Of a DNA stretch of 64,000 bases, positions 1 through 64,000 are shown one piece after another. Numbering within the stretch: position 1 is the first letter of the stretch; every line of letters starts with the position of its first letter. Source of the DNA: Trujillonella endophytica (GTDB lineage Bacteria > Actinomycetota > Actinomycetes > Mycobacteriales > Geodermatophilaceae); assembly GCF_900110555.1 (NCBI RefSeq), contig NZ_FOEE01000002.1:1-64000 (forward strand), read 5' to 3'. The translations under genes and the position numbers were made by a program. The notes under the pieces were generated by a model, which did no database searches, was not told the DNA's origin, and worked only from the letters and a program-made list of their open reading frames with translations.

Positions 1-119
1 TGCGGCACGAACGACCCCGCCGCCACCTCCGCCGCCAGGAACTCCCGCACCTCCACCCGCACCCGCTCGGCCGCCTCCGACCGCGGCGCCGGCGCCAGGG
101 TCAGCGCATCGCCGCTCAC
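1..119 (-). CDS. Acyl-CoA dehydrogenase family protein, N-terminal fragment (runs off window)
   Basis: Only the first 39 codons lie in the window. The start is a GTG at 119 that overlaps the stop of korB in a GTGA arrangement, so it is probably the next gene of the same operon. The visible N-terminus contains the stretch VRVEVREFLAAEVAAGSFVP, which resembles the first helix of acyl-CoA dehydrogenases. That family uses FAD to introduce the alpha-beta double bond in acyl-CoA. The flavin and catalytic regions are outside the window, so the family call is an inference from a short helix and the fatty-acid context. Confidence 0.5.
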   Translation of the reverse strand, partial: MSGDALTLAPAPRSEAAERVRVEVREFLAAEVAAGSFVP

Positions 120-1228
120 GCGCCGGCCCCCGCAGCGCCGGCCGCGGGGAGGACCGAGCCGTCGCGGACGGTCCAGGTGTCCTTTCCGTGGAGCAGGCCG
201 AGCAGGTCCTCGTCGGTCTCCCCGCCGCCGCCGTCCACCGCCTGCTGCACCTGCGCGCGGGCGAGGTCGTCGTAGGTGGGGCGCTGCACCTGGCGGAGCA
301 CGCCGAAGACCGCGTGGTCCAGCGCCTGGTCGGACAACCGGGACAGCGCGAACGCCAGCTCCAGGTTGGCCGGGTCGTGGACCACCACGTCGTCGGGGGC
401 GACGTCGGCGGTGACCGCGACCTGCAGGCCGAACCCGCGGCGCACGACGCACCACCGGCCGTCCGTGCCGAAGGTGATCGGCCGGCCGGCGACGAGCGGG
501 ATGACCCGCGCCTCGGAGTCGTCCGGCCGGCGCAGCACGTCGAAGGAGCCGTCGTTGAAGATCGGGCAGTCCTGGTAGATCTCCACCAGGCTCGCCCCGC
601 GGTGCCGGGCGGCGGCCTCGAGCACGGCGGTCAGCCCCTTGCGGTCGGAGTCCATGGCCCGGCCGACGAAGGTGGCCTCGGCACCCAGGGCCAGGGACAC
701 GGGGTTGAACGGGTGGTCCAGCGAGCCCATCGGCGTGGACTTGGTGACCGTTCCGATCTCCGACGTCGGCGAGTACTGGCCCTTCGTCAGCCCGTAGATC
801 CGGTTGTTGAACAGCAGGATCGTCATGTTCACGTTGCGGCGCAGCGCGTGGATGAGGTGGTTGCCGCCGATCGACAGCGCGTCGCCGTCCCCGGTCACCA
901 CGAACACCGACAGGTCCGGCCGGGAGACCGCCAGGCCGGTCGCGATCGCCGGCGCCCGGCCGTGGATCGAGTGCATCCCGTAGGTGTCCAGGTAGTACGG
1001 GAACCGCGACGAGCAGCCGATCCCGGAGACGAAGACGGTGTTCTCCCGCCGGATGGACAGCGTCGGGAGGAACGAGCGGACGGCGGCCAGGACCGCGTAG
1101 TCCCCGCACCCGGGGCACCAGCGCACCTCCTGGTCGGAGGTGAAGTCCTTGGCCTTCTGCACGTCCTCGGCGGTGGGCACCAGGTCCAGCCCACCCAGGA
1201 TCGGCATCCCGAGGTCGATCGCGCTCAT
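116..1228 (-). CDS. korB: 2-oxoacid:ferredoxin oxidoreductase, beta subunit
   Basis: The 370-residue protein is the thiamine-diphosphate-binding subunit of a two-subunit 2-oxoacid:ferredoxin oxidoreductase, which decarboxylates 2-oxoglutarate or related 2-oxoacids to the acyl-CoA and reduces ferredoxin. An N-terminal WCPGCGDYAVL motif and the C-x2-C plus later GIGCSSR are typical of the iron-sulfur/ThDP fold, and VVTGDGDALSIGGNH followed by NNRIYGLTKGQ is the ThDP-Mg binding region. Its ATG overlaps the korA stop by 4 bp (ATGA), so the subunits are translationally coupled. The exact 2-oxoacid cannot be decided from sequence; 2-oxoglutarate is usual in actinobacteria. Confidence 0.93.
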   Translation of the reverse strand: MSAIDLGMPILGGLDLVPTAEDVQKAKDFTSDQEVRWCPGCGDYAVLAAVRSFLPTLSIRRENTVFVSGIGCSSRFPYYLDTYGMHSIHGRAPAIATGLAVSRPDLSVFVVTGDGDALSIGGNHLIHALRRNVNMTILLFNNRIYGLTKGQYSPTSEIGTVTKSTPMGSLDHPFNPVSLALGAEATFVGRAMDSDRKGLTAVLEAAARHRGASLVEIYQDCPIFNDGSFDVLRRPDDSEARVIPLVAGRPITFGTDGRWCVVRRGFGLQVAVTADVAPDDVVVHDPANLELAFALSRLSDQALDHAVFGVLRQVQRPTYDDLARAQVQQAVDGGGGETDEDLLGLLHGKDTWTVRDGSVLPAAGAAGAGA

Positions 1229-3141
1229 CGCCGCACTCCGATCAGGTCACTCGCAGAAGGGCTGACATGGGGGCGCAGCAGCTCCTGGAGCTCCTCGGCG
1301 CCGAAGGGCATCCCGGCGACCTTGGTCACCGACGTGACGGGACGGGCGAACCGCCCCTGGAGCAGGAAGGCCAGCTGGCCCAGGTTCATCTCGGGGACCA
1401 CCACGGTGCGGTAGCGCTCGAGCACCGCTTCGGTGTTGGCCGGCAGCGGGTTGAGGTGGCGCAGGTGGGCGCGCGCGACCGTGAGGCCCTCCCGGCGCAG
1501 GCGGCGGACGGCCGCGCCGATCGGCCCGTAGGTCGACCCCCAGCCGAGCACGAGCACGTCGGCGGTCCCGCCGTCGGGGCCCGCCGGGTCGTCGACCTCC
1601 AGGTCCGGGACCTCGATGCCGTCGATCTTGGCCTGGCGCAGCCGGACCATCCGCTCGTGGTTGTCCGGCTCGTAGGAGATGTTGCCGGTGCCGTCGGCCT
1701 TCTCCAGGCCGCCGACCCGGTGCTCGAGGCCGGGGGTGCCTGGAACGGTCCACGGCCGGGCGAGGGTCGCGGGATCGCGGGCGTAGGGCAGGAACTCCCC
1801 GTCGGGGCCGTTGGGCTCGGTCTGGAAGATCACGGGCGTCCGGGCGAGGTCGGCGGCCCGCGGCAGCCGCCACGGCTCGGAGCCGTTGGCGATCGCGCCG
1901 TCGGAGAGCACCAGCACCGGCGTCCGGTAGGTGACGGCGATCCGGACGGCGTCCAGGGCGGCGTCGAACGCGTCCGCCGGCGACGACGGCGCGACCACCG
2001 GCACCGGCGCCTCCCCGTTGCGGCCGAACAGCGCCTGCAGCAGGTCCGACTGCTCGGTCTTGGTCGGCAGCCCGGTGGAAGGGCCCCCGCGCTGGACGTC
2101 GATCACCAGCAGCGGCAGCTCGATCATGACCGCGAGCCCGAGCGCCTCGCTCTTGAGCGAGATGCCGGGACCGGAGGTGGTGGTCACGCCGAGCGCGCCG
2201 CCGTAGGCCGCGCCGATGGCGGAGCCGATGCCCGCGATCTCGTCCTCGGCCTGGAAGGTCGTCACGCCGAAGCGCTTGAGCCTCGCCAGCTCGTGGAGGA
2301 TGTCCGACGCGGGAGTGATCGGGTAGCTGCCGAGGAACACCGGCAGCCCGAACCGCTGCCCCGCGGCCACGATCCCGTACGCCAGCGCGGTGTTGCCGGT
2401 GACCTGCCGGTAGGTGCCGTCGGGCAGCACCGCCGGCGCGACCGCGACCGGACCCGCGAAGGATTCGGTCGTCTCCCCGTAGGCGTGCCCGGTGCGGAAG
2501 GCCACGACGTTGGCCTCGGCGATCTCCGGGCGCTTGGCGAACTTCTCGCGCAGCCACCGCTCGGTGCCCTCGGTCGGTCGCGAGTACATCCACGACAGCA
2601 GGCCCAGGGCGAACATGTTCTTGCTGCGCTCGGCGTCCTTCTTGCCGATGCCCAGCGGAGCCAGCGCGGCGGTCGTCAGCGCGGTCATGGCGACCCGGTG
2701 CACGGTGTAGGAGGCGAGCGAGTCGTCCTCCAACGGATCGCCGTCGTAGCCGACCTTGGTCAGGTTCCGCGGGGTGAACTCGTCGGTGTCCACGATCAGC
2801 ACCCCGCCGGCGGGCAGGTCGCCCACGTTGGCCTTGAGCGCGGCCGGGTTCATCGCCACGAGCACGTCGGGCCGGTCGCCCGGGGTCAGGATGTCGTGGT
2901 CGGCGAAGTGCAGCTGGAAGCTGGAGACCCCGGCGAGCGTGCCGTGCGGCGCGCGGATCTCGGCGGGGAAGCTCGGAAAGGTCGCCAGGTCGTTGCCGAA
3001 CGCGGCGGCCTCGGCGGTGAACCGGTCACCGGTGAGCTGCATCCCGTCGCCGGAGTCACCGGCGAAGCGGATCACCACCCGGTGCGGGCCCGCGCCCGGG
3101 CGGACCGTCCTGTCGTCGACGCGGTCGTCGGTCGTCGGCAT
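1225..3141 (-). CDS. korA: 2-oxoacid:ferredoxin oxidoreductase, alpha subunit (gamma-alpha fusion)
   Basis: This 638-residue subunit begins with the gamma domain (RFAGDSGDGMQLTG, near residues 26-40) and continues into the pyrimidine-binding alpha domain (GSYPITPASDILHELA, FQAEDEIAGIGSAIGAAYGG). The open frame continues upstream to 3318, but that would run into the divergent MFS gene. I chose the ATG at 3141 because a GGAGG lies 5 nt ahead of it and the domain begins soon after. It pairs with korB downstream. Its promoter must lie in the 85-bp gap shared with the MFS gene, which carries a repeated regulatory box, so the gene may be co-controlled with the catabolic genes. Confidence 0.92.
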   Translation of the reverse strand: MPTTDDRVDDRTVRPGAGPHRVVIRFAGDSGDGMQLTGDRFTAEAAAFGNDLATFPSFPAEIRAPHGTLAGVSSFQLHFADHDILTPGDRPDVLVAMNPAALKANVGDLPAGGVLIVDTDEFTPRNLTKVGYDGDPLEDDSLASYTVHRVAMTALTTAALAPLGIGKKDAERSKNMFALGLLSWMYSRPTEGTERWLREKFAKRPEIAEANVVAFRTGHAYGETTESFAGPVAVAPAVLPDGTYRQVTGNTALAYGIVAAGQRFGLPVFLGSYPITPASDILHELARLKRFGVTTFQAEDEIAGIGSAIGAAYGGALGVTTTSGPGISLKSEALGLAVMIELPLLVIDVQRGGPSTGLPTKTEQSDLLQALFGRNGEAPVPVVAPSSPADAFDAALDAVRIAVTYRTPVLVLSDGAIANGSEPWRLPRAADLARTPVIFQTEPNGPDGEFLPYARDPATLARPWTVPGTPGLEHRVGGLEKADGTGNISYEPDNHERMVRLRQAKIDGIEVPDLEVDDPAGPDGGTADVLVLGWGSTYGPIGAAVRRLRREGLTVARAHLRHLNPLPANTEAVLERYRTVVVPEMNLGQLAFLLQGRFARPVTSVTKVAGMPFGAEELQELLRPHVSPSASDLIGVRR

Positions 3142-3203
3142 GATGCCTCCGCAGGTGTGGGGACGGCGGCGCGCGTCGCCGGCCGGTGTTTCGCTGGGGC
3201 AAA

Positions 3204-3222
3204 AACTAGGATAAGCATTACC
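3204..3222 (+). promoter_or_regulatory. Copy 1 of the TAGGATAAGC box, in the korA/MFS divergent gap
   Basis: The sequence AAACTAGGATAAGCATTACC sits in the 85-bp gap between korA and the MFS gene. TAGGAT (3207-3212) fits an actinobacterial -10 element for the + strand, only 14 bp before the MFS start codon, so that transcript would be almost leaderless. GATAA-GCA-TTACC is an imperfect inverted repeat. Almost the same block occurs at 4741-4758 ahead of the first P450. Confidence 0.5.
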
Positions 3223-3226
3223 AGCG

Positions 3227-4501
3227 ATGAGGGGAACCCGCGGGGCCGCGACGCGCCCCGACAGCAGCCGGCTCGCCGTCCTCGTGGTGTGCACCGCCGC
3301 GATGGGCCTGGGGTGCACGCCGGCCTTCCTCGTCGGCTACCTCGGCCCCGACGTCCGCAGCAGCCTGGACCTGTCGGGCGCCCAGCTGGGCCTGCTGGTC
3401 GGCCTCTTCTACGGCGCGACGGGAGTGACCTCGATGGTCGCCTCCCGGTTCGTCGACCCGCTCGGACCTCGGCTGAGCATCGTCGGCGACCAGGCCCTGG
3501 TCGCCGTCGCGCTCGTCGCCGCCGCACTGTGGCCGGGCTTCGGCACCCTCGCCGCGGCCAGCGCTCTCGCCGGCGCCGGCTACGCCTTCGCCAACGCGGG
3601 GACCAGCATCGCCGTCACCTCGGTCTCCCGGCCGGCGGAGGCCGGCACCGCCGTGGCGGTGAAGACGGCGGGCATCCCGCTGGGCGCCACCGTGCTGGCG
3701 CTCGCCGGCCTCCCGCTGGCCGGCGTCATCGGCTGGGAGGGCGTGGCGCTGGTCCTCGCCGGCCTGCTGGCGCTCAACACGGTGGCCGGCGCCCTCCTGC
3801 TGCCCCGCGCCCGCGTCCGGCGCGTCGCCGGTGCACCCGCCCCGGTCGTCGGCCGACTGCCGGCCCGGTTCGGCTGGGTCGTGCTGGCGTCGTTCTTCTA
3901 CGTGCTGGGCTCCCAGCCGCTGTTCTCCTGGCTGGTGATCACGCTGGTCGACGCCGGGGTTTCCCGACCGGCGGCCGGAGCCGTCTCGGCGACCGGCACG
4001 GCCCTGGGCGCGGTGGTGATGGTGCTGGCCGCGCGGCGGGCCGACCGGGCCGGGCCCGGTCGGCGGGCGCTCACCGCGGCCGGGGTCGCCGGCACCGCCG
4101 TCGTCGGCACCGCGCTGGTCTGGGCCGGCTCGCACACGCTCCTGGCGGTGCTCGTCGTCGGCGCGGTGGTCGCGATCCTGGCCGACCTGGTCGGCTCGGG
4201 CTTCGCCCACGGCGTGGCCATCGACCGCGCGCCGCACGCCGTCGGGCGGGCGACGGCGGTCATGTCCAGCGGCTACTACCTGGGCGCGCTGGTGTCACCG
4301 CTGGCCTTCGGCGCGGCCGCGGACCTGACCGGCTCCTACGACGCGTCGTGGGCCCTCACGGTCGGCGCGATGACCGCGTGCGGGCTGTGCTTCCTGGTCG
4401 TGCAGCGCTGGGTGCGGCCGCCCGCCGCCGAGCCGGGAGCCCATCCGTGGGCCCCCGCCGGGGGCGCCGCACCCGCGCCCGCGGGCTCGATCAGGGGATG
4501 A
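3227..4501 (+). CDS. Major facilitator superfamily transporter
   Basis: The 424-residue product is strongly hydrophobic, with about 12 predicted membrane segments and a short cytoplasmic N-terminus (MRGTRGAATRPDSSR) before the first helix. A loop with ADRAGPGRR between the two halves resembles the basic loop of MFS carriers. The likely role is proton-coupled import or export of a small organic molecule; the substrate is unknown. The ATG at 3227 is the only start upstream of helix 1 and has no clear Shine-Dalgarno, consistent with an almost leaderless transcript from the box just upstream. Its 3' end overlaps the convergent ferredoxin gene by 11 bp. Next to P450s, uptake of a catabolic substrate is a reasonable guess. 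Confidence 0.85.
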   Translation: MRGTRGAATRPDSSRLAVLVVCTAAMGLGCTPAFLVGYLGPDVRSSLDLSGAQLGLLVGLFYGATGVTSMVASRFVDPLGPRLSIVGDQALVAVALVAAALWPGFGTLAAASALAGAGYAFANAGTSIAVTSVSRPAEAGTAVAVKTAGIPLGATVLALAGLPLAGVIGWEGVALVLAGLLALNTVAGALLLPRARVRRVAGAPAPVVGRLPARFGWVVLASFFYVLGSQPLFSWLVITLVDAGVSRPAAGAVSATGTALGAVVMVLAARRADRAGPGRRALTAAGVAGTAVVGTALVWAGSHTLLAVLVVGAVVAILADLVGSGFAHGVAIDRAPHAVGRATAVMSSGYYLGALVSPLAFGAAADLTGSYDASWALTVGAMTACGLCFLVVQRWVRPPAAEPGAHPWAPAGGAAPAPAGSIRG

Positions 4502-4685
4502 CGGTGATGGCCCGCTCCGGGCAGGCGTCCGCCGCGATCCGGGCATCGGCCTCGTACTCCGCGGGTACCGGATCCAGCTGCACGATCGAGTGCGCATCGT
4601 CGGGATCCAGCTCGAAGACGGCGGGCGCACTCATGTGGCAGACGCCGTGGCCCTGACAGACGTCCAGGTCGACCGAGACTCGCAT
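4491..4685 (-). CDS. 3Fe-4S ferredoxin, P450 redox partner type
   Basis: This 64-residue acidic protein has cysteines at 10, 16 and 55 in the pattern CQGHGVC...CP. The usual second cluster cysteine is replaced by His13, which is typical of actinobacterial single-cluster 3Fe-4S ferredoxins that feed electrons to cytochrome P450s. It is divergent from the P450 at 4794 and shares its 108-bp control region, so it is the obvious partner. The start ATG at 4685 is preceded by a GGGGGAAGCG-like ribosome site. The stop overlaps the end of the MFS gene on the other strand. No matching ferredoxin reductase is seen in the window. Confidence 0.9.
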   Translation of the reverse strand: MRVSVDLDVCQGHGVCHMSAPAVFELDPDDAHSIVQLDPVPAEYEADARIAADACPERAITVIP

Positions 4686-4727
4686 CGCTTCCCCCTCGGG
4701 ATGGCCGGCACGGGCAGCGCACCGACA

Positions 4728-4758
4728 TTGACAGGCACAAACTAGGATAAGCATTATC
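4728..4758 (+). promoter_or_regulatory. Promoter/operator of the first P450: TTGACA plus palindromic box copy 2
   Basis: A consensus -35 TTGACA (4728-4733) is followed 18 bp later by CATTAT (4752-4757), a plausible -10. Between and overlapping them is ACTAGGATAAGCATTATC (4741-4758), which contains the perfect inverted repeat GATAA-GCA-TTATC (4746-4758). The overlap of a palindrome with the core promoter suggests repression. The same block stands at 3204-3222. It lies in the gap shared by the divergent ferredoxin and P450 genes and could control both. Confidence 0.6.
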
Positions 4759-4793
4759 ACGAGTGAGCCGTAGGACAGAGACGAGGACCACAG

Positions 4794-6071
4794 ATGAGCA
4801 CCGACGGACGCAGCCCGGTCATCGACTTCGACCACCACTCCGACGCGCACGCCGACGACACCGTCGGCAGCTACCGCCGCCTGCGCGAGACGACCCCGGT
4901 GGCGTGGACCGAGAACCACGGCGGCTTCTGGGTGCTGTCGGACTACGACTCGGTCTTCGAGGCGGCGCGCGACGACGACGTCTTCTCCTCCAAGCGCCTG
5001 GAGCAGTACGGCGGGCCCGGCCTGTCCGTGGTCATCCCCAAGACCCCGATGCACTTCCACATCCCGATCGAGCTCGACCCGCCGGAGTTCCGCTCCTTCC
5101 GCAAGGTGGTCAACCCGATCGCGTCCCCCGCGGCGGTCGCGAAGATCGAGCCGATGATCGTCAAGTGGACGACCTGGTTCATCGACGAGCTGATCGAGAG
5201 CGGTGAGGCCGACCTGGCACAGGTCATCGGCGTCCCGGCGATCTGCACGATCGACTGGCTGGGCCTGCCCGTGGAGGACTGGCAGATCTACGCCCGCTCC
5301 CACCAGGCCACGCTGGCCGAGCCGACCGACAGCCCGCTGTACAAGCAGGCCGTCGAGGTGGACCTCCCCTATGGCACCGAGCAGATGCGGCAGGCGATCG
5401 CCACCCGCCGGGCCGAGCCACGCGACGACGCCATCAGCTACCTCGTGCAGCAGGAGGTCGACGGCCGCCCGCTCACCGAGGACGAGGTGTTCTCGATGGT
5501 CGAGCTGCTGGTCAGCGGCGGCGTGGGGACCACGGCCTCGCTGGTCAGCCAGACGCTGGTGTGGCTCTACGAGCACCCCGACGTCCGCCAGGAGCTGATC
5601 GACGACCCGTCGCTCCTCGACCGCGCCATCGAGGAGTTCCTCCGCTACTTCTCCCCCACCCAGGCGCTGGCGCGCACCGTGGTCAAGGAGGTCGACTTCC
5701 ACGGCAGCCACCTCTCCGTGGGCGACCGCGCGCTGCTCGCCTGGTCCTCGGCCAACCGCGACCCGTCCCAGTTCGACGAGCCGGACGACATCGACATCCA
5801 CCGCTGGCCGAACCGGCACGTGGCTTTCGGCGTCGGCGTGCACCGCTGCGCCGGCTCGCACTTCGGCAAGCGGATGGCCAAGGAGATGCTCAAGCAGGTG
5901 CTCGAGCGGATGCCCGACTACACCGTCGACCTCGCCCACCTCAAGCGGTACCCGCGGCAGGGCGTGAACAAGGGGTGGCAGCGCATCCCCGCCACGTTCA
6001 CCCCCGGCACGCGCCTGCTGCCGCCGGGCGCCGTGCCCGCCGGGGTGTCCGCCACCTCCGCCCGCAGCTGA
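4794..6071 (+). CDS. Cytochrome P450 (first of three)
   Basis: This 425-residue soluble bacterial class I P450 shows the heme loop FGVGVHRCAGSHFG with the axial Cys at 352 and the K-helix ExxR at Glu281-Arg284 (EEFLRY). In the I-helix the oxygen-activation motif reads SGGVGTT (241-247): Gly245 replaces the usual acidic residue. P450s of this type hydroxylate hydrophobic substrates with electrons from a ferredoxin. The divergent 3Fe-4S ferredoxin is the likely donor, and the SDR starting 3 bp after its stop would oxidise the alcohol product. The substrate is not identifiable. A GAGGA ribosome site precedes the ATG. Confidence 0.92.
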   Translation: MSTDGRSPVIDFDHHSDAHADDTVGSYRRLRETTPVAWTENHGGFWVLSDYDSVFEAARDDDVFSSKRLEQYGGPGLSVVIPKTPMHFHIPIELDPPEFRSFRKVVNPIASPAAVAKIEPMIVKWTTWFIDELIESGEADLAQVIGVPAICTIDWLGLPVEDWQIYARSHQATLAEPTDSPLYKQAVEVDLPYGTEQMRQAIATRRAEPRDDAISYLVQQEVDGRPLTEDEVFSMVELLVSGGVGTTASLVSQTLVWLYEHPDVRQELIDDPSLLDRAIEEFLRYFSPTQALARTVVKEVDFHGSHLSVGDRALLAWSSANRDPSQFDEPDDIDIHRWPNRHVAFGVGVHRCAGSHFGKRMAKEMLKQVLERMPDYTVDLAHLKRYPRQGVNKGWQRIPATFTPGTRLLPPGAVPAGVSATSARS

Positions 6072-6073
6072 CC

Positions 6074-6895
6074 GTGACCGCGGGGATCGAGGGCACCGTC
6101 GCCCTCGTCACCGGGGCCGGTCGCGGTCAGGGCCGCGCCCACGCCGTACGGCTGGCCGAGGAGGGCGCGGACGTCGTCGCCGTCGACATCTGCGCCGGCA
6201 TCCCGACGGTGGCCTACCCGCTGGCCACACCGGAGGACCTCGCCGAGACCGCCCGGCTGGTCCAGGCCACCGGGCGCCGGGTGCTGGCCCGGCGGGCCGA
6301 CGTGCGCGACCGCGCCGCGCTGGACGCCGTGGTCGCCGAGGCGGTGGCGACGCTCGGGCCGATCCGGTCGGTCGTGGCCAACGCCGGCATCGCCCCGCTC
6401 ATGGGCGGCGGCGACGAGGGCGAGACGTTCGCCGACGTCCTGGCCGTCAACCTGACCGGCGCCTGGAACACCGTGAAGGCCGCCGCCCCCTCGATGATCG
6501 AGGCGGGCCGTGGCGGCGCGGTGGTGCTCGTCAGCTCCACCCAGGGGCTCAAGGGCACCGGCGGTGACGGGACCGCGGGCATCACCGGCTACGCGGCGAG
6601 CAAGCACGGCCTGGTCGGCCTCATGCGCTCGTTCGCGCACTGGCTGGCACCGCACTCGATCCGGGTCAACACCGTGCACCCGACCGGCGTCCCGACCCCG
6701 ATGATCACCAACGAGGTCATGCAGGCCCACCTGCGCTCGGCACCGGCGACCGCGGACCGGCAGGGAAACCTGCTCCCCCTCCCGATGGTCGACGTCGCCG
6801 ACGTCTGCGCCGCCGTCGTCTACCTCCTGGGCGACAGCGGCCGCGCCCTCACCGGCGTGACGCTGCCCGTCGACGCCGGCTTCGCCGCGCGGTGA
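6074..6895 (+). CDS. Mycofactocin-coupled type SDR family oxidoreductase (1 of 4)
   Basis: This 273-residue short-chain dehydrogenase starts at a GTG 3 bp after the P450 stop. It has the cofactor loop TGAGRGQGRAHAVRLAEEG, an acidic stretch VDICAG, and the inserted segment around YPLATPEDLAETARLVQ (about residues 46-62) that marks the mycofactocin-coupled subfamily including carveol dehydrogenase. The active-site YxxxK is YAASK. Members keep NAD tightly bound and need mycofactocin as external electron acceptor. It probably oxidises the secondary alcohol made by the adjacent P450. The family assignment is strong; the substrate is unknown. Confidence 0.88.
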   Translation: MTAGIEGTVALVTGAGRGQGRAHAVRLAEEGADVVAVDICAGIPTVAYPLATPEDLAETARLVQATGRRVLARRADVRDRAALDAVVAEAVATLGPIRSVVANAGIAPLMGGGDEGETFADVLAVNLTGAWNTVKAAAPSMIEAGRGGAVVLVSSTQGLKGTGGDGTAGITGYAASKHGLVGLMRSFAHWLAPHSIRVNTVHPTGVPTPMITNEVMQAHLRSAPATADRQGNLLPLPMVDVADVCAAVVYLLGDSGRALTGVTLPVDAGFAAR

Positions 6896-6933
6896 GGACC
6901 GCCGGCGCCCCGCCGCACCACCGCACCACCTGA

Positions 6934-6957
6934 CCGGCCCGCACCGACGCGGGCCGG
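6934..6957 (+). terminator. Hairpin between the two SDR genes
   Basis: A perfect 9-bp stem (CCGGCCCGC / GCGGGCCGG) with a 6-nt loop lies in the 98-bp gap between the two tandem SDR genes. No T-tract follows. It may be a weak terminator or a processing/stability site within the operon. Confidence 0.4.
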
Positions 6958-6993
6958 GGACCACCGGGCAACCGGAGAAGAGGAGTGAGGACC

Positions 6994-7833
6994 ATGGCAG
7001 GACGCATGGAGGGCAAGGTCGCCTTCATCACCGGCGCCGCTCGCGGCCAGGGCCGCAGCCACGCGCTGCGGCTGGCCCAGGAGGGCGCCGACATCATCGC
7101 CGTCGACATCTGCGCCGACATCGACACGGTCACGCCCTACTACCCGCTGGCCACCGAGGACGAGCTCGCGGAGACCGTGCGCCAGGTCGAGGCCCTCGAC
7201 CGCCGGATCGTGGCCCGCAAGGCCGACGTCCGCGACCTCGCCGGCCTGCAGAGCGCCTTCGACGAGGGGCTGGCCCAGCTGGGCCAGGTCGACACCGTCG
7301 TGGCCAACGCCGGAATCGCCACCTACGGCAAGGCGTGGGAGCTCTCCGGCGAGCAGTGGAAGGACATGATCGACGTCAACCTGACGGGCGTCTTCCACAC
7401 CGCCAAGGTCGCCATCCCCGCGATGATCGAGGCCGACCGCGGCGGCTCGATCATGTTCACCAGCTCCATCGGCGGCCTCAAGGGCATCCAGCACGTGGCC
7501 CACTACGTGTCGGCCAAGCACGGCATCGTCGGCCTGATGCGCACCCTGGCCAACGAGCTCGGGCCGCACCGCATCCGGGTCAACACGATCCACCCGACGA
7601 ACGTCGACACGATCATGATCCAGAACCCCGGCACCTATGCGATGTTCTCCCCCGGCGACCCCGAGCCCTCCCAGGAGAAGGCGATGCCGGGCTTCATGTC
7701 GCTCAACACCCTGCCGGTGCCGTGGATCGAGAGCACCGACATCAGCAACGCCGTGCTGTGGCTGGCCAGCGACGAGGCGCGTTACGTCACCGGCGTGACG
7801 CTCCCGGTCGACGCCGGCGCGTACGTCAAGTAG
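6994..7833 (+). CDS. Mycofactocin-coupled type SDR family oxidoreductase (2 of 4)
   Basis: The 279-residue protein has the loop TGAARGQGRSHALRLAQEG, the acidic VDICADID, the inserted segment YYPLATEDELAETVRQVE, NAG at VVANAGIAT and the catalytic YVSAK. These match the mycofactocin-coupled SDR subfamily (nicotinoprotein dehydrogenases). I chose ATG 6994 rather than the in-frame GTG at 6985 because a GGAGAAGAGGAG ribosome site spans 6974-6985. It follows a first SDR of the same subfamily, which suggests successive or stereo-specific oxidations of P450 products. A strong terminator follows. Confidence 0.9.
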   Translation: MAGRMEGKVAFITGAARGQGRSHALRLAQEGADIIAVDICADIDTVTPYYPLATEDELAETVRQVEALDRRIVARKADVRDLAGLQSAFDEGLAQLGQVDTVVANAGIATYGKAWELSGEQWKDMIDVNLTGVFHTAKVAIPAMIEADRGGSIMFTSSIGGLKGIQHVAHYVSAKHGIVGLMRTLANELGPHRIRVNTIHPTNVDTIMIQNPGTYAMFSPGDPEPSQEKAMPGFMSLNTLPVPWIESTDISNAVLWLASDEARYVTGVTLPVDAGAYVK

Positions 7834-7848
7834 CAGGTCCCGCCCGGG

Positions 7849-7889
7849 AACGGGGCGCCGACGCGAAATCCCGCGGCGGCGCCCCGTTT
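7849..7889 (+). terminator. Intrinsic terminator after the P450/SDR/SDR operon
   Basis: A perfect 12-bp GC-rich stem (AACGGGGCGCCG at 7849-7860 with its complement at 7877-7888) has a 16-nt loop that can itself pair, and is followed by TTTG. It begins 16 nt after the SDR stop. Confidence 0.75.
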
Positions 7890-7910
7890 GCTGTTGTGGC
7901 TCCGGTCACT

Positions 7911-7928
7911 CCATGCATATGGTGAGCC
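7911..7928 (+). promoter_or_regulatory. CCATGCATATGGTGAGCC box ahead of second P450
   Basis: The 18-bp box CCATGCATATGGTGAGCC ends 39 nt before the start codon of the second P450. TATGGT (7917-7922) can serve as a -10. Nearly identical boxes at the same distance precede the SnoaL gene at 9376 and the acyl-CoA ligase at 14884. Confidence 0.55.
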
Positions 7929-7967
7929 TGTTTATGCAGCGCCGCGTCTATCTCAGGAGCACCCTCG

Positions 7968-9233
7968 ATGAGCCAGTCGACCATCGCCCCTCAGGCCCCG
8001 GACATCCTCTCGCCGGAGTACATCGCCGACCCGTACCCGTCGCACAAGATCCTGCGGGACCACTACCCGGCGGTCCACCACGAGGCCACCCAGAGCTGGC
8101 TGATCAGCCGCTACGCCGACGTCGCCGACGCCTTCCGCAACCCCGCCTTCTCGAGCAAGAACTACGACTGGCAGCTCGAGCCGGTCCACGGCCGCACCAT
8201 CCTGCAGATGGAGGGCAAGGAGCACGCCACCCACCGGCAGCTGCTCAACCCGTTCTTCCGCGGCAAGGGCCTCGAGGCATTCCTGCCCATCATCACGCAG
8301 AACGCCGCCGAGCTGGTCCAGCAGGCCGTGCGCCGGGCCGCCGACGACCTCGTGGAGAACTTCTCCGGCCGCGGCCGGGTTGACCTCGTCGCCGAGTTCA
8401 CCACCTGGTTCCCGATCAACGTGATGGTCGACATGCTGGGCCTGCCCAAGAGCGACCACGAGCGGTTCCACCGCTGGTACCACGCGGTCATCGCGCACCT
8501 GAACAACCTCGCCGGCGACCCGGCCATCACGGCCGCGGCGGACCAGACCCGCGAGGAGCTGCGCGAGTACATGCTCCCGATCATCCGGGAGCGGCGGACC
8601 GGCGACGGTGACGACCTGCTCTCCCGCCTGTGCCGCGCCGAGGTCGACGGCGAGCAGATGTCCGACGAGGAGATCAAGGCGTTCGTGAGCCTGCTCCTGG
8701 TGGCCGGCGGCGAGACGACGGACAAGGCGATCGCCAGCATGGTGCGCAACCTGCTCGACAACCCGGAGCAGCTGGAGGCCGTGCGCGCCGACCGCGGCCT
8801 GACCGACGCGGTGATCGCCGAGACGTTGCGCTACACGGGCCCGGTGCACATGATCATGCGCCAGACCGAGGAGCCGGTGGAGATCGAGGGCACCACGATC
8901 CCGACGGGGCAGACCTGCATCCTCATGCTGGCGTCGGCCAACCGCGACGAGCGGCACTTCGCGAACCCGGACACCTTCGACATCCACCGCCCCGACCTCG
9001 ACGTCTCCCGGGCCTTCAGCGGCGGCGCGAACCACGTCCAGTTCATCCTCGGCCGGCACTTCTGCGTGGGCTCGCTGCTGGCTCGCGAGGAGATGACGGT
9101 CGCCCTGAACCTCGTCCTGGACCGGCTGCCGAACCTCCGCTACCAGGAGGGTTTCACGCCGAAGGAGGTCGGCCTCTACACGCGCAGCGTGGAGAGCCTG
9201 CTCGTCGAGTTCGACGTCCCCGCAGCCTCCTGA
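7968..9233 (+). CDS. Cytochrome P450 (second of three)
   Basis: This 421-residue P450 carries the canonical I-helix AGGETT (246-251), the ExxR pair Glu285-Arg288 (ETLRY) and a heme loop FILGRHFCVGSLLA with Cys366 as ligand. Unlike the other two P450s here it retains the acidic I-helix residue. The heme loop has Arg-His-Phe between the Gly and Cys rather than the usual x-His-x, which is tolerated in the F-x-x-G-x-x-x-C-x-G pattern. It is a single-gene transcription unit between two terminators with its own promoter box. No ferredoxin adjoins it; the one at 4491 could be shared. Confidence 0.92.
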   Translation: MSQSTIAPQAPDILSPEYIADPYPSHKILRDHYPAVHHEATQSWLISRYADVADAFRNPAFSSKNYDWQLEPVHGRTILQMEGKEHATHRQLLNPFFRGKGLEAFLPIITQNAAELVQQAVRRAADDLVENFSGRGRVDLVAEFTTWFPINVMVDMLGLPKSDHERFHRWYHAVIAHLNNLAGDPAITAAADQTREELREYMLPIIRERRTGDGDDLLSRLCRAEVDGEQMSDEEIKAFVSLLLVAGGETTDKAIASMVRNLLDNPEQLEAVRADRGLTDAVIAETLRYTGPVHMIMRQTEEPVEIEGTTIPTGQTCILMLASANRDERHFANPDTFDIHRPDLDVSRAFSGGANHVQFILGRHFCVGSLLAREEMTVALNLVLDRLPNLRYQEGFTPKEVGLYTRSVESLLVEFDVPAAS

Positions 9234-9249
9234 ACCACCCACCGGGGCC

Positions 9250-9281
9250 CGGGTCGGCGCGGCCGTGACCTCGCCGACCCG
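9250..9281 (+). terminator. Terminator after second P450
   Basis: A 10-bp perfect stem (CGGGTCGGCG / CGCCGACCCG) with a 12-nt loop lies 16 nt after the P450 stop. It extends by GGGC/GCCC beyond one mismatch. Confidence 0.6.
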
Positions 9282-9302
9282 AGCCCTGGCCAAAGAGGCT
9301 AA

Positions 9303-9320
9303 CCATGCATAGGGTAAGCC
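9303..9320 (+). promoter_or_regulatory. CCATGCATAGGGTAAGCC box ahead of SnoaL-like gene
   Basis: This box differs from the one at 7911 at only two positions. TAGGGT (9309-9314) is a good actinobacterial -10. It ends 55 nt before the chosen ATG, and GATCAC follows at 9322-9327. Confidence 0.55.
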
Positions 9321-9375
9321 CGATCACACCGTCGCCGGCGCCGTCGTCGGCCAGTTGAGCAGGAGTCGCCAGCCC

Positions 9376-9786
9376 ATGTCCGCTCGCGGAGATCTCGAGA
9401 ACGTCCTCAACCGCTACTCCATCGCCTACGACCAGAACGACATGGCGGAGATGGCGGACACGTTCGCCGACAGCGCGGTGCTCACCATGCGCATCGGCGG
9501 CGGGGACCTCATCGGCCCCTTCGAGGGCAAGGAGGCGGTCATGAAGCTCATGACCGACAGCCTCGCCAGCCAGTCCGACCAGCGCCGGCACGTCACGACG
9601 AACCTGGCGGTCCGCAAGGAGACCGCGGACTCCGCGTCGGTCGAGTCCTACCTGACGCTGATCTCGATCCAGGACGGCAAGGCCGTGCTGCTCTCCACGG
9701 CGCTGTACCAGGACGAGCTCGTCAAGGAGGCCGACGGCGCCTGGCGCTTCACCAAGCGCCACATCGAGCTCGACCTGCCCTACTGA
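9376..9786 (+). CDS. SnoaL/NTF2-like fold protein
   Basis: The 136-residue protein has the features of a SnoaL-like member of the NTF2 superfamily: an N-terminal helix ending RYSIAYDQNDMAEMADTFAD, then a curved sheet ending WRFTKRHIELDLP. Such proteins are small polar-cavity isomerases, dehydratases or hydrolases, but many have no known reaction. ATG 9376 is preferred over the TTG at 9355 because AGGAG lies about 11 nt upstream. It is a monocistronic unit with the shared promoter box upstream and a strong convergent terminator downstream. No specific catalytic residues can be assigned. Confidence 0.8.
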   Translation: MSARGDLENVLNRYSIAYDQNDMAEMADTFADSAVLTMRIGGGDLIGPFEGKEAVMKLMTDSLASQSDQRRHVTTNLAVRKETADSASVESYLTLISIQDGKAVLLSTALYQDELVKEADGAWRFTKRHIELDLPY

Positions 9787-9796
9787 TCCACCCGCC

Positions 9797-9838
9797 GGCG
9801 CCCCCGGAACCGCGTCCCGACGCGGTTCCGGGGGCGCC
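9797..9838. terminator. Bidirectional terminator, perfect 18-bp stem
   Basis: An 18-bp perfectly paired stem (9797-9814 with 9821-9838) with a 6-nt loop lies between the convergent SnoaL-like gene and SDR gene, so it can end transcripts from both sides. Confidence 0.8.
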
Positions 9839-9844
9839 CGCGGC

Positions 9845-10669
9845 TCAGCGGTTGAGCGCTCCCGCGTCGACGGGCAGGGCGATCCCGGTGATGTAGCGGG
9901 CCTCCTCCGAGGCCAGGAAGAGCACGGCGTTGCTGACGTCGTCCGGCTCCACCCAGCCGGTGTCCAGCGCGTGCATGCCCCGCATGATCTCGACGACGTC
10001 CTCCCGGCCGGGGGCCTCCAGGTCCGGCCGGAAGAGCCGGTAGATCGCGTCGTTGAACAGCAACGGCGTGTCGACGTTCGTCGGGTTGACGCAGTTCACC
10101 CGGATGCCCTGCGGCGCCACCTCGTTGGCCAGCGCCCGCATGATGCCCATGAGGCCGTGCTTGGCCGCCGTGTAGTGGGTGTTGTTGGGCAGCCCCTTGG
10201 CCGCCGCGATCGACCCGGTGAGGACGATCGACGCCCCCGAGGTCAGGTGCGGCAGGGCGGCCCGGATCGTCTTGAAGACGCCGGTCAGGTTGATGTCGAT
10301 CATGTCCTGCCAGGTCTCGTCGGACATCTCCGCCATCGGCGCGCTGCCGCCGACCCCGGCGTTGGCCACGACGACGTCGAGCCGGCCGAGCTCGGCGACC
10401 CCGCGGTCCACCAGCTCCCGCAGCGCCGCGCCGTCGCGGACGTCGACGCGGCCGGCGACCGCCCGGCGGTCCTCCGCCTCGATCAGCCGCACGGTCTCCG
10501 CGAGGTCCGCCTCCGTCGCCAGGGCATAGCCCACGGTGGCGACGTCGGCGCACGCGTCGGCGAGCAGCAGGTCCGCCCCCTCGCGGGCCAGCCGCAGCGC
10601 GTGGTTGCGCCCCTGCCCGCGCGCCGCGCCCGTCACGAATGCGACCTTCCCCTGGAACCGCTGGTGCAC
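9845..10669 (-). CDS. Mycofactocin-coupled type SDR family oxidoreductase (3 of 4)
   Basis: This 274-residue SDR has the loop TGAARGQGRNHALRLAREG, an acidic ADACADVATV, the inserted segment YALATEADLAETVRLIE, VVANAGVGG and the catalytic YTAAK. These are hallmarks of mycofactocin-coupled dehydrogenases. It starts at a GTG at 10669 with GGGGAG 6 nt upstream. It is the last gene of an operon whose other three genes encode a CUT2-type ABC importer, so the imported compound may be its substrate, for example a cyclic or secondary alcohol. The residue after the acidic stretch (DACAD) differs slightly from the other copies. Confidence 0.87.
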   Translation of the reverse strand: MHQRFQGKVAFVTGAARGQGRNHALRLAREGADLLLADACADVATVGYALATEADLAETVRLIEAEDRRAVAGRVDVRDGAALRELVDRGVAELGRLDVVVANAGVGGSAPMAEMSDETWQDMIDINLTGVFKTIRAALPHLTSGASIVLTGSIAAAKGLPNNTHYTAAKHGLMGIMRALANEVAPQGIRVNCVNPTNVDTPLLFNDAIYRLFRPDLEAPGREDVVEIMRGMHALDTGWVEPDDVSNAVLFLASEEARYITGIALPVDAGALNR

Positions 10670-10709
10670 GTGGTCTCCCCTTCGTCGTCCGGCCGCGGGT
10701 GCGGCCGGG

Positions 10710-12245
10710 TCAGGCGGACGTCGCGGCGTCCGCTCCGCCGTAGCAGTGCCCGAGGATCTCCGGCTCGCTGACCTGCTCCCCGGTCAGCTCCGCCACCACC
10801 CGCCCCTCGCGCAGGACGACCACCCGGTCGGACACCGCGGCGAGCTCGGGCAGGTCGGAGGAGATGAACAGGACGGCCTTTCCGGCGTCGGCGAGCTCGC
10901 CGACGATCCCGTAGACGTCGGCCTTGCCCTCCACGTCGATGCCCGCCGTCGGCTCGTCGAAGACGAAGACGTCGGCCCCGTGCACCAGCCACTTGGCCAG
11001 GACGACCTTCTGCTGGTTGCCCCCCGACAGCGTGCCGACGGCGACCTCGGTGCTGCGCGCCTTGATGCCGAGCCGCCCGACCATCTCCTCGCTGGCCGCC
11101 CGCTCCTTGGCCGCGCTGGGCCGGGGCAGCCAGCGCACGGCACGGTGCTGGCGGAGGGTGGGGAGGGACGTGTTCTTCCGGATGCTCTGGGCGGTGTCGT
11201 TGCCCTGGTGCCGGCGGTCCTCGGGCAGCAGCGCGATGCGCTCCCGCATGGCCGCGCGCGGCGAACGCAGCACGACGTCCTTGCCGCGCACGGTGATCGT
11301 CCCGCTGTCGGGGGTGTCGACGCCGAACAGGACCCGCGCGAGCTCGGTGCGCCCCGCCCCGACCAGGCCGGCCAGGCCGAGCACCTCACCCTCGCGCAGC
11401 GACAGGTCCACCCCGTGCAGCGCGGGGGCCCGGGTCAGGCCGGTGACGCGCAGCAGCTCCGCCCCCGGGGGCCGGCCGGCACGGTCGACGTGCACGGTCT
11501 GGCTCTCGGAGGCCTTCGCCTCGCCGGTGATGCCGGCGACGAGTGCCTGCTTGGTCAGCGTCGCCGTCACCAGATCGGCCACGACCGAGCCGTCGCGCAT
11601 GACCACCACCCGGTCGGTCGCCCCGAGCACCTCCTCGAGCCGGTGCGACACGTAGACGATCGCCACCCGGTCGGCGGCCAGCTGCCGGAGCACCTCGAGC
11701 AGGTGGCTGATCTCGTCGTCGGTCAGCGAGGCGGTCGGCTCGTCGAGGACGACGACCCGGGCCTCCCACGCCAGGCAGCGGGCGATCATCACCATCCGCT
11801 GCTGGGCCACGCTGAGCCCGTCCACGGACTCCCGCGGGTCCACCGTCAGGCCCAGCCGGGCGAGCACCTCGCGGGTGCGGCGGTGCAGCTCCGGCCAGTC
11901 GACGAACAGCCCCGCCCGGCGCGGATAGGGCAGGCCGAGGAAGACGTTCTCGGCGACGCTGCTGCGCGGCACCAGCGCCAGCTCCTGGTGCACCACGGAG
12001 ATGCCGAGCACCGAGGCCGCGTGCGAGGACGCGAGCGCCTTGGGCTCGCCGTCGACCAGGATCTCCCCGGCGTCGGGGGCGACCAGGCCCGCCACCATCT
12101 TGATGACCGTGCTCTTCCCGGCGCCGTTCTTGCCGACCAGGCCGAGGATCTCCCCCGGCGCCACGGCGAACGAGGCGTCGTCGACGGCCAGCACGCCGGG
12201 ATAGGTCTTGCGCAGTCCCCGGACCTCCAGGACCGGCGCGGTCAC
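10710..12245 (-). CDS. CUT2 (ribose-type) ABC transporter, fused double ATPase
   Basis: The 511-residue protein contains two ATPase domains in tandem, as in RbsA/XylG. The first has Walker A GKNGAGKST, a degenerate signature LSVAQQRMV and Walker B VVVLDEPTAS. The second has the degenerate Walker A GLVGAGRTEL usual for this family, then LSGGNQQKVVLAKWL and VFVFDEPTAG. It powers import through the permease encoded just upstream. Its GTG start overlaps the permease stop (GTGA). CUT2 systems carry monosaccharides, polyols, autoinducer-2 and related compounds. Next to P450s and a mycofactocin-type SDR the ligand may be an alicyclic or terpenoid alcohol rather than a sugar; that is inference. Confidence 0.92.
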   Translation of the reverse strand: MTAPVLEVRGLRKTYPGVLAVDDASFAVAPGEILGLVGKNGAGKSTVIKMVAGLVAPDAGEILVDGEPKALASSHAASVLGISVVHQELALVPRSSVAENVFLGLPYPRRAGLFVDWPELHRRTREVLARLGLTVDPRESVDGLSVAQQRMVMIARCLAWEARVVVLDEPTASLTDDEISHLLEVLRQLAADRVAIVYVSHRLEEVLGATDRVVVMRDGSVVADLVTATLTKQALVAGITGEAKASESQTVHVDRAGRPPGAELLRVTGLTRAPALHGVDLSLREGEVLGLAGLVGAGRTELARVLFGVDTPDSGTITVRGKDVVLRSPRAAMRERIALLPEDRRHQGNDTAQSIRKNTSLPTLRQHRAVRWLPRPSAAKERAASEEMVGRLGIKARSTEVAVGTLSGGNQQKVVLAKWLVHGADVFVFDEPTAGIDVEGKADVYGIVGELADAGKAVLFISSDLPELAAVSDRVVVLREGRVVAELTGEQVSEPEILGHCYGGADAATSA

Positions 12246-13315
12246 CGGTGCTTCCTCTCCAGCCGGCTGATCAGCATGGCCGCGATGAGGACGACGCCCT
12301 GGATGATGTTGATCCAGGCGGTCTCGATCTGGAGCATCTGCAGGCCGGTCGTGATGACCCCGAGGAACAGGACCGCGACCACGGTGCCGGGGACGTTGAA
12401 CGTGCCGGGCCGGAACGTCGCCGAGCCGAGGAACGCCGCCGCGTAGGCCGGCAGCAGGTACGGCACGCCGGCGTTGGGCTGCGAGGACCCGCCCTGGGCG
12501 GTCAGCAGGATCCCGGTGATCACCGCCGCGACGGCGACGATGACGAAACCGAGCACGCGCAGGCGCTTCACCGAGACGCCGGCGAACCGGGCCGCGTCGG
12601 GGTTGCCCCCGACGGCGTAGATGCGCCGGCCCGTCTCGGTCTGCTCCAGGAAGAGGTACATGAGGACGGCGACCAGCAGGGCCAGCCAGATCTGGATGTT
12701 CACGCCGAGGATCGCGTCGCTCTGCCCGAGGTCCTTGTAGCCCTGCGGAACGCCGCTGAACAGCGTCTGCTGGTTGGTGAACAGGTACTCGACCCCGAGC
12801 AGGATCACGCCCATGGCGAGGGTCTGGACGAACGACGAGGCGCCGAGATAGGCGATGAAGACGCCGTTGACGAGGCCGACCAGGAGACCGATGCCGAGCG
12901 CGAGGAGCACCGCGACGGGCCAGGCCACCCCGTGGAGGGTGATGAGGGCCAGGGCCGACGCCCCGCCGAGGCCGACCATGGCGCCGATCGAGAGGTCGAA
13001 CTCCCCCAGGGCGAGGGGGACCGTGAGCCCGATGGCGAGGATCGCCGGGGCCGCGGCCTGCTGCAGGATCGCGTTGAGGTTGTTGGTGGTCAGGAAGCTG
13101 TCGGGGCGGGCGATGCCGAACGCCACGATGACGAGCAGGAGCGCGACCAGCACACCTCCGCGGGCCACGAGCTGGACCCAGTCCGGCCCCCGGCGGCCCG
13201 GCGGGCGGGCACCTCCGCTCGCCCCCTTCGGCCCGGTGGCCGGCCTCGCCGCGGTGCCCGCGCCCACGAGTCCGGGGTCTCCCCCGGCGGGAGCGTCGGT
13301 CTGTCCTGTCGCCAC
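12242..13315 (-). CDS. CUT2 (ribose-type) ABC transporter permease
   Basis: This 357-residue permease has a proline- and glycine-rich cytoplasmic N-terminus of about 50 residues, then roughly 8-10 membrane helices. The conserved stretch LGEFDLSIGAMVGLGG and GGNPDAARFAGVSVKR are diagnostic of RbsC-type permeases. The frame is open to 13600, but I chose the GTG at 13315 because TAGGAG lies 6 nt upstream and the longer form would overlap the binding-protein gene. A strong hairpin sits between it and that gene. Confidence 0.9.
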   Translation of the reverse strand: MATGQTDAPAGGDPGLVGAGTAARPATGPKGASGGARPPGRRGPDWVQLVARGGVLVALLLVIVAFGIARPDSFLTTNNLNAILQQAAAPAILAIGLTVPLALGEFDLSIGAMVGLGGASALALITLHGVAWPVAVLLALGIGLLVGLVNGVFIAYLGASSFVQTLAMGVILLGVEYLFTNQQTLFSGVPQGYKDLGQSDAILGVNIQIWLALLVAVLMYLFLEQTETGRRIYAVGGNPDAARFAGVSVKRLRVLGFVIVAVAAVITGILLTAQGGSSQPNAGVPYLLPAYAAAFLGSATFRPGTFNVPGTVVAVLFLGVITTGLQMLQIETAWINIIQGVVLIAAMLISRLERKHR

Positions 13316-13334
13316 TGCTGCTCCTACGAGACGG

Positions 13335-13368
13335 CCCCGGGGCGCGGCCGGCCGGCCGCGCCCCGGGG
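13335..13368 (-). terminator. Perfect 34-bp palindrome between binding-protein and permease genes
   Basis: Positions 13335-13351 are the exact reverse complement of 13352-13368, with no spacer. In RNA this gives a GC-only hairpin with a minimal loop, placed 7 nt after the binding-protein stop. In ABC operons such a structure allows partial termination or protects the 5' transcript, raising binding-protein levels over the permease. Confidence 0.65.
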
Positions 13369-13374
13369 GAGGAA

Positions 13375-14550
13375 CTACGAGAGGTTGCTGAACTCCGTGG
13401 ACCACTTCGTGGTGAAGAAGCCCTCGAAGTCCACCGGCGGCGGGGCGAGCTCGCCCTCGGCCGGCAGGTTCTCGGCGTCGACCACGAACGGCTGCCAGAA
13501 CTCCAGGCCGTCGCCGTAGTCCGGCCGCGGCTCCGTCGAGATGGGCGTCTCCCGCCCGAAGAACTCGGCCAGCTGGTCCATGGCCACCCAGGCGATCCAC
13601 TCGTGGGTGTTCTCCGCCGCGGCGTCGACCTGACCGGCCCGGATGAGGTCGATGGTCGGCAGGTTGGCGTAGAAGGTCAGGATCATCGGCCGCTCCGGGA
13701 ACTGGGCACCCGGCCGGAGCACCTGCATGGCCTGCGCGGCACCGATCTCGGAACCGGAGAAGGTCAGGTAGTAGGCCTGGATGTCAGGGTTGCCGTTGTA
13801 CGACGACGAGACCGACTGCTGCGCGCCGGGGATCAGGTTGGCGGCGTCGGCGTCGAACGTGTCCCCGATCGTCACGTCGCTGCCCTCCAGCGACCGGTCG
13901 AGTCCCTCGAGCCGCTGGATGACGAAGTCGGCCTGGAACGTCTGCGTGGCGATCTCTCCGCCGTCGGGCAGCTCCTCGACCAGCCAGTCGCCCAGCACCT
14001 CCCCGAACTCGGCCTCGTCCGGGTAGATGGAGCCGTCGAACAGGTCCTCCTGGCCGATGTAGCCGCCGATGTTGATCACCGGGATGCCGGCCGACTCGGC
14101 CTGGGTGAGCGCCGGCGCGATGGACGACTGCGGCATCCCGTTGGTCAGGATCGCGTCCACGCCGGTGTTGACGAAGTTCGTGGCGCAGGTGAGCTGCCCC
14201 TGCGGCGTCGACTGGCCGTCGCAGACCTCGAGCTCCCACCCGAGCGCGTTCGCGGCGTTCTGCACACCCTGTGTCAGGCGCGCGGAGATCGGGATGGCCT
14301 CGCCGTAGGAGATGTAGCCGATCGTCCGGACGGGCAGCTCGACCGGCTCGCCCGCCGCCTCCGCCGCGGCCGTGGCGGCGTCCTCGATCTCGGACGTGAG
14401 CTCCACGACCGGCAGGTCGCCCAGCCGGCCTCCGGAGGAGCCACCGCCTCCCCCACCGCCGTCGGACCCCCCGTCGTCCGAGTCGGAGCAGGCGGCGGTC
14501 AGCAGCAGGGCCGCCACGGCGGCGCCGGCGACGAAGGATCGCGATCTCAT
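13375..14550 (-). CDS. CUT2-type ABC transporter substrate-binding lipoprotein
   Basis: The 391-residue precursor starts at ATG 14550 with a lipoprotein signal peptide MRSRSFVAGAAVAALLLTAAC; the lipobox LTAAC would anchor the mature protein by Cys21. A Gly/Ser/Asp-rich linker follows, then a type 1 periplasmic-binding fold of the sugar-binding kind (TIGYISYGEAIPISARLTQG, GIPVINIGGYIG, EWIAWVAMDQLAEF). The open frame extends upstream to 14703 without a signal peptide, so that start was rejected. It is the first gene of the ATPase/permease/SDR operon. Ligand unknown; it is diverged from classical ribose-binding proteins. Confidence 0.88.
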   Translation of the reverse strand: MRSRSFVAGAAVAALLLTAACSDSDDGGSDGGGGGGGSSGGRLGDLPVVELTSEIEDAATAAAEAAGEPVELPVRTIGYISYGEAIPISARLTQGVQNAANALGWELEVCDGQSTPQGQLTCATNFVNTGVDAILTNGMPQSSIAPALTQAESAGIPVINIGGYIGQEDLFDGSIYPDEAEFGEVLGDWLVEELPDGGEIATQTFQADFVIQRLEGLDRSLEGSDVTIGDTFDADAANLIPGAQQSVSSSYNGNPDIQAYYLTFSGSEIGAAQAMQVLRPGAQFPERPMILTFYANLPTIDLIRAGQVDAAAENTHEWIAWVAMDQLAEFFGRETPISTEPRPDYGDGLEFWQPFVVDAENLPAEGELAPPPVDFEGFFTTKWSTEFSNLS

Positions 14551-14693
14551 GAGCGTGGTCTCCGATTCGGACGAGTGCGTCGATGCAGTCGTGGTGCGGT
14601 GGAGCCACGCCGGCCGGCGGACGGCGCCCGCAGGGGACGCGGCACGCGGGCCGACGGAGTGCAGCGTCGATGTGACGCGGATAACGATGCGCA

Positions 14694-14723
14694 TTGATGT
14701 CATGGTTCATGGGCGCAAGTCAA
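14694..14723 (-). promoter_or_regulatory. Candidate promoter of the CUT2 transporter operon
   Basis: Reading the minus strand, TTGACT (14718-14723) and CATCAA (14694-14699) are 18 bp apart, about 145 nt ahead of the binding-protein ATG. The -10 is poor. The self-complementary core ATGCGCAT (14687-14694) lies immediately downstream and could be an operator. The rest of 14551-14883 holds the acyl-CoA ligase promoter box and nothing else I can recognise. Confidence 0.3.
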
Positions 14724-14815
14724 TAGACCGACTCCACCGAGACAGCACCGTGATCGGGTACCGGTGCGTACAGGAATGTGATCGGCATCTCTCGATGACT
14801 GGTATTCCGCTCGAA

Positions 14816-14833
14816 ACATGCATATGGTTCGCC
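14816..14833 (+). promoter_or_regulatory. ACATGCATATGGTTCGCC box ahead of acyl-CoA ligase
   Basis: Third close copy of the CATGCATA-GGT box. It ends 50 nt before the acyl-CoA ligase ATG, and CAGTCACA follows as at the other copies. TATGGT (14822-14827) is the probable -10. Confidence 0.55.
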
Positions 14834-14883
14834 CAGTCACATGTCCTCGGGCGGGCCATGACATCGAGACGAGAGAGGGTCAC

Positions 14884-16437
14884 ATGAACCAGGGACTGAT
14901 CCCGGCCAAGTGGGCCGCGCTGACCCCGCGGAACGAGGCCGTCATCGACGTGCCGAACAACCGGCGCCTGACCTACGCCGAGTTCGACGGGCTCGTCCGA
15001 CGCCTGGCCAACGGCCTGCGCGGCCTCGGCCTGGAGAAGGGTGACCGGTTCGGCGTCCTCTCCCGCAACTGCGCCGAGTTCATGGCGCTCTACTTCGCCG
15101 CGGGCCGGGCCGGCCTCGTCCTGCAGCCCCTCAACTGGCGCCTGGCCGGCGAGGAGCTCGCGACCATCGTCCGCGACGCGTCACCCAAGGTGATCATCAG
15201 CCAGGACGAGTTCGGCGAGGCGATCGAGCAGCTCCAGCGGGACGTCGACGTCGCCCACTGGCTCCAGTTCGGCGAGAAGAGCGACGGCACGTTCGCCCGG
15301 TTCGTCGAGGCCGCGAGCGACGAGGAGCCGCTGTGGATCTCGACGATCGGTGACGACGACCCGTTCTTCATCCTCTACACCGGCGGGACGACCGGGAAGA
15401 GCAAGGGCGCCATGCACACCCACCGCAGCGCGGGGGCGATGATGCTGGCGCAGACGGTGGCCGAGCGGATCGTGCCCAGCGACGTCTACATGCTGACCGG
15501 GCAGATGTACCACATCCCGATCGTGCTGGCGATGAACTACAACCGGCACGGCTGCCCGCTGGTCCTGGTCAACTTCGAGGCCAAGCAGGCGCTCGAGGTC
15601 ATCCAGGAGGAGAAGGTCTCGGCCTTCCTCGGGATCACCACGATGATCAACTGGATGATGGCCGTGCCGAACTTCGCGAGCTACGACCTCTCCAGCCTGC
15701 GCAACTTCCAGTACGGCGGCGGCCCCATGCCCTCGTCGGTCGTGCGTGCGGCGATGGACAACTTCCCGTGCACGATGATCCAGGGCTACGGGCAGACCGA
15801 GGGCGCCGGGATGACCTTCCTGTCGCAGGAGGACCACATCAACGCGGTCAACGGCATCCACCCGGAGCGCCTGCGCTCCTGCGGCCGCGAGGGCTTCACC
15901 GCGCAGATCCGCGTCGTCGACGACCACGGCCGCGACGTTCCGCAGGACGGGAAGACGGCCGGGCAGATCGTCGTCCGCGGCGAGCAGAACATGATCGGCT
16001 ACCTCAACCAGCCGGAGCTGACCGCGCAGACCATCCACGACGGCTGGATGTGGACCGGGGACATGGCGACCTGGGACGCCGACCGGTACATCTTCATCGT
16101 CGACCGCGCCAAGGACATGATCATCTCCGGGGGCGAGAACATCTACTCGGTGCAGGTCGAGGAGGCCATCAACCAGCACCCCTCCGTCCTCGAGTGCGCC
16201 GTCTTCGGCGTTCCCGACGACGAGTGGGGCGAGACGGTCAAGGCCGTCGTCGTCCTCAAGCCGGGCACCGAGGCCACGGAGCAGGAGATCATCGAGGAGG
16301 CCAAGAAGCACCTGGCCAGCTACCAGAAGCCGCGCTCGGTGGACTTCGTCGGTGAGCTGCCCAAGGCGCCCACGGGCAAGATCCTCAAGCGCAACCTGCG
16401 CGACCCGTACTGGGCCGAGCGCGACCGGGGCGTCTGA
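14884..16437 (+). CDS. Acyl-CoA ligase (AMP-forming), FadD-like
   Basis: The 517-residue enzyme belongs to the acyl-CoA synthetase branch of the ANL superfamily. It has the P-loop YTGGTTGKSKGAMHTH, the aromatic-Gly motif GYGQTEG, the A8 hinge region (WTGDMATWD then IVDRAKDMIISGGENIYS) and the C-terminal catalytic lysine in PKAPTGKILKR. It activates a carboxylic acid to acyl-AMP and then to acyl-CoA. ATG 14884 follows GAGAGAGG; the earlier in-frame ATGs at 14818 and 14824 fall inside the promoter box. It leads a five-gene set with hydratases and a thioesterase, so it probably starts degradation of the acid produced upstream. Confidence 0.93.
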   Translation: MNQGLIPAKWAALTPRNEAVIDVPNNRRLTYAEFDGLVRRLANGLRGLGLEKGDRFGVLSRNCAEFMALYFAAGRAGLVLQPLNWRLAGEELATIVRDASPKVIISQDEFGEAIEQLQRDVDVAHWLQFGEKSDGTFARFVEAASDEEPLWISTIGDDDPFFILYTGGTTGKSKGAMHTHRSAGAMMLAQTVAERIVPSDVYMLTGQMYHIPIVLAMNYNRHGCPLVLVNFEAKQALEVIQEEKVSAFLGITTMINWMMAVPNFASYDLSSLRNFQYGGGPMPSSVVRAAMDNFPCTMIQGYGQTEGAGMTFLSQEDHINAVNGIHPERLRSCGREGFTAQIRVVDDHGRDVPQDGKTAGQIVVRGEQNMIGYLNQPELTAQTIHDGWMWTGDMATWDADRYIFIVDRAKDMIISGGENIYSVQVEEAINQHPSVLECAVFGVPDDEWGETVKAVVVLKPGTEATEQEIIEEAKKHLASYQKPRSVDFVGELPKAPTGKILKRNLRDPYWAERDRGV

Positions 16438-16920
16438 GTGGGCTTCGCCGAGGCCGACCTCGACGGGCAGGTGGGCCGGGCCTTCCCGGGTGGGACGTAC
16501 ACCGTCACGCCCTGGCGGGCCTGGCTCCTGGCCGACACCGTGCTCGCTCCCCCGCCGTCGCTGATCGGCGACGGCGGGGAGGCACCGGTCGCCCATCCGC
16601 TGTTCGCGTGGATGGCGGCGACCGGCGCCATGGGCATCACCTGGGACGAGCTCTTCTCCTGGTTCGGCGCCACCGCCGCCGACGGGCCCGTGTTCGGCGA
16701 GCACGAGACCACGCTGCACCGGCCGCTGCGGGTGGGCGCCTCCTACCGGGTGAGCGGCGGCATCGTCTCCGCCCAGCGCAAGGTGGGCCGGCGCACCGGA
16801 ACCTTCGACGTCGTCGGGTACTCGATGGACCTGCACGAGGTGCCCACCGACGGACCGGCCCCCGGCGTCCACGTCGCCACCTGCTGGAACTCGATCGTCT
16901 TCCCCCGGAGGGACGCATGA
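16438..16920 (+). CDS. MaoC-like dehydratase N-terminal (hotdog) domain protein
   Basis: This 160-residue protein resembles the non-catalytic hotdog partner of heteromeric MaoC-type hydratases (WDELFSWFGATAADGPVFGEHE, then RPLRVGASYRVSGGIVSAQRK). It starts at a GTG immediately after the ligase stop and overlaps the next gene, a MaoC-domain protein, in an ATGA. Such pairs form one enoyl-CoA hydratase active site across two chains, as in the steroid side-chain ChsH1/ChsH2 system. Heteromer formation with the next product is inferred from position. It may prefer bulky or branched enoyl-CoAs. Confidence 0.75.
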   Translation: MGFAEADLDGQVGRAFPGGTYTVTPWRAWLLADTVLAPPPSLIGDGGEAPVAHPLFAWMAATGAMGITWDELFSWFGATAADGPVFGEHETTLHRPLRVGASYRVSGGIVSAQRKVGRRTGTFDVVGYSMDLHEVPTDGPAPGVHVATCWNSIVFPRRDA

Positions 16921-17330
16921 CAGCCGCCGTCGAGGTCGGCACCGAGCTGCCCGGGTACGAGGTGCCCTCGGTCAGCGCCGAGAAGATGAAGACGATGGCC
17001 GCGCTGCTGAGCGACCCCACCCCGATCCACTGGGACGTGGAGACGCTGCAGGCGCTCGGCATGGGCGATCGGCCGATCAACCAGGGGCCGCTGAACATGG
17101 GCTACGTGATGAACGCGGTCACCGACTGGGCCGGCGGCGCCGACCGGCTGACGCGGCTGCGGGTGCGGTTCCTCGGCAACGTGCTGGCCGGCCACCACCT
17201 GCGGGTGCGGGGCACGGTCACCGCGCTGCGCGAGTCCGACGGCGTCCGGCTGGCCGACTGCGACGTCGTGCTCGAGGTCGTGGGCGGGGACCCGGTCGTC
17301 TCCGGGACGGCGACGGTGGTGCTGGCATGA
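16917..17330 (+). CDS. MaoC-family enoyl-CoA hydratase, catalytic half
   Basis: The 137-residue hotdog protein has the hydratase-2 active-site region LLSDPTPIHWDVETLQALG, where the Asp and His of D-P-x-P-x-H are the expected catalytic pair, and then INQGPLNMGYVMNAVTDWAGG. It adds water to enoyl-CoA, giving the R-hydroxyacyl-CoA in characterised relatives. Its ATG overlaps the stop of the partner gene by 4 bp, and its own stop overlaps the thioesterase start by 4 bp, so the three are translationally coupled. Confidence 0.85.
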   Translation: MTAAVEVGTELPGYEVPSVSAEKMKTMAALLSDPTPIHWDVETLQALGMGDRPINQGPLNMGYVMNAVTDWAGGADRLTRLRVRFLGNVLAGHHLRVRGTVTALRESDGVRLADCDVVLEVVGGDPVVSGTATVVLA

Positions 17331-17749
17331 GCGACTCGCAGCTGTCCTTCCAGCTGTCCTACGGCGACTGCGACACCGTCGGCATCGCCTACTTCGCCAT
17401 CTACTACCCGTGGATGGAGCGCGCCTACAGCACCTGGCTGTACTCCCACGGTCTGCGGTCGGGCGAGCTGGCCGAGCAGCACGGCTTCACGACCGTGGGC
17501 GTGCACTCGGAGTGCACCTACAAGGCGATGGTCCGGGTGTTCGACGAGCTCGACGTCCGCCTCGTGCTCGACCGGGTCGGGTCGTCGTCCTACACGGTCG
17601 GCTTCGACTTCGTCCGCGCCGGCGAGGTGGTCACCCACGGGACGATGACGTTCGTCTGCCGCACCCTCGAGGGCGGCAAGGCGACGATTCCCGAGGTGCT
17701 CATGGCGGTGCTGCGCACGCTGCCCGCCGCGGAGGGGGCGGCAGGGTGA
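17327..17749 (+). CDS. Acyl-CoA thioesterase, 4-hydroxybenzoyl-CoA thioesterase family
   Basis: The 140-residue hotdog protein contains YGDCDTVGIAYFAIYYPWME near the N-terminus, the pattern D-x-D-x-x-G-I-x-Y-F-x-x-Y of the 4HBT family with the catalytic Asp. It would release free acid and CoA from an acyl-CoA. In a degradation operon it may recycle CoA from a dead-end intermediate. ATGA overlap upstream and GTGA overlap downstream place it inside the operon. Confidence 0.83.
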   Translation: MSDSQLSFQLSYGDCDTVGIAYFAIYYPWMERAYSTWLYSHGLRSGELAEQHGFTTVGVHSECTYKAMVRVFDELDVRLVLDRVGSSSYTVGFDFVRAGEVVTHGTMTFVCRTLEGGKATIPEVLMAVLRTLPAAEGAAG

Positions 17750-18342
17750 CCCTCGACCTGCCGGCGGTCACCGCCGCACTCACCACCGTCGTGCCGGCGC
17801 CGGCCGAGCAGAACTGGGCGGCGCTGGCGCGGGCGGTGCGCGAGCAGGCCGACCTGCAGGCCATCCGCGACCTCGGCGCCCTCTACGCGCGGGCCGTCGA
17901 CGACCACGCGATCGACGCGCTGGTGGCGATGTACACCCGGGACGGCGTCTTCGAGCGCCGGGGCGTGGCGGCGACCGGTCCCGCGGAGATCCGGGCGGCG
18001 TACGTGGCCAGCTTCGACACCTACCGGACGATGCTGCACACCGCCCATCCCGGGATCGTCCAGCTGCACGGCGACGGCACGGCCTCCGGCTGGTCGCACG
18101 GGCACGCGGAGCTGGCGACCCGCAGCACGCTGGTCCTCGCGTCCTACCGGTACGAGGACTCCTACCGCTGCGTGGACCACCGCTGGCTGTTCGCGCGGCG
18201 CTCGATCACCTTCATGTACGCGGTGCCCGCCGACCGGATGGCCGACAGCTTCGGCGGCGTCGACCGGATCCGCTGGCCGCGCACGGAGCCGGAGGCCGGG
18301 GACTACCCGGAGACGGCCCCCACCTGGGACACCTACCGCTGA
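17746..18342 (+). CDS. SnoaL-like domain protein
   Basis: This 198-residue protein has an NTF2/SnoaL fold with the typical opening IRDLGALYARAVDDHAIDAL, a mid-sheet GVFERRGVAATGPAEIRAAY and the ending HRWLFARRSITFMYAVP. It starts at GTG 17746, overlapping the thioesterase stop. SnoaL-like proteins recur three times in this window, always next to oxidoreductases, and may be small hydratases, isomerases or lyases. The reaction is not known. It is the last gene before a convergent junction. Confidence 0.78.
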   Translation: MTLDLPAVTAALTTVVPAPAEQNWAALARAVREQADLQAIRDLGALYARAVDDHAIDALVAMYTRDGVFERRGVAATGPAEIRAAYVASFDTYRTMLHTAHPGIVQLHGDGTASGWSHGHAELATRSTLVLASYRYEDSYRCVDHRWLFARRSITFMYAVPADRMADSFGGVDRIRWPRTEPEAGDYPETAPTWDTYR

Positions 18343-18393
18343 CCGCCCGGCGGCGGCGTCGCGCCGCGGCCGTGCCGCCGCGCGCCCCCGGTC

Positions 18394-18407
18394 CGCCCGG
18401 CCGGGCG
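18394..18407. terminator. GC palindrome in convergent gap
   Basis: CGCCCGGCCGGGCG is a perfect 14-bp palindrome, 3 bp from the stop of the crotonase gene on the minus strand. It is a possible weak bidirectional terminator in the 68-bp convergent gap. Confidence 0.3.
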
Positions 18408-18410
18408 AGG

Positions 18411-19166
18411 TCAGAGCGCCCGGCGGGCGCCGAACGCCCGCGCCGCCGCCCGGTGCTCCTCGGACGCGAACAGCAGCGCCGTCGCCTCCGTGGACTCGGC
18501 GACGCCGGCCCGGGAGTCCCGGTTCAGGAAGGCCTTCGCCACCTGGACCGCCAGCGGGGAGTGCGCGGCCATCTCGGCGGCGAGGGCGACCGCGGCGGCG
18601 AGCAGCTCCCCGTCGGGGTGCACCTCCTGCACCAGCCCCAGGCGCTCGGCGCGGGCGGCGTCGATCTCCCGCCCGGTGAACGCCAGCAGCCGGGTCGCGT
18701 TGCGGCCCAGCACCTGCGGCCCGCGGACGATGCCGTACGTGGGCATGAGTCCCATCGTCGGCTCCTTGAGGGCGAACCGCGCCGACTCCGCCGCGAGGAC
18801 GACGTCGCAGGCCAGCACGAGTTCCGTGCCGCCGCCGAAGGCGAGGCCGTTGACCGCCGCGACCACCGGCACGGCGCAGTGCTCCACCGCCGTGAACGCG
18901 TCGACCACCCGGCGCAGGTGCGGGCGGACCCGCGCCACGTCGCCGTCGAGCTCCAGGAAGGTGGCGACGTCGCCGCCGGCGGAGAAGGCGCGCCCCTCCC
19001 CCGTGAGGACGGCGGCGCGCACCCCGTCGTCCTGGCCGAGCGCGCGCATCACCGCGGTGAGTTCGGCGAAGAACTGCTCGTCCATCGCGTTGAGCTTCTC
19101 GGGCCGGTCGATGGTCAGCAGCGCCACGCCCGGCGCCGGTTCGCTGCGGCGGATCCGGGGGGTCAC
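18411..19166 (-). CDS. Enoyl-CoA hydratase/isomerase (crotonase) family protein
   Basis: The 251-residue crotonase has the oxyanion-hole motifs AFSAGGDVATFLEL and GLAFGGGTELVLACD, and then KEPTMGLMPTYGIVRGPQVLG. It probably hydrates or isomerises an enoyl-CoA. The usual first Glu position is occupied in PTMGLMP by a non-acidic residue, so the reaction could be isomerisation or hydrolysis rather than simple hydration. The GTG start overlaps the upstream crotonase stop. It is the last gene of the ten-gene minus-strand cluster. Confidence 0.85.
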   Translation of the reverse strand: MTPRIRRSEPAPGVALLTIDRPEKLNAMDEQFFAELTAVMRALGQDDGVRAAVLTGEGRAFSAGGDVATFLELDGDVARVRPHLRRVVDAFTAVEHCAVPVVAAVNGLAFGGGTELVLACDVVLAAESARFALKEPTMGLMPTYGIVRGPQVLGRNATRLLAFTGREIDAARAERLGLVQEVHPDGELLAAAVALAAEMAAHSPLAVQVAKAFLNRDSRAGVAESTEATALLFASEEHRAAARAFGARRAL

Positions 19167-19945
19167 GCGTCCGGCGGCGGGAACTGCGGGCGGCGCTTGT
19201 CGAGGAACGCCTGCGCCCCCTCGGCCATGTCCGGGCTGCCGATCGCCTGCACCAACATGCCGAGGCCGGTGGTGAAGGAGTCGCGGGCGGCGTTCCACCA
19301 GACGTTCGAGCTCACCTTGGCGATCTCGAGGTATCGCGGCGAGAGCCGGGAGATTTCCTCGACGAGCTCGTCGACGGCGGCCACCAGCTGGTCGTCGGGC
19401 ACGACCCGGTTGACCAGGCCGAGCTCGAGCGCCTGCGCGGCGGAGTAGCGCCGGCACAGGAAGGCCATCTCCTTGGCCCGCTTCTCGCCGATCTGCACGC
19501 CGAGCACGTTGGTGGCCCCGGTGACCGGGGCGCTGCCGACCCGCGGGCCGGTCTGCCCGAAGGTGGCCGACTCGGCGGCGACGGCCAGGTCGCAGGCGAT
19601 GACGAGCTCGTTGCCGCCGCCGGCGGCCGGCCCGTTGACCGCGGCGATCACCGGGCGGGGGTGGGTGCGGATGGCGTCGAACATGCGCAGCGACCCGCGG
19701 TACAGCCCGCGCATCGCGGTCACGTCCGGTTCCGCGAGGCCGGTCAGTGCCCCGCCGGCGCAGAAGCTCCCGGGCACCCCGGTGATCACGACGGCCCGGC
19801 TGCGGGTGCTGCCCTCCAGCGCCTCGACGACGGCCTCGGCCATGACCGGGTCGTAGGCGTTGCGCCGGTCGGGCCGGTTCAGCGTGATCCAGGTGGCGTC
19901 GCCGCGCTGGTCGACCAGGACGTCCGATCCGGGGGCGTCGCTCAC
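19163..19945 (-). CDS. BadI/MenB-like crotonase, candidate ring-opening hydrolase
   Basis: The 260-residue protein belongs to the crotonase superfamily but resembles naphthoate synthase MenB and 2-ketocyclohexanecarboxyl-CoA hydrolase BadI more than simple hydratases. It has GGGNELVIACDLAVAAESA, FGQTGPRVGS, the LCRRYSAAQALELGLVN stretch and a C-terminal tail QAFLDKRRPQFPPP like the BadI ending. BadI cleaves the ring of a beta-keto alicyclic acyl-CoA by a reverse Dieckmann reaction. In this cluster such an enzyme could open an alicyclic ring after dehydrogenation and hydration. The substrate is inferred; MenB proper is unlikely because no other menaquinone gene is nearby. Confidence 0.72.
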   Translation of the reverse strand: MSDAPGSDVLVDQRGDATWITLNRPDRRNAYDPVMAEAVVEALEGSTRSRAVVITGVPGSFCAGGALTGLAEPDVTAMRGLYRGSLRMFDAIRTHPRPVIAAVNGPAAGGGNELVIACDLAVAAESATFGQTGPRVGSAPVTGATNVLGVQIGEKRAKEMAFLCRRYSAAQALELGLVNRVVPDDQLVAAVDELVEEISRLSPRYLEIAKVSSNVWWNAARDSFTTGLGMLVQAIGSPDMAEGAQAFLDKRRPQFPPPDA

Positions 19946-20787
19946 GGCGCCTGCTCCACCGGGCCGGGGGCCGGCACGTCGGGGTCGATGCCCATGAGGC
20001 GGGCGAAGTTGCCGCCGAGGATGCCCTCGGTCGCCTCGTCGGACAGCCCGAGCGCCTTGACCGCCGCGATCTCCTTCGCCGGGTCGGCCATGGGCCAGTC
20101 CGAGCCGAACACGATCCGGTCGGCGCCGTGCTTGGAGATGATCTCGCGGACCCGCTCGGGTGCCAGCGTCGCCAGCGTGGGCGGCCAGGAGGTCTCGAGG
20201 TGGACGTTCTCCCCGAGCAGGTCTGCCTCGGCCTCGTCCAGCTTGTGGTAGCCGCCGAAGTGGCAGGCGATCATCTTCAGGTCCGGGAACTGCCGGACGA
20301 TGTCGCGGATCATCCCGGGGGTCGCGCGCTCGTTGCTCTCCCGGTCACCGCCCGCGCCGACGTGGGCGATGACCGCGATCCCGTCGGCGGCCAAGCCCTC
20401 GAGGATGTCCCAGACCCGCGGGTCGGAGTAGGCGAAGCCCTGGAACAGCGAGTGGAGCTTGACGCCGCGGATGTCGTTGCGGCGCAGGCTGGCCAGGTTC
20501 TCCTCGACCGGGAGGTCGGGATGGATGGTGCCGAAGCCGAACAGGGACCCGCCGCGGCTGCGGCCGACGAAGCGGTTGGTCCCGTCGACGTACTTGGCGG
20601 TGTCGGCGATGCCGAGCAGCACGCCGCGGTCGACGCCGGAGGCGGCCAGCACGCCGGGCAGGGTGGAGATCTTGCCGTCCCCCACCCGCGGGAGCTGGGG
20701 CACGCGGGGGCCGAGCGCGCGCTCGGCGAGCGCGTCGGGCCAGGCGTGGCAGTGCACGTCGATGATCACTGTGCTCGTCCGATCCAC
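19942..20787 (-). CDS. Amidohydrolase family 2 (TIM-barrel) protein
   Basis: This 281-residue metal-dependent hydrolase or decarboxylase opens with IIDVHCHAWPD (HxH metal ligands), followed by GVKLHSLFQGFA, AHVGAGGD, ACHFGGYH and FGSDWPMADP with the C-terminal Asp ligand. The family includes ACMSD-type decarboxylases and lactone or amide hydrolases. I chose GTG 20787, which has GGAG 8 nt upstream; an in-frame GTG at 20817 lacks a ribosome site. The stop overlaps the BadI-like start. In this context it may hydrolyse or decarboxylate a ring-cleavage product. Confidence 0.85.
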   Translation of the reverse strand: MDRTSTVIIDVHCHAWPDALAERALGPRVPQLPRVGDGKISTLPGVLAASGVDRGVLLGIADTAKYVDGTNRFVGRSRGGSLFGFGTIHPDLPVEENLASLRRNDIRGVKLHSLFQGFAYSDPRVWDILEGLAADGIAVIAHVGAGGDRESNERATPGMIRDIVRQFPDLKMIACHFGGYHKLDEAEADLLGENVHLETSWPPTLATLAPERVREIISKHGADRIVFGSDWPMADPAKEIAAVKALGLSDEATEGILGGNFARLMGIDPDVPAPGPVEQAP

Positions 20788-20803
20788 ACTGAAGGGGCTC
20801 CGA

Positions 20804-21589
20804 TCAGGGCTGGCCACCGTCGACGGTGAGCACCGCGCCGGTGGTGAAGGAGGACCAGTCGCTCGCCAGGTACAGCGCCGCCCCGACGATCTCGTGCGGC
20901 TCGCCGCCGCGCTTCATGGCGAACGTCGCCGACCGCTTCGCGAACGCCTCCATGTCCCACGCCGCGCTCACGTCGGTGAAGAAGGTGCCGCACATGATGC
21001 CGTTCACCCGGACCGACGGCCCGAAGGCGTGGGCCAGCCCGACGGTGACGGCGTTCAGGCCGGCCTTGGCCGCGGCGTAGGGCACGATGTCGGCCCGCGG
21101 GCGGACGGCGCCGGTGCTGCTGATGTTGATGATCGAGCCGCCTTCACCGGCGGCCATCCGGGTGCCGACCAGCGCCGCGAGCCGGAACGGGCCCTTGAGG
21201 TTGACCCCGAGCACCTTGTCGAACAGCGTCTCGCTGACGTCGGCGACGCTGTCGTAGACCGGCGACATCCCGGCGTTGTTCACCAGGACGTCGACCCGGC
21301 CGAGCTCGCCGTAGACGGTGTCGACGAACTCGTCGAGCGCGTCCCACCGGCCGACGTGCGCCGCCAGCGGCAGCGCGCGGCGCCCGGTCTGCTCGCGCAC
21401 CTCGGCGGCGGTCTTCTCGCAGCTGGCGAGGTCGCGGCTGGCGACGACGACGTCCGCGCCGGCGGCCGCGAGGCCGAACACCATCTCCCGGCCCAGGCCC
21501 CGGCTGCCGCCGGTGACGACGGCGACCTTGCCCGAGAGGTCGACGGCAGGACCCGGCCGGTTCGACGGGGCGTCCCCGGCGCCGGTCAC
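20804..21589 (-). CDS. SDR family oxidoreductase (classical)
   Basis: The 261-residue protein is a classical short-chain dehydrogenase: TGGSRGLGREM cofactor loop, VASRD (basic Arg suggesting NADP), NNAG, ISSTGA and YAAAK. It lacks the insertion seen in the mycofactocin-coupled SDRs here. It likely oxidises a 3-hydroxyacyl-CoA or a cyclic alcohol, as BadH does before BadI. Its GTG overlaps the CoA-transferase stop in a GTGA and its product is encoded two genes before the BadI-like hydrolase. Confidence 0.87.
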   Translation of the reverse strand: MTGAGDAPSNRPGPAVDLSGKVAVVTGGSRGLGREMVFGLAAAGADVVVASRDLASCEKTAAEVREQTGRRALPLAAHVGRWDALDEFVDTVYGELGRVDVLVNNAGMSPVYDSVADVSETLFDKVLGVNLKGPFRLAALVGTRMAAGEGGSIINISSTGAVRPRADIVPYAAAKAGLNAVTVGLAHAFGPSVRVNGIMCGTFFTDVSAAWDMEAFAKRSATFAMKRGGEPHEIVGAALYLASDWSSFTTGAVLTVDGGQP

Positions 21590-22815
21590 GCCGCCGGGAC
21601 CGGCGTCGGGCCGACGACCGCCGCCCCGGCCAGGGCCTCGAGCTCCGCGCGCGGGAGGGCGAGCAGGTCGGTCAGCGCCGACTCGGTGTGCTCCCCGATC
21701 GAGGGGACGCCGTCGTAGACGGGGCCGGCGTAGCTGCCCATGTGCAGCACCGGGCCCGGCACCAGCGCCTTGCCGAGCACGGTGCCGGCCAGGTCGACCA
21801 GCGTGCGCTCGCGGAAGTGCGGGTCCTCGACGATGTCCTTCGCGTCGTTGACGGCGGCCGCCACGACCTCGTGCTCGTCGAGGTCGGCGAGCACCTCGGC
21901 GCGGGGCCGCTCGGCGACCCACGCCGCGACGATCTCCTGCAGCGCGTCGTTGTTGGCCATGCGGGCCACGTTGGTCGCGTAGCGCTCGTCGGCCTTGAGG
22001 TCGGCGCGGCCCATGGCGTCGAACAGCCGCAGCGCGATCGTCTGGTTCGACGCCGCGATCGACAGCCACTGCCCGTCGCCGGCCTGGTAGATGCCGCGCG
22101 GGGAGGCCGAGCCCGACCCGTTGCCCACCCGCTGCTGGATGAACCCGCTCGCGGTGTAGTTCACGATCAGGTCGCCGAGGATGAACATCAGCGGCTCGTA
22201 CAGCGCCACGTCCACGACGTCGCCGCGGCCGGTGCGGGTGCGGTTGAACAGCGCGGTCGTCGTCCCGAAGGCGGCCGACAGCCCGGCGATCGAGTCGGCG
22301 AAGCCGAACGGCGGCGAGGTCGGCGGGGTCTCGGGCCAGCCGTTGATGAAGGCGTAGCCGCTGGCGGTCTCGGCGACGGTGCCGAAGCCGGGGCGCTCCC
22401 GGTAGGGCCCGGTCTGGCCGAAGCCGGAGACGCGGGTCAGCACCAGGCCGGGGTTGTCCGCCGACAGGACCTCGTAGCCCAGGCCCCAGTCCTCCAGCCG
22501 GCCCGGCCGGAAGGACTCGACGACGACGTCGACCTTCGCGGCGAGCCGGCGGACCAGGTCGCGGCCCTCTGTGCGGCGCAGGTCGATGCCGATGGACTCC
22601 TTGCCGGAGTTCAGCCGCGCGAAGCCGATGGACAGCCCCTCGTGCTGCGGCGTCCACTGGCGGGCGAAGTCGCCGGAGTTCGGGTCCTCCACCTTGACCA
22701 CGCGCGCGCCGAAATCGCGCAGCATGCGCCCGGCGGTCGGCGCGGCGTACATCGTGCCCAGTTCCAGGACCGTGACCCCCGCCAGCGGCGGGGCCCCCTG
22801 TGTGCTGCCGGTCAT
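21586..22815 (-). CDS. CaiB/BaiF family CoA-transferase
   Basis: This 409-residue class III CoA-transferase has LELGTMYAAPTAGRMLRDFGA at the N-terminus, VEDPNSGDF, ARLNSGKESIGIDLR, SGFGQTGPY and FGFADSIAGLSAAF, in which the Asp is the expected catalytic residue. It moves CoA between a donor acyl-CoA and an acid, activating substrates without ATP. The upstream frame is open far beyond, but ATG 22815 has GGGGGAG just before it. It belongs to the ten-gene cluster that also holds an ATP-dependent ligase. Confidence 0.9.
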   Translation of the reverse strand: MTGSTQGAPPLAGVTVLELGTMYAAPTAGRMLRDFGARVVKVEDPNSGDFARQWTPQHEGLSIGFARLNSGKESIGIDLRRTEGRDLVRRLAAKVDVVVESFRPGRLEDWGLGYEVLSADNPGLVLTRVSGFGQTGPYRERPGFGTVAETASGYAFINGWPETPPTSPPFGFADSIAGLSAAFGTTTALFNRTRTGRGDVVDVALYEPLMFILGDLIVNYTASGFIQQRVGNGSGSASPRGIYQAGDGQWLSIAASNQTIALRLFDAMGRADLKADERYATNVARMANNDALQEIVAAWVAERPRAEVLADLDEHEVVAAAVNDAKDIVEDPHFRERTLVDLAGTVLGKALVPGPVLHMGSYAGPVYDGVPSIGEHTESALTDLLALPRAELEALAGAAVVGPTPVPAA

Positions 22816-22871
22816 GGCTCCCCCTCGGGTGGTCGGGTCGTTCGGATGGTCGGTGGTCGGGGCGGGCGAGG

Positions 22872-24338
22872 TCACGGCCGCCACTGCACGTGCTGGGGCT
22901 CGAGGTACTCGCGGATGCCCCACTCGCCGATCTCGCGGCCCACGCCGGAGAGGCCGAAGCCGCCGAAGGGCGCGTCGGGGCGCATGTTGCCGCCGCCGTT
23001 GACCCAGACGGTGCCCGACCGCAGCTGGGCGGCCAGGGCGCGGCCGTGCTCGACGTCGGGCGTGTAGATGTTGGCCGCCAGACCGTAGGCGGTGTCGTTG
23101 GCCAGCCGGACGGCCTCCTCCTCGGTCGAGAAGGGGACGACGACGCCGACGGGGCCGAACACCTCGTTCTGCACCAGCCGGTTGTCGTGGGAGAGGCCGG
23201 TGAAGACGACGGGGTTGATGAAGTAGCCCTGGTCGGGCACCGGGCTGTCCAGCGACAGCGCGATGTGGCCGCCGTCGGCCAGGCCGTTGTCGATGAAGCC
23301 CTGGACCCGCGCGCGGTGGTCCTCGCGGATCATCGGGCCGATGTTGACGCTGCGGTCCCACGGGTCGCCGACCTTGAGCGCGGTGAACGCCTCCTTCGAT
23401 GCGCCGAGGAAGTCGTCGACCAGGCTCTCGTGCACCAGCATCCGGGCGAGGGCCGCGCAGCCCTGTCCGCCGTTGCGGGCCCACCGCAGGTGGATGTCCT
23501 TGGCCAGCGCGGCGGCGTCGATGCCGGGCAGCAGGATGTTGGGCGACTTCCCGCCGAGCTCCAGCGTGACGCCCTTCAGGCCGCGGGCGGCCTGCTCCAT
23601 GATCGCCGCGCCGACGGCGTCGGAGCCGGTGAACGACACCCGGTCGACCCACGGGTGCGTGGTGAGGTGCTGGCCGACCGAGGGGCCGTCGCCGATGACG
23701 ACGTTGAGGACGCCGGCCGGGATGCCGGCCTCCTCGAACAGCTCGCCCATCCACAGCGTGGTCAGCGGGGTGCGCGGCGAGGGCAGCAGCACCGACGTGC
23801 AGCCGGCGGCCAGGGCGGCGCCGAACTTGAAGACGGCGAGGTTGATCGGATAGTTGTAGCCGGTGATGCAGGCCACGACCCCGGCCGGCCGGTAGGCCAC
23901 CTCGGAGTAGCTCAGCACGGGGTCGTGCCACTCCCCCAGCTGCACGGTGCGGTCGACCAGCGCCGCCTCGGCCTGCCAGCGCAGGTGGGCGATGCCGAGC
24001 TTGACCTGCATGACCTCGGCGAACGCGGCCGGCGTGCCGACCTCGTTGACGATCGAGGCGGTCAGCCGCTCGGTGTGCTTCTCGAAGGTGTCGGCCAGCC
24101 GGTGGATGGCGGCGCTGCGCTCCTGCGGGGAGGCGGCGGCCCAGGCCGGGAAGGCCTTCCGGGCGGCGGCGACGGCCTGGTCGACCTGCTCGATGCTCGC
24201 CGTGGCGACGGTGGCGTGCACCTGCCCCGTGGCCGGGTTGAGGCCCTCGATGGTGGGGCCCTCGCCCGGCACGAGCCGGCCGTCGATCAGCAGGTCCCGC
24301 GTGGTGGGGACCCAGTTCCGCAGGTCGGTGTCGCTCAT
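22872..24338 (-). CDS. NAD-dependent aldehyde dehydrogenase
   Basis: The 488-residue enzyme has the ALDH catalytic set: Asn in TGYNYP, Glu in LELGGKS and the nucleophile Cys in GGQGCAALARM. It oxidises an aldehyde to an acid with NAD(P). ATG 24338 is preferred because GAGGAG is 8 nt upstream; a GTG two codons earlier (24344) would be only 2 nt from it. It lies between the MaoC and CaiB genes. The substrate could be an alcohol-derived aldehyde made by the nearby dehydrogenases; nothing in the sequence defines it. Confidence 0.9.
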   Translation of the reverse strand: MSDTDLRNWVPTTRDLLIDGRLVPGEGPTIEGLNPATGQVHATVATASIEQVDQAVAAARKAFPAWAAASPQERSAAIHRLADTFEKHTERLTASIVNEVGTPAAFAEVMQVKLGIAHLRWQAEAALVDRTVQLGEWHDPVLSYSEVAYRPAGVVACITGYNYPINLAVFKFGAALAAGCTSVLLPSPRTPLTTLWMGELFEEAGIPAGVLNVVIGDGPSVGQHLTTHPWVDRVSFTGSDAVGAAIMEQAARGLKGVTLELGGKSPNILLPGIDAAALAKDIHLRWARNGGQGCAALARMLVHESLVDDFLGASKEAFTALKVGDPWDRSVNIGPMIREDHRARVQGFIDNGLADGGHIALSLDSPVPDQGYFINPVVFTGLSHDNRLVQNEVFGPVGVVVPFSTEEEAVRLANDTAYGLAANIYTPDVEHGRALAAQLRSGTVWVNGGGNMRPDAPFGGFGLSGVGREIGEWGIREYLEPQHVQWRP

Positions 24339-24340
24339 GC

Positions 24341-24883
24341 TCACTGCTCCTCGTTCGCGGCGGGCGCGGGGGCGGCCGGGGCCGCCGGCTCGCCGGTCTG
24401 GTTGCCCGGGACGACGGGGTTGCTGCCGCCGTGCTCGGGTGACTTGGCCATCAGGCCGACGCGGGTGCAGACCATGATCAGCTCGTCGTGCTGGTTGTAG
24501 CCCCGGTGCTCGAACCAGACGATGCCGCTGTCGGTGCGGCTCCTGCTCTCCCGCTTGTCCAGGATCGTGGTCTCCCCGCGGAGGGTGTCCCCGTGGAAGA
24601 CCGGGTGCGGGAACTTCACCGAGTCATAGCCCAGGTTGCCCAGTGTCGTGCCGAACGTCAGTTCCAGCACGTGGAAGCCGCCGACGAGCGCCAGGGTGAA
24701 CAGGCTGTTGAACAGCGGCCGCCCGTGGATGGTGCCCTTGGCGAACTCGTGGTCCAGGTGCAGCGGCTGGGTGTTCATCGTCAGCGACGTGAACAGCACG
24801 TTGTCGGACTCGGTGACGGTGCGGGTGAACGGGTGCCGGTAGACCCGCCCCACCTCGAACTCCTCGAAGTACAGGCCGCGCAT
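24341..24883 (-). CDS. MaoC-family dehydratase with Ala/Pro-rich tail
   Basis: This 180-residue hotdog protein (FEEFEVGRVYRHPFTRTVTE, then MNTQPLHLDHEFAKGTIHGR) is a MaoC-type hydratase; the His-rich LHLDHEFA segment corresponds to the hydratase motif. The last 35 residues are a disordered Pro/Ala/Asn tail. In actinobacteria this gene is regularly next to a CitE-like lyase and acyl-CoA dehydrogenase in branched acid catabolism, as here. It would hydrate a methyl-branched enoyl-CoA such as a mesaconyl- or methylglutaconyl-type ester. AAGGGGGG precedes the ATG. Confidence 0.83.
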   Translation of the reverse strand: MRGLYFEEFEVGRVYRHPFTRTVTESDNVLFTSLTMNTQPLHLDHEFAKGTIHGRPLFNSLFTLALVGGFHVLELTFGTTLGNLGYDSVKFPHPVFHGDTLRGETTILDKRESRSRTDSGIVWFEHRGYNQHDELIMVCTRVGLMAKSPEHGGSNPVVPGNQTGEPAAPAAPAPAANEEQ

Positions 24884-24885
24884 GG

Positions 24886-25842
24886 TCAGTGCCCCCCTTC
24901 CGGTGCGTCGATGCCGAGCCGGTCGGCCGGGGACGGCCGGTCGCACGCCGCGGAGTCGTCCGCGGCACCCGGCGTCGCCCGCGCGTGCTCCAGCCATTCG
25001 GCCGCGGTGTCGGCGTGCGCCTTGTCGATGTGCACGCCCCGGTAGCGGACGGCGCCGTGGCCGGCCGCTGCGGCCTGCTCGTAGGCCGCGACCAGGCCCT
25101 CGTGGAACTCGATCTCGTCGGCCGTCGGGGAGAACGCCCCGTTGACGGTGGCGACGTGCGAGGGGTGGATGGCGATCATCCCGCGGAAGCCGAGCTGGCG
25201 GCCCTTCTCGGCGAAGGCCTTCAGGCCGGCGAGGTCGTCCAGCCGCTCCCACAGGCCGGTCAGCGGATGGATCCCCGCCTCCCGGCAGGCCAGCAGGATC
25301 CGGCTGCGCAGGTACAGCGTCTCCTCGCCCTCCGGCGTCCACCGGTAGCCGACGGCGCGGGCGATGTCGGCGTGCTCGGCGGTGGGCCCGATCATGGCGC
25401 CGACCCGCGGCGAGGCCTGGGCGATCTCCCGGGCGTTCTGGATCGCCCCGATCATCTCGACCGGCACGATGTACTCCAGGCCGGAGACGCCGTTGCGCTC
25501 CTCGAAGTGGTCGAGCAGGGCGTCGTAGCGCAGCACGTCGGTGGCCACGCTGATCTTCGGGGCGAAGACGCCGGTCAGGCCCGGCACGACGACGGCCTCC
25601 AGGTCGCCCCCGGTCAGGCGGGTGTCCAGGGGGTTGACCCGGACGAACAGGCCGACCCGGGTGTCCTTCGCGCGCACGGCGGCGATGGACCCGGCGACCG
25701 TCGCCCGGGCGCCGGCCTTGAGGTCGGCGGGGACGGAGTCCTCGAGGTCGAGGACGATGCAGTCGGCGCCGGCGGCCAGCGCCTTGTCGATCCACGCGGG
25801 CTTGTGGCCGGGGACGAACAGGATCGAGCGGTACGGGACCAT
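24886..25842 (-). CDS. CitE-like HpcH/HpaI-family C-C lyase
   Basis: The 318-residue TIM-barrel protein starts RSILFVPGHKPAWIDKAL and contains VLDLEDSVP (metal-binding Glu/Asp), FVRVNPL, FAPKIS, VPVEMIGAIQ and GPTAEHADIA, the signature order of citrate lyase beta-like enzymes. Relatives cleave malyl-CoA, beta-methylmalyl-CoA or (R)-3-hydroxy-3-methylglutaryl-CoA. The mycobacterial CitE linked to acyl-CoA dehydrogenase and MaoC acts on (R)-HMG-CoA, so that is a candidate reaction here. The C-terminal 50 residues are extended and hydrophilic. Tight spacing (2 bp) to the MaoC gene shows one transcription unit. Confidence 0.86.
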   Translation of the reverse strand: MVPYRSILFVPGHKPAWIDKALAAGADCIVLDLEDSVPADLKAGARATVAGSIAAVRAKDTRVGLFVRVNPLDTRLTGGDLEAVVVPGLTGVFAPKISVATDVLRYDALLDHFEERNGVSGLEYIVPVEMIGAIQNAREIAQASPRVGAMIGPTAEHADIARAVGYRWTPEGEETLYLRSRILLACREAGIHPLTGLWERLDDLAGLKAFAEKGRQLGFRGMIAIHPSHVATVNGAFSPTADEIEFHEGLVAAYEQAAAAGHGAVRYRGVHIDKAHADTAAEWLEHARATPGAADDSAACDRPSPADRLGIDAPEGGH

Positions 25843-25857
25843 CGGTGCTTTCCCCCG

Positions 25858-27024
25858 TCAGTAGCTGCGCGGCAGGCCGAGGACGTGCTCGGCGGTGTAG
25901 TTGAGGACCATCTCCTGGCTGATCGGGGCGATCCGCATCAGCCGCGCCTCGCGGAAGTACCGCTCGACGTGGAACTCCTTGCCGTAGCCGAACCCGCCGT
26001 GCACCTGCAGCGCGACGTCGGCGGCGTAGAAGCCGGCCTCGGCGCAGAGGAACTTGGCGGCGTTGGCCTCCCGGCCGCAGGGCAGCCCGCGGTCGACCAG
26101 CCAGGCGGCCTTCTGCACGACCTGCTCGGCGGCATCGAGCCGGATCTGTGCCTCGGCCAGCTGGAAGCTGATGCCCTGGTTCATCCCGATCGGGCGGCCG
26201 AAGACCTCGCGCTGCTTGGCGTACTCGGTGCCGCGGCGCAGGGCCGCCTTCCCGATGCCCAGCGCCGCGTTGGCGCTGATGACCCGCTCGGCGTTCAGCC
26301 CGCCGAGGATCGTGCGGAAGCCGTTGCCCGGTTCGCCCACGACGTCGGAGTCGGGGACGAAGAGCTCGTCGATGAACAGCTCGTTGGTGTCGACGGCGTT
26401 GCGGCCCATCTTGGGGATCGGCCGGATCTGCACCTTCTCGCGGTCGATCGGGGCGAACAGCAGCGTCATGCCCGCCGTCCGCCTCGCGCCGGCCTCGCGC
26501 GGCTCGGTGCGGCACAGCAGGAGCATCCGCTGCGACTCCTGCGCCTTGGTGATCCACACCTTCTTGCCGGTGACGAGGTACCCGCCGTCGACCTTGCGGG
26601 CGAAGGTGGAGATGTTGGTGGTGTCGGTGCCGGCGTCGGGCTCGGTGACGGCGAAGGACACGTGCAGCTCACCGCTGGCCGCCTGCGGCAGGAAACGCCG
26701 CTTCAGCTCCTCCGAGCCGTGCTCGATGATCGGGTGGTAGCCGAAGATCCCGATGTGGACGGCGCTGCAGCCGCCCATGCCGGCGCCGGAGGCGGCGATC
26801 TCCTGCTCGACGATGGCCGCCTCGGTGACGCCGAGACCGCCGCCGCCGTACTCCTCGGGGATGGTCAGGCCGAGCCAGCCGGCCTTCTGCACCGCCGCGT
26901 AGAACTCCCAGGGGAACTCGTGCGAGGTGTCGTGCTCCATCCAGTACTCGTCGGGGAAGTCCCGGCACATGGCCCGCACGGCCTCGCGAATGTCCCGGTG
27001 GACGGCGTCCTCGGTGTAGTCCAT
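25858..27024 (-). CDS. Acyl-CoA dehydrogenase
   Basis: This 388-residue FAD enzyme has the family motifs GLTIPEEYGGGGLG, FAVTEPDAGTD (FAD/substrate), ITKAQESQRMLL, RPIGMNQGISFQLAEAQ and VHGGFGYGKEFHVERYFREAR. The residue in the catalytic-base region lies near the end, within QVHGGFGYGKE. It introduces the alpha-beta double bond and passes electrons to ETF. It starts at ATG 27024, 10 bp after the ligase stop. Together with CitE and MaoC it suits oxidation of a methyl-branched acyl-CoA. Confidence 0.92.
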   Translation of the reverse strand: MDYTEDAVHRDIREAVRAMCRDFPDEYWMEHDTSHEFPWEFYAAVQKAGWLGLTIPEEYGGGGLGVTEAAIVEQEIAASGAGMGGCSAVHIGIFGYHPIIEHGSEELKRRFLPQAASGELHVSFAVTEPDAGTDTTNISTFARKVDGGYLVTGKKVWITKAQESQRMLLLCRTEPREAGARRTAGMTLLFAPIDREKVQIRPIPKMGRNAVDTNELFIDELFVPDSDVVGEPGNGFRTILGGLNAERVISANAALGIGKAALRRGTEYAKQREVFGRPIGMNQGISFQLAEAQIRLDAAEQVVQKAAWLVDRGLPCGREANAAKFLCAEAGFYAADVALQVHGGFGYGKEFHVERYFREARLMRIAPISQEMVLNYTAEHVLGLPRSY

Positions 27025-27034
27025 GGTGGCGTCC

Positions 27035-28687
27035 TCAGCGGGTGGCGGCCGCGGTGGCCAGCCGGTCGGCGGTGTCGGGGGTGATGCCCTGCTCGCGCAG
27101 CTGCACCTTCTGCACCTTCTCCGAGGGCGTCTTCGGGATCGCGTCGACGAGGCGGATGAACCGCGGGATCGCGAAGTTGGGCACCCGCCCCTCGCACCAC
27201 TGCCACAGGTCGGCGGCCTCGACCGGGGCACTGGCGACGACGTAGGCCATGACCTCGTCCTCCCCGGCCTCGGAGTCGGCGGGGACGCCGATGACGGCGA
27301 CCTCGAGGACGGCGGGGTGCGAGAGGATCCCCTGCTCGACCTCGTAGGAGCTGATGTTCTCCCCGCGGCGGCGGAGCGCGTCCTTGTACCGGTCGACGAA
27401 GTAGAACCAGCCGTCGGCGTCCTTCTTCAGCGCGTCGCCGGTGTGGAACCACAGGTTGCGCCACGCCTCGGCGGTCTTGTCCGGCATGCCGAAGTAGCCC
27501 ATCGAGCAGGTCCACGGGTGCTTCGGGCGGACGACGAGCTCGCCGACCTCGCCGACCGGGACCTCGCGGTCGGTCTCGGGATCGACCAGCCGGACGTCGA
27601 ACCAGTCGGTGGCCTGGAGGCCGGCGGCGCCGGCGGGGCGGTCCTCGCCGTAGGGCGACAGGATCGGCGCGCTGGTCTCGGTGAGCCCGAAGACCTCGGT
27701 GAAGGCCTCGATGCCGTACCGCTGCTTGAACTCCTCGACGATGGAGCTGGCGGTGGGGGCGGCGAAGACGGTGCGGAGCCCGTTGTCGGCGTCGTCGGCC
27801 TTGGCCGGCTGCTTCCAGATGAAGTCCATCATCACGCCGATGAGGTTGGTCGCCGTGACCCCGGAGACCCGCAGGTGCTCCACCCAGCGGCTGGCGCTGA
27901 ACTTCGGCCGGCAGACCAGCCGGGCGCCGGCGATGAGCGCCGGGTACGCCGCCATGAACTGCGCGTTGCCGTGGAACAGGGGCGTGCAGGTGAGGTACAC
28001 GTCGTCGGCGGTCAGCCGCTGGAGGCTGACGACCTCCTGGCCGAAGAAGTACATCTGCGCGTGCGGCATGGCCACGCCCTTGGAGGGGCCGGTCGTGCCG
28101 GACGTGAAGAAGATCGACGCCTGCGCGTGCGGCGGCGGGGTGGGGAACTCGGCGCCGGGGCGCGCGCCGCGGGCGAGCTCCTCCCACGGCGCGGCCTGCC
28201 AGCCGGCGCCGGTCAGGGTCGCGATCGCCTCGTCCCGGCTGCCGCTGTCGATCACCCAGAACTTCTCGATCACCTTCGCCGGCTCGGCCACCGCGAGGAA
28301 CTTCGCCGCCTGCACGTCGTCGATGACCGCCCAGCGCGGGGCGGCGACGGTCATCTGGTGCTCGAGGAAGACGCCCTCGTAGGCGGTGTTGATCGGCACC
28401 TCGATGGTGCCGCCGATGCCGGTGCCCAGCCAGGTGCGCAGGAACTGCGAGGAGTTGGCCGCCATGACCAGCACCCGGTCACCGCCCTGCGCGCCCGCCT
28501 CGGCCAGCCGGTCGGCGACCGACTCCGCCTGGGCCAGCGACTCGGCGTAGGTGAAGGTCAGGTCCTCCTCGGGCAGATCCAGGAAGGTGGCCTCCGGTCG
28601 CCGCTGCGCGTGATGGCGCAGCACCGTCGCGAGCGTCCAGTCCCCCTGGTCCGCGAAGGCGGGCACCAGGTCCGTATAGGTCCGCAT
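27035..28687 (-). CDS. Acyl-CoA ligase (AMP-forming)
   Basis: The 550-residue enzyme has P-loop FFTSGTTGPSKGVAMPHAQM, VFGLTETSAP, FHTGDALKKDADGWFYFVDR, YKDALRRRGENISSYEVE and the C-terminal PKTPSEKVQK with the catalytic Lys. It resembles crotonobetaine/carnitine-type and FadD-like ligases. ATG 28687 is preceded by GGGGAG; earlier starts in the open frame would run through the palindromic operator. It is the first gene of the ten-gene cluster, so substrate activation is the committed step and its promoter probably serves the whole cluster. Confidence 0.92.
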   Translation of the reverse strand: MRTYTDLVPAFADQGDWTLATVLRHHAQRRPEATFLDLPEEDLTFTYAESLAQAESVADRLAEAGAQGGDRVLVMAANSSQFLRTWLGTGIGGTIEVPINTAYEGVFLEHQMTVAAPRWAVIDDVQAAKFLAVAEPAKVIEKFWVIDSGSRDEAIATLTGAGWQAAPWEELARGARPGAEFPTPPPHAQASIFFTSGTTGPSKGVAMPHAQMYFFGQEVVSLQRLTADDVYLTCTPLFHGNAQFMAAYPALIAGARLVCRPKFSASRWVEHLRVSGVTATNLIGVMMDFIWKQPAKADDADNGLRTVFAAPTASSIVEEFKQRYGIEAFTEVFGLTETSAPILSPYGEDRPAGAAGLQATDWFDVRLVDPETDREVPVGEVGELVVRPKHPWTCSMGYFGMPDKTAEAWRNLWFHTGDALKKDADGWFYFVDRYKDALRRRGENISSYEVEQGILSHPAVLEVAVIGVPADSEAGEDEVMAYVVASAPVEAADLWQWCEGRVPNFAIPRFIRLVDAIPKTPSEKVQKVQLREQGITPDTADRLATAAATR

Positions 28688-28724
28688 GACTCCCCTGCCG
28701 ACGTCGTCGTCCGTACCGCAATAG

Positions 28725-28738
28725 CTAATCATGATTAG
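28725..28738. promoter_or_regulatory. Perfect palindrome CTAATCATGATTAG, candidate operator
   Basis: This 14-bp perfect palindrome lies 38-51 bp ahead of the acyl-CoA ligase start, the leader of the ten-gene cluster. It is strikingly AT-rich in a 73% GC region, and read on the + strand continues into TAGGGTTGG, related to the TAGGGTAAGC box. It probably is a regulator site overlapping the promoter. Confidence 0.55.
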
Positions 28739-28820
28739 GGTTGGTTTTCCAGAGGCCCCGGCCCGGGATCGCCCCGGACGCAGGCGGGGCGGCCGACTCC
28801 CGGTCGACCGCCCCCCTCCG

Positions 28821-28887
28821 CGCAACTCCGCGCTTCTGCACCCGCGCAACTCCGCACTTCTGCACCCGCGCAACTCCGCGCTTCTGC
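28821..28887. repeat. Three tandem 24-bp repeats
   Basis: The unit is 24 bp: CGCAACTCCGCGCTTCTGC followed by ACCCG. Copies start at 28821, 28845 and 28869; the second has one A for G change and the third ends at 28887 after 19 bp. They end 9 bp from the livF stop, so they are in the 3' region of the Liv operon and upstream of the acyl-CoA ligase cluster. No protein in this stretch is credible. The rest of the 209-bp gap holds the palindrome at 28725. Confidence 0.85.
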
Positions 28888-28896
28888 CCGGTCAGG

Positions 28897-29613
28897 TCAC
28901 TCGACGAGCGCGGCCTCGCCCAGGAACGCGCGCAGGACCGAGGCGTTGGACCGGGCCTGCTCGGCCGGCCCGGTGAACACGACCTCGCCCCGGGCCATGG
29001 CGACCACGTCGTCGGCGATCTCCAGCCCGAGGTCCGGGTTCTGCTCCACGAGCAGCACCGCGATCCCCGACTCGGCCATCCGGCGGACCGCGCCGAGCAC
29101 CGACTCGACCATGGTGGGCGCCAGGCCCATCGAGGGCTCGTCGAGCATCATCGCCCGCGGTGAGGACATCAGCGCCCGCCCGAAGGCCAGCATCTGCTGC
29201 TCGCCCCCGGACAGGAGGCCGGCCTGGCCCGCCCGGCGCTGCTCGAGGATCGGGAACATCCCGAAGACCTCCTTCAGCACCGCGTCGGCCGCCTGCCGCT
29301 TGGCCGAGTACCCGCCGAGGACGAGGTTCTCCTCGACGGTGAGCGGGGCGAACACCCGCCGCCCCTCCGGGACGAGCACCATCCCGCGCCGCACGATCTC
29401 GTGCGGTTTGCGGTTGGTCACGTCCTGGCCGTCGAGCTCCACCCGCCCGGCGTGCGACCGCACCAGCCCTGCCGCGGCGCGCAGGGTGCTCGACTTGCCG
29501 GCGCCGTTGGCGCCGAGCACCAGGGTCACCCGCCCGGGCGTCGCCGACATCGACACGCCCCGGACCGCCTCGGCGGTCGCGTAGCGCACGTGCAGGTCAC
29601 TGATCTGCAGCAC
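28897..29613 (-). CDS. livF: Branched-chain amino acid-type ABC transporter ATPase LivF
   Basis: The 238-residue ATPase has Walker A GANGAGKSS, the LivF-type MVLVPEGRRVFAPLTVEENL, signature LSGGEQQMLAFGRAL, Walker B MMLDEPSMGL and the switch His replaced by Gln in VEQNPD. It pairs with LivG on the LivHM permease. The GTG start lies 17 bp inside livG, so translation is coupled. In such catabolic regions Liv-type importers often carry aromatic or alicyclic acids rather than amino acids; the ligand is unknown. Confidence 0.9.
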   Translation of the reverse strand: MLQISDLHVRYATAEAVRGVSMSATPGRVTLVLGANGAGKSSTLRAAAGLVRSHAGRVELDGQDVTNRKPHEIVRRGMVLVPEGRRVFAPLTVEENLVLGGYSAKRQAADAVLKEVFGMFPILEQRRAGQAGLLSGGEQQMLAFGRALMSSPRAMMLDEPSMGLAPTMVESVLGAVRRMAESGIAVLLVEQNPDLGLEIADDVVAMARGEVVFTGPAEQARSNASVLRAFLGEAALVE

Positions 29614-30403
29614 GGTTCCACCTCTTCCCCAGGTAGGCCTCCTGCACGGTGGGATCGCGCACCACGTCGCCCGGGGCCCCCTCGGCGACGTGCCGCCCCT
29701 GGTTCATCGCCAGCAACCGGTCACAGGTGTCGACCATCATCTGCACGTCGTGCTCGACGAGGAGCTGGGTCAGCCCCTCGTCGCGCAGCCGCCGCAGCAG
29801 CGCGGCGACCTCGATCCGCTCGGGCTGGTTCATGCCGGCGGTGGGCTCGTCGAGCATGAGGACCCGCGGCCGGCCGGCCAGCGCCCGGGCGATCTCCACC
29901 CGGCGGGCCGTCCCGTAGGACAGCTCCCCCGGCCGCAGGTCCAGGACGTCGCCGACGCCGGTGCGCTCGATGGCCTCGGCGACCGGCGCCGACACCGCGC
30001 GCCGGACCAGCTCCCGCCACCGCGAGGCCCGGTCCAGGCGCAGGTCGGCGCCCAGCTGGACGTTCTCCAGGACGGTGAGGTCGGGCAGCAGCCGCACGGT
30101 CTGGAACGTGCGGGCGATGCCGCGGTGGGCCAGCCGGGACGCCGGTGTGCGCGAGTAGTCGCCGCCGTCGAGCAGCACCCGCCCCCGCGTCAGCGGGACC
30201 AGCCGGGTGATCGCCCCGAGCAGCGTGCTCTTGCCCGACCCGTTGGGCCCGAGGATGCCGAGGATCCGACCGGACTCCAGGGTCAGGTCGATGCCGTCCA
30301 CGGCCTTGATGCCGCCGTAGTGCACCGCCACGTCGACGGTCTGCAGCACCGTCGTCCCGACGGGCGGCGCCGCCGTCGCGCCGGGGTGCTCGGTCGTGGT
30401 CAC
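29597..30403 (-). CDS. livG: Branched-chain amino acid-type ABC transporter ATPase LivG
   Basis: The 268-residue ATPase has Walker A GPNGSGKSTLL, the LivG-type GIARTFQTVRLLPDLTVLENV, a signature LSYGTARRVEIARAL with Tyr for the usual SGG, Walker B VLMLDEPTAGMN and VEHDVQMM. The N-terminus has about 23 extra residues before the domain. GTG 30403 overlaps the livM stop (GTGA). The degenerate signature is common among LivG proteins of actinobacteria. Confidence 0.9.
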   Translation of the reverse strand: MTTTEHPGATAAPPVGTTVLQTVDVAVHYGGIKAVDGIDLTLESGRILGILGPNGSGKSTLLGAITRLVPLTRGRVLLDGGDYSRTPASRLAHRGIARTFQTVRLLPDLTVLENVQLGADLRLDRASRWRELVRRAVSAPVAEAIERTGVGDVLDLRPGELSYGTARRVEIARALAGRPRVLMLDEPTAGMNQPERIEVAALLRRLRDEGLTQLLVEHDVQMMVDTCDRLLAMNQGRHVAEGAPGDVVRDPTVQEAYLGKRWNRAADQ

Positions 30404-31356
30404 GGTCGGACCTCCGTCGTCGGGGCCGCGAGGGCGGCGAGTTCCTTCTCGGGGTCCACCGCCGCGGCGGCCTGGGTCTGCGCCACGGCCCCCTCGGCCG
30501 GCAGCCGCCGGCCGCGCCGCCGCATCCGGCGCCAGCCCTCCTGCAGCAGCCCGAGCAGGCCGCCCGGCACGTAGACCGCCGCGATCGCGACGACGATCCC
30601 GTAGACCAGCAGCTGCCACTCCCCGACGAACTGCAGGATCGACGGCAGCCAGGTGAAGATGACCGCCCCGATGGCGGCGCCGGCCCAGGACATCGCCCCG
30701 CCGACGATGATGATCGTCAGCGCGGTCACGACCAGGTGGAAGCCGACCGTCTCCGGCGAGACCGTCGTCCGCAGCAGCGTGTTCATGCCGCCGGCGCACG
30801 CGCCCAGCGCGCCGCTGACGACGAACACCCGCCGCCGCACCCGGACGACGTCGACACCCAGGGACACCGCGAGCTGGGGGTCCTCCCGCACGGCGTCGAC
30901 CCTGCGCCCGAACGACCCGCGTTCGGAGGCGGCCAGCAGCACCAGCACGACGACCGTGATCGCGATGACGTGCTCGGTGGTCAGCGTGCTGAGGGCGCCG
31001 AACAGGCCGGTCGCGCCGCCGGTGAGGTCGCCGCCGTTCGTGGCCAGCACGCCGAGGAACAGCGTGAAGGAGATCGTGGCCATGCCGAGGTAGAGCCCGG
31101 AGAGCCGGGCGACCAGCAGCGCCAGCAGGTAGCCGACGACCGCGGCGAGCAGCACGCCCGCGCCGATGGCCACGACCGGCGCGACCTGGGCACGGATGGT
31201 GAGGATCGCCGCGGTGTAGGCGCCGATCGCGTAGCTGCCGATGCCGGCGAAGGAGAAGACCCCGGCCCGCAGCGGCACCTGGATCGACAACGCCAGCAGC
31301 AGGCTGATGAACGTGGACTGGATGAGGATCTGGTTGGACAGCCACCAGGTGTTCAC
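30400..31356 (-). CDS. livM: Branched-chain amino acid-type ABC transporter permease LivM
   Basis: This 318-residue membrane protein has 8-10 helices and the LivM hallmark FSFAGIGSYAIGAYTAA, then LSGLYLGMATISFTLFL. The last 40 residues form a charged cytoplasmic tail. GTG 31356 overlaps the livH stop (GTGA). The open frame further upstream overlaps livH and was rejected. Confidence 0.9.
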   Translation of the reverse strand: MNTWWLSNQILIQSTFISLLLALSIQVPLRAGVFSFAGIGSYAIGAYTAAILTIRAQVAPVVAIGAGVLLAAVVGYLLALLVARLSGLYLGMATISFTLFLGVLATNGGDLTGGATGLFGALSTLTTEHVIAITVVVLVLLAASERGSFGRRVDAVREDPQLAVSLGVDVVRVRRRVFVVSGALGACAGGMNTLLRTTVSPETVGFHLVVTALTIIIVGGAMSWAGAAIGAVIFTWLPSILQFVGEWQLLVYGIVVAIAAVYVPGGLLGLLQEGWRRMRRRGRRLPAEGAVAQTQAAAAVDPEKELAALAAPTTEVRP

Positions 31357-32243
31357 GTGCGGCGGACCTCCTGACGGCCGAAGAGCCCGTTCGGCCGGAC
31401 GAGCAGCATGAGGAAGATGAGCGCGAAGGCGATCGCGGGGGTCCACGAGCCGTCGGTGTTGACCAGGACGACGGTCTCGACGCCGGCCAGGACCATGGCG
31501 CCGACCACGACGCCGGCGATGCTGCCGACCCCGCCGAGGATGATCGCGGCGAACGCCTTCAGCAGGAACGCGTCGCCGGACTCGGGGGCGATCGACCCCA
31601 GGTAGTAGGTGAGCAGCACGCCGGCCAGGCCCGCGAGGGCGCCGGCGACCGCCATGGTCAGCAGCGCCAGGCGGCGGCGGTCGACGCCCATCATCGTGGC
31701 GACCTCGGAGTCGACGCCGATCGCCCGCAGCGCCAGGCCCGGCCGGGCGGCCCGCAGCCACCAGCCGATGAGCCCCGCCAGGCCGAGTGCGGCCACGAGG
31801 ATCACCAGCTGGATGTTCGACACCCGGACGAAGCCGAGGTCGTAGGTGGTCACCCGGAAGGTGCCGCCGGAGTAGCCGAACGGCACGCTCTTGGTGATCC
31901 GCTGGGCGATCGCCAGCGGGATGATCGCGATGCCGATACCGCCGACGATGATCTGCAGCTCGGCCTTGCGGTGGTCCCTGGCCCGCCGCTGGATCGGCTC
32001 GAACGCCAGCACCTGGATCAGGACCGACATCGCGGCCCCGATCAGCACGCCGAGGCCGATCATCGCCGGCATCGGCAGCGCCACCTCCTCGGACACGAGG
32101 TGGGCGGTGAACGCGGCGAACATGAAGATCGACCCGTGGGCGAAGTTCAGGATGCCGATCGTGCCCCAGGCCAGGCTCATGCCCAGCGCGAACAACAGGT
32201 AGAGCGAGCCCAGTGTGAGGGCGTTGAGGACGTCCTGCGCCAT
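31353..32243 (-). CDS. livH: Branched-chain amino acid-type ABC transporter permease LivH
   Basis: The 296-residue permease starts with LNALTLGSLYLLFALGMSLA and has WGTIGILNFAHGSIFM, the signature of LivH, and ends in FALIFLMLLVRPNGLFG. It forms the channel with LivM. It starts at ATG 32243, preceded by AGGAGCTGAC. It is separated from the binding-protein gene by a strong hairpin. Confidence 0.92.
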   Translation of the reverse strand: MAQDVLNALTLGSLYLLFALGMSLAWGTIGILNFAHGSIFMFAAFTAHLVSEEVALPMPAMIGLGVLIGAAMSVLIQVLAFEPIQRRARDHRKAELQIIVGGIGIAIIPLAIAQRITKSVPFGYSGGTFRVTTYDLGFVRVSNIQLVILVAALGLAGLIGWWLRAARPGLALRAIGVDSEVATMMGVDRRRLALLTMAVAGALAGLAGVLLTYYLGSIAPESGDAFLLKAFAAIILGGVGSIAGVVVGAMVLAGVETVVLVNTDGSWTPAIAFALIFLMLLVRPNGLFGRQEVRRT

Positions 32244-32265
32244 GTGTCAGCTCCTAGCGGTGGGA

Positions 32266-32298
32266 CCGGTGCCGGCCGGGGGGTCCGGCCGGCACCGG
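32266..32298 (-). terminator. Hairpin between livK and livH
   Basis: A perfect 14-bp stem (32266-32279 with 32285-32298) and 5-nt loop lie between the binding-protein stop and livH. It likely causes partial termination or stabilises the binding-protein message, as at the CUT2 operon. Confidence 0.65.
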
Positions 32299-32311
32299 CG
32301 TCCGACCTGGG

Positions 32312-33520
32312 TCAGTTCTCGCCCAGCTCGAACGGGACCTCGGCGGCGCCGTCCCAGCGGACGAGCACGCCGTCGACACGGGCGTCGTTGCCCTCGAAGG
32401 TGACCGACCCCTGGGCGCCCTCGAAGCCCTCGCCGGCCAGGTCGGTCATCGCCTGCTGCACCGCACCCCGGTCGGCGCTGTCGGCCTCGGCGATCGCGCG
32501 GGCCAGGAACCACATGGCGTCGTAGGCCTCGGCCGAGTAGTTCGTCGGGTCCTCGTCGTACTCCGCCCGGAACGCCTCGACGAAGGTCTGCGAGCTCTCG
32601 TCGGGCTGGCCGGCGTTGAAGTTGGCCGGCCACACGGCGCCCTCGGCGGTCTGCCCCGCGGAGGAGAGGTTGCCGGCGCCCATGGCGCTCATGCCGATGA
32701 TCTCGCCCTCGAAGCCGGCCTGCCGCAGCTGCGTGATGGCCACGGGAGCCTGCGGGCCCTGCACCATGAGGAAGGCGGCGTCGGGGGCGTCGCCGGCGAT
32801 CGACGACGCCTGGTTGGTGAAGTCCTGGGCGGTGGTCTCCACGCCGGAGGAGCTGATGACCTCGAAGCCGTGGTCCTCACCCATCGCGGGGATCGTGTCC
32901 TCGCCCAGCTGGACCAGCGTCGGGTTGCCGGTGTTGATCACGACCGCGGCCGTGGTGACGCCCTGCTGCTCCAGGTAGTCCCCGACGATGTCGAAGTAGG
33001 ACTCGGCCGGCGGGGTCATCCGGAAGGTGAAGTCCCCGGTCAGGACGCCCTCGCTGCCCGCCTGGACGTAGACGACCGGGATCCCGGCCTGGTCGGCGAT
33101 CGGCGAGACGGCGGTCGCCTGGGCGCTGGCCTCGGGGCCGATGATCGCGGAGAAGGACGGGTCGGCCGCGGCCTGGCCGGCGAAGCTCGCCGCCTCCTGC
33201 GCGCTGGCGGCGCTGTCCCGGGTGTCGAGCTCGATCGTGCTGTCGCCGAGGAGGCCGTCCTCCTCGATCTCCGCCAGCGCGAGGTCGATCCCCTGCTGCG
33301 CGGCGAGGCCGGCGAAGGAGACCGGACCGGTCAGCGCGCGGATGTTCATGATCTTGATCGTGTCCGGCAGGCCCTCGCCGCCGTCCCCGCCGCCGCCGCC
33401 GGAGCCCCCGCCGGAGCCGCCGTCGCCGGGAGAGCTGCATGCCGCCAGGCCCACTGCCAGCAGCAGGGCACCGGCCCCGCCGAGGGCCTTGCGCCGGCCG
33501 GTCGGGACATGTGTGTTCAT
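32312..33520 (-). CDS. livK: Liv-type ABC transporter substrate-binding lipoprotein
   Basis: This 402-residue precursor begins at ATG 33520 (GGAGAG 6 nt ahead). It has a signal peptide ending VGLAAC; the lipobox Cys is followed by a Gly/Ser/Asp-rich linker and then the Leu/Ile/Val-binding fold (IKIMNIRALTGPVSFAGLAA, GIDLALAEIEEDGLLG, SAIIGPEASAQATAV, GIPVVYVQAGSE). A TTG seven codons earlier was rejected. It opens the five-gene Liv operon. The ligand is uncertain. Confidence 0.9.
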   Translation of the reverse strand: MNTHVPTGRRKALGGAGALLLAVGLAACSSPGDGGSGGGSGGGGGDGGEGLPDTIKIMNIRALTGPVSFAGLAAQQGIDLALAEIEEDGLLGDSTIELDTRDSAASAQEAASFAGQAAADPSFSAIIGPEASAQATAVSPIADQAGIPVVYVQAGSEGVLTGDFTFRMTPPAESYFDIVGDYLEQQGVTTAAVVINTGNPTLVQLGEDTIPAMGEDHGFEVISSSGVETTAQDFTNQASSIAGDAPDAAFLMVQGPQAPVAITQLRQAGFEGEIIGMSAMGAGNLSSAGQTAEGAVWPANFNAGQPDESSQTFVEAFRAEYDEDPTNYSAEAYDAMWFLARAIAEADSADRGAVQQAMTDLAGEGFEGAQGSVTFEGNDARVDGVLVRWDGAAEVPFELGEN

Positions 33521-33560
33521 CGACTCTCCAAAGTCTTGCAATCATGTGCAGGGTTTGACG

Positions 33561-33589
33561 ACTGTAACTGTGCTCACAGATTCGGACAA
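33561..33589 (-). promoter_or_regulatory. Promoter of the Liv operon
   Basis: On the minus strand, TTGTCC (33584-33589) and TACAGT (33561-33566) are separated by exactly 17 bp, placing the start of transcription about 33 nt before the livK ATG. CTGTGCTCACAG between the elements is a partial inverted repeat that could bind a regulator. Confidence 0.65.
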
Positions 33590-33693
33590 GGGTCTTCGCG
33601 CACCGGCGTGGCCGCCGGTCGCGCGGTACGGGAACACCCCGGCGCGACCGCCGGGGGTCGGCCGGCGGGGGTCGGCCGGCGGCGCCCGGACGC

Positions 33694-33738
33694 ACGACGG
33701 CTCCGGCCCCGCCGGGTGGCGGGGTCCGGAGCCGTCGT
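33694..33738 (-). terminator. Long terminator after the ALDH/SnoaL/ADH operon
   Basis: A 20-bp stem with a single bulged T (33694-33713 with 33718-33738) and a 4-nt loop lies 19 bp beyond the ALDH stop on the minus strand. Next to it is a GGGGGTCGGCCGGC direct duplication (33652-33680). The remaining part of this gap is the Liv promoter. Confidence 0.8.
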
Positions 33739-33756
33739 CGACACGGGCGGGGTGGA

Positions 33757-35226
33757 TCAGATGCCCTGGATCACCTTGGTCTCGAGGAACGCGCCGATGC
33801 CCTCCAGGCCGCCCTCGCGGCCGAGCCCGGATTGCTTGAACCCGCCGAAGGGCTGGGTCACGCACATCCCCCAGTCGTTGACGTAGATCTGGCCGGTGCG
33901 CACCCGGCGGGCCACGGACTCCCCCAGCGCCGGATCCGCGGTGAAGACCGCGCCGGAGAGCCCGTAGGGGCTGTCGTTGGCGATCCGCACGGCGTCGTCG
34001 ACCGTGTCGTAGGGGATGACCACGAGCACCGGACCGAAGATCTCCTCCTGGGCGATGCGCATCGAGTTGTCCACGTCGGCGAACAGGGTCGGCTGGACGT
34101 ACCAGCCGCGGTCCAGCCCCTCGGGGCGGCCGCCGCCGGTGACCAGCCGCGCGCCCTCCTCGATCCCGGTGCGGATGTAGCCCTCGACCCGCTCGCGCTG
34201 CCGCTCGGCGGCCAGCGGGCCGACCAGCACGCCCTCCTCCCGGGGGTCGCCCACCCGCACGGACTCCATGACGCCCCGGACGGCCTCGACAACCTCCTCC
34301 TGCCGGTCCCGCGGGACCACCAGCCTGGTGAGCGCGGCGCAGACCTGGCCGGAGTTGCCGATGTTGGCGAACGTGACCGTCTGGGCCACCGCGGCCACGT
34401 CGGCGTCGGGCAGCACGATGGCCGCGGACTTGCCGCCGAGTTCCAGCGTCACCCGCGCGATGCGCTCGCCGCACAGCTGCATGACGCGTCGCCCGGCGAC
34501 CGTGGACCCGGTGAAGGACACCTTGTCGACGTCGGGGTGGCGGACCAGGTGCTCGCCCACCTCGCGCCCGCCCGGCAGCACGCTGACCACGCCCTCGGGC
34601 AGCCCGGCGGCCTCCAGCGCCTCGGCCAGCACCAGCACCGACACCGGCCCCTCGGGCGCCGGCTTGAGGACGACGGTGCAGCCCGCCGCGAGCGCGGGAG
34701 CGATCTTCAGCGAGGCGGTCGCGACCGGCCCGTTCCACGGGATGATCACCGCGGCGACGCCGACCGGCTCGCGGACGACGGTGGCGATGGCGCCGTCGGG
34801 CAGCGCCCGCTGCTCCTCCAGCACGATCGTGCCGGCGAGGGTGGCGGCGTCGTCCCAGATGGCCGTGGCGTTGGCGTGGAACGCCTTGCTGATCATCTCC
34901 GGGGCACCGATCTCGGCGGTGAAGGACGCCTCCATCTCCGGGATGCGCCGGCCGACCTCCTCGGCGACGCGGCGCAGCGCGGCCGCCCGCTCCGCCGGGG
35001 CCATCCGGGGCCAGGGCCCCTCGTCGAAGGCGCGCCGGGCGGCGGCCACGGCGGCGTCCATGTCGGCCGGACCGGCGGCCGGGACGGTCGCGACGACCTC
35101 CTCGGTGATCGGTGACACCACCTCGATCACCTCGTCGGTGGCCGGGGGTACCCACCGGCCACCGACGAAGAGCTTGTCGAACGAGCGCACGCCGCTGTCG
35201 GCTCGCTCCTGCACGGCGTTGCTCAT
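33757..35226 (-). CDS. Aldehyde dehydrogenase of the ring-opening module
   Basis: The 489-residue ALDH has Asn165 (IIPWNGP), Glu262 (LELGGKS) and nucleophile Cys296 (GNSGQVCAALTR). It oxidises an aldehyde to the acid with NAD(P). I chose ATG 35226, with AGAGG about 7 nt upstream, over the GTG at 35244. It is the last gene after a SnoaL-like protein and an NDMA-type alcohol dehydrogenase. In the proposed pathway it takes an omega-oxo acid to the diacid, equivalent to ChnE in cyclohexanol degradation. Confidence 0.92.
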   Translation of the reverse strand: MSNAVQERADSGVRSFDKLFVGGRWVPPATDEVIEVVSPITEEVVATVPAAGPADMDAAVAAARRAFDEGPWPRMAPAERAAALRRVAEEVGRRIPEMEASFTAEIGAPEMISKAFHANATAIWDDAATLAGTIVLEEQRALPDGAIATVVREPVGVAAVIIPWNGPVATASLKIAPALAAGCTVVLKPAPEGPVSVLVLAEALEAAGLPEGVVSVLPGGREVGEHLVRHPDVDKVSFTGSTVAGRRVMQLCGERIARVTLELGGKSAAIVLPDADVAAVAQTVTFANIGNSGQVCAALTRLVVPRDRQEEVVEAVRGVMESVRVGDPREEGVLVGPLAAERQRERVEGYIRTGIEEGARLVTGGGRPEGLDRGWYVQPTLFADVDNSMRIAQEEIFGPVLVVIPYDTVDDAVRIANDSPYGLSGAVFTADPALGESVARRVRTGQIYVNDWGMCVTQPFGGFKQSGLGREGGLEGIGAFLETKVIQGI

Positions 35227-35256
35227 GCTGGTCCTCTCAGACACGGGTCCGCGGGT

Positions 35257-35700
35257 TCAGGCATCGAACCCGTCCATCTCGGGCGGGGTGAGGGCGGAGA
35301 TGCGGCGGGAGGCGATGCGCCACCCGTCCGCGGTCCGCCGGTAGACGTCCTCGTTGAGCGCGATCGCCCGGAACGCCGCGCCGGTCTTCGTGTGCCCCTC
35401 GGAGAACACGTAGTTGGTGCCGCGGGCGGTCGCCCCGTCGTCGTCGAGGTCCACGACGTGGTTGGTGATGACGTGGAACTGGTCGGCGATGGCCGCGGCG
35501 TCGCGCTCGAAGAACGCGAGGATCGCCGCGCGCCCCTCCAGGCGCTCGAGGCCGACGGGCGAGGCGTCCCAGACGGCGTCGTCGGTGAAGGCCGACAGCG
35601 CCTCGGCGGGGTCGAAGCGGTCCAGCCCGCGGGCGTAGACGTGCGTGGCCCGCTGGATGTCGAGCAGGTCCGCGGTGCGCGAGTCGGTCGTGGTGGTCAT
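35257..35700 (-). CDS. SnoaL/NTF2-like protein
   Basis: The 147-residue protein has the SnoaL-like order: helix DIQRATHVYARGLDRFDPAE, DAVWDASP, a sheet segment HVVDLDDDGATARGTNYVF and an ending DGWRIASRRISALT. Members with this arrangement often appear as small dehydratase- or isomerase-like proteins near dehydrogenases. It lies 8 bp after the alcohol dehydrogenase stop and 30 bp before the ALDH start, so it is within the operon. Reaction unknown. Confidence 0.8.
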   Translation of the reverse strand: MTTTTDSRTADLLDIQRATHVYARGLDRFDPAEALSAFTDDAVWDASPVGLERLEGRAAILAFFERDAAAIADQFHVITNHVVDLDDDGATARGTNYVFSEGHTKTGAAFRAIALNEDVYRRTADGWRIASRRISALTPPEMDGFDA

Positions 35701-35708
35701 CGCCGGCC

Positions 35709-36830
35709 TCAGTCGTCGTAGACGATGACGCCGCGGATGTTCTTGCCCGCGCGCATATCGGCGAAGGCCTCGTTGATGTCCTCGAGCTTGTAGGTCTTCG
35801 TGATCAGCTCGTCGAGCTTGAGCTCGCCCCGCTTGTAGAGGTCGGTCAGCAGCGGGACGTCGAGCCGGGACCGGGTGGAGCCGTAGAGGGTGCCCTGCAG
35901 CCGCTTGCCCGACATCGCGAAGGTGAACAGGTCGAACTCCACCTGCCGCTGCAGCACGGGCGCCGCCGAGGTGAGCACGATGACCCCGCCGCGACGGGTG
36001 AGCTGGTTGGCCTGCTCGACGATCTCCGGACCCGCGACGCCGACCGTGATGAGGACGCGGTCGGCACCCTGGCCGTCGGTCATCTGCGCGATCAGCTCCA
36101 TCGCCGCGGCGAAGTCGGCCACCGCATGGGTGGCGCCGAAGTCCTTGGCGACGTCGCGCTTGGAGGCCACCGGGTCGACCACGACGATGTTCTTGGCCCC
36201 GCGGTGCCGCGCCCCCTGGACGGCGTTCATGCCGACGCCGCCGACCCCGAGGACGACGACCGTGTCGTTCAGCTCGATCTCCGCCGCGTACACCGCCGAC
36301 CCCCAGCCGGTGGGCACGCCGCAGCCGATCAGCGAGGCCGGCATCAGCGGCATGTCCGCGTCGATCTTCACGACGCTGTCGAGCGGGGCGACGACGTACG
36401 GCGCGAACGTCCCCAGGTAGCTGAACGGGCCCACACCCTGGCCGCGGGCGTGGATGCGGTGGGTGCCGTCCGGCGCGAAGCCCCCGAGGACCCCGCCGCC
36501 CATCACGCACATCTGGGAGACCCCCGCGGCGCACATGCGGCACTTGCCGCACGAGGGCAGGAAGGACAGGACGACGTGGTCGCCGACCTCGACGTCGGTC
36601 ACGTCCGGCCCGACCTCGACGACCACGCCCGCGCCCTCGTGCCCGCCGAGGATCGGCCCCCAGCCCAGCGGGATGTCGCCGGTGTCGACGTGGTCATCGC
36701 TGTGGCAGATGCCCGACGAGGCCAGCTTGACCAGCACCTCACGGCTCTTGGGCGGGTCGAGCTCGATCTCCTCGACGCTCCATCCCGAGCGGGTCCCCGG
36801 CTCCCACAGCACTGCTCCGACGGTCTTCAC
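35709..36830 (-). CDS. NDMA-type (mycofactocin-associated) zinc alcohol dehydrogenase (1 of 2)
   Basis: This 373-residue medium-chain dehydrogenase has the catalytic zinc ligands Cys42 and His64-Glu65, the structural zinc cluster Cys94, 97, 100 and 108, and a Rossmann GVGGVGMNAVQGA. The length and the motifs ICHSDDHVDTGD and GCGVPTGWGSAV match the NDMA-dependent alcohol dehydrogenase family, which keeps NAD bound and depends on mycofactocin for reoxidation. GTG 36830 has GGGAG upstream; the longer frame to 36959 lacks one. With the adjacent ALDH it would oxidise a primary alcohol to the acid. Confidence 0.88.
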   Translation of the reverse strand: MKTVGAVLWEPGTRSGWSVEEIELDPPKSREVLVKLASSGICHSDDHVDTGDIPLGWGPILGGHEGAGVVVEVGPDVTDVEVGDHVVLSFLPSCGKCRMCAAGVSQMCVMGGGVLGGFAPDGTHRIHARGQGVGPFSYLGTFAPYVVAPLDSVVKIDADMPLMPASLIGCGVPTGWGSAVYAAEIELNDTVVVLGVGGVGMNAVQGARHRGAKNIVVVDPVASKRDVAKDFGATHAVADFAAAMELIAQMTDGQGADRVLITVGVAGPEIVEQANQLTRRGGVIVLTSAAPVLQRQVEFDLFTFAMSGKRLQGTLYGSTRSRLDVPLLTDLYKRGELKLDELITKTYKLEDINEAFADMRAGKNIRGVIVYDD

Positions 36831-36981
36831 GCGTGCTCCCTCGCGTCGAACCCCGCCGGTCCAGGCCGGCGGGTGCGGTCCGGCGGGACGTCGTCGTCCC
36901 GGCCGGCGTGCTGTGACGGTAGGCACAGCCCCGCGCGACCCGCCAGGGTCTCTGCGCATGTTTCGCAGTTTTTGTGTCGGC

Positions 36982-37011
36982 TTGCATCCGAGCGCATCGT
37001 CCGCCTACTTT
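36982..37011 (+). promoter_or_regulatory. Promoter of the esterase/BVMO operon
   Basis: TTGCAT (36982-36987) and TACTTT (37006-37011) are 18 bp apart and lie in an AT-rich island inside the 244-bp divergent gap. Transcription would start near 37018, about 57 nt before the TTG start codon of the esterase. Confidence 0.5.
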
Positions 37012-37074
37012 TTTGTGGTCTGGCTCACACTTCCCGGCGGGCCACCGGCGGGCTCCCGGCGGAGGGCGAACCCC

Positions 37075-38016
37075 TTGGCACTCGACGACGCGACGACGGC
37101 GCTGCTCACCCAGCTGGCCGAGAGCGGCACCAAGCCGCTGCACGAGATGACCCCGCAGGAGGCCCGCGGCCTGACCGCCGCCCTGGGCGAGCTGTACGGC
37201 CCCGGCCCGGAGATGGCGCGGGTGGAGGACGTCGCGGCCCCCTCGCCGGACGGTCCGGACGTCCCGCTGCGCCTGCTCGTGCCCCGGGGCGAGGTGCGCG
37301 GCGTCGTCGTCTACCTGCACGGCGGCGGCTGGGTGATCGGCGCGCTGGACGAGTTCGAGACCCTCGGCCGGACGCTGGCCGAGCGGACCCGCTGCGCCGT
37401 CGTCATGGTCGACTACCGGCTGGCGCCGGAGCATCCCTTCCCGGCCGCGGTGGACGACTCGTGGACGGCTTTGCGGTGGGTCGACGAGCACCGGGAGCAG
37501 CTGGCCGGTGCCCGCGTTCCGCTCGTCGTCGCCGGCGACAGCGCCGGGGGGAACCTGGCCGCGATCCTCACGCAGCGGGCCCGCGCGGCGGGTGGCCCGG
37601 CGATCGCCCTGCAGGTCCTCGCCTATCCGGTGACCGACTGCGACCTGGACAACGCCAGCTACCGCGACCCGGCCAACCAGCTCCTGCTCAGCCGCGACTC
37701 GATGGTGTGGTTCTGGGACCTCTACGCGCCCGACCCCGACCAGCGGCGGCTCCCGGACGCCTGCCCCGCAAGGGCGGCGGACCTCGGCGGGCTGCCGCCC
37801 GCGGTCGTGCTCCTGGCCGAGCACGACGTGCTGCGCCAGGAGGGCCAGGCGTACGCCGACGCGCTGGCCCGGGCCGGCGTGCCGGTGCAGGCGCGGGTCT
37901 TCGAGGGCCAGATGCACGGCTTCTTCACCATGGTCAACGTCCTGCCGGGCAGCGCCGCGGGGATCGACCACGTCGCCGCCGCGGTCGATCGGGAGCTGAC
38001 CGCCCGACCCGCGTGA
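37075..38016 (+). CDS. HSL-family (GDXG) alpha/beta hydrolase, candidate lactone hydrolase
   Basis: The 313-residue esterase has the oxyanion motif HGGGW (82-86), nucleophile Ser156 in GDSAGGN, Asp251 (AEHDVL) and His281 (MHGF), a complete hormone-sensitive-lipase triad. Enzymes of this family include the monoterpene epsilon-lactone hydrolase of Rhodococcus. I selected the TTG at 37075, with GGAGGG 9 nt ahead; the frame is open further but without a ribosome site. It lies 68 bp ahead of the Baeyer-Villiger gene, so hydrolysis of the lactone or ester product is the likely job. Confidence 0.85.
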   Translation: MALDDATTALLTQLAESGTKPLHEMTPQEARGLTAALGELYGPGPEMARVEDVAAPSPDGPDVPLRLLVPRGEVRGVVVYLHGGGWVIGALDEFETLGRTLAERTRCAVVMVDYRLAPEHPFPAAVDDSWTALRWVDEHREQLAGARVPLVVAGDSAGGNLAAILTQRARAAGGPAIALQVLAYPVTDCDLDNASYRDPANQLLLSRDSMVWFWDLYAPDPDQRRLPDACPARAADLGGLPPAVVLLAEHDVLRQEGQAYADALARAGVPVQARVFEGQMHGFFTMVNVLPGSAAGIDHVAAAVDRELTARPA

Positions 38017-38083
38017 TCCGGGCACGACCCCGGCCGCGGCGGGCGTCGCCGCGACCGGGCACTCCGAGGGGGGAACGAGGCAG

Positions 38084-39754
38084 ATGAGCCAGACCGCATC
38101 CCGGCCGCCGGCGGCCACGGACACGAACAGCAGGGACGTCGACGCCGTCGTCGTCGGGGCCGGCCTGTCGGGGCTCTACCTGCTGCACCGGCTGCGCCGC
38201 CAGGGCCTGACCGTCCGGGTGTTCGAGGCCGGCGACGGGGTCGGGGGCACCTGGTACTGGAACCGGTACCCCGGCGCCCGCGTCGACGTGAAGAGCATGG
38301 ACTACAGCTACTCCTTCGACCCCGACCTGGAGCAGGACTGGGTGTGGACCGAGAAGTACCCGCCCCAGGAGGAGCTGCTCCGCTACCTCGAGCACGTGGC
38401 CGACCGGTTCGACCTGTACCGCGACATCCGGCTGGAGACCCGGGTCACCGAGGCGTCGTGGGACGACAGCACCGACCGCTGGCACGTGCGCACCGACCGC
38501 GGCGACCAGGTCACCGCCCAGTTCCTCGTCATGGCCACCGGCTGCCTGTCCGCCGCCAAGGTCCCCGAGGTCCCCGGGCTGGAGACGTTCCGCGGCCGCT
38601 GGTACCACACCGGCCACTGGCCCCGGGAGGGCGTGGACTTCTCCGGCCGGCGGGTCGGCGTGGTCGGCACCGGCTCCTCCGGCGTCCAGGCGATCCCGCT
38701 GATCGCCGAGCAGGCCACCGAGCTGACAGTCTTCCAGCGGACCCCGAACTTCGTGCTGCCCGCCCGCAACCACCCGATCGACCCCGAGCACCAGCGCTCG
38801 GTGAAGGCGCGGTACGGGGAGGTGCGCGAGGCCGCCCGGCAGTCCGCCTTCGGGATCGCGGTCCCGGCGCCGCAGAAGTCCGCCCTCGAGGCGTCGCCGG
38901 AGGAGCGGGAGTCCCGGTTCGAGCAGATCTGGTACGACGAGGACAACAACCTCGTCGACATGCTGACCAGCTACACCGACATGATCACCAGCCGCGAGGC
39001 GAACGACACCGCCGCGCAGTACGTCCGCGACCGCATCGCCGAGATCGTGGACGACCCGGAGGTCGCGGCGATGCTGCAGCCGACCGACCACCCGTTCGGG
39101 ACCAAGCGCCCCTGCCTCGGGACGAACTACTACGAGACGTTCAACCTGCCGCACGTCCGGCTCGTCGACGTGCGCCGGGACCCGATCGTCGAGATCACCC
39201 CGACGGGCCTGCGGACGGCGGCCGAGGACTTCGAGTTCGACGCGCTCGTCTTCGCCACCGGCTTCGACGCGATGACCGGCGCGCTCACCGCCGTCGACAT
39301 CCGCGGGAGGGACGGCGTCCTGCTGCGCGAGAAGTGGGCCGCCGGGCCGCGGACCTACCTCGGCCTCCAGGTCGCCGGCTTCCCCAACCTGTTCACGATC
39401 ACCGGGCCCGGCAGCCCCTCGGTGCTGTCGAACATGATGACGTCGATCGAGCAGCACGTGGAATGGGTCGGCGACGCGATCGGCGACCTGCGGGCCTGCG
39501 GACTGACCACCATCGAGGCGACCGTCGAGGCCGAGGACGCGTGGACCCGGCACGTCGACGAGGTCGGGCACACGACGCTCTACCCGACGGCCAACTCCTG
39601 GTACATGGGCGACAACGTGCCGGGCAAGCCGCGGGTGTTCATGCCCTACATCGGCGGCGTCGGCCCCTACCGGCAGCGGTGCACCGACGTCGCGGCCTGC
39701 GGCTACGAGGGCTTCGTGCGCTCCGCGGCGCGGCAGCCGGCCGCCGCCCGCTGA
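38084..39754 (+). CDS. Baeyer-Villiger monooxygenase (class B flavoprotein)
   Basis: The 556-residue flavoprotein has an FAD Rossmann motif GAGLSG (25-30), the Baeyer-Villiger fingerprint F-x-G-x-x-x-H-x-x-x-W-P as FRGRWYHTGHWP (169-180) and the NADPH motif GTGSSG (195-200). The closest described groups are cyclohexanone, cyclopentanone and monocyclic monoterpene ketone monooxygenases. It inserts one oxygen next to the ketone carbonyl, turning a cyclic ketone to a lactone using NADPH and O2. With the upstream esterase it forms a classical ketone-to-hydroxy-acid pair. Confidence 0.93.
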   Translation: MSQTASRPPAATDTNSRDVDAVVVGAGLSGLYLLHRLRRQGLTVRVFEAGDGVGGTWYWNRYPGARVDVKSMDYSYSFDPDLEQDWVWTEKYPPQEELLRYLEHVADRFDLYRDIRLETRVTEASWDDSTDRWHVRTDRGDQVTAQFLVMATGCLSAAKVPEVPGLETFRGRWYHTGHWPREGVDFSGRRVGVVGTGSSGVQAIPLIAEQATELTVFQRTPNFVLPARNHPIDPEHQRSVKARYGEVREAARQSAFGIAVPAPQKSALEASPEERESRFEQIWYDEDNNLVDMLTSYTDMITSREANDTAAQYVRDRIAEIVDDPEVAAMLQPTDHPFGTKRPCLGTNYYETFNLPHVRLVDVRRDPIVEITPTGLRTAAEDFEFDALVFATGFDAMTGALTAVDIRGRDGVLLREKWAAGPRTYLGLQVAGFPNLFTITGPGSPSVLSNMMTSIEQHVEWVGDAIGDLRACGLTTIEATVEAEDAWTRHVDEVGHTTLYPTANSWYMGDNVPGKPRVFMPYIGGVGPYRQRCTDVAACGYEGFVRSAARQPAAAR

Positions 39755-39762
39755 CCCCGCGG

Positions 39763-39808
39763 CCGGCGACGAGGGCCCCCTGCCGGGCGGGGTGGCCCTC
39801 GTCGCCGG
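39763..39808. terminator. Bidirectional terminator between BVMO and SDR
   Basis: A perfect 15-bp stem (39763-39777 with 39794-39808) and 16-nt loop lie in the convergent gap between the monooxygenase and the SDR. Confidence 0.75.
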
Positions 39809-39832
39809 AGAACCCGGGCGAACCGCGGGAGC

Positions 39833-40660
39833 TCAGATGAGCAGCGTGCCCATGTCGACGGGCAGCGCGGTGCCCGTGACGTACTTGGCCTCGTCGGACA
39901 GGAGGAACAGGACGGCGTCGGAGATGTCGCCGGGCTCCACCGGCCCGCGCTCCATGACGTTGGCCATCCAGCCGGGAGGGGCGTCGGCCTGCAGGTCCTT
40001 GGTGAAGAACTCGTTCTGGATCATCGGGGTCTGCACGCCCGCCGGGATGATGGTGTTGACCCGGATGCCGTGCGGGCCCAGCGCCATCGCGTAGTTGCGC
40101 ATGAGGGCGAGGACGCCGGACTTCGCCGCCCCGTAGGCCATGTGCCCCGGGTTGAGCATGTCGAGCTTGTAGGCCACGCCGCGGAAGCTCGACGTCGACC
40201 CGGTGAGGACGATGGCCCCGCCGTTGCCCCGCTGCACCAGACCGGGCGTCACCGCGCGCAGCGTGTAGAAGACGCCGCTGAGGTTGGTGGCGATCGTGTC
40301 GTGCCACGCGCTCATCCGCTGGGCGTGCGGGCCGGTCGAGGGCAGGATCCCGGCGTTGGCGCACACCAGGTCGATGTGCCCGAACCGCTCCTCGGCCTGC
40401 TTCACGGCCTCGTCGACCTCGCCGTCCTCCCGGACGTCGGCGATGATCCCGAGGAACTCGCGGCCGTGCCCGCGCACCAGCTTCTCGGTCTCCGCGAGGT
40501 CCTCCGGGGTGGACATCGCGTACTGCACCGACTCGAACTGCCGGGCCACGTCGACGACGACGACGTCGGCCCCCTCCGCCGCCAGCCGCACCGCGTGCGA
40601 CCGGCCCTGACCGCGGGCACCCCCGGTGACGAACGCGACCTTGCCGTCGAACCGACCCAT
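39833..40660 (-). CDS. Mycofactocin-coupled type SDR family oxidoreductase (4 of 4)
   Basis: This 275-residue SDR has TGGARGQGRSHAVRLAAEG, an acidic VVDVARQF, the inserted segment YAMSTPEDLAETEKLVR, CANAGILP, and catalytic YGAAK. It resembles carveol dehydrogenase, the founding member of the mycofactocin-coupled SDRs. It faces the Baeyer-Villiger gene, so it probably makes the cyclic ketone from the alcohol. AGGAGGAG precedes ATG 40660. The acidic stretch ends VARQ rather than DICAD, so it is the most diverged of the four copies. Confidence 0.86.
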   Translation of the reverse strand: MGRFDGKVAFVTGGARGQGRSHAVRLAAEGADVVVVDVARQFESVQYAMSTPEDLAETEKLVRGHGREFLGIIADVREDGEVDEAVKQAEERFGHIDLVCANAGILPSTGPHAQRMSAWHDTIATNLSGVFYTLRAVTPGLVQRGNGGAIVLTGSTSSFRGVAYKLDMLNPGHMAYGAAKSGVLALMRNYAMALGPHGIRVNTIIPAGVQTPMIQNEFFTKDLQADAPPGWMANVMERGPVEPGDISDAVLFLLSDEAKYVTGTALPVDMGTLLI

Positions 40661-40710
40661 GACTCCTCCTGTGTGTGTCTCTGGATCCCGGCCGGAGGCC
40701 GGGGCGTGCG

Positions 40711-41760
40711 TCAGGCGCCCGTGGGCGCGGGCAGGATCTCCGGCTGCGGCGTCGGCAGGGCGCGGATGGCCGGGACGACCTCCTTGCCCAGCCGCTCGAT
40801 GGCGGCGATCGTCTCGGCGGCGCTCATCGACGGCCACTGCGGGCGCAGCAGCAGGGGGTCCACCGGGAAGCGGGTGCACAACTCGGTGAGCGAGGCGATG
40901 ACCTCGGCGTCCGTGCCGAGCACCGCGTGCTCGCCGACCGTCCGCACGAAGTCCGCGTCGAGGTCGCTCGCGCTGCCGGCCTTGCCCATGCCCTTCTCGG
41001 CGTAGCTGAGGTACTTGCCCTTGGCCACGCGGGCGTACTCGACGATCGCCTCGTCCCGGCTGTCGGCGACCAGCACGTTGCGGCGCACCGGCTGCGGGCC
41101 GAACGGCTTGCCGCGCGCGGCGAAGCCCTCCCGGACCGCGGCGAAGCGCTCCTCGATCTCGTCGTAGGTGGCCTCCGGGGTCACCGGGAAGGCGTCCCCG
41201 AGGCGGCCGGCGCGGCGGGCGCCGGCGACGCTCTGGGCGCCGACCCAGATCGGCGGGTGCGGCGACTGGACGGGCTTGAGGTGGGGCCGGACGCCCTCGA
41301 GCTGCCAGAACCGGCCGTGGTGGGTGACCTCGTCCTGCGTCCAGAGCTTGACCAGCAGCTCGAGGATCTCGTCGGTGCGCGCGGCGCGCTCCTTGAACGG
41401 GATCCCGAGGTAGTCGAACTCCTCGGGCCGGTAGCCGATGCCCGCGCCGAAGACCAGCCGGCCCTCGGTGACGACGTCCAGCGTCGCGAGCTCCTCGGCG
41501 AGCATCACCGGGTGGTACAGCGGCGCGATCATGATCTGGGTGGCCAGCCGCGTGCTCCGGTCGCAGTCGGCGGCGAGGCGGGCCAGCAGCGGCACCGGCT
41601 GCAGCCAGCGCAGCTCCCCGTAGAGGAAGTGCTGGCCGATGGCGATGTACGTCATCCCGTTGCGCTGGGCGGCCTCGACGATGCGCCGCACGTCGTCGAA
41701 CTGCTGGGCGGGACTGACGGACGACGGGACGTCGGAGAGCAGCATGCCGACGGCGACCAT
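40711..41760 (-). CDS. LLM-class flavin-dependent oxidoreductase
   Basis: The 349-residue protein is a luciferase-like TIM barrel: TYIAIGQHFLYGELRWLQPV, ATQIMIAPLYHPVMLAEELA, LDVVTEGRLVFGAGIGYRPE and PIWVGAQS. Such enzymes use FMNH2 or F420H2. In actinobacteria many are F420-dependent reductases or dehydrogenases. It lies in the module between a mycofactocin-type SDR and an acyl-CoA dehydrogenase and could reduce an enone, as carvone reductase does, or act as a monooxygenase; sequence alone does not decide. The ATG is at 41760. Confidence 0.85.
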   Translation of the reverse strand: MVAVGMLLSDVPSSVSPAQQFDDVRRIVEAAQRNGMTYIAIGQHFLYGELRWLQPVPLLARLAADCDRSTRLATQIMIAPLYHPVMLAEELATLDVVTEGRLVFGAGIGYRPEEFDYLGIPFKERAARTDEILELLVKLWTQDEVTHHGRFWQLEGVRPHLKPVQSPHPPIWVGAQSVAGARRAGRLGDAFPVTPEATYDEIEERFAAVREGFAARGKPFGPQPVRRNVLVADSRDEAIVEYARVAKGKYLSYAEKGMGKAGSASDLDADFVRTVGEHAVLGTDAEVIASLTELCTRFPVDPLLLRPQWPSMSAAETIAAIERLGKEVVPAIRALPTPQPEILPAPTGA

Positions 41761-41788
41761 GGCGGGCCTCTTCTCTGGTGGGGGCGGG

Positions 41789-42919
41789 TCAGCGAGCGGG
41801 GCGGGTGAGGGTCTTGGCCAGCTGGCCGAGCAGGACCTCGTTGCCGCCCTCGTAGATGCGCATCGGCCGCGCGTTGCGGTACAGCCGCTCGATCGTCGAG
41901 CCGGTGACGACGCCGAAGCGGCCCATCATCTGGACGCAGCGGTCGACCACGCGACCGGCGGTCTCGGTGGCGGCGACCTTCGCCATCGACGACCAGTGCA
42001 GGGCACCCATGGGGTCGGCGGCCGCGCGGCTGGCGGCGGCGTAGGTGAGCAGCCGGGCCTGCTCGATCTCCATCCAGCAGGTGCCCAGCATCTGCGGCAT
42101 CGGGCCCAGCCGGGCCAGCGTGCTGCCGAACTGCTCGCGGCCGGTGGTGTGCCGGACGGCCTCGTCGAGCGCGGCCTGCGCCAGGCCGACCGCGGACCCG
42201 GCGACCGAGACCCGGAAGGTGGCCAGCGTCTGCAGCACCATCGGGAAGGCCTGGCCGGGCAGCCCGACGCGGGAGTCCAGCGGCACCCGGACGTCGTCGA
42301 AGTGCACCTCGCCGATGATGTGCGGCGCGATCAGGTCGGGGCCGGACTCGACCCGCACGCCGGGGGTGTCGGCGGGGACGAAGACCAGCGAGAAGCCGTC
42401 GTCCTCCTTGGCGAGGACGCTGTAGAAGTGCGCGGCGCCGGCGTTGGTGATGAACGACTTACGGCCGCTCAGGACCAGTTCGCCGTCCTTCTCGACCACG
42501 GTGGTGGTGATGGCCTTGAGGTCGGAGCCGACCTCGGGCTCGGTCAGGCCGAGCGCGGCGATGGCGTCCAGCGACACCACGCGCGGCAGCCACTCGGCCT
42601 GGATCCGCTCGGCTGCGCCGACGGCGAGCGCGTAGCTGCCGATGCCCTGCATCGCGAACAGCGAGTCCAGGTGCGCCGACACACCGCCGAACGCCTCCCG
42701 GACGACGGTGACGGCCAGGGAGTCGACCTTCTCGGACTCGCCGCCGTGCGCGGCCGGCACCGTCAGCGCCGCCAGGCCGCTGGCCCGCAGAGCGTCGCGC
42801 ATGCCCGGGTGGACGTCGGTGGCCGCGTCGGCCTCGCCCGCCTGGTCACGCACCGAGTCGGCGACCGCCCGGGCCCGCTCGCGCAGCTGCTGATGGTGTT
42901 CCGGCAGGTCGAACGACAT
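41789..42919 (-). CDS. Acyl-CoA dehydrogenase
   Basis: This 376-residue flavoenzyme has ALGLTEPEVGSDLKA (FAD/substrate motif), FITNAGAAHFYSVLA, TTGREQFGSTLARLGPMPQ and the C-terminal IYEGGNEVLLGQLAKTL, where Glu of YEGGNE is the usual catalytic region. ATG 42919 was chosen because the domain starts there and GAGGGACC precedes it; the longer frame to 43021 enters the promoter region. It faces the thiolase operon and may start beta-oxidation of the diacid or acyl-CoA from the ring-opening module. Confidence 0.92.
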   Translation of the reverse strand: MSFDLPEHHQQLRERARAVADSVRDQAGEADAATDVHPGMRDALRASGLAALTVPAAHGGESEKVDSLAVTVVREAFGGVSAHLDSLFAMQGIGSYALAVGAAERIQAEWLPRVVSLDAIAALGLTEPEVGSDLKAITTTVVEKDGELVLSGRKSFITNAGAAHFYSVLAKEDDGFSLVFVPADTPGVRVESGPDLIAPHIIGEVHFDDVRVPLDSRVGLPGQAFPMVLQTLATFRVSVAGSAVGLAQAALDEAVRHTTGREQFGSTLARLGPMPQMLGTCWMEIEQARLLTYAAASRAAADPMGALHWSSMAKVAATETAGRVVDRCVQMMGRFGVVTGSTIERLYRNARPMRIYEGGNEVLLGQLAKTLTRPAR

Positions 42920-43002
42920 CGCGGTCCCTCCCTCGGCGACGACCCCTGCTCCGCTGCGAGGATCGGTCGGCAGGGCCCGCCTCGAGCGTCCACCGACGCA
43001 TT

Positions 43003-43029
43003 CCATGTTATTGGTATTCATGGTTAAGC
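43003..43029 (+). promoter_or_regulatory. Divergent control region with CATGGTTAAGC box
   Basis: CCATGTTATTGG (43003-43014) is followed by TTCATGGTTAAGC (43017-43029). The latter aligns with the TAKGGTNAGC boxes and ends 54 nt before the thiolase ATG, the same distance as the other copies. The gap of 164 bp serves the divergent acyl-CoA dehydrogenase and thiolase operons. Confidence 0.45.
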
Positions 43030-43083
43030 TGTCAACGCCCTGCCCGGTCCCCGAGAGATCGGGACCCCTGAGAGGACGTGCCC

Positions 43084-44277
43084 ATGCCTCCCGCCGTCAT
43101 CGTCGACGCCGTCCGCAGTCCCATGGGGCGCGGAAAGCTCGGCGGCGCCCTGTCCGGACTGCACCCGGTCGACCTGCTGGCCCAGGTGCTGAACGCCCTC
43201 GCGGAGCGCAACTCCCTGGACCCCGCCACGGTCGACGACGTGCTCGTCGGCTGCGTGGGGCAGAACGGCGAGCAGTCGGCGACCCCCGGCCGCCAGGCGG
43301 TGCTCGCCGCCGGCTGGCCCGAGTCGGTGCCGTCGGTGACCATCGAGCGCAAGTGCGGCTCGGGGCAGCAGGCGCTGGACTTCGCCGTCCAGGGCGTGCT
43401 CGCGGGCGCCTACGACATCGCCGTCGCGGCGGGCGTGGAGTCGATGAGCCGGGTGCCGATGGGTTCCGCGCGCGGCGACGCCGACCCCCACGGCCCGCTC
43501 GTGACGCAGCGGTACTCCCCCGGCCTGGTGCCGCAGGGCGTCTCCGCGGAACTGGTCGCGCAGAAGTGGCGCATGTCCCGGGAGCAGCTCGACGCCTTCG
43601 CCGTCGCCTCGCACGAGCGGGCCGCCGCGGCCGCCGCCTCCGGCGCGTTCGACCGGGAGATCGTCGCGATCACCACCCCGGACGGCGAGGTCCGCGCGGA
43701 CGAGACCATCCGCCCGGGCTCGACGGTCGAGAAGCTCGGCGCGCTGAAGCCGGCCTTCGCCTCCAGCCCGCACGCGCCCCGCTTCCCCGACCTCGAGTGG
43801 AAGGTCACCGCGGGCAACTCCTCCCAGCTCACCGACGGCGCCGCGGCGCTGCTGGTGATGAGCGAGGAGCGGGCCGCCGCGCTCGGCCTGACCCCGCGCG
43901 CCCGCATCGTCGCGACCGCCGTCACCGGCGACGACCCGCTGATGATGCTGACCGGCCCGATCCCGGCGACCCGCAAGCTGCTGCAGCGCTCGGGTCTGTC
44001 GATCGACGACATCGCCGCCTTCGAGGTCAACGAGGCCTTCGCCTCCGTGCCGCTGGCGTTCCAGGCGGAGTTCGGCATCCCCGCCGAGCGGCTCAATCCC
44101 CGGGGCGGGGCCATCGCCCTCGGCCACCCGCTCGGCGCCTCCGGTGCCCGGCTGGCCACCACGCTGCTCGGGTACCTCGAGGACACCGGGCAGCGCTACG
44201 GGCTGCAGACGATGTGCGAGGCCGGCGGCATGGCCAACGCACTGGTGATCGAGAACCTGAGCGCAGGGAGGAACTGA
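43084..44277 (+). CDS. Acetyl-CoA acyltransferase (thiolase)
   Basis: The 397-residue thiolase has nucleophile Cys in ERKCGSGQQA, AGGVESMSRVPM-type loop (GVESMSRVPM), NEAFASVP, catalytic His in GGAIALGHPLGASGAR and a second Cys in CEAGGMANA; the latter is a variant of the usual CxGGG. It cleaves 3-oxoacyl-CoA with CoA. ATG 43084 follows AGAGGAC at suitable distance; a GTG two codons earlier is less well placed. It leads a thiolase/SDR/crotonase operon. Confidence 0.93.
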   Translation: MPPAVIVDAVRSPMGRGKLGGALSGLHPVDLLAQVLNALAERNSLDPATVDDVLVGCVGQNGEQSATPGRQAVLAAGWPESVPSVTIERKCGSGQQALDFAVQGVLAGAYDIAVAAGVESMSRVPMGSARGDADPHGPLVTQRYSPGLVPQGVSAELVAQKWRMSREQLDAFAVASHERAAAAAASGAFDREIVAITTPDGEVRADETIRPGSTVEKLGALKPAFASSPHAPRFPDLEWKVTAGNSSQLTDGAAALLVMSEERAAALGLTPRARIVATAVTGDDPLMMLTGPIPATRKLLQRSGLSIDDIAAFEVNEAFASVPLAFQAEFGIPAERLNPRGGAIALGHPLGASGARLATTLLGYLEDTGQRYGLQTMCEAGGMANALVIENLSAGRN

Positions 44278-44279
44278 GC

Positions 44280-45044
44280 ATGGACGTCACCGCAGGTTCG
44301 GCCGTCGTCACCGGAGGGGCCTCCGGGCTCGCCCTCGCCACCGCCCGCCGCCTGGTCGAGAAGGGCGTGCCGACGGTGCTCGTCGACCTGCCCACCTCCG
44401 CCGGCGCCGCCGTCGCGGAGGAGCTCGGCGGGCGGACCCGCTTCGTCGCCGCCGACGTCACCGACCCCGAGGCCGTCGCCGCCGCGGTCGCCGCCGCCGA
44501 CGAGCTCGCCCCGCTGCGCACGCTGGTGCACTGCGCCGGCCGCGGTGGCGCCATGCGCGTCGTCGACAAGGAGGGCAACCCCGGCGACCTCGCGTTCTAT
44601 GAGCAGATCGTGCGGATCAACCTCATCGGCACCTTCAACGTGCTCAGCCAGGCCGCCGCGCGGATGGCGAAGCACGAGCCGGTCGACGGCGAGCGCGGCG
44701 TCTGCGTGCTCACCTCGTCCGTCGCCGCGTGGGAGGGCCAGATCGGCCAGCTGCCCTACGCGTCGGCCAAGGCCGGCATCGTCGGGCTCACGCTCGTGGC
44801 CGCCCGCGACCTGGCCAGCAAGCTCATCCGCGTCGCCACCATCGCCCCGGGCACCTTCGACACCCCGATCCTCGCCCGGCTGCCCCAGACCGTCCGCGAC
44901 TCCCTCGGCGAGATGACCCCGCACCCGCGGCGGCTCGGCCGACCCGACGAGTTCGCCCGGATGGCGATGGCGATCATCGACAACCCGATGCTCAACGGCG
45001 AGACGATCCGGCTCGACGGCGCGATCCGGATGCAGCCCAAGTGA
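44280..45044 (+). CDS. SDR, 3-hydroxyacyl-CoA dehydrogenase type II-like
   Basis: This 254-residue SDR resembles the HSD17B10 family: [47 protein letters not shown], catalytic [20 protein letters not shown] and [18 protein letters not shown]. It would oxidise a 3-hydroxyacyl-CoA with NAD, directly before the thiolase step. The ATG is 2 bp after the thiolase stop. It lacks the insert of the mycofactocin-type SDRs. Confidence 0.9.
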
Positions 45045-45829
45045 GCGCGCCCGACACCACCGCCGCCGAGCCCGAGGTGCTGGTCGAGCAGCAGGGCGCC
45101 GTCCTCGTCGTCACGATCAACCGCCCGCGGGCCAAGAACTCGATCAACACCGCCGCGGCGCAGCTCATCGGCGCCGCGATGGACCGGCTGGACACCGATC
45201 CCGGCCTCTTCGTCGGGGTCATCACCGGCACAGGGGGCGTGTTCAGCGCCGGCATGGACCTGAAGGCGTTCCTCGCCGGGGAGAAGCCGGAGGTGCCGGG
45301 GCGCGGCTTCGCCGGGCTGGTCGAGCGCCCGCCGACGACCCCGCTGATCGCGGCGGTCGAGGGCCCGGCCCTGGCCGGCGGCTTCGAGATCGCCCTGGCG
45401 TGCGACCTGATCGTCGCGGCCGAGGACGCGTTCTTCGGGCTGCCGGAGGTCAAGCGCGGGCTCCTGGCCGGCGGCGGCGGGCTGCTGCGGCTGCCGGTGA
45501 AGGCCGGGCTGCCCAAGGCCACCGAGTGGGCGCTGACCGGCGACCGGGTGAGCGCCGCCGACGCGCACGCCGCCGGGCTGGTCAACCGGCTCGTCCCACC
45601 GGGCCGGGCACTGGCCGCGGCGCTGGAGCTGGCGCAGCAGATCGCCGGCAACGGGCCGCTCGCGGTGCAGGGCACCAAGCGGATCCTCGCCGAGGGCCCG
45701 GGCTGGCCGGCCGCGGAGGCGTTCGCCCGGCAGTGGGAGATCTACGAGCCGATCCGCTCCTCGGCCGACGCCCAGGAGGGTGCCCGGGCGTTCACCGAGA
45801 AGCGCGAGCCGAGGTGGCAGGGCAGATGA
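45041..45829 (+). CDS. Enoyl-CoA hydratase (crotonase) family protein
   Basis: The 262-residue crotonase has VFSAGMDLKAFLAGE and GPALAGGFEIALACDLIVAAED with oxyanion-hole Gly, then FGLPEVKRGLLAGGGGLLRL. The Glu of LPEVKRG corresponds to a catalytic Glu position. It would hydrate the enoyl-CoA formed by the divergent dehydrogenase. GTG 45041 overlaps the SDR stop (GTGA). With thiolase and SDR it completes one beta-oxidation round. Confidence 0.9.
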   Translation: MSAPDTTAAEPEVLVEQQGAVLVVTINRPRAKNSINTAAAQLIGAAMDRLDTDPGLFVGVITGTGGVFSAGMDLKAFLAGEKPEVPGRGFAGLVERPPTTPLIAAVEGPALAGGFEIALACDLIVAAEDAFFGLPEVKRGLLAGGGGLLRLPVKAGLPKATEWALTGDRVSAADAHAAGLVNRLVPPGRALAAALELAQQIAGNGPLAVQGTKRILAEGPGWPAAEAFARQWEIYEPIRSSADAQEGARAFTEKREPRWQGR

Positions 45830-45840
45830 CCGCCCCCCTC

Positions 45841-45886
45841 GCCCCCCACCGCTCGCGGGCTCGCGGCGGGCCCCCGCGTGGGGGCC
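45841..45886. repeat. GC-rich hairpin repeat, copy A
   Basis: Starts GCCCCCCACCGCTCGCGGGC and can pair GCCCCCAC-like ends with GTGGGGGC. It lies 11 bp after the crotonase stop in the convergent gap with the FadR-type regulator, so it probably acts as terminator. A diverged copy lies at 61818-61864. Confidence 0.6.
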
Positions 45887-45895
45887 GCGGGGGGA

Positions 45896-46654
45896 TCAGC
45901 GCCAGTCGATGATCGCGTCGACCAGCTGCGGATGCCGCTGCTCGACCCAGTCGGCGTACTCCTGCATGTGCTCGCGCATCAGCTTCTCCGCGGCATCCGC
46001 GTCGCCGGAGGAGATGGCGTCGGCGATCGCGGTGTGCACCTCGAGCACGTGCCGGCGGTCGTCCGCCGGGGAGAGCAGGCCGTTGACCTGGTCGCGGAAG
46101 ATGCCCTCGAGCGACGCGCTGATCAGGTTGAGCACCGGGTTGCCCGACATGGCCGCGACGGTCAGGTGGAAGTCCTTGGTCGCGTCGAAGTAGGCGGCGT
46201 CGTCGTCGACGTGGGCGGTCTCGGGGTCGACGATGGTGCCGACCAGCTCCTGGCCGCGGCGCTCGGCCGCGAGCCGGGCCATCATCGGTTCCAGCGACAG
46301 CCGGGCCTCGACGAGCTGGCGGAAGGTGACCCCGCCGATGTGGAAGAACAGGCTGGACATCCGGCCGTAGTCCCGCGAGCCGACCTCGATGACCATGGGC
46401 CCGCCGTTGCGGCCCGGCTTCATCGTGATGAGACCGTGCACCTCGAGGATCCGCAGGGCCTCGCGCAGCGAGCCCCGCCCGACGCCGTAGTCCTCGAGCA
46501 TCTGAGCCTCGGAGGACAGCAGCGTCCCCGGAGGCAGCTTCCGTGAGACGATCTCGTGCACGATCTCCTGCGCCAGGGCCTCGGCGACCTTGGCCCCCCG
46601 CTTGATGGGCCGGGGGGAGGCGCCGGCCTCGCGCGCTCGGCCTGGTGTCGACAT
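45896..46654 (-). CDS. GntR-family regulator, FadR/FCD subfamily
   Basis: The 252-residue protein has a winged-helix HTH (SSEAQMLEDYGVGRGSLREA, then LRILEVHGLITMKPG) and an all-helical FCD effector domain with a likely metal site (DFHLTVAAMSGN, HTAIADAISSGD). FCD regulators sense acyl-CoAs or organic acids and usually repress catabolic operons. ATG 46654 was chosen over 46696. It is convergent with the thiolase operon; it may also govern the divergent acyl-CoA dehydrogenase. Its own operator could be the AT-rich stretch at 46660-46700. Confidence 0.88.
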   Translation of the reverse strand: MSTPGRAREAGASPRPIKRGAKVAEALAQEIVHEIVSRKLPPGTLLSSEAQMLEDYGVGRGSLREALRILEVHGLITMKPGRNGGPMVIEVGSRDYGRMSSLFFHIGGVTFRQLVEARLSLEPMMARLAAERRGQELVGTIVDPETAHVDDDAAYFDATKDFHLTVAAMSGNPVLNLISASLEGIFRDQVNGLLSPADDRRHVLEVHTAIADAISSGDADAAEKLMREHMQEYADWVEQRHPQLVDAIIDWR

Positions 46655-46705
46655 GCGTTCGAGACTAGTAGCTCTGCGCATGGTTTTGGAGAACAAGCAA
46701 TGCGG

Positions 46706-46724
46706 CTCACCCCCGACGGGTGAG
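46706..46724 (+). other. Small hairpin in FadR/BFD intergenic gap
   Basis: A perfect 7-bp stem CTCACCC/GGGTGAG with a 5-nt loop is followed by ACCCTTTCGTT on the + strand. The 280-bp gap 46655-46934 otherwise holds an AT-rich stretch (46665-46700, containing CATGGTTTTGGAGAACAAG) that could be the regulator promoter. No gene is visible. Confidence 0.35.
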
Positions 46725-46934
46725 ACCCTTTCGTTCCGCTACGGCGCGCGGGCCCGCGTGCGGCGGCCCCTCGCGACCCCCGCGTTCACCACCGTGCCCC
46801 CGCCGCGGACCAGCGGACCGGATGCGCCCTCGGAACGAGTCCGCCGTCCGCCCGGACGCCATCCGGGCGGCCGAGGCGCTTGGATGACACCGGGGCGACA
46901 GCGGGGTCGGCCTCGAGCCGGGACGGGGCCGCCG

Positions 46935-47171
46935 ATGTACATCTGCATCTGCCGGGCGGTGAGCAGCACGACGGTGCGGCAGGTCATCGCCGAGGGCGCG
47001 CGGACCGTCCGCGAGGTGGCCGATGCGTGCGGCGCCGGCACCGACTGCGGGCGCTGCGCCGTGCACGTCCGTGCGCTGCTGGAGGAGCGGCACGGCCCGC
47101 GGCTACGCGGCCGCCTGGCGGGTGCGACGACGGCCGACCGGGCACCGGGCCCGGGGGCACCCGATGGATGA
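46935..47171 (+). CDS. BFD-like [2Fe-2S]-binding protein
   Basis: The 78-residue protein has cysteines 4, 6, 38 and 41 in the C-x-C...C-x2-C spacing of bacterioferritin-associated ferredoxin (MYICICR..., GTDCGRC). BFD-type domains bind a 2Fe-2S cluster and pass electrons to iron-storage proteins or oxidoreductases. The C-terminal 25 residues are an unstructured Ala/Gly/Pro tail. The frame runs upstream, but ATG 46935 directly precedes the first cluster cysteine. No bacterioferritin gene is next to it; iron release or redox service to a neighbour is open. Confidence 0.8.
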   Translation: MYICICRAVSSTTVRQVIAEGARTVREVADACGAGTDCGRCAVHVRALLEERHGPRLRGRLAGATTADRAPGPGAPDG

Positions 47172-47193
47172 ACACCGAGCGAGGAGCGGCGCG

Positions 47194-47502
47194 ATGGTCT
47201 ACCTGGTGACGATCTTCCCGGTCGCGGACTACGACGAGTACACGACCCAGCTCGACGGGTCGGCCGAGAAGTTCGGTCGGCTCGGCGTCACCCGGCAGTG
47301 GCTCTACCGGGCCACCGACGACGGCCGCGAGGTCATGAACGTGTTCGAGTTCCCGAGCGTCGAGCACGCCAAGGCCTTCCTGCGGTCCCCGGACCTCGAC
47401 ATCCCGCGGTTCCTGGACTCGATGACCCTGGAGATCTACCCGACCTTCTTCCTCGGCGAGCAGACCGTCGCCCGCGAGTTCCCGCCGGCGCCCGAGGGCT
47501 GA
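47194..47502 (+). CDS. Small protein, possible dimeric alpha/beta-barrel fold
   Basis: I do not recognise this 102-residue protein with certainty. It starts MVYLVTIFPVADYDEY and has alternating strands and helices (VMNVFEFPSVEHAKAFLRSP, LEIYPTFFLGE) like small dimeric alpha/beta-barrel proteins of the monooxygenase/EthD kind. There are no Cys residues and no signal peptide. GAGGAGCG is 9 nt before ATG 47194. It follows the BFD-like gene by 22 bp and faces the mmsA-like gene. Confidence 0.65.
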   Translation: MVYLVTIFPVADYDEYTTQLDGSAEKFGRLGVTRQWLYRATDDGREVMNVFEFPSVEHAKAFLRSPDLDIPRFLDSMTLEIYPTFFLGEQTVAREFPPAPEG

Positions 47503-47523
47503 CCGGCGGGAACCCGCGGGACG

Positions 47524-49017
47524 TCAGGCGTTCTGGGGGAAGCCGAGGTCCAGCCCGCCGTGGCTGGGGTCCAGCCAGCGGGAGGTGACGACCTTGCCCC
47601 GGGTGAAGAAGGAGATGCCCTCGGTGCCGTGGGCGTGGCTGTCGCCGAACAGCGAGGCCTTCCAGCCGCCGAAGGAGTAGTAGGCCATCGGCACGGGCAC
47701 CGGCACGTTGATGCCGATCATCCCGACCTCCACCTCGTTCTGGAACCGCCGGGCCGCGCCGCCGTCGTTGGTGAAGATCGCGGTGCCGTTGCCGTACTCG
47801 TTGCTGTTGATCAGCTCCAGCGCCTGCTCGTAGGTGTCGACCCGCAGCACGGCCAGCACCGGCCCGAAGATCTCGTCGGTGTAGACGCTCATCCCGGTCG
47901 ACACGTTGTCCAGCAGCGTGGGCCCGAGCCAGAAGCCGTCCGCCGCGCCGTCCGGACGGACCTCCCGCCCGTCGACGACGACCTTCGCCCCGGCGGACTC
48001 CCCGGCGTCGACGTAGGAGGCGACCTTGTCCCGGTGCTCCTTCGTGACCAGGGGTCCCATGTCGCAGCCGCGCCGACCGTCGCCGGTCCGCAGCGTGCGG
48101 GCCCGCTCGGCGATGCGCGCGACCAGGTCGTCGCCGATCCCGCCGACGGCCACCAGCGCGCTGATCGCCATGCACCGCTCCCCCGCCGAGCCGAAGCCGG
48201 CGTTGATCGCGGCGTCGGCGGCCAGGTTCAGGTCGGCGTCGGGCAGCACCACCATGTGGTTCTTCGCCCCGCCCAGGGCCTGCACCCGCTTGCCGGCGCG
48301 GGTGCCGTTCTCGTACACGTAGCGGGCGATCGGCGTCGACCCGACGAAGGACACCGCCTTGATGTCCGGGTGCTCGAGCAGCCGGTCCACGGCGACCTTG
48401 TCGCCCTGCACCACGTTGAAGACACCGTCGGGCAGCCCGGCGGCCTTCCACAGGTCGGCGATCCACAGCGCCGCCGAGGGGTCCTTCTCGCTGGGCTTGA
48501 GGACGACGGTGTTGCCGGTGGCGATCGCGATGGGGAAGAACCACATCGGGACCATCGCGGGGAAGTTGAACGGGCTGATCACCGCGACCGGCCCGAGGGG
48601 CTGGCGGACCGAGTGCACGTCGACGCCGGTCGAGGCGTTCTCGGTGAAGCCGCCCTTGACCAGGTGCGGCACCCCGCAGGCGAACTCGACGACCTCCTGG
48701 CCGCGGCTCACCTCGCCCAGGGCGTCGGACAGCACCTTCCCGTGCTCGGCGGTGATGATCTCCGCGAGCTCGCCCTTGCGGGCGTTGAGCAGCTCGCGGA
48801 ACGCGAACAGCACGGTCGACCGCTTGGTCAGCGACATGTCCCGCCAGGCCGGGTAGGCCGCGGTCGCCGCGGCCACCGCGGCGTCGACCTCGGCGACCGA
48901 GGCGAGGTCGACCGAACCGGTCACCTCTCCGGTGGCGGGGTCGGTCACCGGCGCGGTGCGGCCGGAGGCCCCCTCGCGGAGGGCGCCGTCGATCCAGTGC
49001 GGGATGGTTCCGGGCAT
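47524..49017 (-). CDS. mmsA: CoA-acylating methylmalonate-semialdehyde dehydrogenase
   Basis: This 497-residue ALDH shows the features of the CoA-acylating MmsA/IolA branch: NFPAMVPMWFFPIAIATGNT, GGAKNHMVVLPDAD (replacing the LELGGK Glu motif), nucleophile Cys in GSAGERCMAIS and PMAYYSFGGWKASLFGD at the C-terminus. It oxidises malonate or methylmalonate semialdehyde to acetyl- or propanoyl-CoA, the last step of valine, isobutyrate or inositol degradation. It follows an SDR that may supply 3-hydroxyisobutyrate-type oxidation and a DapA-like aldolase. ATG 49017 is the only sensible start. Confidence 0.92.
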   Translation of the reverse strand: MPGTIPHWIDGALREGASGRTAPVTDPATGEVTGSVDLASVAEVDAAVAAATAAYPAWRDMSLTKRSTVLFAFRELLNARKGELAEIITAEHGKVLSDALGEVSRGQEVVEFACGVPHLVKGGFTENASTGVDVHSVRQPLGPVAVISPFNFPAMVPMWFFPIAIATGNTVVLKPSEKDPSAALWIADLWKAAGLPDGVFNVVQGDKVAVDRLLEHPDIKAVSFVGSTPIARYVYENGTRAGKRVQALGGAKNHMVVLPDADLNLAADAAINAGFGSAGERCMAISALVAVGGIGDDLVARIAERARTLRTGDGRRGCDMGPLVTKEHRDKVASYVDAGESAGAKVVVDGREVRPDGAADGFWLGPTLLDNVSTGMSVYTDEIFGPVLAVLRVDTYEQALELINSNEYGNGTAIFTNDGGAARRFQNEVEVGMIGINVPVPVPMAYYSFGGWKASLFGDSHAHGTEGISFFTRGKVVTSRWLDPSHGGLDLGFPQNA

Positions 49018-49085
49018 GACAGTCCTCGGGGTCTCGGTGGTGCGGCGCTTCGCACGCTAGCGGCTCGGGCGCTCGGCGCGGCCCT

Positions 49086-49109
49086 CCCCCGGGCCCGTGC
49101 ACCCGGGGG
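49086..49109 (-). terminator. Small hairpin between SDR and mmsA
   Basis: A perfect 8-bp stem CCCCCGGG/CCCGGGGG with 8-nt loop lies 8 bp after the SDR stop. It may attenuate transcription into mmsA; the remaining gap shows nothing else. Confidence 0.4.
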
Positions 49110-49116
49110 TGGCGGC

Positions 49117-49908
49117 TCAGAAGTTCGTGCCGCCGTCGATGTTCACCAGAGCACCGGTGACGTAGCCGGCGCGGGGGGACAGCAGGAAGGCGATCAGCTC
49201 GCCGACCTCCTGGGGCCTGCCCGGTCGCCGCAGGGCGACGTCGAGGTGCCACTCCTCGACCATCACCTGCTCGAGCAGCCCCTCCGGCGGGAGCCCCCGC
49301 TGCTCGGCCAGCACCTGCCGCATCCGCGCCAGACCGTCGGTCTCGATGGCGCCCGGCGCGATGCAGTTGGCCCGGATGCCGTCCTTGCCGTAGGCCTTCG
49401 CGATGCCCTTGGTGAACGCGGCGACGCCCGCCTTCAGCGAGGCGTAGGGCAGCCGGACGAGCTCGGGCGCCCGTATGCTGTACGCCGCGGTGGTCACGAC
49501 CGTGCCGCCCTGCCGCGCGAGGTGCGGCAGCGCCGCCTGGACGCTGCGCACGGTGCCGAGCAGGACGTCGTTGAAGAACTCCGCCCACCGGGCGTCGTCG
49601 ACCTCGATGCCCTCGTGGCCCAGCAGGCCGGTGGTGACGGCGATGCCGTCGAGCCGGCCCAGCCGCTGCGCCGCGGTGTCGACCGCGGCCGCCGCGGCCC
49701 CCGACTCGTGCACGTCGGCGATCACCGCCACCGCCTCGCGGGCCCCGGCCTCGGTCAGCGCGGCGACCGCGGCGTCGGCCCGCTCCCGGGTCCGGCCGAC
49801 GACGGCCAGCGCGGCGCCGTCCTCGGCGAGCTGGCGGGCGGCCGCGAAGCCCATCCCCGCCGTCCCGCCGACGACGACGTACGCCTTGTCCCTGACGAGC
49901 AGGTCCAC
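49117..49908 (-). CDS. SDR family oxidoreductase
   Basis: The 263-residue protein is an SDR with VGGTAGMGFAAARQLAEDG in place of the usual TGxxxGIG, VVGRT, VTTGLLGHEG where NNAG is expected, and catalytic YASLK. The weak NNAG motif is unusual but seen in divergent actinobacterial SDRs. It starts at GTG 49908 after AGGGGCC. It lies 9 bp after the aldolase stop, so a product of aldol cleavage may be its substrate. Reaction not predictable. Confidence 0.82.
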   Translation of the reverse strand: MDLLVRDKAYVVVGGTAGMGFAAARQLAEDGAALAVVGRTRERADAAVAALTEAGAREAVAVIADVHESGAAAAAVDTAAQRLGRLDGIAVTTGLLGHEGIEVDDARWAEFFNDVLLGTVRSVQAALPHLARQGGTVVTTAAYSIRAPELVRLPYASLKAGVAAFTKGIAKAYGKDGIRANCIAPGAIETDGLARMRQVLAEQRGLPPEGLLEQVMVEEWHLDVALRRPGRPQEVGELIAFLLSPRAGYVTGALVNIDGGTNF

Positions 49909-49917
49909 GCCGGCCCC

Positions 49918-50943
49918 TCAGGCCGTCGGCGCGAGGGCGCGGGCGTAGCCGGCGTTCTCGACGGCCCTGCGGAGCTGGGCCTTCGCCTCCTCGGGCAGGA
50001 TCCACTGGGGCGGCCGGGACTCGGCGTAGTCGCCCATCGGCAGGCCCATCACCGACGCCGCGTACCGGAACGCCGCGCCCCAGTGGGTGAAGTAGTCGGG
50101 TCGGCCCGGGTACTTGGTGAACCAGGTGCCCATGTCCTCGGAGAAGCGGTCGATGCCCGAGGCCTTGGCGTGCGCGGCGGCGGCGGGGATGTCGCCGGCC
50201 TCGATGAGCTGGAAGTACGCCGTGTACCGCTTGTCGTCCGGTGTCTCGTAGAGGTAGCCGCAGGTGCCCAGCTGGGCGCCGGTGACGATGCCCTCCTGCA
50301 GCCAGCCGGCCCGGTAGACGATGAGGTCGCACTCCCAGATGACGAGGTCGGGCGCCAGGGCGTGCAGCGCCTTGCTCGCGTAGGGGCGGAAGGCGCCCTC
50401 CTTGGTCGCGCAGACGGCGGGGACCGCCTCGGCGATGCGGGCGACCTCCTGCGGCGTCATCACGTAGTTCGACGACGGCGAGTTGAACAGCCCCAGCGCG
50501 ATGTCGGTCCGGTCGGCCACGTACTGGAAGAACCGCAGCACGCCCTCGCCGCCGTGCAGCTCCATCGGCGGGGTCTGGATGTAGGCGATGTCGGCCCCGG
50601 CCTCCTGCGCGTGCAGGGTGAGCTCGACGGCGTCCTTGGCGCTGTTGGCCGCGGTGCACGCCTGGATGACCACGGTCGGGTCGATCGCCCGGGCCTCCTC
50701 GATCGCGATCTCGGTGAGCCTCTTGCGCTCGTCGATGGTCAGCGACCACCACTCGGCGATGCCGCTGGTCAGCCACAGCATCGGGTGCTTCAGGTCGCCC
50801 ACGCAGTACCGGACCAGGGCCCGGTAGGCGTCGTAGTCGATCTCGTCGCCGTCGATGCCGCTGAACGGCGTGTAGAGCGAGTCCCCGATCCCCCGGAGTC
50901 CTCCGGAGCGGGCCCAGTCGCGTGCTTCCCGTGCTGATGGCAC
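49918..50943 (-). CDS. DapA-family aldolase/dehydratase
   Basis: The 341-residue TIM-barrel protein has the class I aldolase pattern of the dihydrodipicolinate synthase family: GDSLYTPFSGIDGDEIDYDA, TSGIAEWWSLTIDERKRLTE, the tyrosine in IAYIQTPP and the Schiff-base lysine in AVCATKEGAF. It differs from DapA and is likely a 2-oxoacid aldolase, dehydratase or hydratase-aldolase in catabolism. GTG 50943 has AGGGAG upstream; the frame continues to 51042 across the operator. It is divergent from the TetR regulator that probably controls it. Confidence 0.85.
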   Translation of the reverse strand: MPSAREARDWARSGGLRGIGDSLYTPFSGIDGDEIDYDAYRALVRYCVGDLKHPMLWLTSGIAEWWSLTIDERKRLTEIAIEEARAIDPTVVIQACTAANSAKDAVELTLHAQEAGADIAYIQTPPMELHGGEGVLRFFQYVADRTDIALGLFNSPSSNYVMTPQEVARIAEAVPAVCATKEGAFRPYASKALHALAPDLVIWECDLIVYRAGWLQEGIVTGAQLGTCGYLYETPDDKRYTAYFQLIEAGDIPAAAAHAKASGIDRFSEDMGTWFTKYPGRPDYFTHWGAAFRYAASVMGLPMGDYAESRPPQWILPEEAKAQLRRAVENAGYARALAPTA

Positions 50944-51028
50944 TGCGGTCTCCCTGCGGACGTGGTGAGTGCGACGCGTGCGAGCCGGGGAGGAGGAGCC
51001 ACCGCGGCCACTACTGGACGCTAGCAGT

Positions 51029-51067
51029 GATGTGAACGACACTCGAACGATGAACGCAGTTCACATC
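51029..51067. promoter_or_regulatory. Inverted repeat GATGTGAAC...GTTCACATC, candidate TetR operator
   Basis: Two perfect 9-bp arms (51029-51037 and 51059-51067), 30 bp centre to centre, lie in the 150-bp gap between the aldolase and the TetR gene. Three turns of helix spacing would let one or two TetR dimers sit on one face. It would control both divergent genes. Confidence 0.6.
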
Positions 51068-51093
51068 GATGGCTCCGCTGTCACACTGGGCAG

Positions 51094-51753
51094 GTGACGG
51101 CCGCCCCTGCCCCTGACCCGGTCGACACGCCCACGGCGGTGGCGGGCGGGCCCGCAGGACCGCCGACCCCACGGGATCTACGCCGGGCGCGGCAACTGGA
51201 GACACGCCGCCGCGAGGTGCTCGACGCGGCGGAGGCGCTCTTCGCCGCTGCGGGGTTCGAGGGCGCGAGCCTCGATCGCATCGCGGCGGACAGCGGGCAC
51301 TCGGTGGGCTCGATCTACAACCTCTTCCCGAACAAGGACGCCGTGTACGCCGCCGTCCTGGAGCGCCCCGCCCGCCTGCTGGTCGAACACCTCGCCGAGT
51401 GCGCCGCCGCGCGGGGCACCGGCCTGGACACGGTGCTGGCGATGGCCGCCACGGCCATCCGGGACATGCGGGCCTTCCCCGACCACGCCCGCACCCGGCT
51501 CGCGGCCCCGTCGTCGACGTCCCACCGGGAGGCGACCGGCGCGATGCTCGACCACTACGCCGGGGCGATCCGGCGGGGGCAGGCCGACGGCACCGTCCGG
51601 GCCGGGGACGCCGCCGACCTCGCCCGGTACGTCGGCGGCCTGATCTCCGCGCACATCCACGTCGACCCCGAGATCGCCGGCCGGTCCGGCACCACGTCGC
51701 TGACCGACTTCCTCGACGTCGTCCGCGGGGCGTTCGCGGCACCGTCGGCGTGA
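51094..51753 (+). CDS. TetR-family transcriptional regulator
   Basis: The 219-residue regulator has an N-terminal HTH (LDRIAADSGHSVGSIYNLFP then NKDAVYAAVLERP) after a disordered 30-residue Pro/Ala-rich leader, and a variable helical ligand domain. TetR repressors respond to small hydrophobic effectors, here probably substrates or CoA esters of the neighbouring pathway. It is a leaderless-looking gene starting at GTG 51094, immediately after the inverted repeat. A terminator follows. Confidence 0.88.
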   Translation: MTAAPAPDPVDTPTAVAGGPAGPPTPRDLRRARQLETRRREVLDAAEALFAAAGFEGASLDRIAADSGHSVGSIYNLFPNKDAVYAAVLERPARLLVEHLAECAAARGTGLDTVLAMAATAIRDMRAFPDHARTRLAAPSSTSHREATGAMLDHYAGAIRRGQADGTVRAGDAADLARYVGGLISAHIHVDPEIAGRSGTTSLTDFLDVVRGAFAAPSA

Positions 51754-51756
51754 CGG

Positions 51757-51801
51757 GGCGTCGCCCGGGAGGCGGTCGAGCCGCTGCTCCCGGGCGACGC
51801 C
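51757..51801. terminator. Bidirectional terminator between TetR and binding-protein gene
   Basis: A perfect 15-bp stem (51757-51771 with 51787-51801) with a 15-nt loop that can also pair internally lies in the convergent gap. Confidence 0.75.
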
Positions 51802-51805
51802 GGTG

Positions 51806-53059
51806 TCAGGAGTCGATGCGCTCGCCGCACAGCGGCGAGGCGTCCTCGACCGGGATGAACTCCTCACCCTGGAGCTGCAGGTAGTAGCCGCACTCCTGCC
51901 CCAGCGAGCTCCGGTCACCGAAGTCGAACGGCTGCGGGAAGAGGCCGCCGTTGTCCCAGGTGTCGTCGTCGCGCAGCGCGTCCATGAACTCCTGCTGCGT
52001 GGCGTCGCAGCCGGCCAGCTCCAGCCCGTGCAGGAGCAGGTCAGCGAGGGCCCAGCCCAGCGAGTGGTCCAGGTCGGGGATCCCGCCCTCGATGCCGGCG
52101 CCCTCGAGCGCCGTGCGGAAGTTCTGGCTGGCTTCGGTGTCCAGCTCGACCGGCGCGATCGCCGACGTGTAGAAGACCCCCTGCGATGCGGCCACGGCCG
52201 GCGGGGACTCCAGCAGGGACGCGCCGTACCCGGTCGCCGCGAGGATGGCCTTCATCGGGTAGTCGGCCTGCTGGAGGCCCTGGGCGATCGCCACGATGCT
52301 GTTGGAGTTGATGGGCAGGTACACCGCGTCCGCGCCGGAGTCCATGATCCCCAGCACGATCGCGCTGACGTCCTCGCTGCCCAGCGGCATGCTGTTGTTG
52401 ACGTAGCCGCGCTCGATGCCCGCGGCCTCGGCGGAGGCCAGCACGTCCTCGAGGCTCTGCTGCGAGCTGGGCGTGGCGAACGCGATGCCGGCGATCTTCG
52501 TGGCCCCCTGGCTGGCGAAGAAGTCACCGGCGGTCGTGAAGACGGTGCCGGGGAGGGGCACGGGGAAGACCGGGAACATGTTGTTGTCGGTGGCCTGCCA
52601 CTCGGGCGCGCCGTCGGTCGCCACCCCGAGGACCGGGATGTCGGCGGCCTGCGTCGTCGCGTAGCCGGCGGCGGCGAAGAAGAGCTGGCTGTCGTCGAGG
52701 ATGACGTAGGGCTCCTCCTGCGTGGCCAGCTGCTGGAACGCCGTGAGCGCCCCCTGCGGCGTCGACGTGTCGTCGCCCGTGACGATCTCGAACTCCGTGT
52801 CGGCGCACTCGCCGCCGTCGGCCCGGTAGGCGTCGACCCGCGCCTGGAAGCTGACCTCGGACTTCCCGCCCTTGGACACGGCAGCCGGTCCGCTGTAGGA
52901 GGTCAGCAGGCCGACGGTGAGGGTGTTGCCCCCTCCGCCACCGCCGCTGCCGCCACCCCCGCCCGAGCCGCCGCCCTCCTCGTCGTCCGATCCGCATGCC
53001 GACATCCCGAGCACGAGCATGCAGGCGGCTGCCGTGGCCACTGCGTTCCTGGTTCGCAA
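51806..53059 (-). CDS. Orphan Liv-type ABC substrate-binding lipoprotein
   Basis: This 417-residue precursor has a signal peptide ending VLGMSAC (lipobox), an acidic then Gly/Ser-rich linker, and a Leu/Ile/Val-binding-type fold (TVGLLTSYSGPAAVSKGGKS, GIAFATPSSQQSLEDVLASA, YLPINSNSIVAIAQGL). The start is a TTG at 53059 with AAGGAG 6 nt upstream; no ATG fits the signal peptide. No permease or ATPase is next to it, so it may deliver ligand to the Liv system at 28897-32243, or be a relic or accessory receptor. Its neighbour is a CoA-transferase. Ligand unknown. Confidence 0.85.
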   Translation of the reverse strand: MRTRNAVATAAACMLVLGMSACGSDDEEGGGSGGGGGSGGGGGGNTLTVGLLTSYSGPAAVSKGGKSEVSFQARVDAYRADGGECADTEFEIVTGDDTSTPQGALTAFQQLATQEEPYVILDDSQLFFAAAGYATTQAADIPVLGVATDGAPEWQATDNNMFPVFPVPLPGTVFTTAGDFFASQGATKIAGIAFATPSSQQSLEDVLASAEAAGIERGYVNNSMPLGSEDVSAIVLGIMDSGADAVYLPINSNSIVAIAQGLQQADYPMKAILAATGYGASLLESPPAVAASQGVFYTSAIAPVELDTEASQNFRTALEGAGIEGGIPDLDHSLGWALADLLLHGLELAGCDATQQEFMDALRDDDTWDNGGLFPQPFDFGDRSSLGQECGYYLQLQGEEFIPVEDASPLCGERIDS

Positions 53060-53161
53060 GACGACTCCTTCGTCATCGTGGGGCGGTGGTACGACTCGAC
53101 GGGTTGACCGCCTGCCGCACACCTCGGCCGATCCGGCGGACCGGCCCGCATGCGCCGTGAT

Positions 53162-53177
53162 TGTGACGTCGATCACG
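53162..53177. promoter_or_regulatory. CRP/GlxR-like site TGTGA-N6-TCACG
   Basis: TGTGACGTCGATCACG matches the CRP-family consensus TGTGA-N6-TCACA with one mismatch. It lies about 105 bp before the TTG start of the orphan binding protein, in a relatively AT-rich 204-bp gap (53060-53263), where activation by a cAMP-type regulator would be expected. Confidence 0.5.
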
Positions 53178-53263
53178 AGAATTTGTAAGAGCGTTCTAGC
53201 GATACAGCGCTGCGCGTTCTCCAACCGTGACCTTCCGCGGGGAGACGGGACCGCGCCGGCAGG

Positions 53264-55714
53264 TCAGTACGGGCGACCGTCGCGGTCCAGGTAGTCCTCG
53301 GTGACGACCCCCTGGTCCACCAGCCGCCGGTAGTCCTCCGCGCCGAGTTCCAGGAGCTCCCGGAACACGTACTCGTTGTCCTCCCCCAGCACGGGCGCCC
53401 CCCGCTCCCAGGCCAGCGGGATCCCCCGGTAGGCGTGGGCCAGGTGGTCGAACCGGCCGACGTCGGTGCTGTCCAGCGGGCGGATGAACTCGCGCGCCAG
53501 CACCTGCGGATCGGCCGCCAGCTCCGCCTCGGTGAGCAGCGGCGCGGCCGCGACCCCCGACGTCTGCAGCGCGGTGAACGCCGCCGTCGCCGGGGTCGTC
53601 GCGGCCCACACGGCGATCGCCTCGTCCAGCCGGTCGTGGTCGGCGGTGCGCCCCGCGACGTCGGAAAGGGCCGCGTCGGCGGCGAGGTCGGGCCGCCCGA
53701 TCACCGCCGTCAGCGCCGCCCAGGCCCGGTCGTCGGTCACGGTGACCGCGAGCGGACGCCCGTCGGCGCAGCGGTACACGCCCTGCGGCGCCAGGTTCGG
53801 GTCCCGGTTGCCGTGCCGCTGCGGCTGGTGACCCAGCTGGAGGTCGACGAAGACGTCGCCGAGCTGGGCCAGCACGTTCTCGCTCTGCGCCAGCTCCAGG
53901 ACCTGTCCCCGGCCGGTCGCTGCCCGGTAGTGCAGCGCGGCCAGCAGCGCGAACACGCCCGCGGGGCCGGTGACGCTGTCCATGTGCTGGGTCGTCGGCG
54001 TCTCGTACAGCTCGGTCCCGCGGTGGCCGCACAGCGAGGCGAAGCCGGTGAGGCCGTCGAACTGGCCGCCGAAGCCGGTGTAGTGCGCCCAGTCCCCGCT
54101 CAGCCCGGCCGGGGGGATGCGCAGCACGATCAGCCGGGGGTTGGCGGCGAGCAGCTCCGTCTCGTGGATCCCGAGCTGGTGCAGCGTCGAGGACTTGAGG
54201 TTCTCCACGAAGACGTCCGAGCGCGCGATCAACCGCAAGAAGAGCTCCTTCTGCTCGGGCCCGCGCAGGTCGAGGGTGCACGACCGCTTGCCGCGGTTGA
54301 TCGAGTTGTAGAGGGAGTGCCGGTTGTATGGCCGGTCGGGCCGCTCCGGCGCCACGGGGCCGTAGCCGCCGAGGATGGTGCTGAGCAGCATCTGCTGGTT
54401 GGGCCGCGGCAGGTAGCCGCGGGTGGTCGGCGGGAACACCCGGGGGCTCTCCACCCGGATCACCTCGGCCCCGAGGTCGGCCAGGTGCATCGTGAGCAGC
54501 GGGCCCGACCAGACCGTCGTCAGGTCCAGCACGCGCAGGCCGCGCAGCGGCGGCACGTCCACCTCGGCCGCGGCGACCGGCGGGGTGGGGCGGGGCGGGA
54601 CCCGCTCCTCGACCACCGGGCCCGGCGGGTCGGCCTGACCGACCCGCGGCGCCGGCCGGCGCAGCCGCCAGCCGCCCTCCGTGAAGCGGTAGGGCGCCCC
54701 CGGCAGCAGGACCGGACCGAGCTCCGGGTCGTCGGCGTGCTGCCAGAAGCCCCGCTGGTGCAGGTGGTCGGCGGCGAGCACCTCCTCCGGCACGTGGACC
54801 GGGGTCACCGGCCAGCCCGCCGCCTGCGCCGCGTCGGTGATCTCCTGACGGGTGTGCGTCAGCAGCCAGGGGTACAGGGCGCCGTCGAGGACCTCCTTGG
54901 CCTCGGGGCGGACGAAGGCGTCCGGCCGCGCGAAGAACTCGCGGAGCTCGTCGCTGTCCAGCACCGCCAGCATCTCCGGGAGCTGCGGCGGGATCATCAT
55001 CATGGCGACGAACCCGTCCGCGCAGGGGTGCGGCCCGACCGGCAGGACCGTGGAGCTGCTGTCGGCCACCATCTCCTCGAGGGGCTTGCGCTCGCCGTAC
55101 TCCCAGCCCAGGTAGCGGCCGATCCGCGTGGGGTTGGTGGCGAGGGCCTCCGACGCGGCGCAGTCGACGAAGGCGCCCGCCCCGGTCGCGCGGCTGCGCA
55201 GCACCGCCGCCAGCCCGCTGAAGGCGGCCGTGTGCCCGACGGCGCACTGGGTGACCGACATGGGCAGCCGCACGTGGCCGCGCCGGTCCTGGACCAGCGT
55301 GCCCGCGAACGTCTGCGCGACCAGGTCGCTCCAGGCGTAGCCGGCGTAGGGCCCGGTCGCCCCGAATCCGGTGATGGCGACGACCGACAGCGCCGGGCGG
55401 GACGCCTGCACCTCACCGCGGTCCAGCCCCCGGTCGGCCAGCCCACCCGAGCCGGGCGCCTCCACGACGAGGTCGGCCGACCCGAGCAGCTCCAGCAACT
55501 CGCCCGCCGCCGCGGGGGTGGGCTCCAGGACCACGCTGCGCTTGTTCGTGTTCAGGTTCGCGAAGGCGCCCCGCTGCGCGCGCCGCGGGTCACCGCCGGG
55601 CGGCTCGACCTTGACGACGTCGGCGCCGAGGTCGGCGAAGACCTTGCCGCACCAGTCGGCGGCGACGCCGCTGCCCAGCTGGACGACCGCGATGTCACTC
55701 AGTGCCTGCCGCAC
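53264..55714 (-). CDS. Two-domain CaiB/BaiF CoA-transferase fusion
   Basis: The 816-residue protein consists of two class III CoA-transferase domains, about 1-360 and 388-816. Domain 2 has LRVLDLTTVWSGPLLTMHLA, VESPRVFP, NRGKRSCTLDLRG, and PTTQHMDSVTGPAG with Asp579 at the catalytic position. In domain 1 (IAVVQLGSGVAADWCGKVFA, VEPPGGDP, NTNKRSVVLEP) the aligned residue is Gln156 (MSVTQCAVG). The first domain may therefore be structural, the fusion being an internal pseudo-dimer. GTG 55714 follows AGGAGGAG and lies 1 bp from the ArsR stop. Substrate unknown. Confidence 0.87.
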   Translation of the reverse strand: MRQALSDIAVVQLGSGVAADWCGKVFADLGADVVKVEPPGGDPRRAQRGAFANLNTNKRSVVLEPTPAAAGELLELLGSADLVVEAPGSGGLADRGLDRGEVQASRPALSVVAITGFGATGPYAGYAWSDLVAQTFAGTLVQDRRGHVRLPMSVTQCAVGHTAAFSGLAAVLRSRATGAGAFVDCAASEALATNPTRIGRYLGWEYGERKPLEEMVADSSSTVLPVGPHPCADGFVAMMMIPPQLPEMLAVLDSDELREFFARPDAFVRPEAKEVLDGALYPWLLTHTRQEITDAAQAAGWPVTPVHVPEEVLAADHLHQRGFWQHADDPELGPVLLPGAPYRFTEGGWRLRRPAPRVGQADPPGPVVEERVPPRPTPPVAAAEVDVPPLRGLRVLDLTTVWSGPLLTMHLADLGAEVIRVESPRVFPPTTRGYLPRPNQQMLLSTILGGYGPVAPERPDRPYNRHSLYNSINRGKRSCTLDLRGPEQKELFLRLIARSDVFVENLKSSTLHQLGIHETELLAANPRLIVLRIPPAGLSGDWAHYTGFGGQFDGLTGFASLCGHRGTELYETPTTQHMDSVTGPAGVFALLAALHYRAATGRGQVLELAQSENVLAQLGDVFVDLQLGHQPQRHGNRDPNLAPQGVYRCADGRPLAVTVTDDRAWAALTAVIGRPDLAADAALSDVAGRTADHDRLDEAIAVWAATTPATAAFTALQTSGVAAAPLLTEAELAADPQVLAREFIRPLDSTDVGRFDHLAHAYRGIPLAWERGAPVLGEDNEYVFRELLELGAEDYRRLVDQGVVTEDYLDRDGRPY

Positions 55715-55715
55715 G

Positions 55716-56054
55716 TCACTCCTCCTGACCGGCCGAGCGCGGATCGCCCAGCCATCCGCGTAGCTGTGCGATCGCGTCCTCGCGGACGGCGTAGGTGAGG
55801 CGGCGGGCGCTGCCGGAGGCCTCGATCAGGCCGGCCTGGACCAGCGCCCGGACGTGGTAGGTCAGCATCGTCTTGGACACCCCCAGGACCCGCTCGAGCT
55901 CGCTGCGCCGCGTCTCGCCGCGCCGGCACAGGTGCCCGAGCAGCTCCCACCGCAGCGGGTCGGACAGGGCGCGGAACACCGGCAGCGGCCCGGTCGGCCG
56001 CTCCGGCACCCGCCCCGCGGCGGCCGGCGCGGGGCGCAGCAGCAGGCCGGTCAC
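55716..56054 (-). CDS. ArsR-family (winged helix) regulator
   Basis: The 112-residue protein carries the ArsR/HTH_20-type DNA-binding domain: FRALSDPLRWELLGHLCRRG, RRSELERVLGVSKTMLTYHV, RALVQAGLIEASGSARRLTY. No metal-binding cysteine pair typical for ArsR/SmtB metal sensors is visible, so it is probably a ligand- or CoA-sensing or a non-sensing repressor. GTG 56054 overlaps the alcohol dehydrogenase stop (GTGA) and its stop is 1 bp before the CaiB fusion start, so it is translated within that operon and probably autoregulates it. Confidence 0.85.
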   Translation of the reverse strand: MTGLLLRPAPAAAGRVPERPTGPLPVFRALSDPLRWELLGHLCRRGETRRSELERVLGVSKTMLTYHVRALVQAGLIEASGSARRLTYAVREDAIAQLRGWLGDPRSAGQEE

Positions 56055-57172
56055 AGGGCGTCGAACTCGACGACGCCGCGGATGTTCGCGCCGGCACGCA
56101 TGTCGGCGTACCCGTCGTTGATCGTCTCGAGGGTGTAGCGGCGGGTGATGAGCTCGTCGAGCTTGAGGTACCCGCGCCGGTAGAGCTCGAGCACCGCCGG
56201 GATCTCCACCGCCGGGCTCGAGGCGCCGAACAGGGAGCCCTGGATGCGCTTCTGGAACAGGGTCAGGTGCCGGCTCGAGATCGGGATGCTGGTGTCGTCC
56301 TGAGCCCGCGGCAGCCCGGTGAGGACGCACGTGCCGGCCTTGCGGATGACCTCGACGCCCGCGGCGATGTGCTCTCCGGTGACCACGCCGACGCAGATGA
56401 TGCAGGAGTCCGCGCCCTGCCCGTTGGTGAAGGAGCCGGCGATCTCGCCCGCCTCCTCCATGGTCGCGACGGCGTGCGTGGCCCCGAAGTCCAGGGCCGA
56501 CGCCCGCTTGGACTCGACGGGGTCGACGGCGATGAGCACCGAGGCCCCCGCATGGGCGGCGCCCTGCACGGCGTTCATCCCGATGCCACCGACGCCCATG
56601 ACCACCACGACGTCGCCCGGCCCGACGTCGGCGGACCGGACGGCCGATCCCCAGCCCGTGACCACGCCGCAGCTGGTCAGCGAGGCGACGTCCAGCGGGA
56701 CGTCGTCCGGGATCTTGACGGCCAACCGGGCGGACACGGTGGACAGCTCGCTGAAGGTCGCGCTGGCGCCCCCCACGGGCCGGCCGTCGAGCGTCGTCCG
56801 GAGACTGCCGCCGTCCCGGGCGCCGGAGAGGCCGCGGAGGCCGTCGTCGCACAGGTTGTGCATCCCCGAGGCGCACCACCGGCAGAACCCGCAGGCCGGG
56901 ATGAAGGACAGCGCCACCCGGTCACCGACCGTCCAGCCCGGCGTGTCGCGGCCGACCTCGACGACCGTGCCGGCCCCCTCGTGCCCGCCCGCCATGGGGA
57001 AGGCCTCGGGCGGGACCGGGAGGTCACCCGTGGCGAGGTGGTCGTCGGAGTGGCACAGCCCGGCCGCGCCCATCCGGATGAGGAGCTCGCCCTGCTGCGG
57101 CCCCTGGAGCTCGAGCTCGGTGACCTCCCACTTCCCGGGCTGGGCGAACAGGACGGCGGCTCTGGTGCGCAC
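56051..57172 (-). CDS. NDMA-type (mycofactocin-associated) zinc alcohol dehydrogenase (2 of 2)
   Basis: This 373-residue medium-chain dehydrogenase has catalytic zinc ligands Cys40 and His64, structural Cys94, 97, 100 and 108, and Rossmann GVGGIGMNAVQGA. Length and motifs (LCHSDDHLATGD, CGVVTGWGSAV) match copy 1 and the NDMA-dependent family, whose bound NAD is reoxidised through mycofactocin. GTG 57172 is the first codon after the divergent region. It leads an operon with ArsR and the two-domain CaiB, suggesting alcohol to acid to CoA ester, with the divergent ALDH supplying the middle step. Confidence 0.87.
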   Translation of the reverse strand: MRTRAAVLFAQPGKWEVTELELQGPQQGELLIRMGAAGLCHSDDHLATGDLPVPPEAFPMAGGHEGAGTVVEVGRDTPGWTVGDRVALSFIPACGFCRWCASGMHNLCDDGLRGLSGARDGGSLRTTLDGRPVGGASATFSELSTVSARLAVKIPDDVPLDVASLTSCGVVTGWGSAVRSADVGPGDVVVVMGVGGIGMNAVQGAAHAGASVLIAVDPVESKRASALDFGATHAVATMEEAGEIAGSFTNGQGADSCIICVGVVTGEHIAAGVEVIRKAGTCVLTGLPRAQDDTSIPISSRHLTLFQKRIQGSLFGASSPAVEIPAVLELYRRGYLKLDELITRRYTLETINDGYADMRAGANIRGVVEFDAL

Positions 57173-57238
57173 GGTGGAACTCCTCAGCGACCGGGCGGAC
57201 GACGGCGCGGGACCGGCGGAACCGCGAAGGCGTACGGG

Positions 57239-57256
57239 ATGTGGTGGTCATCACAT
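57239..57256. promoter_or_regulatory. Near-palindrome ATGTGGTG-GT-CATCACAT, candidate ArsR operator
   Basis: Two 8-bp arms with one mismatch, spacer 2 bp, lie 67 bp ahead of the alcohol dehydrogenase start in the 316-bp divergent gap 57173-57488. On the + strand, TACAAT (57454-57459), 30 bp before the ALDH start, is a good -10; the consensus TTGACA at 57426 is 22 bp away, too far for a standard spacer. Nothing else is recognisable in the gap. Confidence 0.4.
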
Positions 57257-57488
57257 GCAGGCCGGACCATAGTGAGGACCAGGGGTCTGGCGCAACGGTG
57301 CATGTCCAATTGGTAGAACCCCTTTCTGCAAAGCGGTGGGCTGTGCCACAGTTCGGTCCGGCGCCGGGTCCCCGTCCTCGACGGCGACGCGCGGCGGCGT
57401 CCTGTGCCGAGGTGCGCGGAAACCGTTGACATCCGCGCCTGTGACGCAGACCATACAATCGCGTTCTACTCGGACGGGAGTCGTTGTT

Positions 57489-58961
57489 ATGACCAGCTTG
57501 CTCGCACCCCGCTCATCCTTCGTCGCCGGCAGGTGGGCCGAGGGCGGCAGCACGTTCGCGGTCGAGGACCCCGCCGAGGAGTCGGTGCTGTGCGAGGTGG
57601 AGGCGGCGTCGGCAGCCGACGTCGACGCCGCCGTCGCCGCGGCCCGGCGCAGCTTCGACTCGGGGATCTGGGCCGACCGGCCGGCGGCGGAGCGCGCCGA
57701 GGTCGTGCGCGCCTTCCTCGCCTCGCTGACGGGCATGCGCGAGGAGCTGGTCGGCAGCATCTCGGCCGAAGCCGGGCAGCCGACGTGGTTCGCCGAGATG
57801 ACGCAGTACGGCTCCGGCCTCGACCTCGGCCGCCGGACCGTCGACCTCTACCTGTCGATGGCGCACGAGGAGATGAACCCCGTCCCGGTCGACGAGCTGA
57901 TCCGCGGCCGCGTCGCGCTCAGCGTCCGCCGCCACGAGCCGGTCGGCGTCGTCTCGGCGATCACCCCGTACAACGGCGCCTTCATCATGGCGATGCAGAA
58001 GGTCGTGCCGGCGCTGATGGCCGGCAACTCCGTGATCCTGCGACCCAGCCCGCTCACCCCGCTGTCGTCGCTGGCGCTGGGCAGCGCCGCCGAGGCGGCC
58101 GGGCTGCCGGCCGGGGTGCTCAGCGTGCTGATCGAGGACGGCGCCGCCGGGGCGGAGGTGATGACCACCGACCCGCGCGTGGACATGGTGTCGTTCACCG
58201 GCTCCACCGCGGTCGGGCGCCAGATCCTGGCCCAGGCCGCGGCGACGGTGAAGCACGTCGCGCTGGAACTCGGTGGCAAGTCGGCGCAGATCTACCTGCC
58301 CGACGCGCTGCACCGGGTCGCGCAGGGCGCCGCCGCCGTCGTCGCGGCGACCGCCGGGCAGGCCTGCGTCGCCGCCACCCGGATGCTCGTACCCCAGGAG
58401 AGCAAGGACGACGTGCTGGCCGCGGTCGCCGGGGCCTACGGCGCACTCAAGGTGGGGCCGCCGACCGCCCCGGACACCGTGCTCGGCCCGGTGATCAGCG
58501 CCGCCCAGCGCACCCGGTGCGAGCGCTTCGTCGGCCTGGCCGAGGAGCACGGCGGCAAGGTCGTCGTCGGCGGTGGCCGCCCGGCCGGCCTGGACCGCGG
58601 CTACTACGTCGAGCCGACCGTGCTCGACGTGCCGGACAACACGAACCGGGCGGCGCAGGAGGAGATCTTCGGCCCGGTCCTCACGGTGATCGGTTACCGG
58701 GACCTCGACGACGCCGTCGCGATGGCCAACGACAGCCCCTACGGCCTGTCCGGCCAGGTGTACTCCGCCGATGCCGCGGCGGCCACGGCCGTCGCCCGCC
58801 GGCTGCGCACCGGCGCGGTGAACGTCAACACCTCCGTCTTCAGCGCCTACGCCCCCAGCGGCGGCTACAAGCACAGCGGGCTGGGACGGGAGCGCGGACC
58901 CGACGGGATCCGCGCCTTCCAGGAGGTCAAGCACATGTCCATCGGCGAACTGCCCCGCTAG
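57489..58961 (+). CDS. NAD-dependent aldehyde dehydrogenase
   Basis: The 490-residue ALDH has Asn in ITPYNGA, Glu in LELGGKS and nucleophile Cys in TAGQACVAATR. It oxidises an aldehyde to an acid with NAD(P). The ATG at 57489 has GGGAG 9 nt upstream, and the earlier part of the frame crosses the promoter. It is divergent from the NDMA-type alcohol dehydrogenase and leads the operon with an amidohydrolase, ferredoxin and P450. It probably follows that alcohol dehydrogenase in the pathway. Confidence 0.92.
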   Translation: MTSLLAPRSSFVAGRWAEGGSTFAVEDPAEESVLCEVEAASAADVDAAVAAARRSFDSGIWADRPAAERAEVVRAFLASLTGMREELVGSISAEAGQPTWFAEMTQYGSGLDLGRRTVDLYLSMAHEEMNPVPVDELIRGRVALSVRRHEPVGVVSAITPYNGAFIMAMQKVVPALMAGNSVILRPSPLTPLSSLALGSAAEAAGLPAGVLSVLIEDGAAGAEVMTTDPRVDMVSFTGSTAVGRQILAQAAATVKHVALELGGKSAQIYLPDALHRVAQGAAAVVAATAGQACVAATRMLVPQESKDDVLAAVAGAYGALKVGPPTAPDTVLGPVISAAQRTRCERFVGLAEEHGGKVVVGGGRPAGLDRGYYVEPTVLDVPDNTNRAAQEEIFGPVLTVIGYRDLDDAVAMANDSPYGLSGQVYSADAAAATAVARRLRTGAVNVNTSVFSAYAPSGGYKHSGLGRERGPDGIRAFQEVKHMSIGELPR

Positions 58962-58984
58962 AAACCCACCACCAGGAGCGCGAC

Positions 58985-60196
58985 ATGACATCCGAACTGA
59001 ACCTCGACTGGCTCATCTCCGTCGACGACCACGTGCTGGAGCCGGCGCACCTGTGGGTCGACCGCGTGCCGGCCAAGGACCGCGACCGGGCGCCGCGACT
59101 GGTCGTGGAGGCCGACGGCAGCGACTACTGGCTGTACGAGGGCAAGAAGATGCCGGGGTCGGGCCTGTCGGCCGTGGTCGGCAAGAAGAAGGAGGACTTC
59201 AGCCCCGAGCCGATCAGCTACGCCGAGATGGCGCCCGGCTGCTACGACCCGATCGCGCGGCTGGAGGACATGGACCGCGCCGGCATCCTCGCCTCGCTGT
59301 CGTTCCCCTCGCTCCCCCGGTTCTGCGGGCAGCTGTTCGCCGAGGCCAGCGACCGCGACTTCGGCCTGGTCTGCCTGAAGGCCTACAACGACTGGATGAT
59401 CGAGGAGTGGTGCGGCTCGGCGCCCGGCCGCTACATCCCGCTGACCCTCATCCCCATCTGGGACACCGCGCTGGCGGTCGCGGAGATGGAGCGCTGCGCC
59501 GCGATGGGCTCGCACGCCTTCGCGTTCTCGGAGAACTTCGCTCCGCTGGGCTACCCGACGATCAACGACAAGAACGGCCACTGGGAGCCGGTGCTCGCCG
59601 CGGCCAACGACCTGGAGATGGTGGCGTGCATGCACGTCGGCTCCTCGTCGACGCTGCCCGCGATCGCTCCGGACGCGCCGTTCATGGCGAACCTGACCTG
59701 GGGCGCCAGCCGCACCTCCGGCACCATGCTGGCCTGGCTGTTCAGCGGCTGGTTCCAGAAGTACCCGAAGCTGAAGATCGCCCTGTCCGAGGGCGAGATC
59801 GGCTGGATCCCCTACTTCCTCGAGCGCGGCGAGCAGGTCCTGGACAAGCAGCGCCACTGGGTCAAGAAGGGCGTCACCTTCGCCGACCACGCCGACGGCG
59901 GGAACGTCATCGACTACGACAACTTCGACCTGCGGCAGCTCTACAAGGACCACGTCTTCGGCTGCATGATCGAGGACAAGCACGGCATCGCCTCGATCGA
60001 CGAGATCGGCGAGGACAACATCATGTGCGAGACCGACTACCCGCACTCGGACACCACCTGGCCCGACAGCATCCACGTGGTCAAGCGGATCATCGAGCAC
60101 CTGCCCGCGGAGACGCAGTACAAGATCCTGCGCGGCAACGCCGAGAAGCTGTACCAGTTCACGCCGGCCGAGCCCCCCGCCGTCGTCCGTGCCTGA
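58985..60196 (+). CDS. Amidohydrolase family 2 (TIM-barrel) protein
   Basis: This 403-residue protein has ISVDDHVLEPAHLW near the N-terminus (metal site DxH in place of HxH), CMHVGSSS, LSEGEIGWIPYFLERG and the terminal ligand Asp in CETDYPHSDTTWPDS. This subgroup is common in mycobacteria and rhodococci next to P450s and ferredoxins in steroid or terpenoid regions, and its reaction is unknown; related enzymes decarboxylate or hydrolyse. The ATG is 24 bp after the ALDH stop; the ferredoxin start overlaps its end. Confidence 0.86.
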   Translation: MTSELNLDWLISVDDHVLEPAHLWVDRVPAKDRDRAPRLVVEADGSDYWLYEGKKMPGSGLSAVVGKKKEDFSPEPISYAEMAPGCYDPIARLEDMDRAGILASLSFPSLPRFCGQLFAEASDRDFGLVCLKAYNDWMIEEWCGSAPGRYIPLTLIPIWDTALAVAEMERCAAMGSHAFAFSENFAPLGYPTINDKNGHWEPVLAAANDLEMVACMHVGSSSTLPAIAPDAPFMANLTWGASRTSGTMLAWLFSGWFQKYPKLKIALSEGEIGWIPYFLERGEQVLDKQRHWVKKGVTFADHADGGNVIDYDNFDLRQLYKDHVFGCMIEDKHGIASIDEIGEDNIMCETDYPHSDTTWPDSIHVVKRIIEHLPAETQYKILRGNAEKLYQFTPAEPPAVVRA

Positions 60197-60413
60197 GGCG
60201 GCTCCGGCGGAGGCCCCGGTCCGCATCGACCGGGACCTCTGCATCGGCGCCGGGCAGTGCATCGCCTACGCGCCGCAGACCTTCGTGCACGACGACGAGA
60301 CCACGGCCGTCCTGCGGGAGCCCCCGCACGACGCCGAGGCCGACGTCGCCGCCGCCGTGGAGGCGTGCCCGATGGGCGCGCTGACGCTGCGGTCCTCCGT
60401 CCCCACGGAGTGA
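60189..60413 (+). CDS. 3Fe-4S ferredoxin, P450 redox partner type (second)
   Basis: The 74-residue protein has cysteines 18, 24 and 60 in the pattern CIGAGQC...CP; the usual second ligand is Ala/Gly, so a 3Fe-4S cluster is expected. GTG 60189 overlaps the amidohydrolase stop by 8 bp. It is the likely electron donor of the P450 encoded 147 bp downstream, though a strong terminator lies between them. It is a different subtype from the ferredoxin at 4491, which has His at the replaced position. Confidence 0.9.
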   Translation: MPEAAPAEAPVRIDRDLCIGAGQCIAYAPQTFVHDDETTAVLREPPHDAEADVAAAVEACPMGALTLRSSVPTE

Positions 60414-60416
60414 CCT

Positions 60417-60466
60417 GGGTGGGAGGAGGTCGCACGGCGGGCCCGCCGCGCGACCTCCTCCCACCC
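60417..60466 (+). terminator. Strong terminator between ferredoxin and P450
   Basis: A 17-bp perfect stem (60417-60433 with 60450-60466) encloses a 16-nt segment containing the palindrome CGGCGGGCCCGCCG, so the hairpin can extend to the apex. It starts 4 nt after the ferredoxin stop. Confidence 0.75.
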
Positions 60467-60559
60467 GACCACCCGCCCGGCCGGCTGCGCCGGCGGCGTC
60501 CGTTCCGCGATCCCCGACCGTGACCGGCCACCGGAGCCGGTCGACAGGAGTGCCGAGAG

Positions 60560-61807
60560 ATGACCGAGACCGCGCCGCTGCTCGACGTGGACCGGGTACG
60601 CGAACTGTTCGACCTGCGGGGCGCCTACATGGCCCACAACGGCGGCGGGTTCTCCCCCGACCCCTACCCGCTGTGGGCGGCGCTGCGCGAGCAGGCGCCC
60701 GTGCACGAGGGCACGCTGCACGCCCTCACCGAGGGTGCCGAGGACTGGACGTTCCAGGGCCTGCCCGAGCGCGACCGCCCGCACTTCACCGCGTTCACCT
60801 ACGCCGCGTGCAACGACGTCTACAAGGACAGCGAGCTCTTCGCCTCCTCGGCCAACGCCGTCGACCCGACCGCCTCCGCCGGCGTCGAGAGCAGCATGCT
60901 GTCGATGGGTGGCGCGCAGCACCGCCGGTACCGCGCCCTGGTGCAGCCCCGGTTCACCCCGAAGGCCGCCGAGTGGTGGATCCGCAAGTCCATCCAGGAG
61001 ACCGTCGACGCGCTCGTGGCCCACATCCGGCCGCTGAAGCGCGCCGAGCTCAACGTCGACTTCTGCGCCGCGATCCCCGTCCTCACCATCACCGGCGTCT
61101 TCGGCATCCCCGTCGAGCAGGCCCTCGACGTCCGGGCGGCCATGGCCAACCCGATGGACGTGATCACGATCGTCGCGCCGCTCGTCGCCGCCCGCCGGGA
61201 GGAGCCGGGCGACGACCTGATCAGCGTCCTGGTCCAGGCCGAGGTGGCCGACGAGGACGGCGTGGTGCACCGGCTCACCGACCCCGAGATCTACTCGTTC
61301 TGCATCCTCCTGCTCGCCGCCGGCTCCGGGACGACGTGGAAGCAGATGGGCATCACGCTCACCGCGCTGCTCCAGCGGCCCGAGGTGCTCGCGGCGGTCC
61401 GCGAGGACCGCAGCCTGCTGCGGCCGGCGATCGAGGAGGCGCTGCGCTGGCAGCCGACCGACCCGATGTTCTCCCGCTTCGTCACCCGCGACGTCGACTT
61501 CCACGGCGTGCACGTGCCCAAGGGCGCGGTCATGCACATCGCCCTCGGCGCGGCCAACCGCGACCCGGCCCGGTGGGAGCGGCCCGACGAGTTCGACATC
61601 CACCGGCCGGTCAAGCCGATCCTCTCCTTCGGCGGCGGCCCGCACATCTGCCTCGGCATGCACGTCGCCCGCGCCGAGATGGTCACCGGCATCGGCGCGC
61701 TGCTGGACAACCTGCCGAACCTGCGGCTGGACCCCGACGCGGAGCCGCCCCGGTACGTCGGCTTCTACGAGCGCGGCGCCACCGCCATCCCCGTCCTCTT
61801 CGGATAA
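60560..61807 (+). CDS. Cytochrome P450 (third of three)
   Basis: This 415-residue P450 has the heme loop FGGGPHICLGMHVA with ligand Cys364, ExxR at Glu293-Arg296 (EEALRW) and an I-helix AAGSGTT, where Gly257 stands at the usual acidic position as in the first P450. It would hydroxylate a hydrophobic substrate with electrons from the ferredoxin just upstream. CAGGAGTG precedes the ATG. The region between has a terminator and no obvious box of the type seen at the other P450s, so regulation seems separate. Confidence 0.92.
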   Translation: MTETAPLLDVDRVRELFDLRGAYMAHNGGGFSPDPYPLWAALREQAPVHEGTLHALTEGAEDWTFQGLPERDRPHFTAFTYAACNDVYKDSELFASSANAVDPTASAGVESSMLSMGGAQHRRYRALVQPRFTPKAAEWWIRKSIQETVDALVAHIRPLKRAELNVDFCAAIPVLTITGVFGIPVEQALDVRAAMANPMDVITIVAPLVAARREEPGDDLISVLVQAEVADEDGVVHRLTDPEIYSFCILLLAAGSGTTWKQMGITLTALLQRPEVLAAVREDRSLLRPAIEEALRWQPTDPMFSRFVTRDVDFHGVHVPKGAVMHIALGAANRDPARWERPDEFDIHRPVKPILSFGGGPHICLGMHVARAEMVTGIGALLDNLPNLRLDPDAEPPRYVGFYERGATAIPVLFG

Positions 61808-61817
61808 GGACCCCCGT

Positions 61818-61864
61818 GCCCCCCACGCCTCGCTCCGCTCGGCGCGGGCCCCTGCACGAGGGCC
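61818..61864. repeat. GC-rich hairpin repeat, copy B
   Basis: Starts GCCCCCCACGCCTCGCTCCG and ends GAGGGCC; aligned with 45841-45886 it matches at most positions. It lies 11 bp after the P450 stop and probably terminates or processes that transcript. Confidence 0.55.
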
Positions 61865-61900
61865 ATCCGGTCCCCCATTGATTCCGAGAAGGAGCCTCGA

Positions 61901-62347
61901 ATGGCGCAGTACCAGCAGATCGACGGCACGCTGCTGAACCAGGACCACGTCCGCGTGTACCGGGAGACCGACGGGGAGGTCGGTTACATCTGGAACGGCG
62001 TGCCGATCCTGCTGCTGACGACGACCGGCCGGAAGAGCGGCGAGCCGCGGACGACGCCGCTGATCTTCGCCCGCGACGGGGACGACTACCTCGTCGTCGC
62101 CTCGCAGGGCGGGGCCCCGACGCACCCCAACTGGTACCTCAACCTGCTCGACCGGCCGGAGGCCGAGATCCAGGTCAAGGCCGAGCGCATCGCCGTGACC
62201 GGCCGGGCCGCGACCGAGGAGGAGCGCCCGCGGCTGTGGGACGTCGTGCGCGGGCCCTGGCCCAACTACGACGTCTACCAGGAGCGCACCGACCGCGTGA
62301 TCCCCGTCGTGGTCCTGAGCCCGGTCGCGGACGGCTCCCGTGGCTGA
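61901..62347 (+). CDS. DDN-type (F420-dependent nitroreductase family) protein
   Basis: The 148-residue split beta-barrel protein has VYRETDGEVGYIWNGVPILL, LTTTGRKSGEPRTTPLIFA and VVASQGGAPTHPNWYLNLL, matching the deazaflavin-dependent (F420) DDN family of actinobacteria. Members reduce quinones, enones or nitro compounds, or bind cofactor without known activity. GAAGGAG precedes ATG 61901. It overlaps the CoA-transferase start by 8 bp. It may reduce an enone or quinone produced by the adjacent P450. Confidence 0.87.
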   Translation: MAQYQQIDGTLLNQDHVRVYRETDGEVGYIWNGVPILLLTTTGRKSGEPRTTPLIFARDGDDYLVVASQGGAPTHPNWYLNLLDRPEAEIQVKAERIAVTGRAATEEERPRLWDVVRGPWPNYDVYQERTDRVIPVVVLSPVADGSRG

Positions 62348-63584
62348 CCCGACGGCTGCCGGTGCGGACGCCACCGGGATCGAGCAGGCCTTCGACGGCC
62401 TGCGCGTGGTCGAGCTGGCCCAGTGGGTGTTCGTGCCCGTCGCGGGCGCCCTGCTGGCCGACTGGGGAGCCGACGTCGTGCACGTCGAGCCGCCGACGGG
62501 CGACCCCTACCGGGGGCTGATGACCCAGGGCATCGGCTCCGACGCCGGCGGCGTGAACGTCTCCATGGCGCTGGCCAACCGCGGCAAGCGGTCGATCGCG
62601 CTCGACGTCCGCACCGAGCGCGGGCAGGAGGTGCTGCACCGCATGCTCGCGTCGGCCGACGTCTTCCTCACCAACCTGCGCCCCGGCGCGCTGGAGCGCC
62701 TGGGGCTCGGCACCGAGGAGCTCACCGCGCGGTATCCGCGGCTGGTCTACGCCCGGGGCCACGGCTACGGCGCCCGCGGGCCGGACGCCGACCAGGCCGG
62801 CTACGACTCCTCGGCGTTCTTCGCCCGCGGCGGCCTGGCGCACATCCTCACCCCGCCCGGCCTCGAGTACCCGATCGGCCAGCGCGGGGCCATGGGCGAC
62901 CGCAACGGCGCGATGGCGCTGGCCTTCGGTATCGCCACGGCGCTGTTGCGGCGGGAGCGGACCGGCTCCGGTGGCGTCGTGGACGTCTCGCTGCTCGCCA
63001 CGGCGATGTGGACGCTGTCGTCCGACGTCCTGGCGGCCCTCAGCGGGACGACGCCGCAGCCGAACCCCGGCCGCGGCCCGACGCCCAACCCGCTGGTCGG
63101 CACGTACCGCACCGCCGACGGCCGGCACGTGCAGCTCGTGTTCCTCGAGGCCGACCGCTACTGGTCGCCGTTCTGCAAGCTGATCGGGCGCCCGGAGCTG
63201 ATCGAGGACCCGCGGTTCGCCGACATCCACGCCCGCCGGGAGAACAGCGCCGCGTGCGTGGCCCTGCTCGACGAGGAGTTCGCCCGGCGCACCCTGACCG
63301 AGTGGGTCGAGCTGCTGCGCGGGCTGGACGCCCCCTGGGCGCCGGTGCAGTCGGTGCCGGAGCTGCTCGACGATCCCCAGGTCGCGGCCAACGACTACAT
63401 CGGGACCGTCGAGGACGGTGACCGGACCTACCGCATGCCGAACGTGCCGGTGCAGTTCGACGGCCGCCCGGCGGAACTGCGCCGCGGGCCCGAGCACGGC
63501 GAGCACACCGAGGCGGTGCTGCTGGAGCTCGGCTACGGCTGGGACGACATCGCGGCGCTGCAGTCGGCGCGGGCCATCCCGTGA
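62340..63584 (+). CDS. CaiB/BaiF family CoA-transferase
   Basis: This 414-residue class III CoA-transferase has LRVVELAQWVFVPVAGALLA, VEPPTGDPYRG, MALANRGKRSIALDVRTERG, and RGAMGDRNGAMALAFG with the catalytic Asp. It transfers CoA to an acid from a donor thioester. GTG 62340 overlaps the DDN gene end and its stop overlaps the next start (GTGA), so the last three genes are coupled. It differs from the other two CaiB proteins here. Confidence 0.9.
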   Translation: MADPTAAGADATGIEQAFDGLRVVELAQWVFVPVAGALLADWGADVVHVEPPTGDPYRGLMTQGIGSDAGGVNVSMALANRGKRSIALDVRTERGQEVLHRMLASADVFLTNLRPGALERLGLGTEELTARYPRLVYARGHGYGARGPDADQAGYDSSAFFARGGLAHILTPPGLEYPIGQRGAMGDRNGAMALAFGIATALLRRERTGSGGVVDVSLLATAMWTLSSDVLAALSGTTPQPNPGRGPTPNPLVGTYRTADGRHVQLVFLEADRYWSPFCKLIGRPELIEDPRFADIHARRENSAACVALLDEEFARRTLTEWVELLRGLDAPWAPVQSVPELLDDPQVAANDYIGTVEDGDRTYRMPNVPVQFDGRPAELRRGPEHGEHTEAVLLELGYGWDDIAALQSARAIP

Positions 63585-64000
63585 CGGCGGTCGAGCGCCC
63601 GGAGGCCCGGCCCGTCGACACGCAGCGCCCGGTCCCCGTCCCCGACGAGCTGTCCGCCCCGTTCTGGGCGGCGGCCGCGCGGCACGAGCTCACGCTCGCG
63701 CGGTGCTCGGACTGCGGCACGCTCACCCATCCCCCGGACCTCGTCTGCGACGCCTGCGGCAGCACGTCGCCGCGGTTCGCGGCGACCCCCGTCGACGGGC
63801 GCGGGGTGGTGCGCTCGTGGACCGTCGTCCGCCAGTCGTTCCTGCCGGGGTTCGCCGACCTGGTGCCGTTCGTGCTGGTCGACGTGCAGCTGGTGGACCC
63901 GGCGCTGGCCGGTCAGCCCGACGTGCGCCTCGTCGGGCGACTGCTCGACGGCGTCGACGCTCCGCTGTCGGCCGGCGCCGCCGTCCGGGTGGCCTTCGAG
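63581..64000 (+). CDS. Zn-ribbon/OB-fold (DUF35-type) protein, N-terminal part (cut by window end)
   Basis: The first 140 residues are visible. They show a rubredoxin-like zinc ribbon (CSDCGTLTHPPDLVCDACGS, four Cys) followed by an OB-fold start (GRGVVRSWTVVRQSFLPGF). Such acyl-CoA-associated proteins usually pair with a thiolase-like partner (SCPx or ChsH2-Ltp2 type aldolase), which would be expected just beyond the window. GTG 63581 overlaps the transferase stop. Confidence 0.8.
   Translation, partial: MTAVERPEARPVDTQRPVPVPDELSAPFWAAAARHELTLARCSDCGTLTHPPDLVCDACGSTSPRFAATPVDGRGVVRSWTVVRQSFLPGFADLVPFVLVDVQLVDPALAGQPDVRLVGRLLDGVDAPLSAGAAVRVAFE

Follow-up and report, generated by a model that had tools for sequence, protein, structure and literature searches.

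The window (the whole 64,000-nt stretch of DNA analysed, from a soil actinobacterium) carries a conserved gene island that probably serves the catabolism of an alcohol. As read from the sequence, the alcohol would be oxidized to a ketone, the ketone would be cleaved by a Baeyer-Villiger monooxygenase (BVMO) and an esterase, and the resulting acid would be degraded, with the alcohol steps falling to enzymes of families linked to mycofactocin, a peptide cofactor. Our best reading is that the island holds a version of a known type of pathway with its cofactor exchanged.

We infer the reactions, their order, and the substrate as follows. A mycofactocin-dependent SDR would oxidize a secondary alcohol to a ketone, a BVMO of the PAMO/steroid monooxygenase (STMO) type would insert oxygen beside the carbonyl, and the adjoining HSL esterase would hydrolyze the ester or lactone. 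An NDMA-type (mycofactocin-dependent) Zn alcohol dehydrogenase (ADH), followed by an aldehyde dehydrogenase (ALDH), would convert the freed alcohol to an acid, which an AMP ligase would activate and an acyl-CoA dehydrogenase (ACAD), hydratase, SDR, and thiolase would degrade. The CitE-like lyase and the importer lie in the same island. The functional order alcohol, ketone, ester or lactone, alcohol, acid, which the original prediction had put forward, is supported by the enzyme families. We lean slightly toward an alicyclic ketone, possibly methyl-branched and leading to a lactone, a hydroxy acid, and a diacid, rather than toward a methyl ketone.

Few TIGR03971 SDRs are characterized beyond genome analysis (PMC5264612, available text), and for many BVMOs the natural substrate has yet to be identified (PMC12724338, available text). 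A conserved island that links a TIGR03971 SDR and a BVMO to a single degradable substrate would open both questions to experiment.

Gene content and conservation

All seven enzymes named in the original prediction were located between positions 33757 and 42919 by Pfam and NCBIfam profile matches and, for the BVMO, by its type I fingerprint (Table 1), including the luciferase-like (LLM) oxidoreductase and the ACAD that had been placed beside the ring-opening set. A SnoaL_4 gene, absent from that earlier list, sits between the ALDH and ADH genes. The best NCBIfam match of the ALDH at 33757-35244 is TIGR04284, at 450 bits and under the cut-off of 775, and that of the LLM gene is TIGR03619, at 155.5 bits and under the cut-off of 166.9. 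The HSL esterase, whose gene probably starts at TTG, has HGGG and GDSAG motifs, and its best solved match is Est8 (4YPV). Neither an Rfam family nor a tRNA gene turned up when the window was scanned for them.

Eight of the 112 family genomes searched, the host's own included, have a BVMO of at least 77% identity. Because the gene order of the module is kept in all seven of the others, we do not attribute the neighborhood to chance; a downstream enoyl-CoA hydratase match is missing in one of the seven (L006). Two same-genus relatives of the host gave no BVMO match at E ≤ 1e−200. The module is part of a conserved island of about 27 kb (approximately 19.2 to 46.7 kb of the window) in five of the six relatives read upstream, and the island adds a CoA ligase, an importer, a CitE-like lyase, and beta-oxidation genes to it. 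A CoA-transferase match occurs in 5 relatives at the position equivalent to 21655..22791. The SDR at 44283..45044 would act as a 3-hydroxyacyl-CoA dehydrogenase. Among the genes identified next to the module, no alkane hydroxylase was noticed; the window has P450 genes at 4794, 7968, and 60560.

Table 1. Features of the island, with positions in the window
Feature	Position	Strand	Evidence
Enoyl-CoA hydratase family gene, island left edge	19163..19945	-	PF00378; 88-92%, syntenic in 5/6 relatives
Amidohydrolase (Amidohydro_2)	19942..20817	-	PF04909; 80-82%, syntenic
SDR, ordinary type, limits approximate	20810..21538	-	TIGR03971 135.6 bits, cut-off 300
CoA-transferase family III, limits approximate	21655..22791	-	30% to another window CoA-transferase
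Aldehyde dehydrogenase	22872..24344	-	PF00171; 87-88%, syntenic
CitE/HpcH-type CoA-ester lyase	24886..25842	-	PF03328; 83-85%, syntenic
Acyl-CoA dehydrogenase, true start internal	25858..27231	-	PF00441 etc.; 86-88%, syntenic
AMP-binding acyl-CoA ligase, true start internal	27035..28873	-	PF00501; 80-83%, syntenic
Branched-chain amino acid-type ABC importer (ATPases, permease, binding protein)	28897..33541	-	45-85% in 5 relatives
Aldehyde dehydrogenase (ALDH)	33757..35244	-	PF00171 527 bits
SnoaL-like protein (SnoaL_4)	35257..35700	-	PF13577 E=4e-24; 83-86% in relatives
NDMA-type (mycofactocin-associated) Zn alcohol dehydrogenase	35709..36830	-	TIGR03989 501.9 bits, cut-off 440
Operator-like motif, ADH/HSL divergent promoter	36951..36968	+	TGCGCATNTTTCGCAG, conserved
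HSL-family esterase/lactonase	37075..38016	+	313 aa; PF07859 244 bits, E=2e-72
Type I Baeyer-Villiger monooxygenase (BVMO)	38084..39754	+	556 aa; type I fingerprint FRGRWYHTGHWP
Mycofactocin-coupled SDR	39833..40660	-	TIGR03971 318.7-319.4 bits, cut-off 300
Luciferase-like (LLM) oxidoreductase	40711..41760	-	PF00296; 87-91% in relatives
Acyl-CoA dehydrogenase	41789..42919	-	PF00441; start set by homologues
Operator-like motif, ACAD/thiolase divergent promoter	43003..43035	+	CCATGTTATTGGT...TCATGGTTATTGTGTCAA in 5 relatives
Thiolase	43084..44277	+	PF00108/PF02803; TIGR01930 443 bits
SDR, start approximate	44283..45044	+	PF00106; 87-91% in relatives
Enoyl-CoA hydratase, start approximate	45074..45829	+	PF00378; 83-85% in 6/7 relatives
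GntR/FCD regulator, island right edge	45896..46696	-	PF00392 + PF07729; 79-84% in relatives

Mycofactocin-type enzymes and divergent promoters

The genome contains mftA, mftB, mftC, mftE, and mftF (50.3, 111, 653, 333, and 492 bits against cut-offs of 25, 33, 265, 172, and 280, respectively), all at one locus (C27), and mftD elsewhere (C31; 687 bits, cut-off 471). The claim that the module is mycofactocin-based is therefore well supported by family membership, with both the ADH and the SDR over their family cut-offs, and not by biochemistry. Dependence of the SDR and ADH steps on mycofactocin is thus a well-supported prediction from sequence, with the SDR clearing its cut-off narrowly. As a TIGR03971 member, the SDR would be expected to hold its NAD non-exchangeably and to pass electrons to an external acceptor. 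In an alignment with three other TIGR03971 SDRs and two ordinary SDRs of the window, the module SDR carries the NAD-loop insert, a feature of TIGR03971 SDRs that is missing in ordinary SDRs (PMC5264612, available text). Co-occurrence with mftC was dropped as support and carries no weight here, because mftC is present in 99 of the 112 family genomes. The genome has four further long BVMO matches, and no TIGR03971 gene above the cut-off occurs within 10 kb of any of them. Our literature search found no paper joining mycofactocin and cyclohexanol and, in the text available to it, none linking mycofactocin to Baeyer-Villiger enzymes; nor did it find a published account of the module, subscription papers being mostly outside its scope.

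The genes are arranged in two divergent units, ALDH-SnoaL-ADH facing HSL-BVMO and SDR-LLM-ACAD facing thiolase-SDR-ECH. The TGCGCATNTTTCGCAG motif of the first promoter recurs at the equivalent place in five Geodermatophilus loci with 0 to 2 mismatches; genome-wide, it has one exact copy and three more at 2 mismatches (reversed-pattern control, 2). The window copy of the CCATGTTATTGGT...TCATGGTTATTGTGTCAA motif has 5 mismatches over 32. No exact 9-mer common to both promoters recurs in more than two of six genomes, and by this comparison of exact 9-mers each divergent promoter has its own conserved motif instead of the shared operator of a single co-regulated module. With the SDR in one divergent unit and the BVMO in the other, and a distinct conserved motif in each, co-regulation of the two genes is only a possibility. 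These distinct promoters are what one would expect of two independent neighbors, a ketone/ester unit (ALDH-SnoaL-ADH and HSL-BVMO) beside a CoA beta-oxidation unit that has a separate SDR and no functional tie to the first, and many loci have HSL-BVMO pairs without the genes of the second unit. We nevertheless consider such a division unlikely: the two units are joined in all eight genomes with the module BVMO, host included, and the host has both of them though its two same-genus relatives gave no BVMO match at E ≤ 1e−200.

The LLM enzyme has mixed fold matches, to the monooxygenase RslO1 and to the F420-dependent Mer (model pLDDT 77, 9 sequences; three of five models below 50), and on this model its cofactor may be either F420 or FMN. 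The genome has two TIGR03551 genes over the cut-off. To our knowledge, the electron acceptor of carvone reductase has not been defined. A more specific version of the catabolic reading, which seems to us quite unlikely, would make the LLM enzyme an F420-dependent enone reductase, a candidate of the carvone reductase type, and would assign the 27 kb island to an alicyclic alcohol, probably a terpenoid-like one. The alcohol oxidations before and after the BVMO step would then both use mycofactocin, making the set a counterpart, with the cofactor exchanged, of the SDR-BVMO-esterase set that mft-less Bacilli have with ordinary SDRs.

BVMO type and cleavage route

The BVMO keeps the FxGxxxHxxxW(P/D) fingerprint and the Rossmann motifs GAGLSG and GTGSSG, and by alignment it has equivalents of the active-site residues Arg337 and Asp66. 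It is 56% identical to PAMO (1W4X) across 526 columns and scores 654 bits with PAMO, 635 with STMO, 540 with TmCHMO, and 471 and 463 with two cyclohexanone monooxygenases (CHMOs), favoring PAMO over CHMO 3GWD by 183 bits. A member of the CHMO group would be nearer to CHMO than to PAMO/STMO, and the scores run the other way. The comparison with characterized CHMOs that the original prediction had proposed thus does not support its CHMO-like ring-opening step as stated, and because of this ranking CHMO-type opening was set aside as the default lead; ring opening to a diacid in the manner of ChnA-E is only possible on the sequence data. PAMO also ranks first, with a smaller margin (429 versus 380), for a 39%-identity paralogue, and it is top-ranked for the Rhodococcus opacus and Lysinibacillus relatives; rank alone is therefore weak, and we rely on the margin. 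In a tree of 34 hand-picked rows, with no CHMO or STMO row and without L005 (first copy), L010, L011, and L013 (stop codons in their ranges), the module BVMOs group firmly at 100/100, those of Rhodococcus koreensis and pLPS8 come out as sisters (94/79), and PAMO sits in an unresolved fork.

In the ChnA-B-C-D-E order of cyclohexanol degradation, an alcohol dehydrogenase is followed by a BVMO, an esterase/lactonase, a second alcohol dehydrogenase, and an ALDH. A strict analogue, a narrower form of our reading in which cyclohexanol or a simple alkyl cyclohexanol yields an adipate-type diacid, would explain why the order matches function for function; the ADH and ALDH steps on a primary alcohol would suit a 6-hydroxy acid, and the island has a CoA ligase and beta-oxidation genes. 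It is very unlikely given the 183 bits by which the BVMO is nearer to PAMO than to CHMO 3GWD, and adipate would require neither a CitE-type lyase nor an amidohydrolase.

A stronger competitor, somewhat short of an even chance in our judgment, is a second narrower form that involves neither ring opening nor a diacid product. A 2-alkanol or 4-aryl-2-butanol would pass through a methyl ketone to an acetate ester, which would give acetate and a primary alcohol, then an aldehyde, a monoacid, and beta-oxidation. The enzyme set would be identical to that of ring opening, and the BVMO scores lie in the PAMO/STMO range, where known substrates are mostly phenyl-substituted linear ketones for PAMO, and progesterone and phenylacetone for STMO (PMC4966971, available text). 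Gordonia acmAB handles acetone in this way (PMC6215540), and acetate esters are products of BVMO_4041 of Rhodococcus erythropolis XP (PMC12724338), as far as the available text describes. A plain fatty acid, however, has no need of the island's CitE-like lyase, amidohydrolase, and CoA-transferase. The PAMO active-site insert (bulge) is retained in the module BVMO, but we discarded it as proof of a linear substrate: STMO and OTEMO also have the bulge, and because OTEMO accepts small monocyclic ketones, the bulge does not decide the substrate (PMC4966971, available text).

Comparison with known pathways and other BVMO loci

The module is like the Chn pathway in its order of functions; the comparison of sequences covered the solved CHMOs. 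It differs in its mycofactocin-family dehydrogenases, in a BVMO nearer to PAMO/STMO than to CHMO, and in the larger island, where a CoA ligase and a CitE-like lyase accompany beta-oxidation genes. The predicted likeness of the SDR to the carveol route held: it resembles "carveol dehydrogenase" structures and exceeds the TIGR03971 cut-off, and that family includes the carveol dehydrogenase of R. erythropolis DCL14 (PMC3023750, available text). The DCL14 route consists of carveol dehydrogenase, carvone reductase (EC 1.3.99.25), MMKMO, an epsilon-lactone hydrolase, and CoA activation (PMC4097962, available text). The module shares with it a TIGR03971 SDR, a BVMO and hydrolase as the next steps, and passage of the acid to CoA for beta-oxidation, and its LLM enzyme occupies the place where a DCL14-type route would want an enone reductase. 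The DCL14 product, in contrast, is a secondary hydroxy acid, for which no ALDH is required (PMC4097962, available text). The acmAB operon of Gordonia TY-5, a BVMO and an esterase of an acetone pathway, likewise acts on a ketone derived from a secondary alcohol; it differs in its C3 substrate, the available text mentions no NDMA-ADH linked to it, and the likeness is one of description, not of sequence (PMC6215540). On 2-hexadecanol, R. erythropolis XP produces 2-hexadecanone as well as myristyl acetate, and its BVMO_4041, of a different BVMO group, converts 2-alkanones to acetate esters (PMC12724338, available text).

Among 80 BVMO loci surveyed (68 with 1.5 kb on both sides), 43 have an HSL gene on the BVMO strand within 1.5 kb, and HSL density is 0.115 per kb within 2.5 kb of the BVMO versus 0.0021 per kb beyond. 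Close mycofactocin-type enzymes are rare (an ADH of at least 45% identity in 7 loci, an SDR at least 40% identical to the window's mycofactocin-type SDRs in only 5). The mycofactocin link of BVMO loci is local: most related loci pair with HSL, not with mycofactocin-type enzymes. Another BVMO lineage, in R. koreensis, has HSL-BVMO-GntR-AMP ligase-ALDH-NDMA-ADH in one stretch, with its NDMA-ADH at 540 bits to TIGR03989 and mftC in the genome. In Thermocatellispora (L011), two mftC copies and an HSL-BVMO pair are present, but the SDR near the pair reaches 163 bits and is not TIGR03971.

The R. opacus S8 plasmid pLPS8 (NZ_CP093381.1, L113) resembles the island in its CitE, ACAD, BVMO (54%), amidohydrolase, CoA-transferase, GntR, ALDH (44%), and alpha/beta hydrolase (48% to HSL) genes, and its cluster further holds MaoC, FabG, Zn-ADH, and SDR genes. 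Unlike those of the module, its Zn-ADH and its SDR are not of the mycofactocin type: the Zn-ADH reaches 287.5 bits with TIGR03989, whose cut-off is 440, and the SDR has no TIGR03971 match at E ≤ 1e−45. Lysinibacillus and Siminovitchia loci have, like the module, a PAMO-like BVMO, an SDR, and an HSL hydrolase, there on one strand, but the five SDRs tested score 179 to 193 bits against the TIGR03971 cut-off of 300, and mftC had no match in any of the four Bacilli genomes tested. The Bacilli and R. opacus loci are thus comparison sets without mycofactocin-type enzymes.

Gene order and extent of the island

The module around the Baeyer-Villiger monooxygenase (BVMO) gene is more than a chance neighbourhood. 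All seven enzymes named in the original prediction lie where it had placed them, within positions 33757 to 42919 of the window (C20:1-64000; host genome of 4.87 Mb in 34 contigs), and the linkage it reported was borne out: the order ALDH, SnoaL, NDMA-ADH, HSL, BVMO, mycofactocin-type SDR, LLM, ACAD, thiolase, SDR, GntR is kept in 7 of 7 other carriers (loci L005 to L009 and genomes G043 and G064). The ECH gene downstream of the module has no match in L006, a second BVMO stands in tandem in L005 and L009, and L008 has an additional second TIGR03971 SDR (394 bits). The L005 tandem BVMOs (4500-8021, genome G059) show an in-frame TAG within the first match, and the second copy matches in two reading frames close to its start; they are possibly decaying duplicates or draft errors.

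A family search found BVMO matches at E ≤ 1e−200 in 27 of 112 genomes, and 8 of the 112, own included, have the BVMO at ≥77% identity. Carriers outside the host include Geodermatophilus genomes; the host belongs to another genus of the same family (Geodermatophilaceae). The island is accessory, because two congeneric genomes lack any BVMO match at E ≤ 1e−200. Upstream, five of the six relatives read continue the window's order (importer, AMP ligase, ACAD, CitE-like lyase, ALDH, CoA-transferase, amidohydrolase, and ECH); the exception, G058, has importer, lyase, and ACAD matches in a different order and no ligase match, and G059, whose contig begins there, is outside this count. The conserved unit is therefore about 27 kb, three times the span first proposed.

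Features of the window outside the seven predicted enzymes
Feature	Position	Remarks
2-Oxoacid:ferredoxin oxidoreductase-like genes	116-3318	Left end; TPP-binding and POR domains
TIGR03971 SDR	6089-6889	Over cut-off; near P450s at 4794 and 7968
TIGR03971 SDR	7006-7827	Over cut-off; near the same P450s
TIGR03971 SDR	9851-10657	Over cut-off; near the same P450s
Conserved unit	19163-46696	
SnoaL-like gene	35257-35700	Between ALDH and ADH
Genes near second ADH	56051-63584	ALDH, P450 (60560), F420H2-dependent quinone reductase (61901), CoA-transferase
Second TIGR03989 ADH	56063-57169	482 bits

Within the module, HSL-BVMO (+) diverges from ALDH-SnoaL-ADH (−), and thiolase-SDR-ECH (+) from SDR-LLM-ACAD (−), with a GntR/FCD regulator at the end. 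The ADH/HSL divergent region carries TGCGCATNTTTCGCAG (0 to 2 mismatches) and the ACAD/thiolase region CATGTTATTGGT..TCATGGTTATTGTGTCAA, to which the window copy has 5 mismatches; the position of each is kept in the five relatives examined. The two motifs are distinct, and 9-mers present in both promoters occur in at most two of six genomes. The presumed ketone-forming SDR lies outside the BVMO's divergent unit, which removes the easy argument for co-expression; co-expression is neither proved nor disproved.

Mycofactocin-type dehydrogenases

The module SDR scores above the curated TIGR03971 cut-off and the module ADH above that of TIGR03989, and the aligned SDR has the NAD-loop insert described as a family mark of mycofactocin-type SDRs (PMC5264612). 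The SDR's best solved matches are 3SX2 (putative 3-ketoacyl reductase) and several "carveol dehydrogenases." Judging from family membership, both enzymes would use mycofactocin. The host encodes mftA, B, C, E, and F on contig C27 and mftD on C31. All 8 carriers have mftC, but so do 99 of the 112 family genomes, so its presence carries no information here. Genome-wide, 22 TIGR03971 and 8 TIGR03989 genes exceed the cut-offs (4 and 2 of them in the window); the corresponding entries listed for Geodermatophilus obscurus in PMC3023750 are 0 and 1. The region around the second ADH is possibly another mycofactocin/F420 catabolic unit.

The LLM cofactor may be either F420 or FMN. Two genes on the window's contig (C20:151155 and C20:414151) exceed the cut-off of TIGR03551 (F420 biosynthesis). 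The electron acceptor of carvone reductase is given as undefined in PMC4097962, and a link between the LLM enzyme and that activity is a lead only.

BVMO type and candidate substrates

Among solved BVMOs, the module enzyme scores highest against PAMO (654 bits; 293 of 526 aligned columns identical), followed by STMO (635), TmCHMO (540), CHMO (471 and 463), and OTEMO (455). It keeps the equivalents of PAMO Asp66 and Arg337, has Cys for Gln152, and retains the bulge as Ser-Val (Ser-Ala in PAMO). PAMO also ranks first for the R. opacus and Lysinibacillus relatives and, with a far smaller margin over CHMO (429 versus 380), for a distant paralogue. As described in PMC4966971, PAMO acts mainly on linear ketones that bear a phenyl group and STMO accepts progesterone and phenylacetone, but OTEMO, which has a comparable bulge, acts on small monocyclic ketones. 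The BVMO sequence thus makes a ring substrate less likely but still possible, because bulge-bearing OTEMO takes monocyclic ketones and TmCHMO, by name a cyclohexanone enzyme, is third nearest. The proposal of a mycofactocin-based counterpart of ChnA-E ring opening stands in part: its genes and over-cut-off families are present, but the BVMO is nearer PAMO and STMO than CHMO.

We regard a mycofactocin-SDR/BVMO/HSL/ADH/ALDH catabolic island as the probable explanation; counter-cases keep us from rating it higher. The SDR would form a ketone, which the BVMO would convert to an ester or lactone for hydrolysis by HSL; NDMA-ADH and ALDH would oxidize the freed alcohol to an acid, and the ligase and beta-oxidation genes would complete breakdown. 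Confidence in this explanation overlaps with that in its rivals, since the linear and Chn-type routes are special cases of it. Ring and chain substrates are close to evenly matched, with a slight tilt toward a methyl-branched alicyclic compound because the conserved island includes a CitE-like lyase, an amidohydrolase, and a CoA-transferase.

BVMO partners in other genomes and known systems

In 43 of the best 80 of 102 BVMO-centred loci, an HSL match lies no more than 1.5 kb from the BVMO, always on its strand (1.5 kb was available on both sides in 68 of the 80). HSL matches occur at 0.115 per kb up to 2.5 kb from the BVMO and at 0.0021 per kb beyond. BVMO and hydrolase thus form a long-established unit. 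Unlike HSL, the mycofactocin-type partners are not part of it. Within the same 80 loci, SDRs that share ≥40% identity with the mycofactocin-type SDRs of the window occur only in L005 to L009, and ADHs at ≥45% identity only there and in L012 (a 102-aa fragment with no NCBIfam match at 1e−45) and L040. None of the host's four other long BVMO matches has a TIGR03971 gene over cut-off within 10 kb.

An SDR follows the BVMO in ten hand-picked Bacilli loci. None of five Bacilli SDRs tested belongs to TIGR03971, and mftC is absent from all four Bacilli genomes tested (one of them, L017, has HSL-BVMO without a following SDR). R. koreensis, whose genome has mftC, combines HSL-BVMO with a TIGR03989 ADH, an ALDH, and a CoA ligase. 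Two cases argue against a simple mftC-partner rule. In Thermocatellispora (L011), mftC is present twice and HSL is paired with the BVMO, but the SDR of the locus is not TIGR03971; Jidongwangia (L010; BVMO 72%) lacks mftC and has none of the other module genes nearby.

A 63% BVMO relative on a Streptomyces sp. NBC_00726 plasmid lies inside a nonribosomal-peptide-like cluster with a P450, a tryptophan 7-halogenase, and an LLM enzyme, where the same BVMO group apparently serves biosynthesis. On the R. qingshengii plasmid NZ_CP147922.1, one SDR gene separates the BVMO from an SDR annotated as mycofactocin-coupled, which scores 298.9 against the TIGR03971 cut-off of 300. Beside this BVMO (locus L115) there are also acyl-CoA dehydrogenases, CoA-transferases, and MaoC-type proteins, two of each, together with a thiolase with an OB-fold protein and a Rieske protein.

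The proposed pathway is a variant of a kind already known. The gene list of R. opacus pLPS8 resembles that of the island, but the pLPS8 enzymes are not mycofactocin-type; we read these systems as a single pathway scheme with interchangeable dehydrogenase types.
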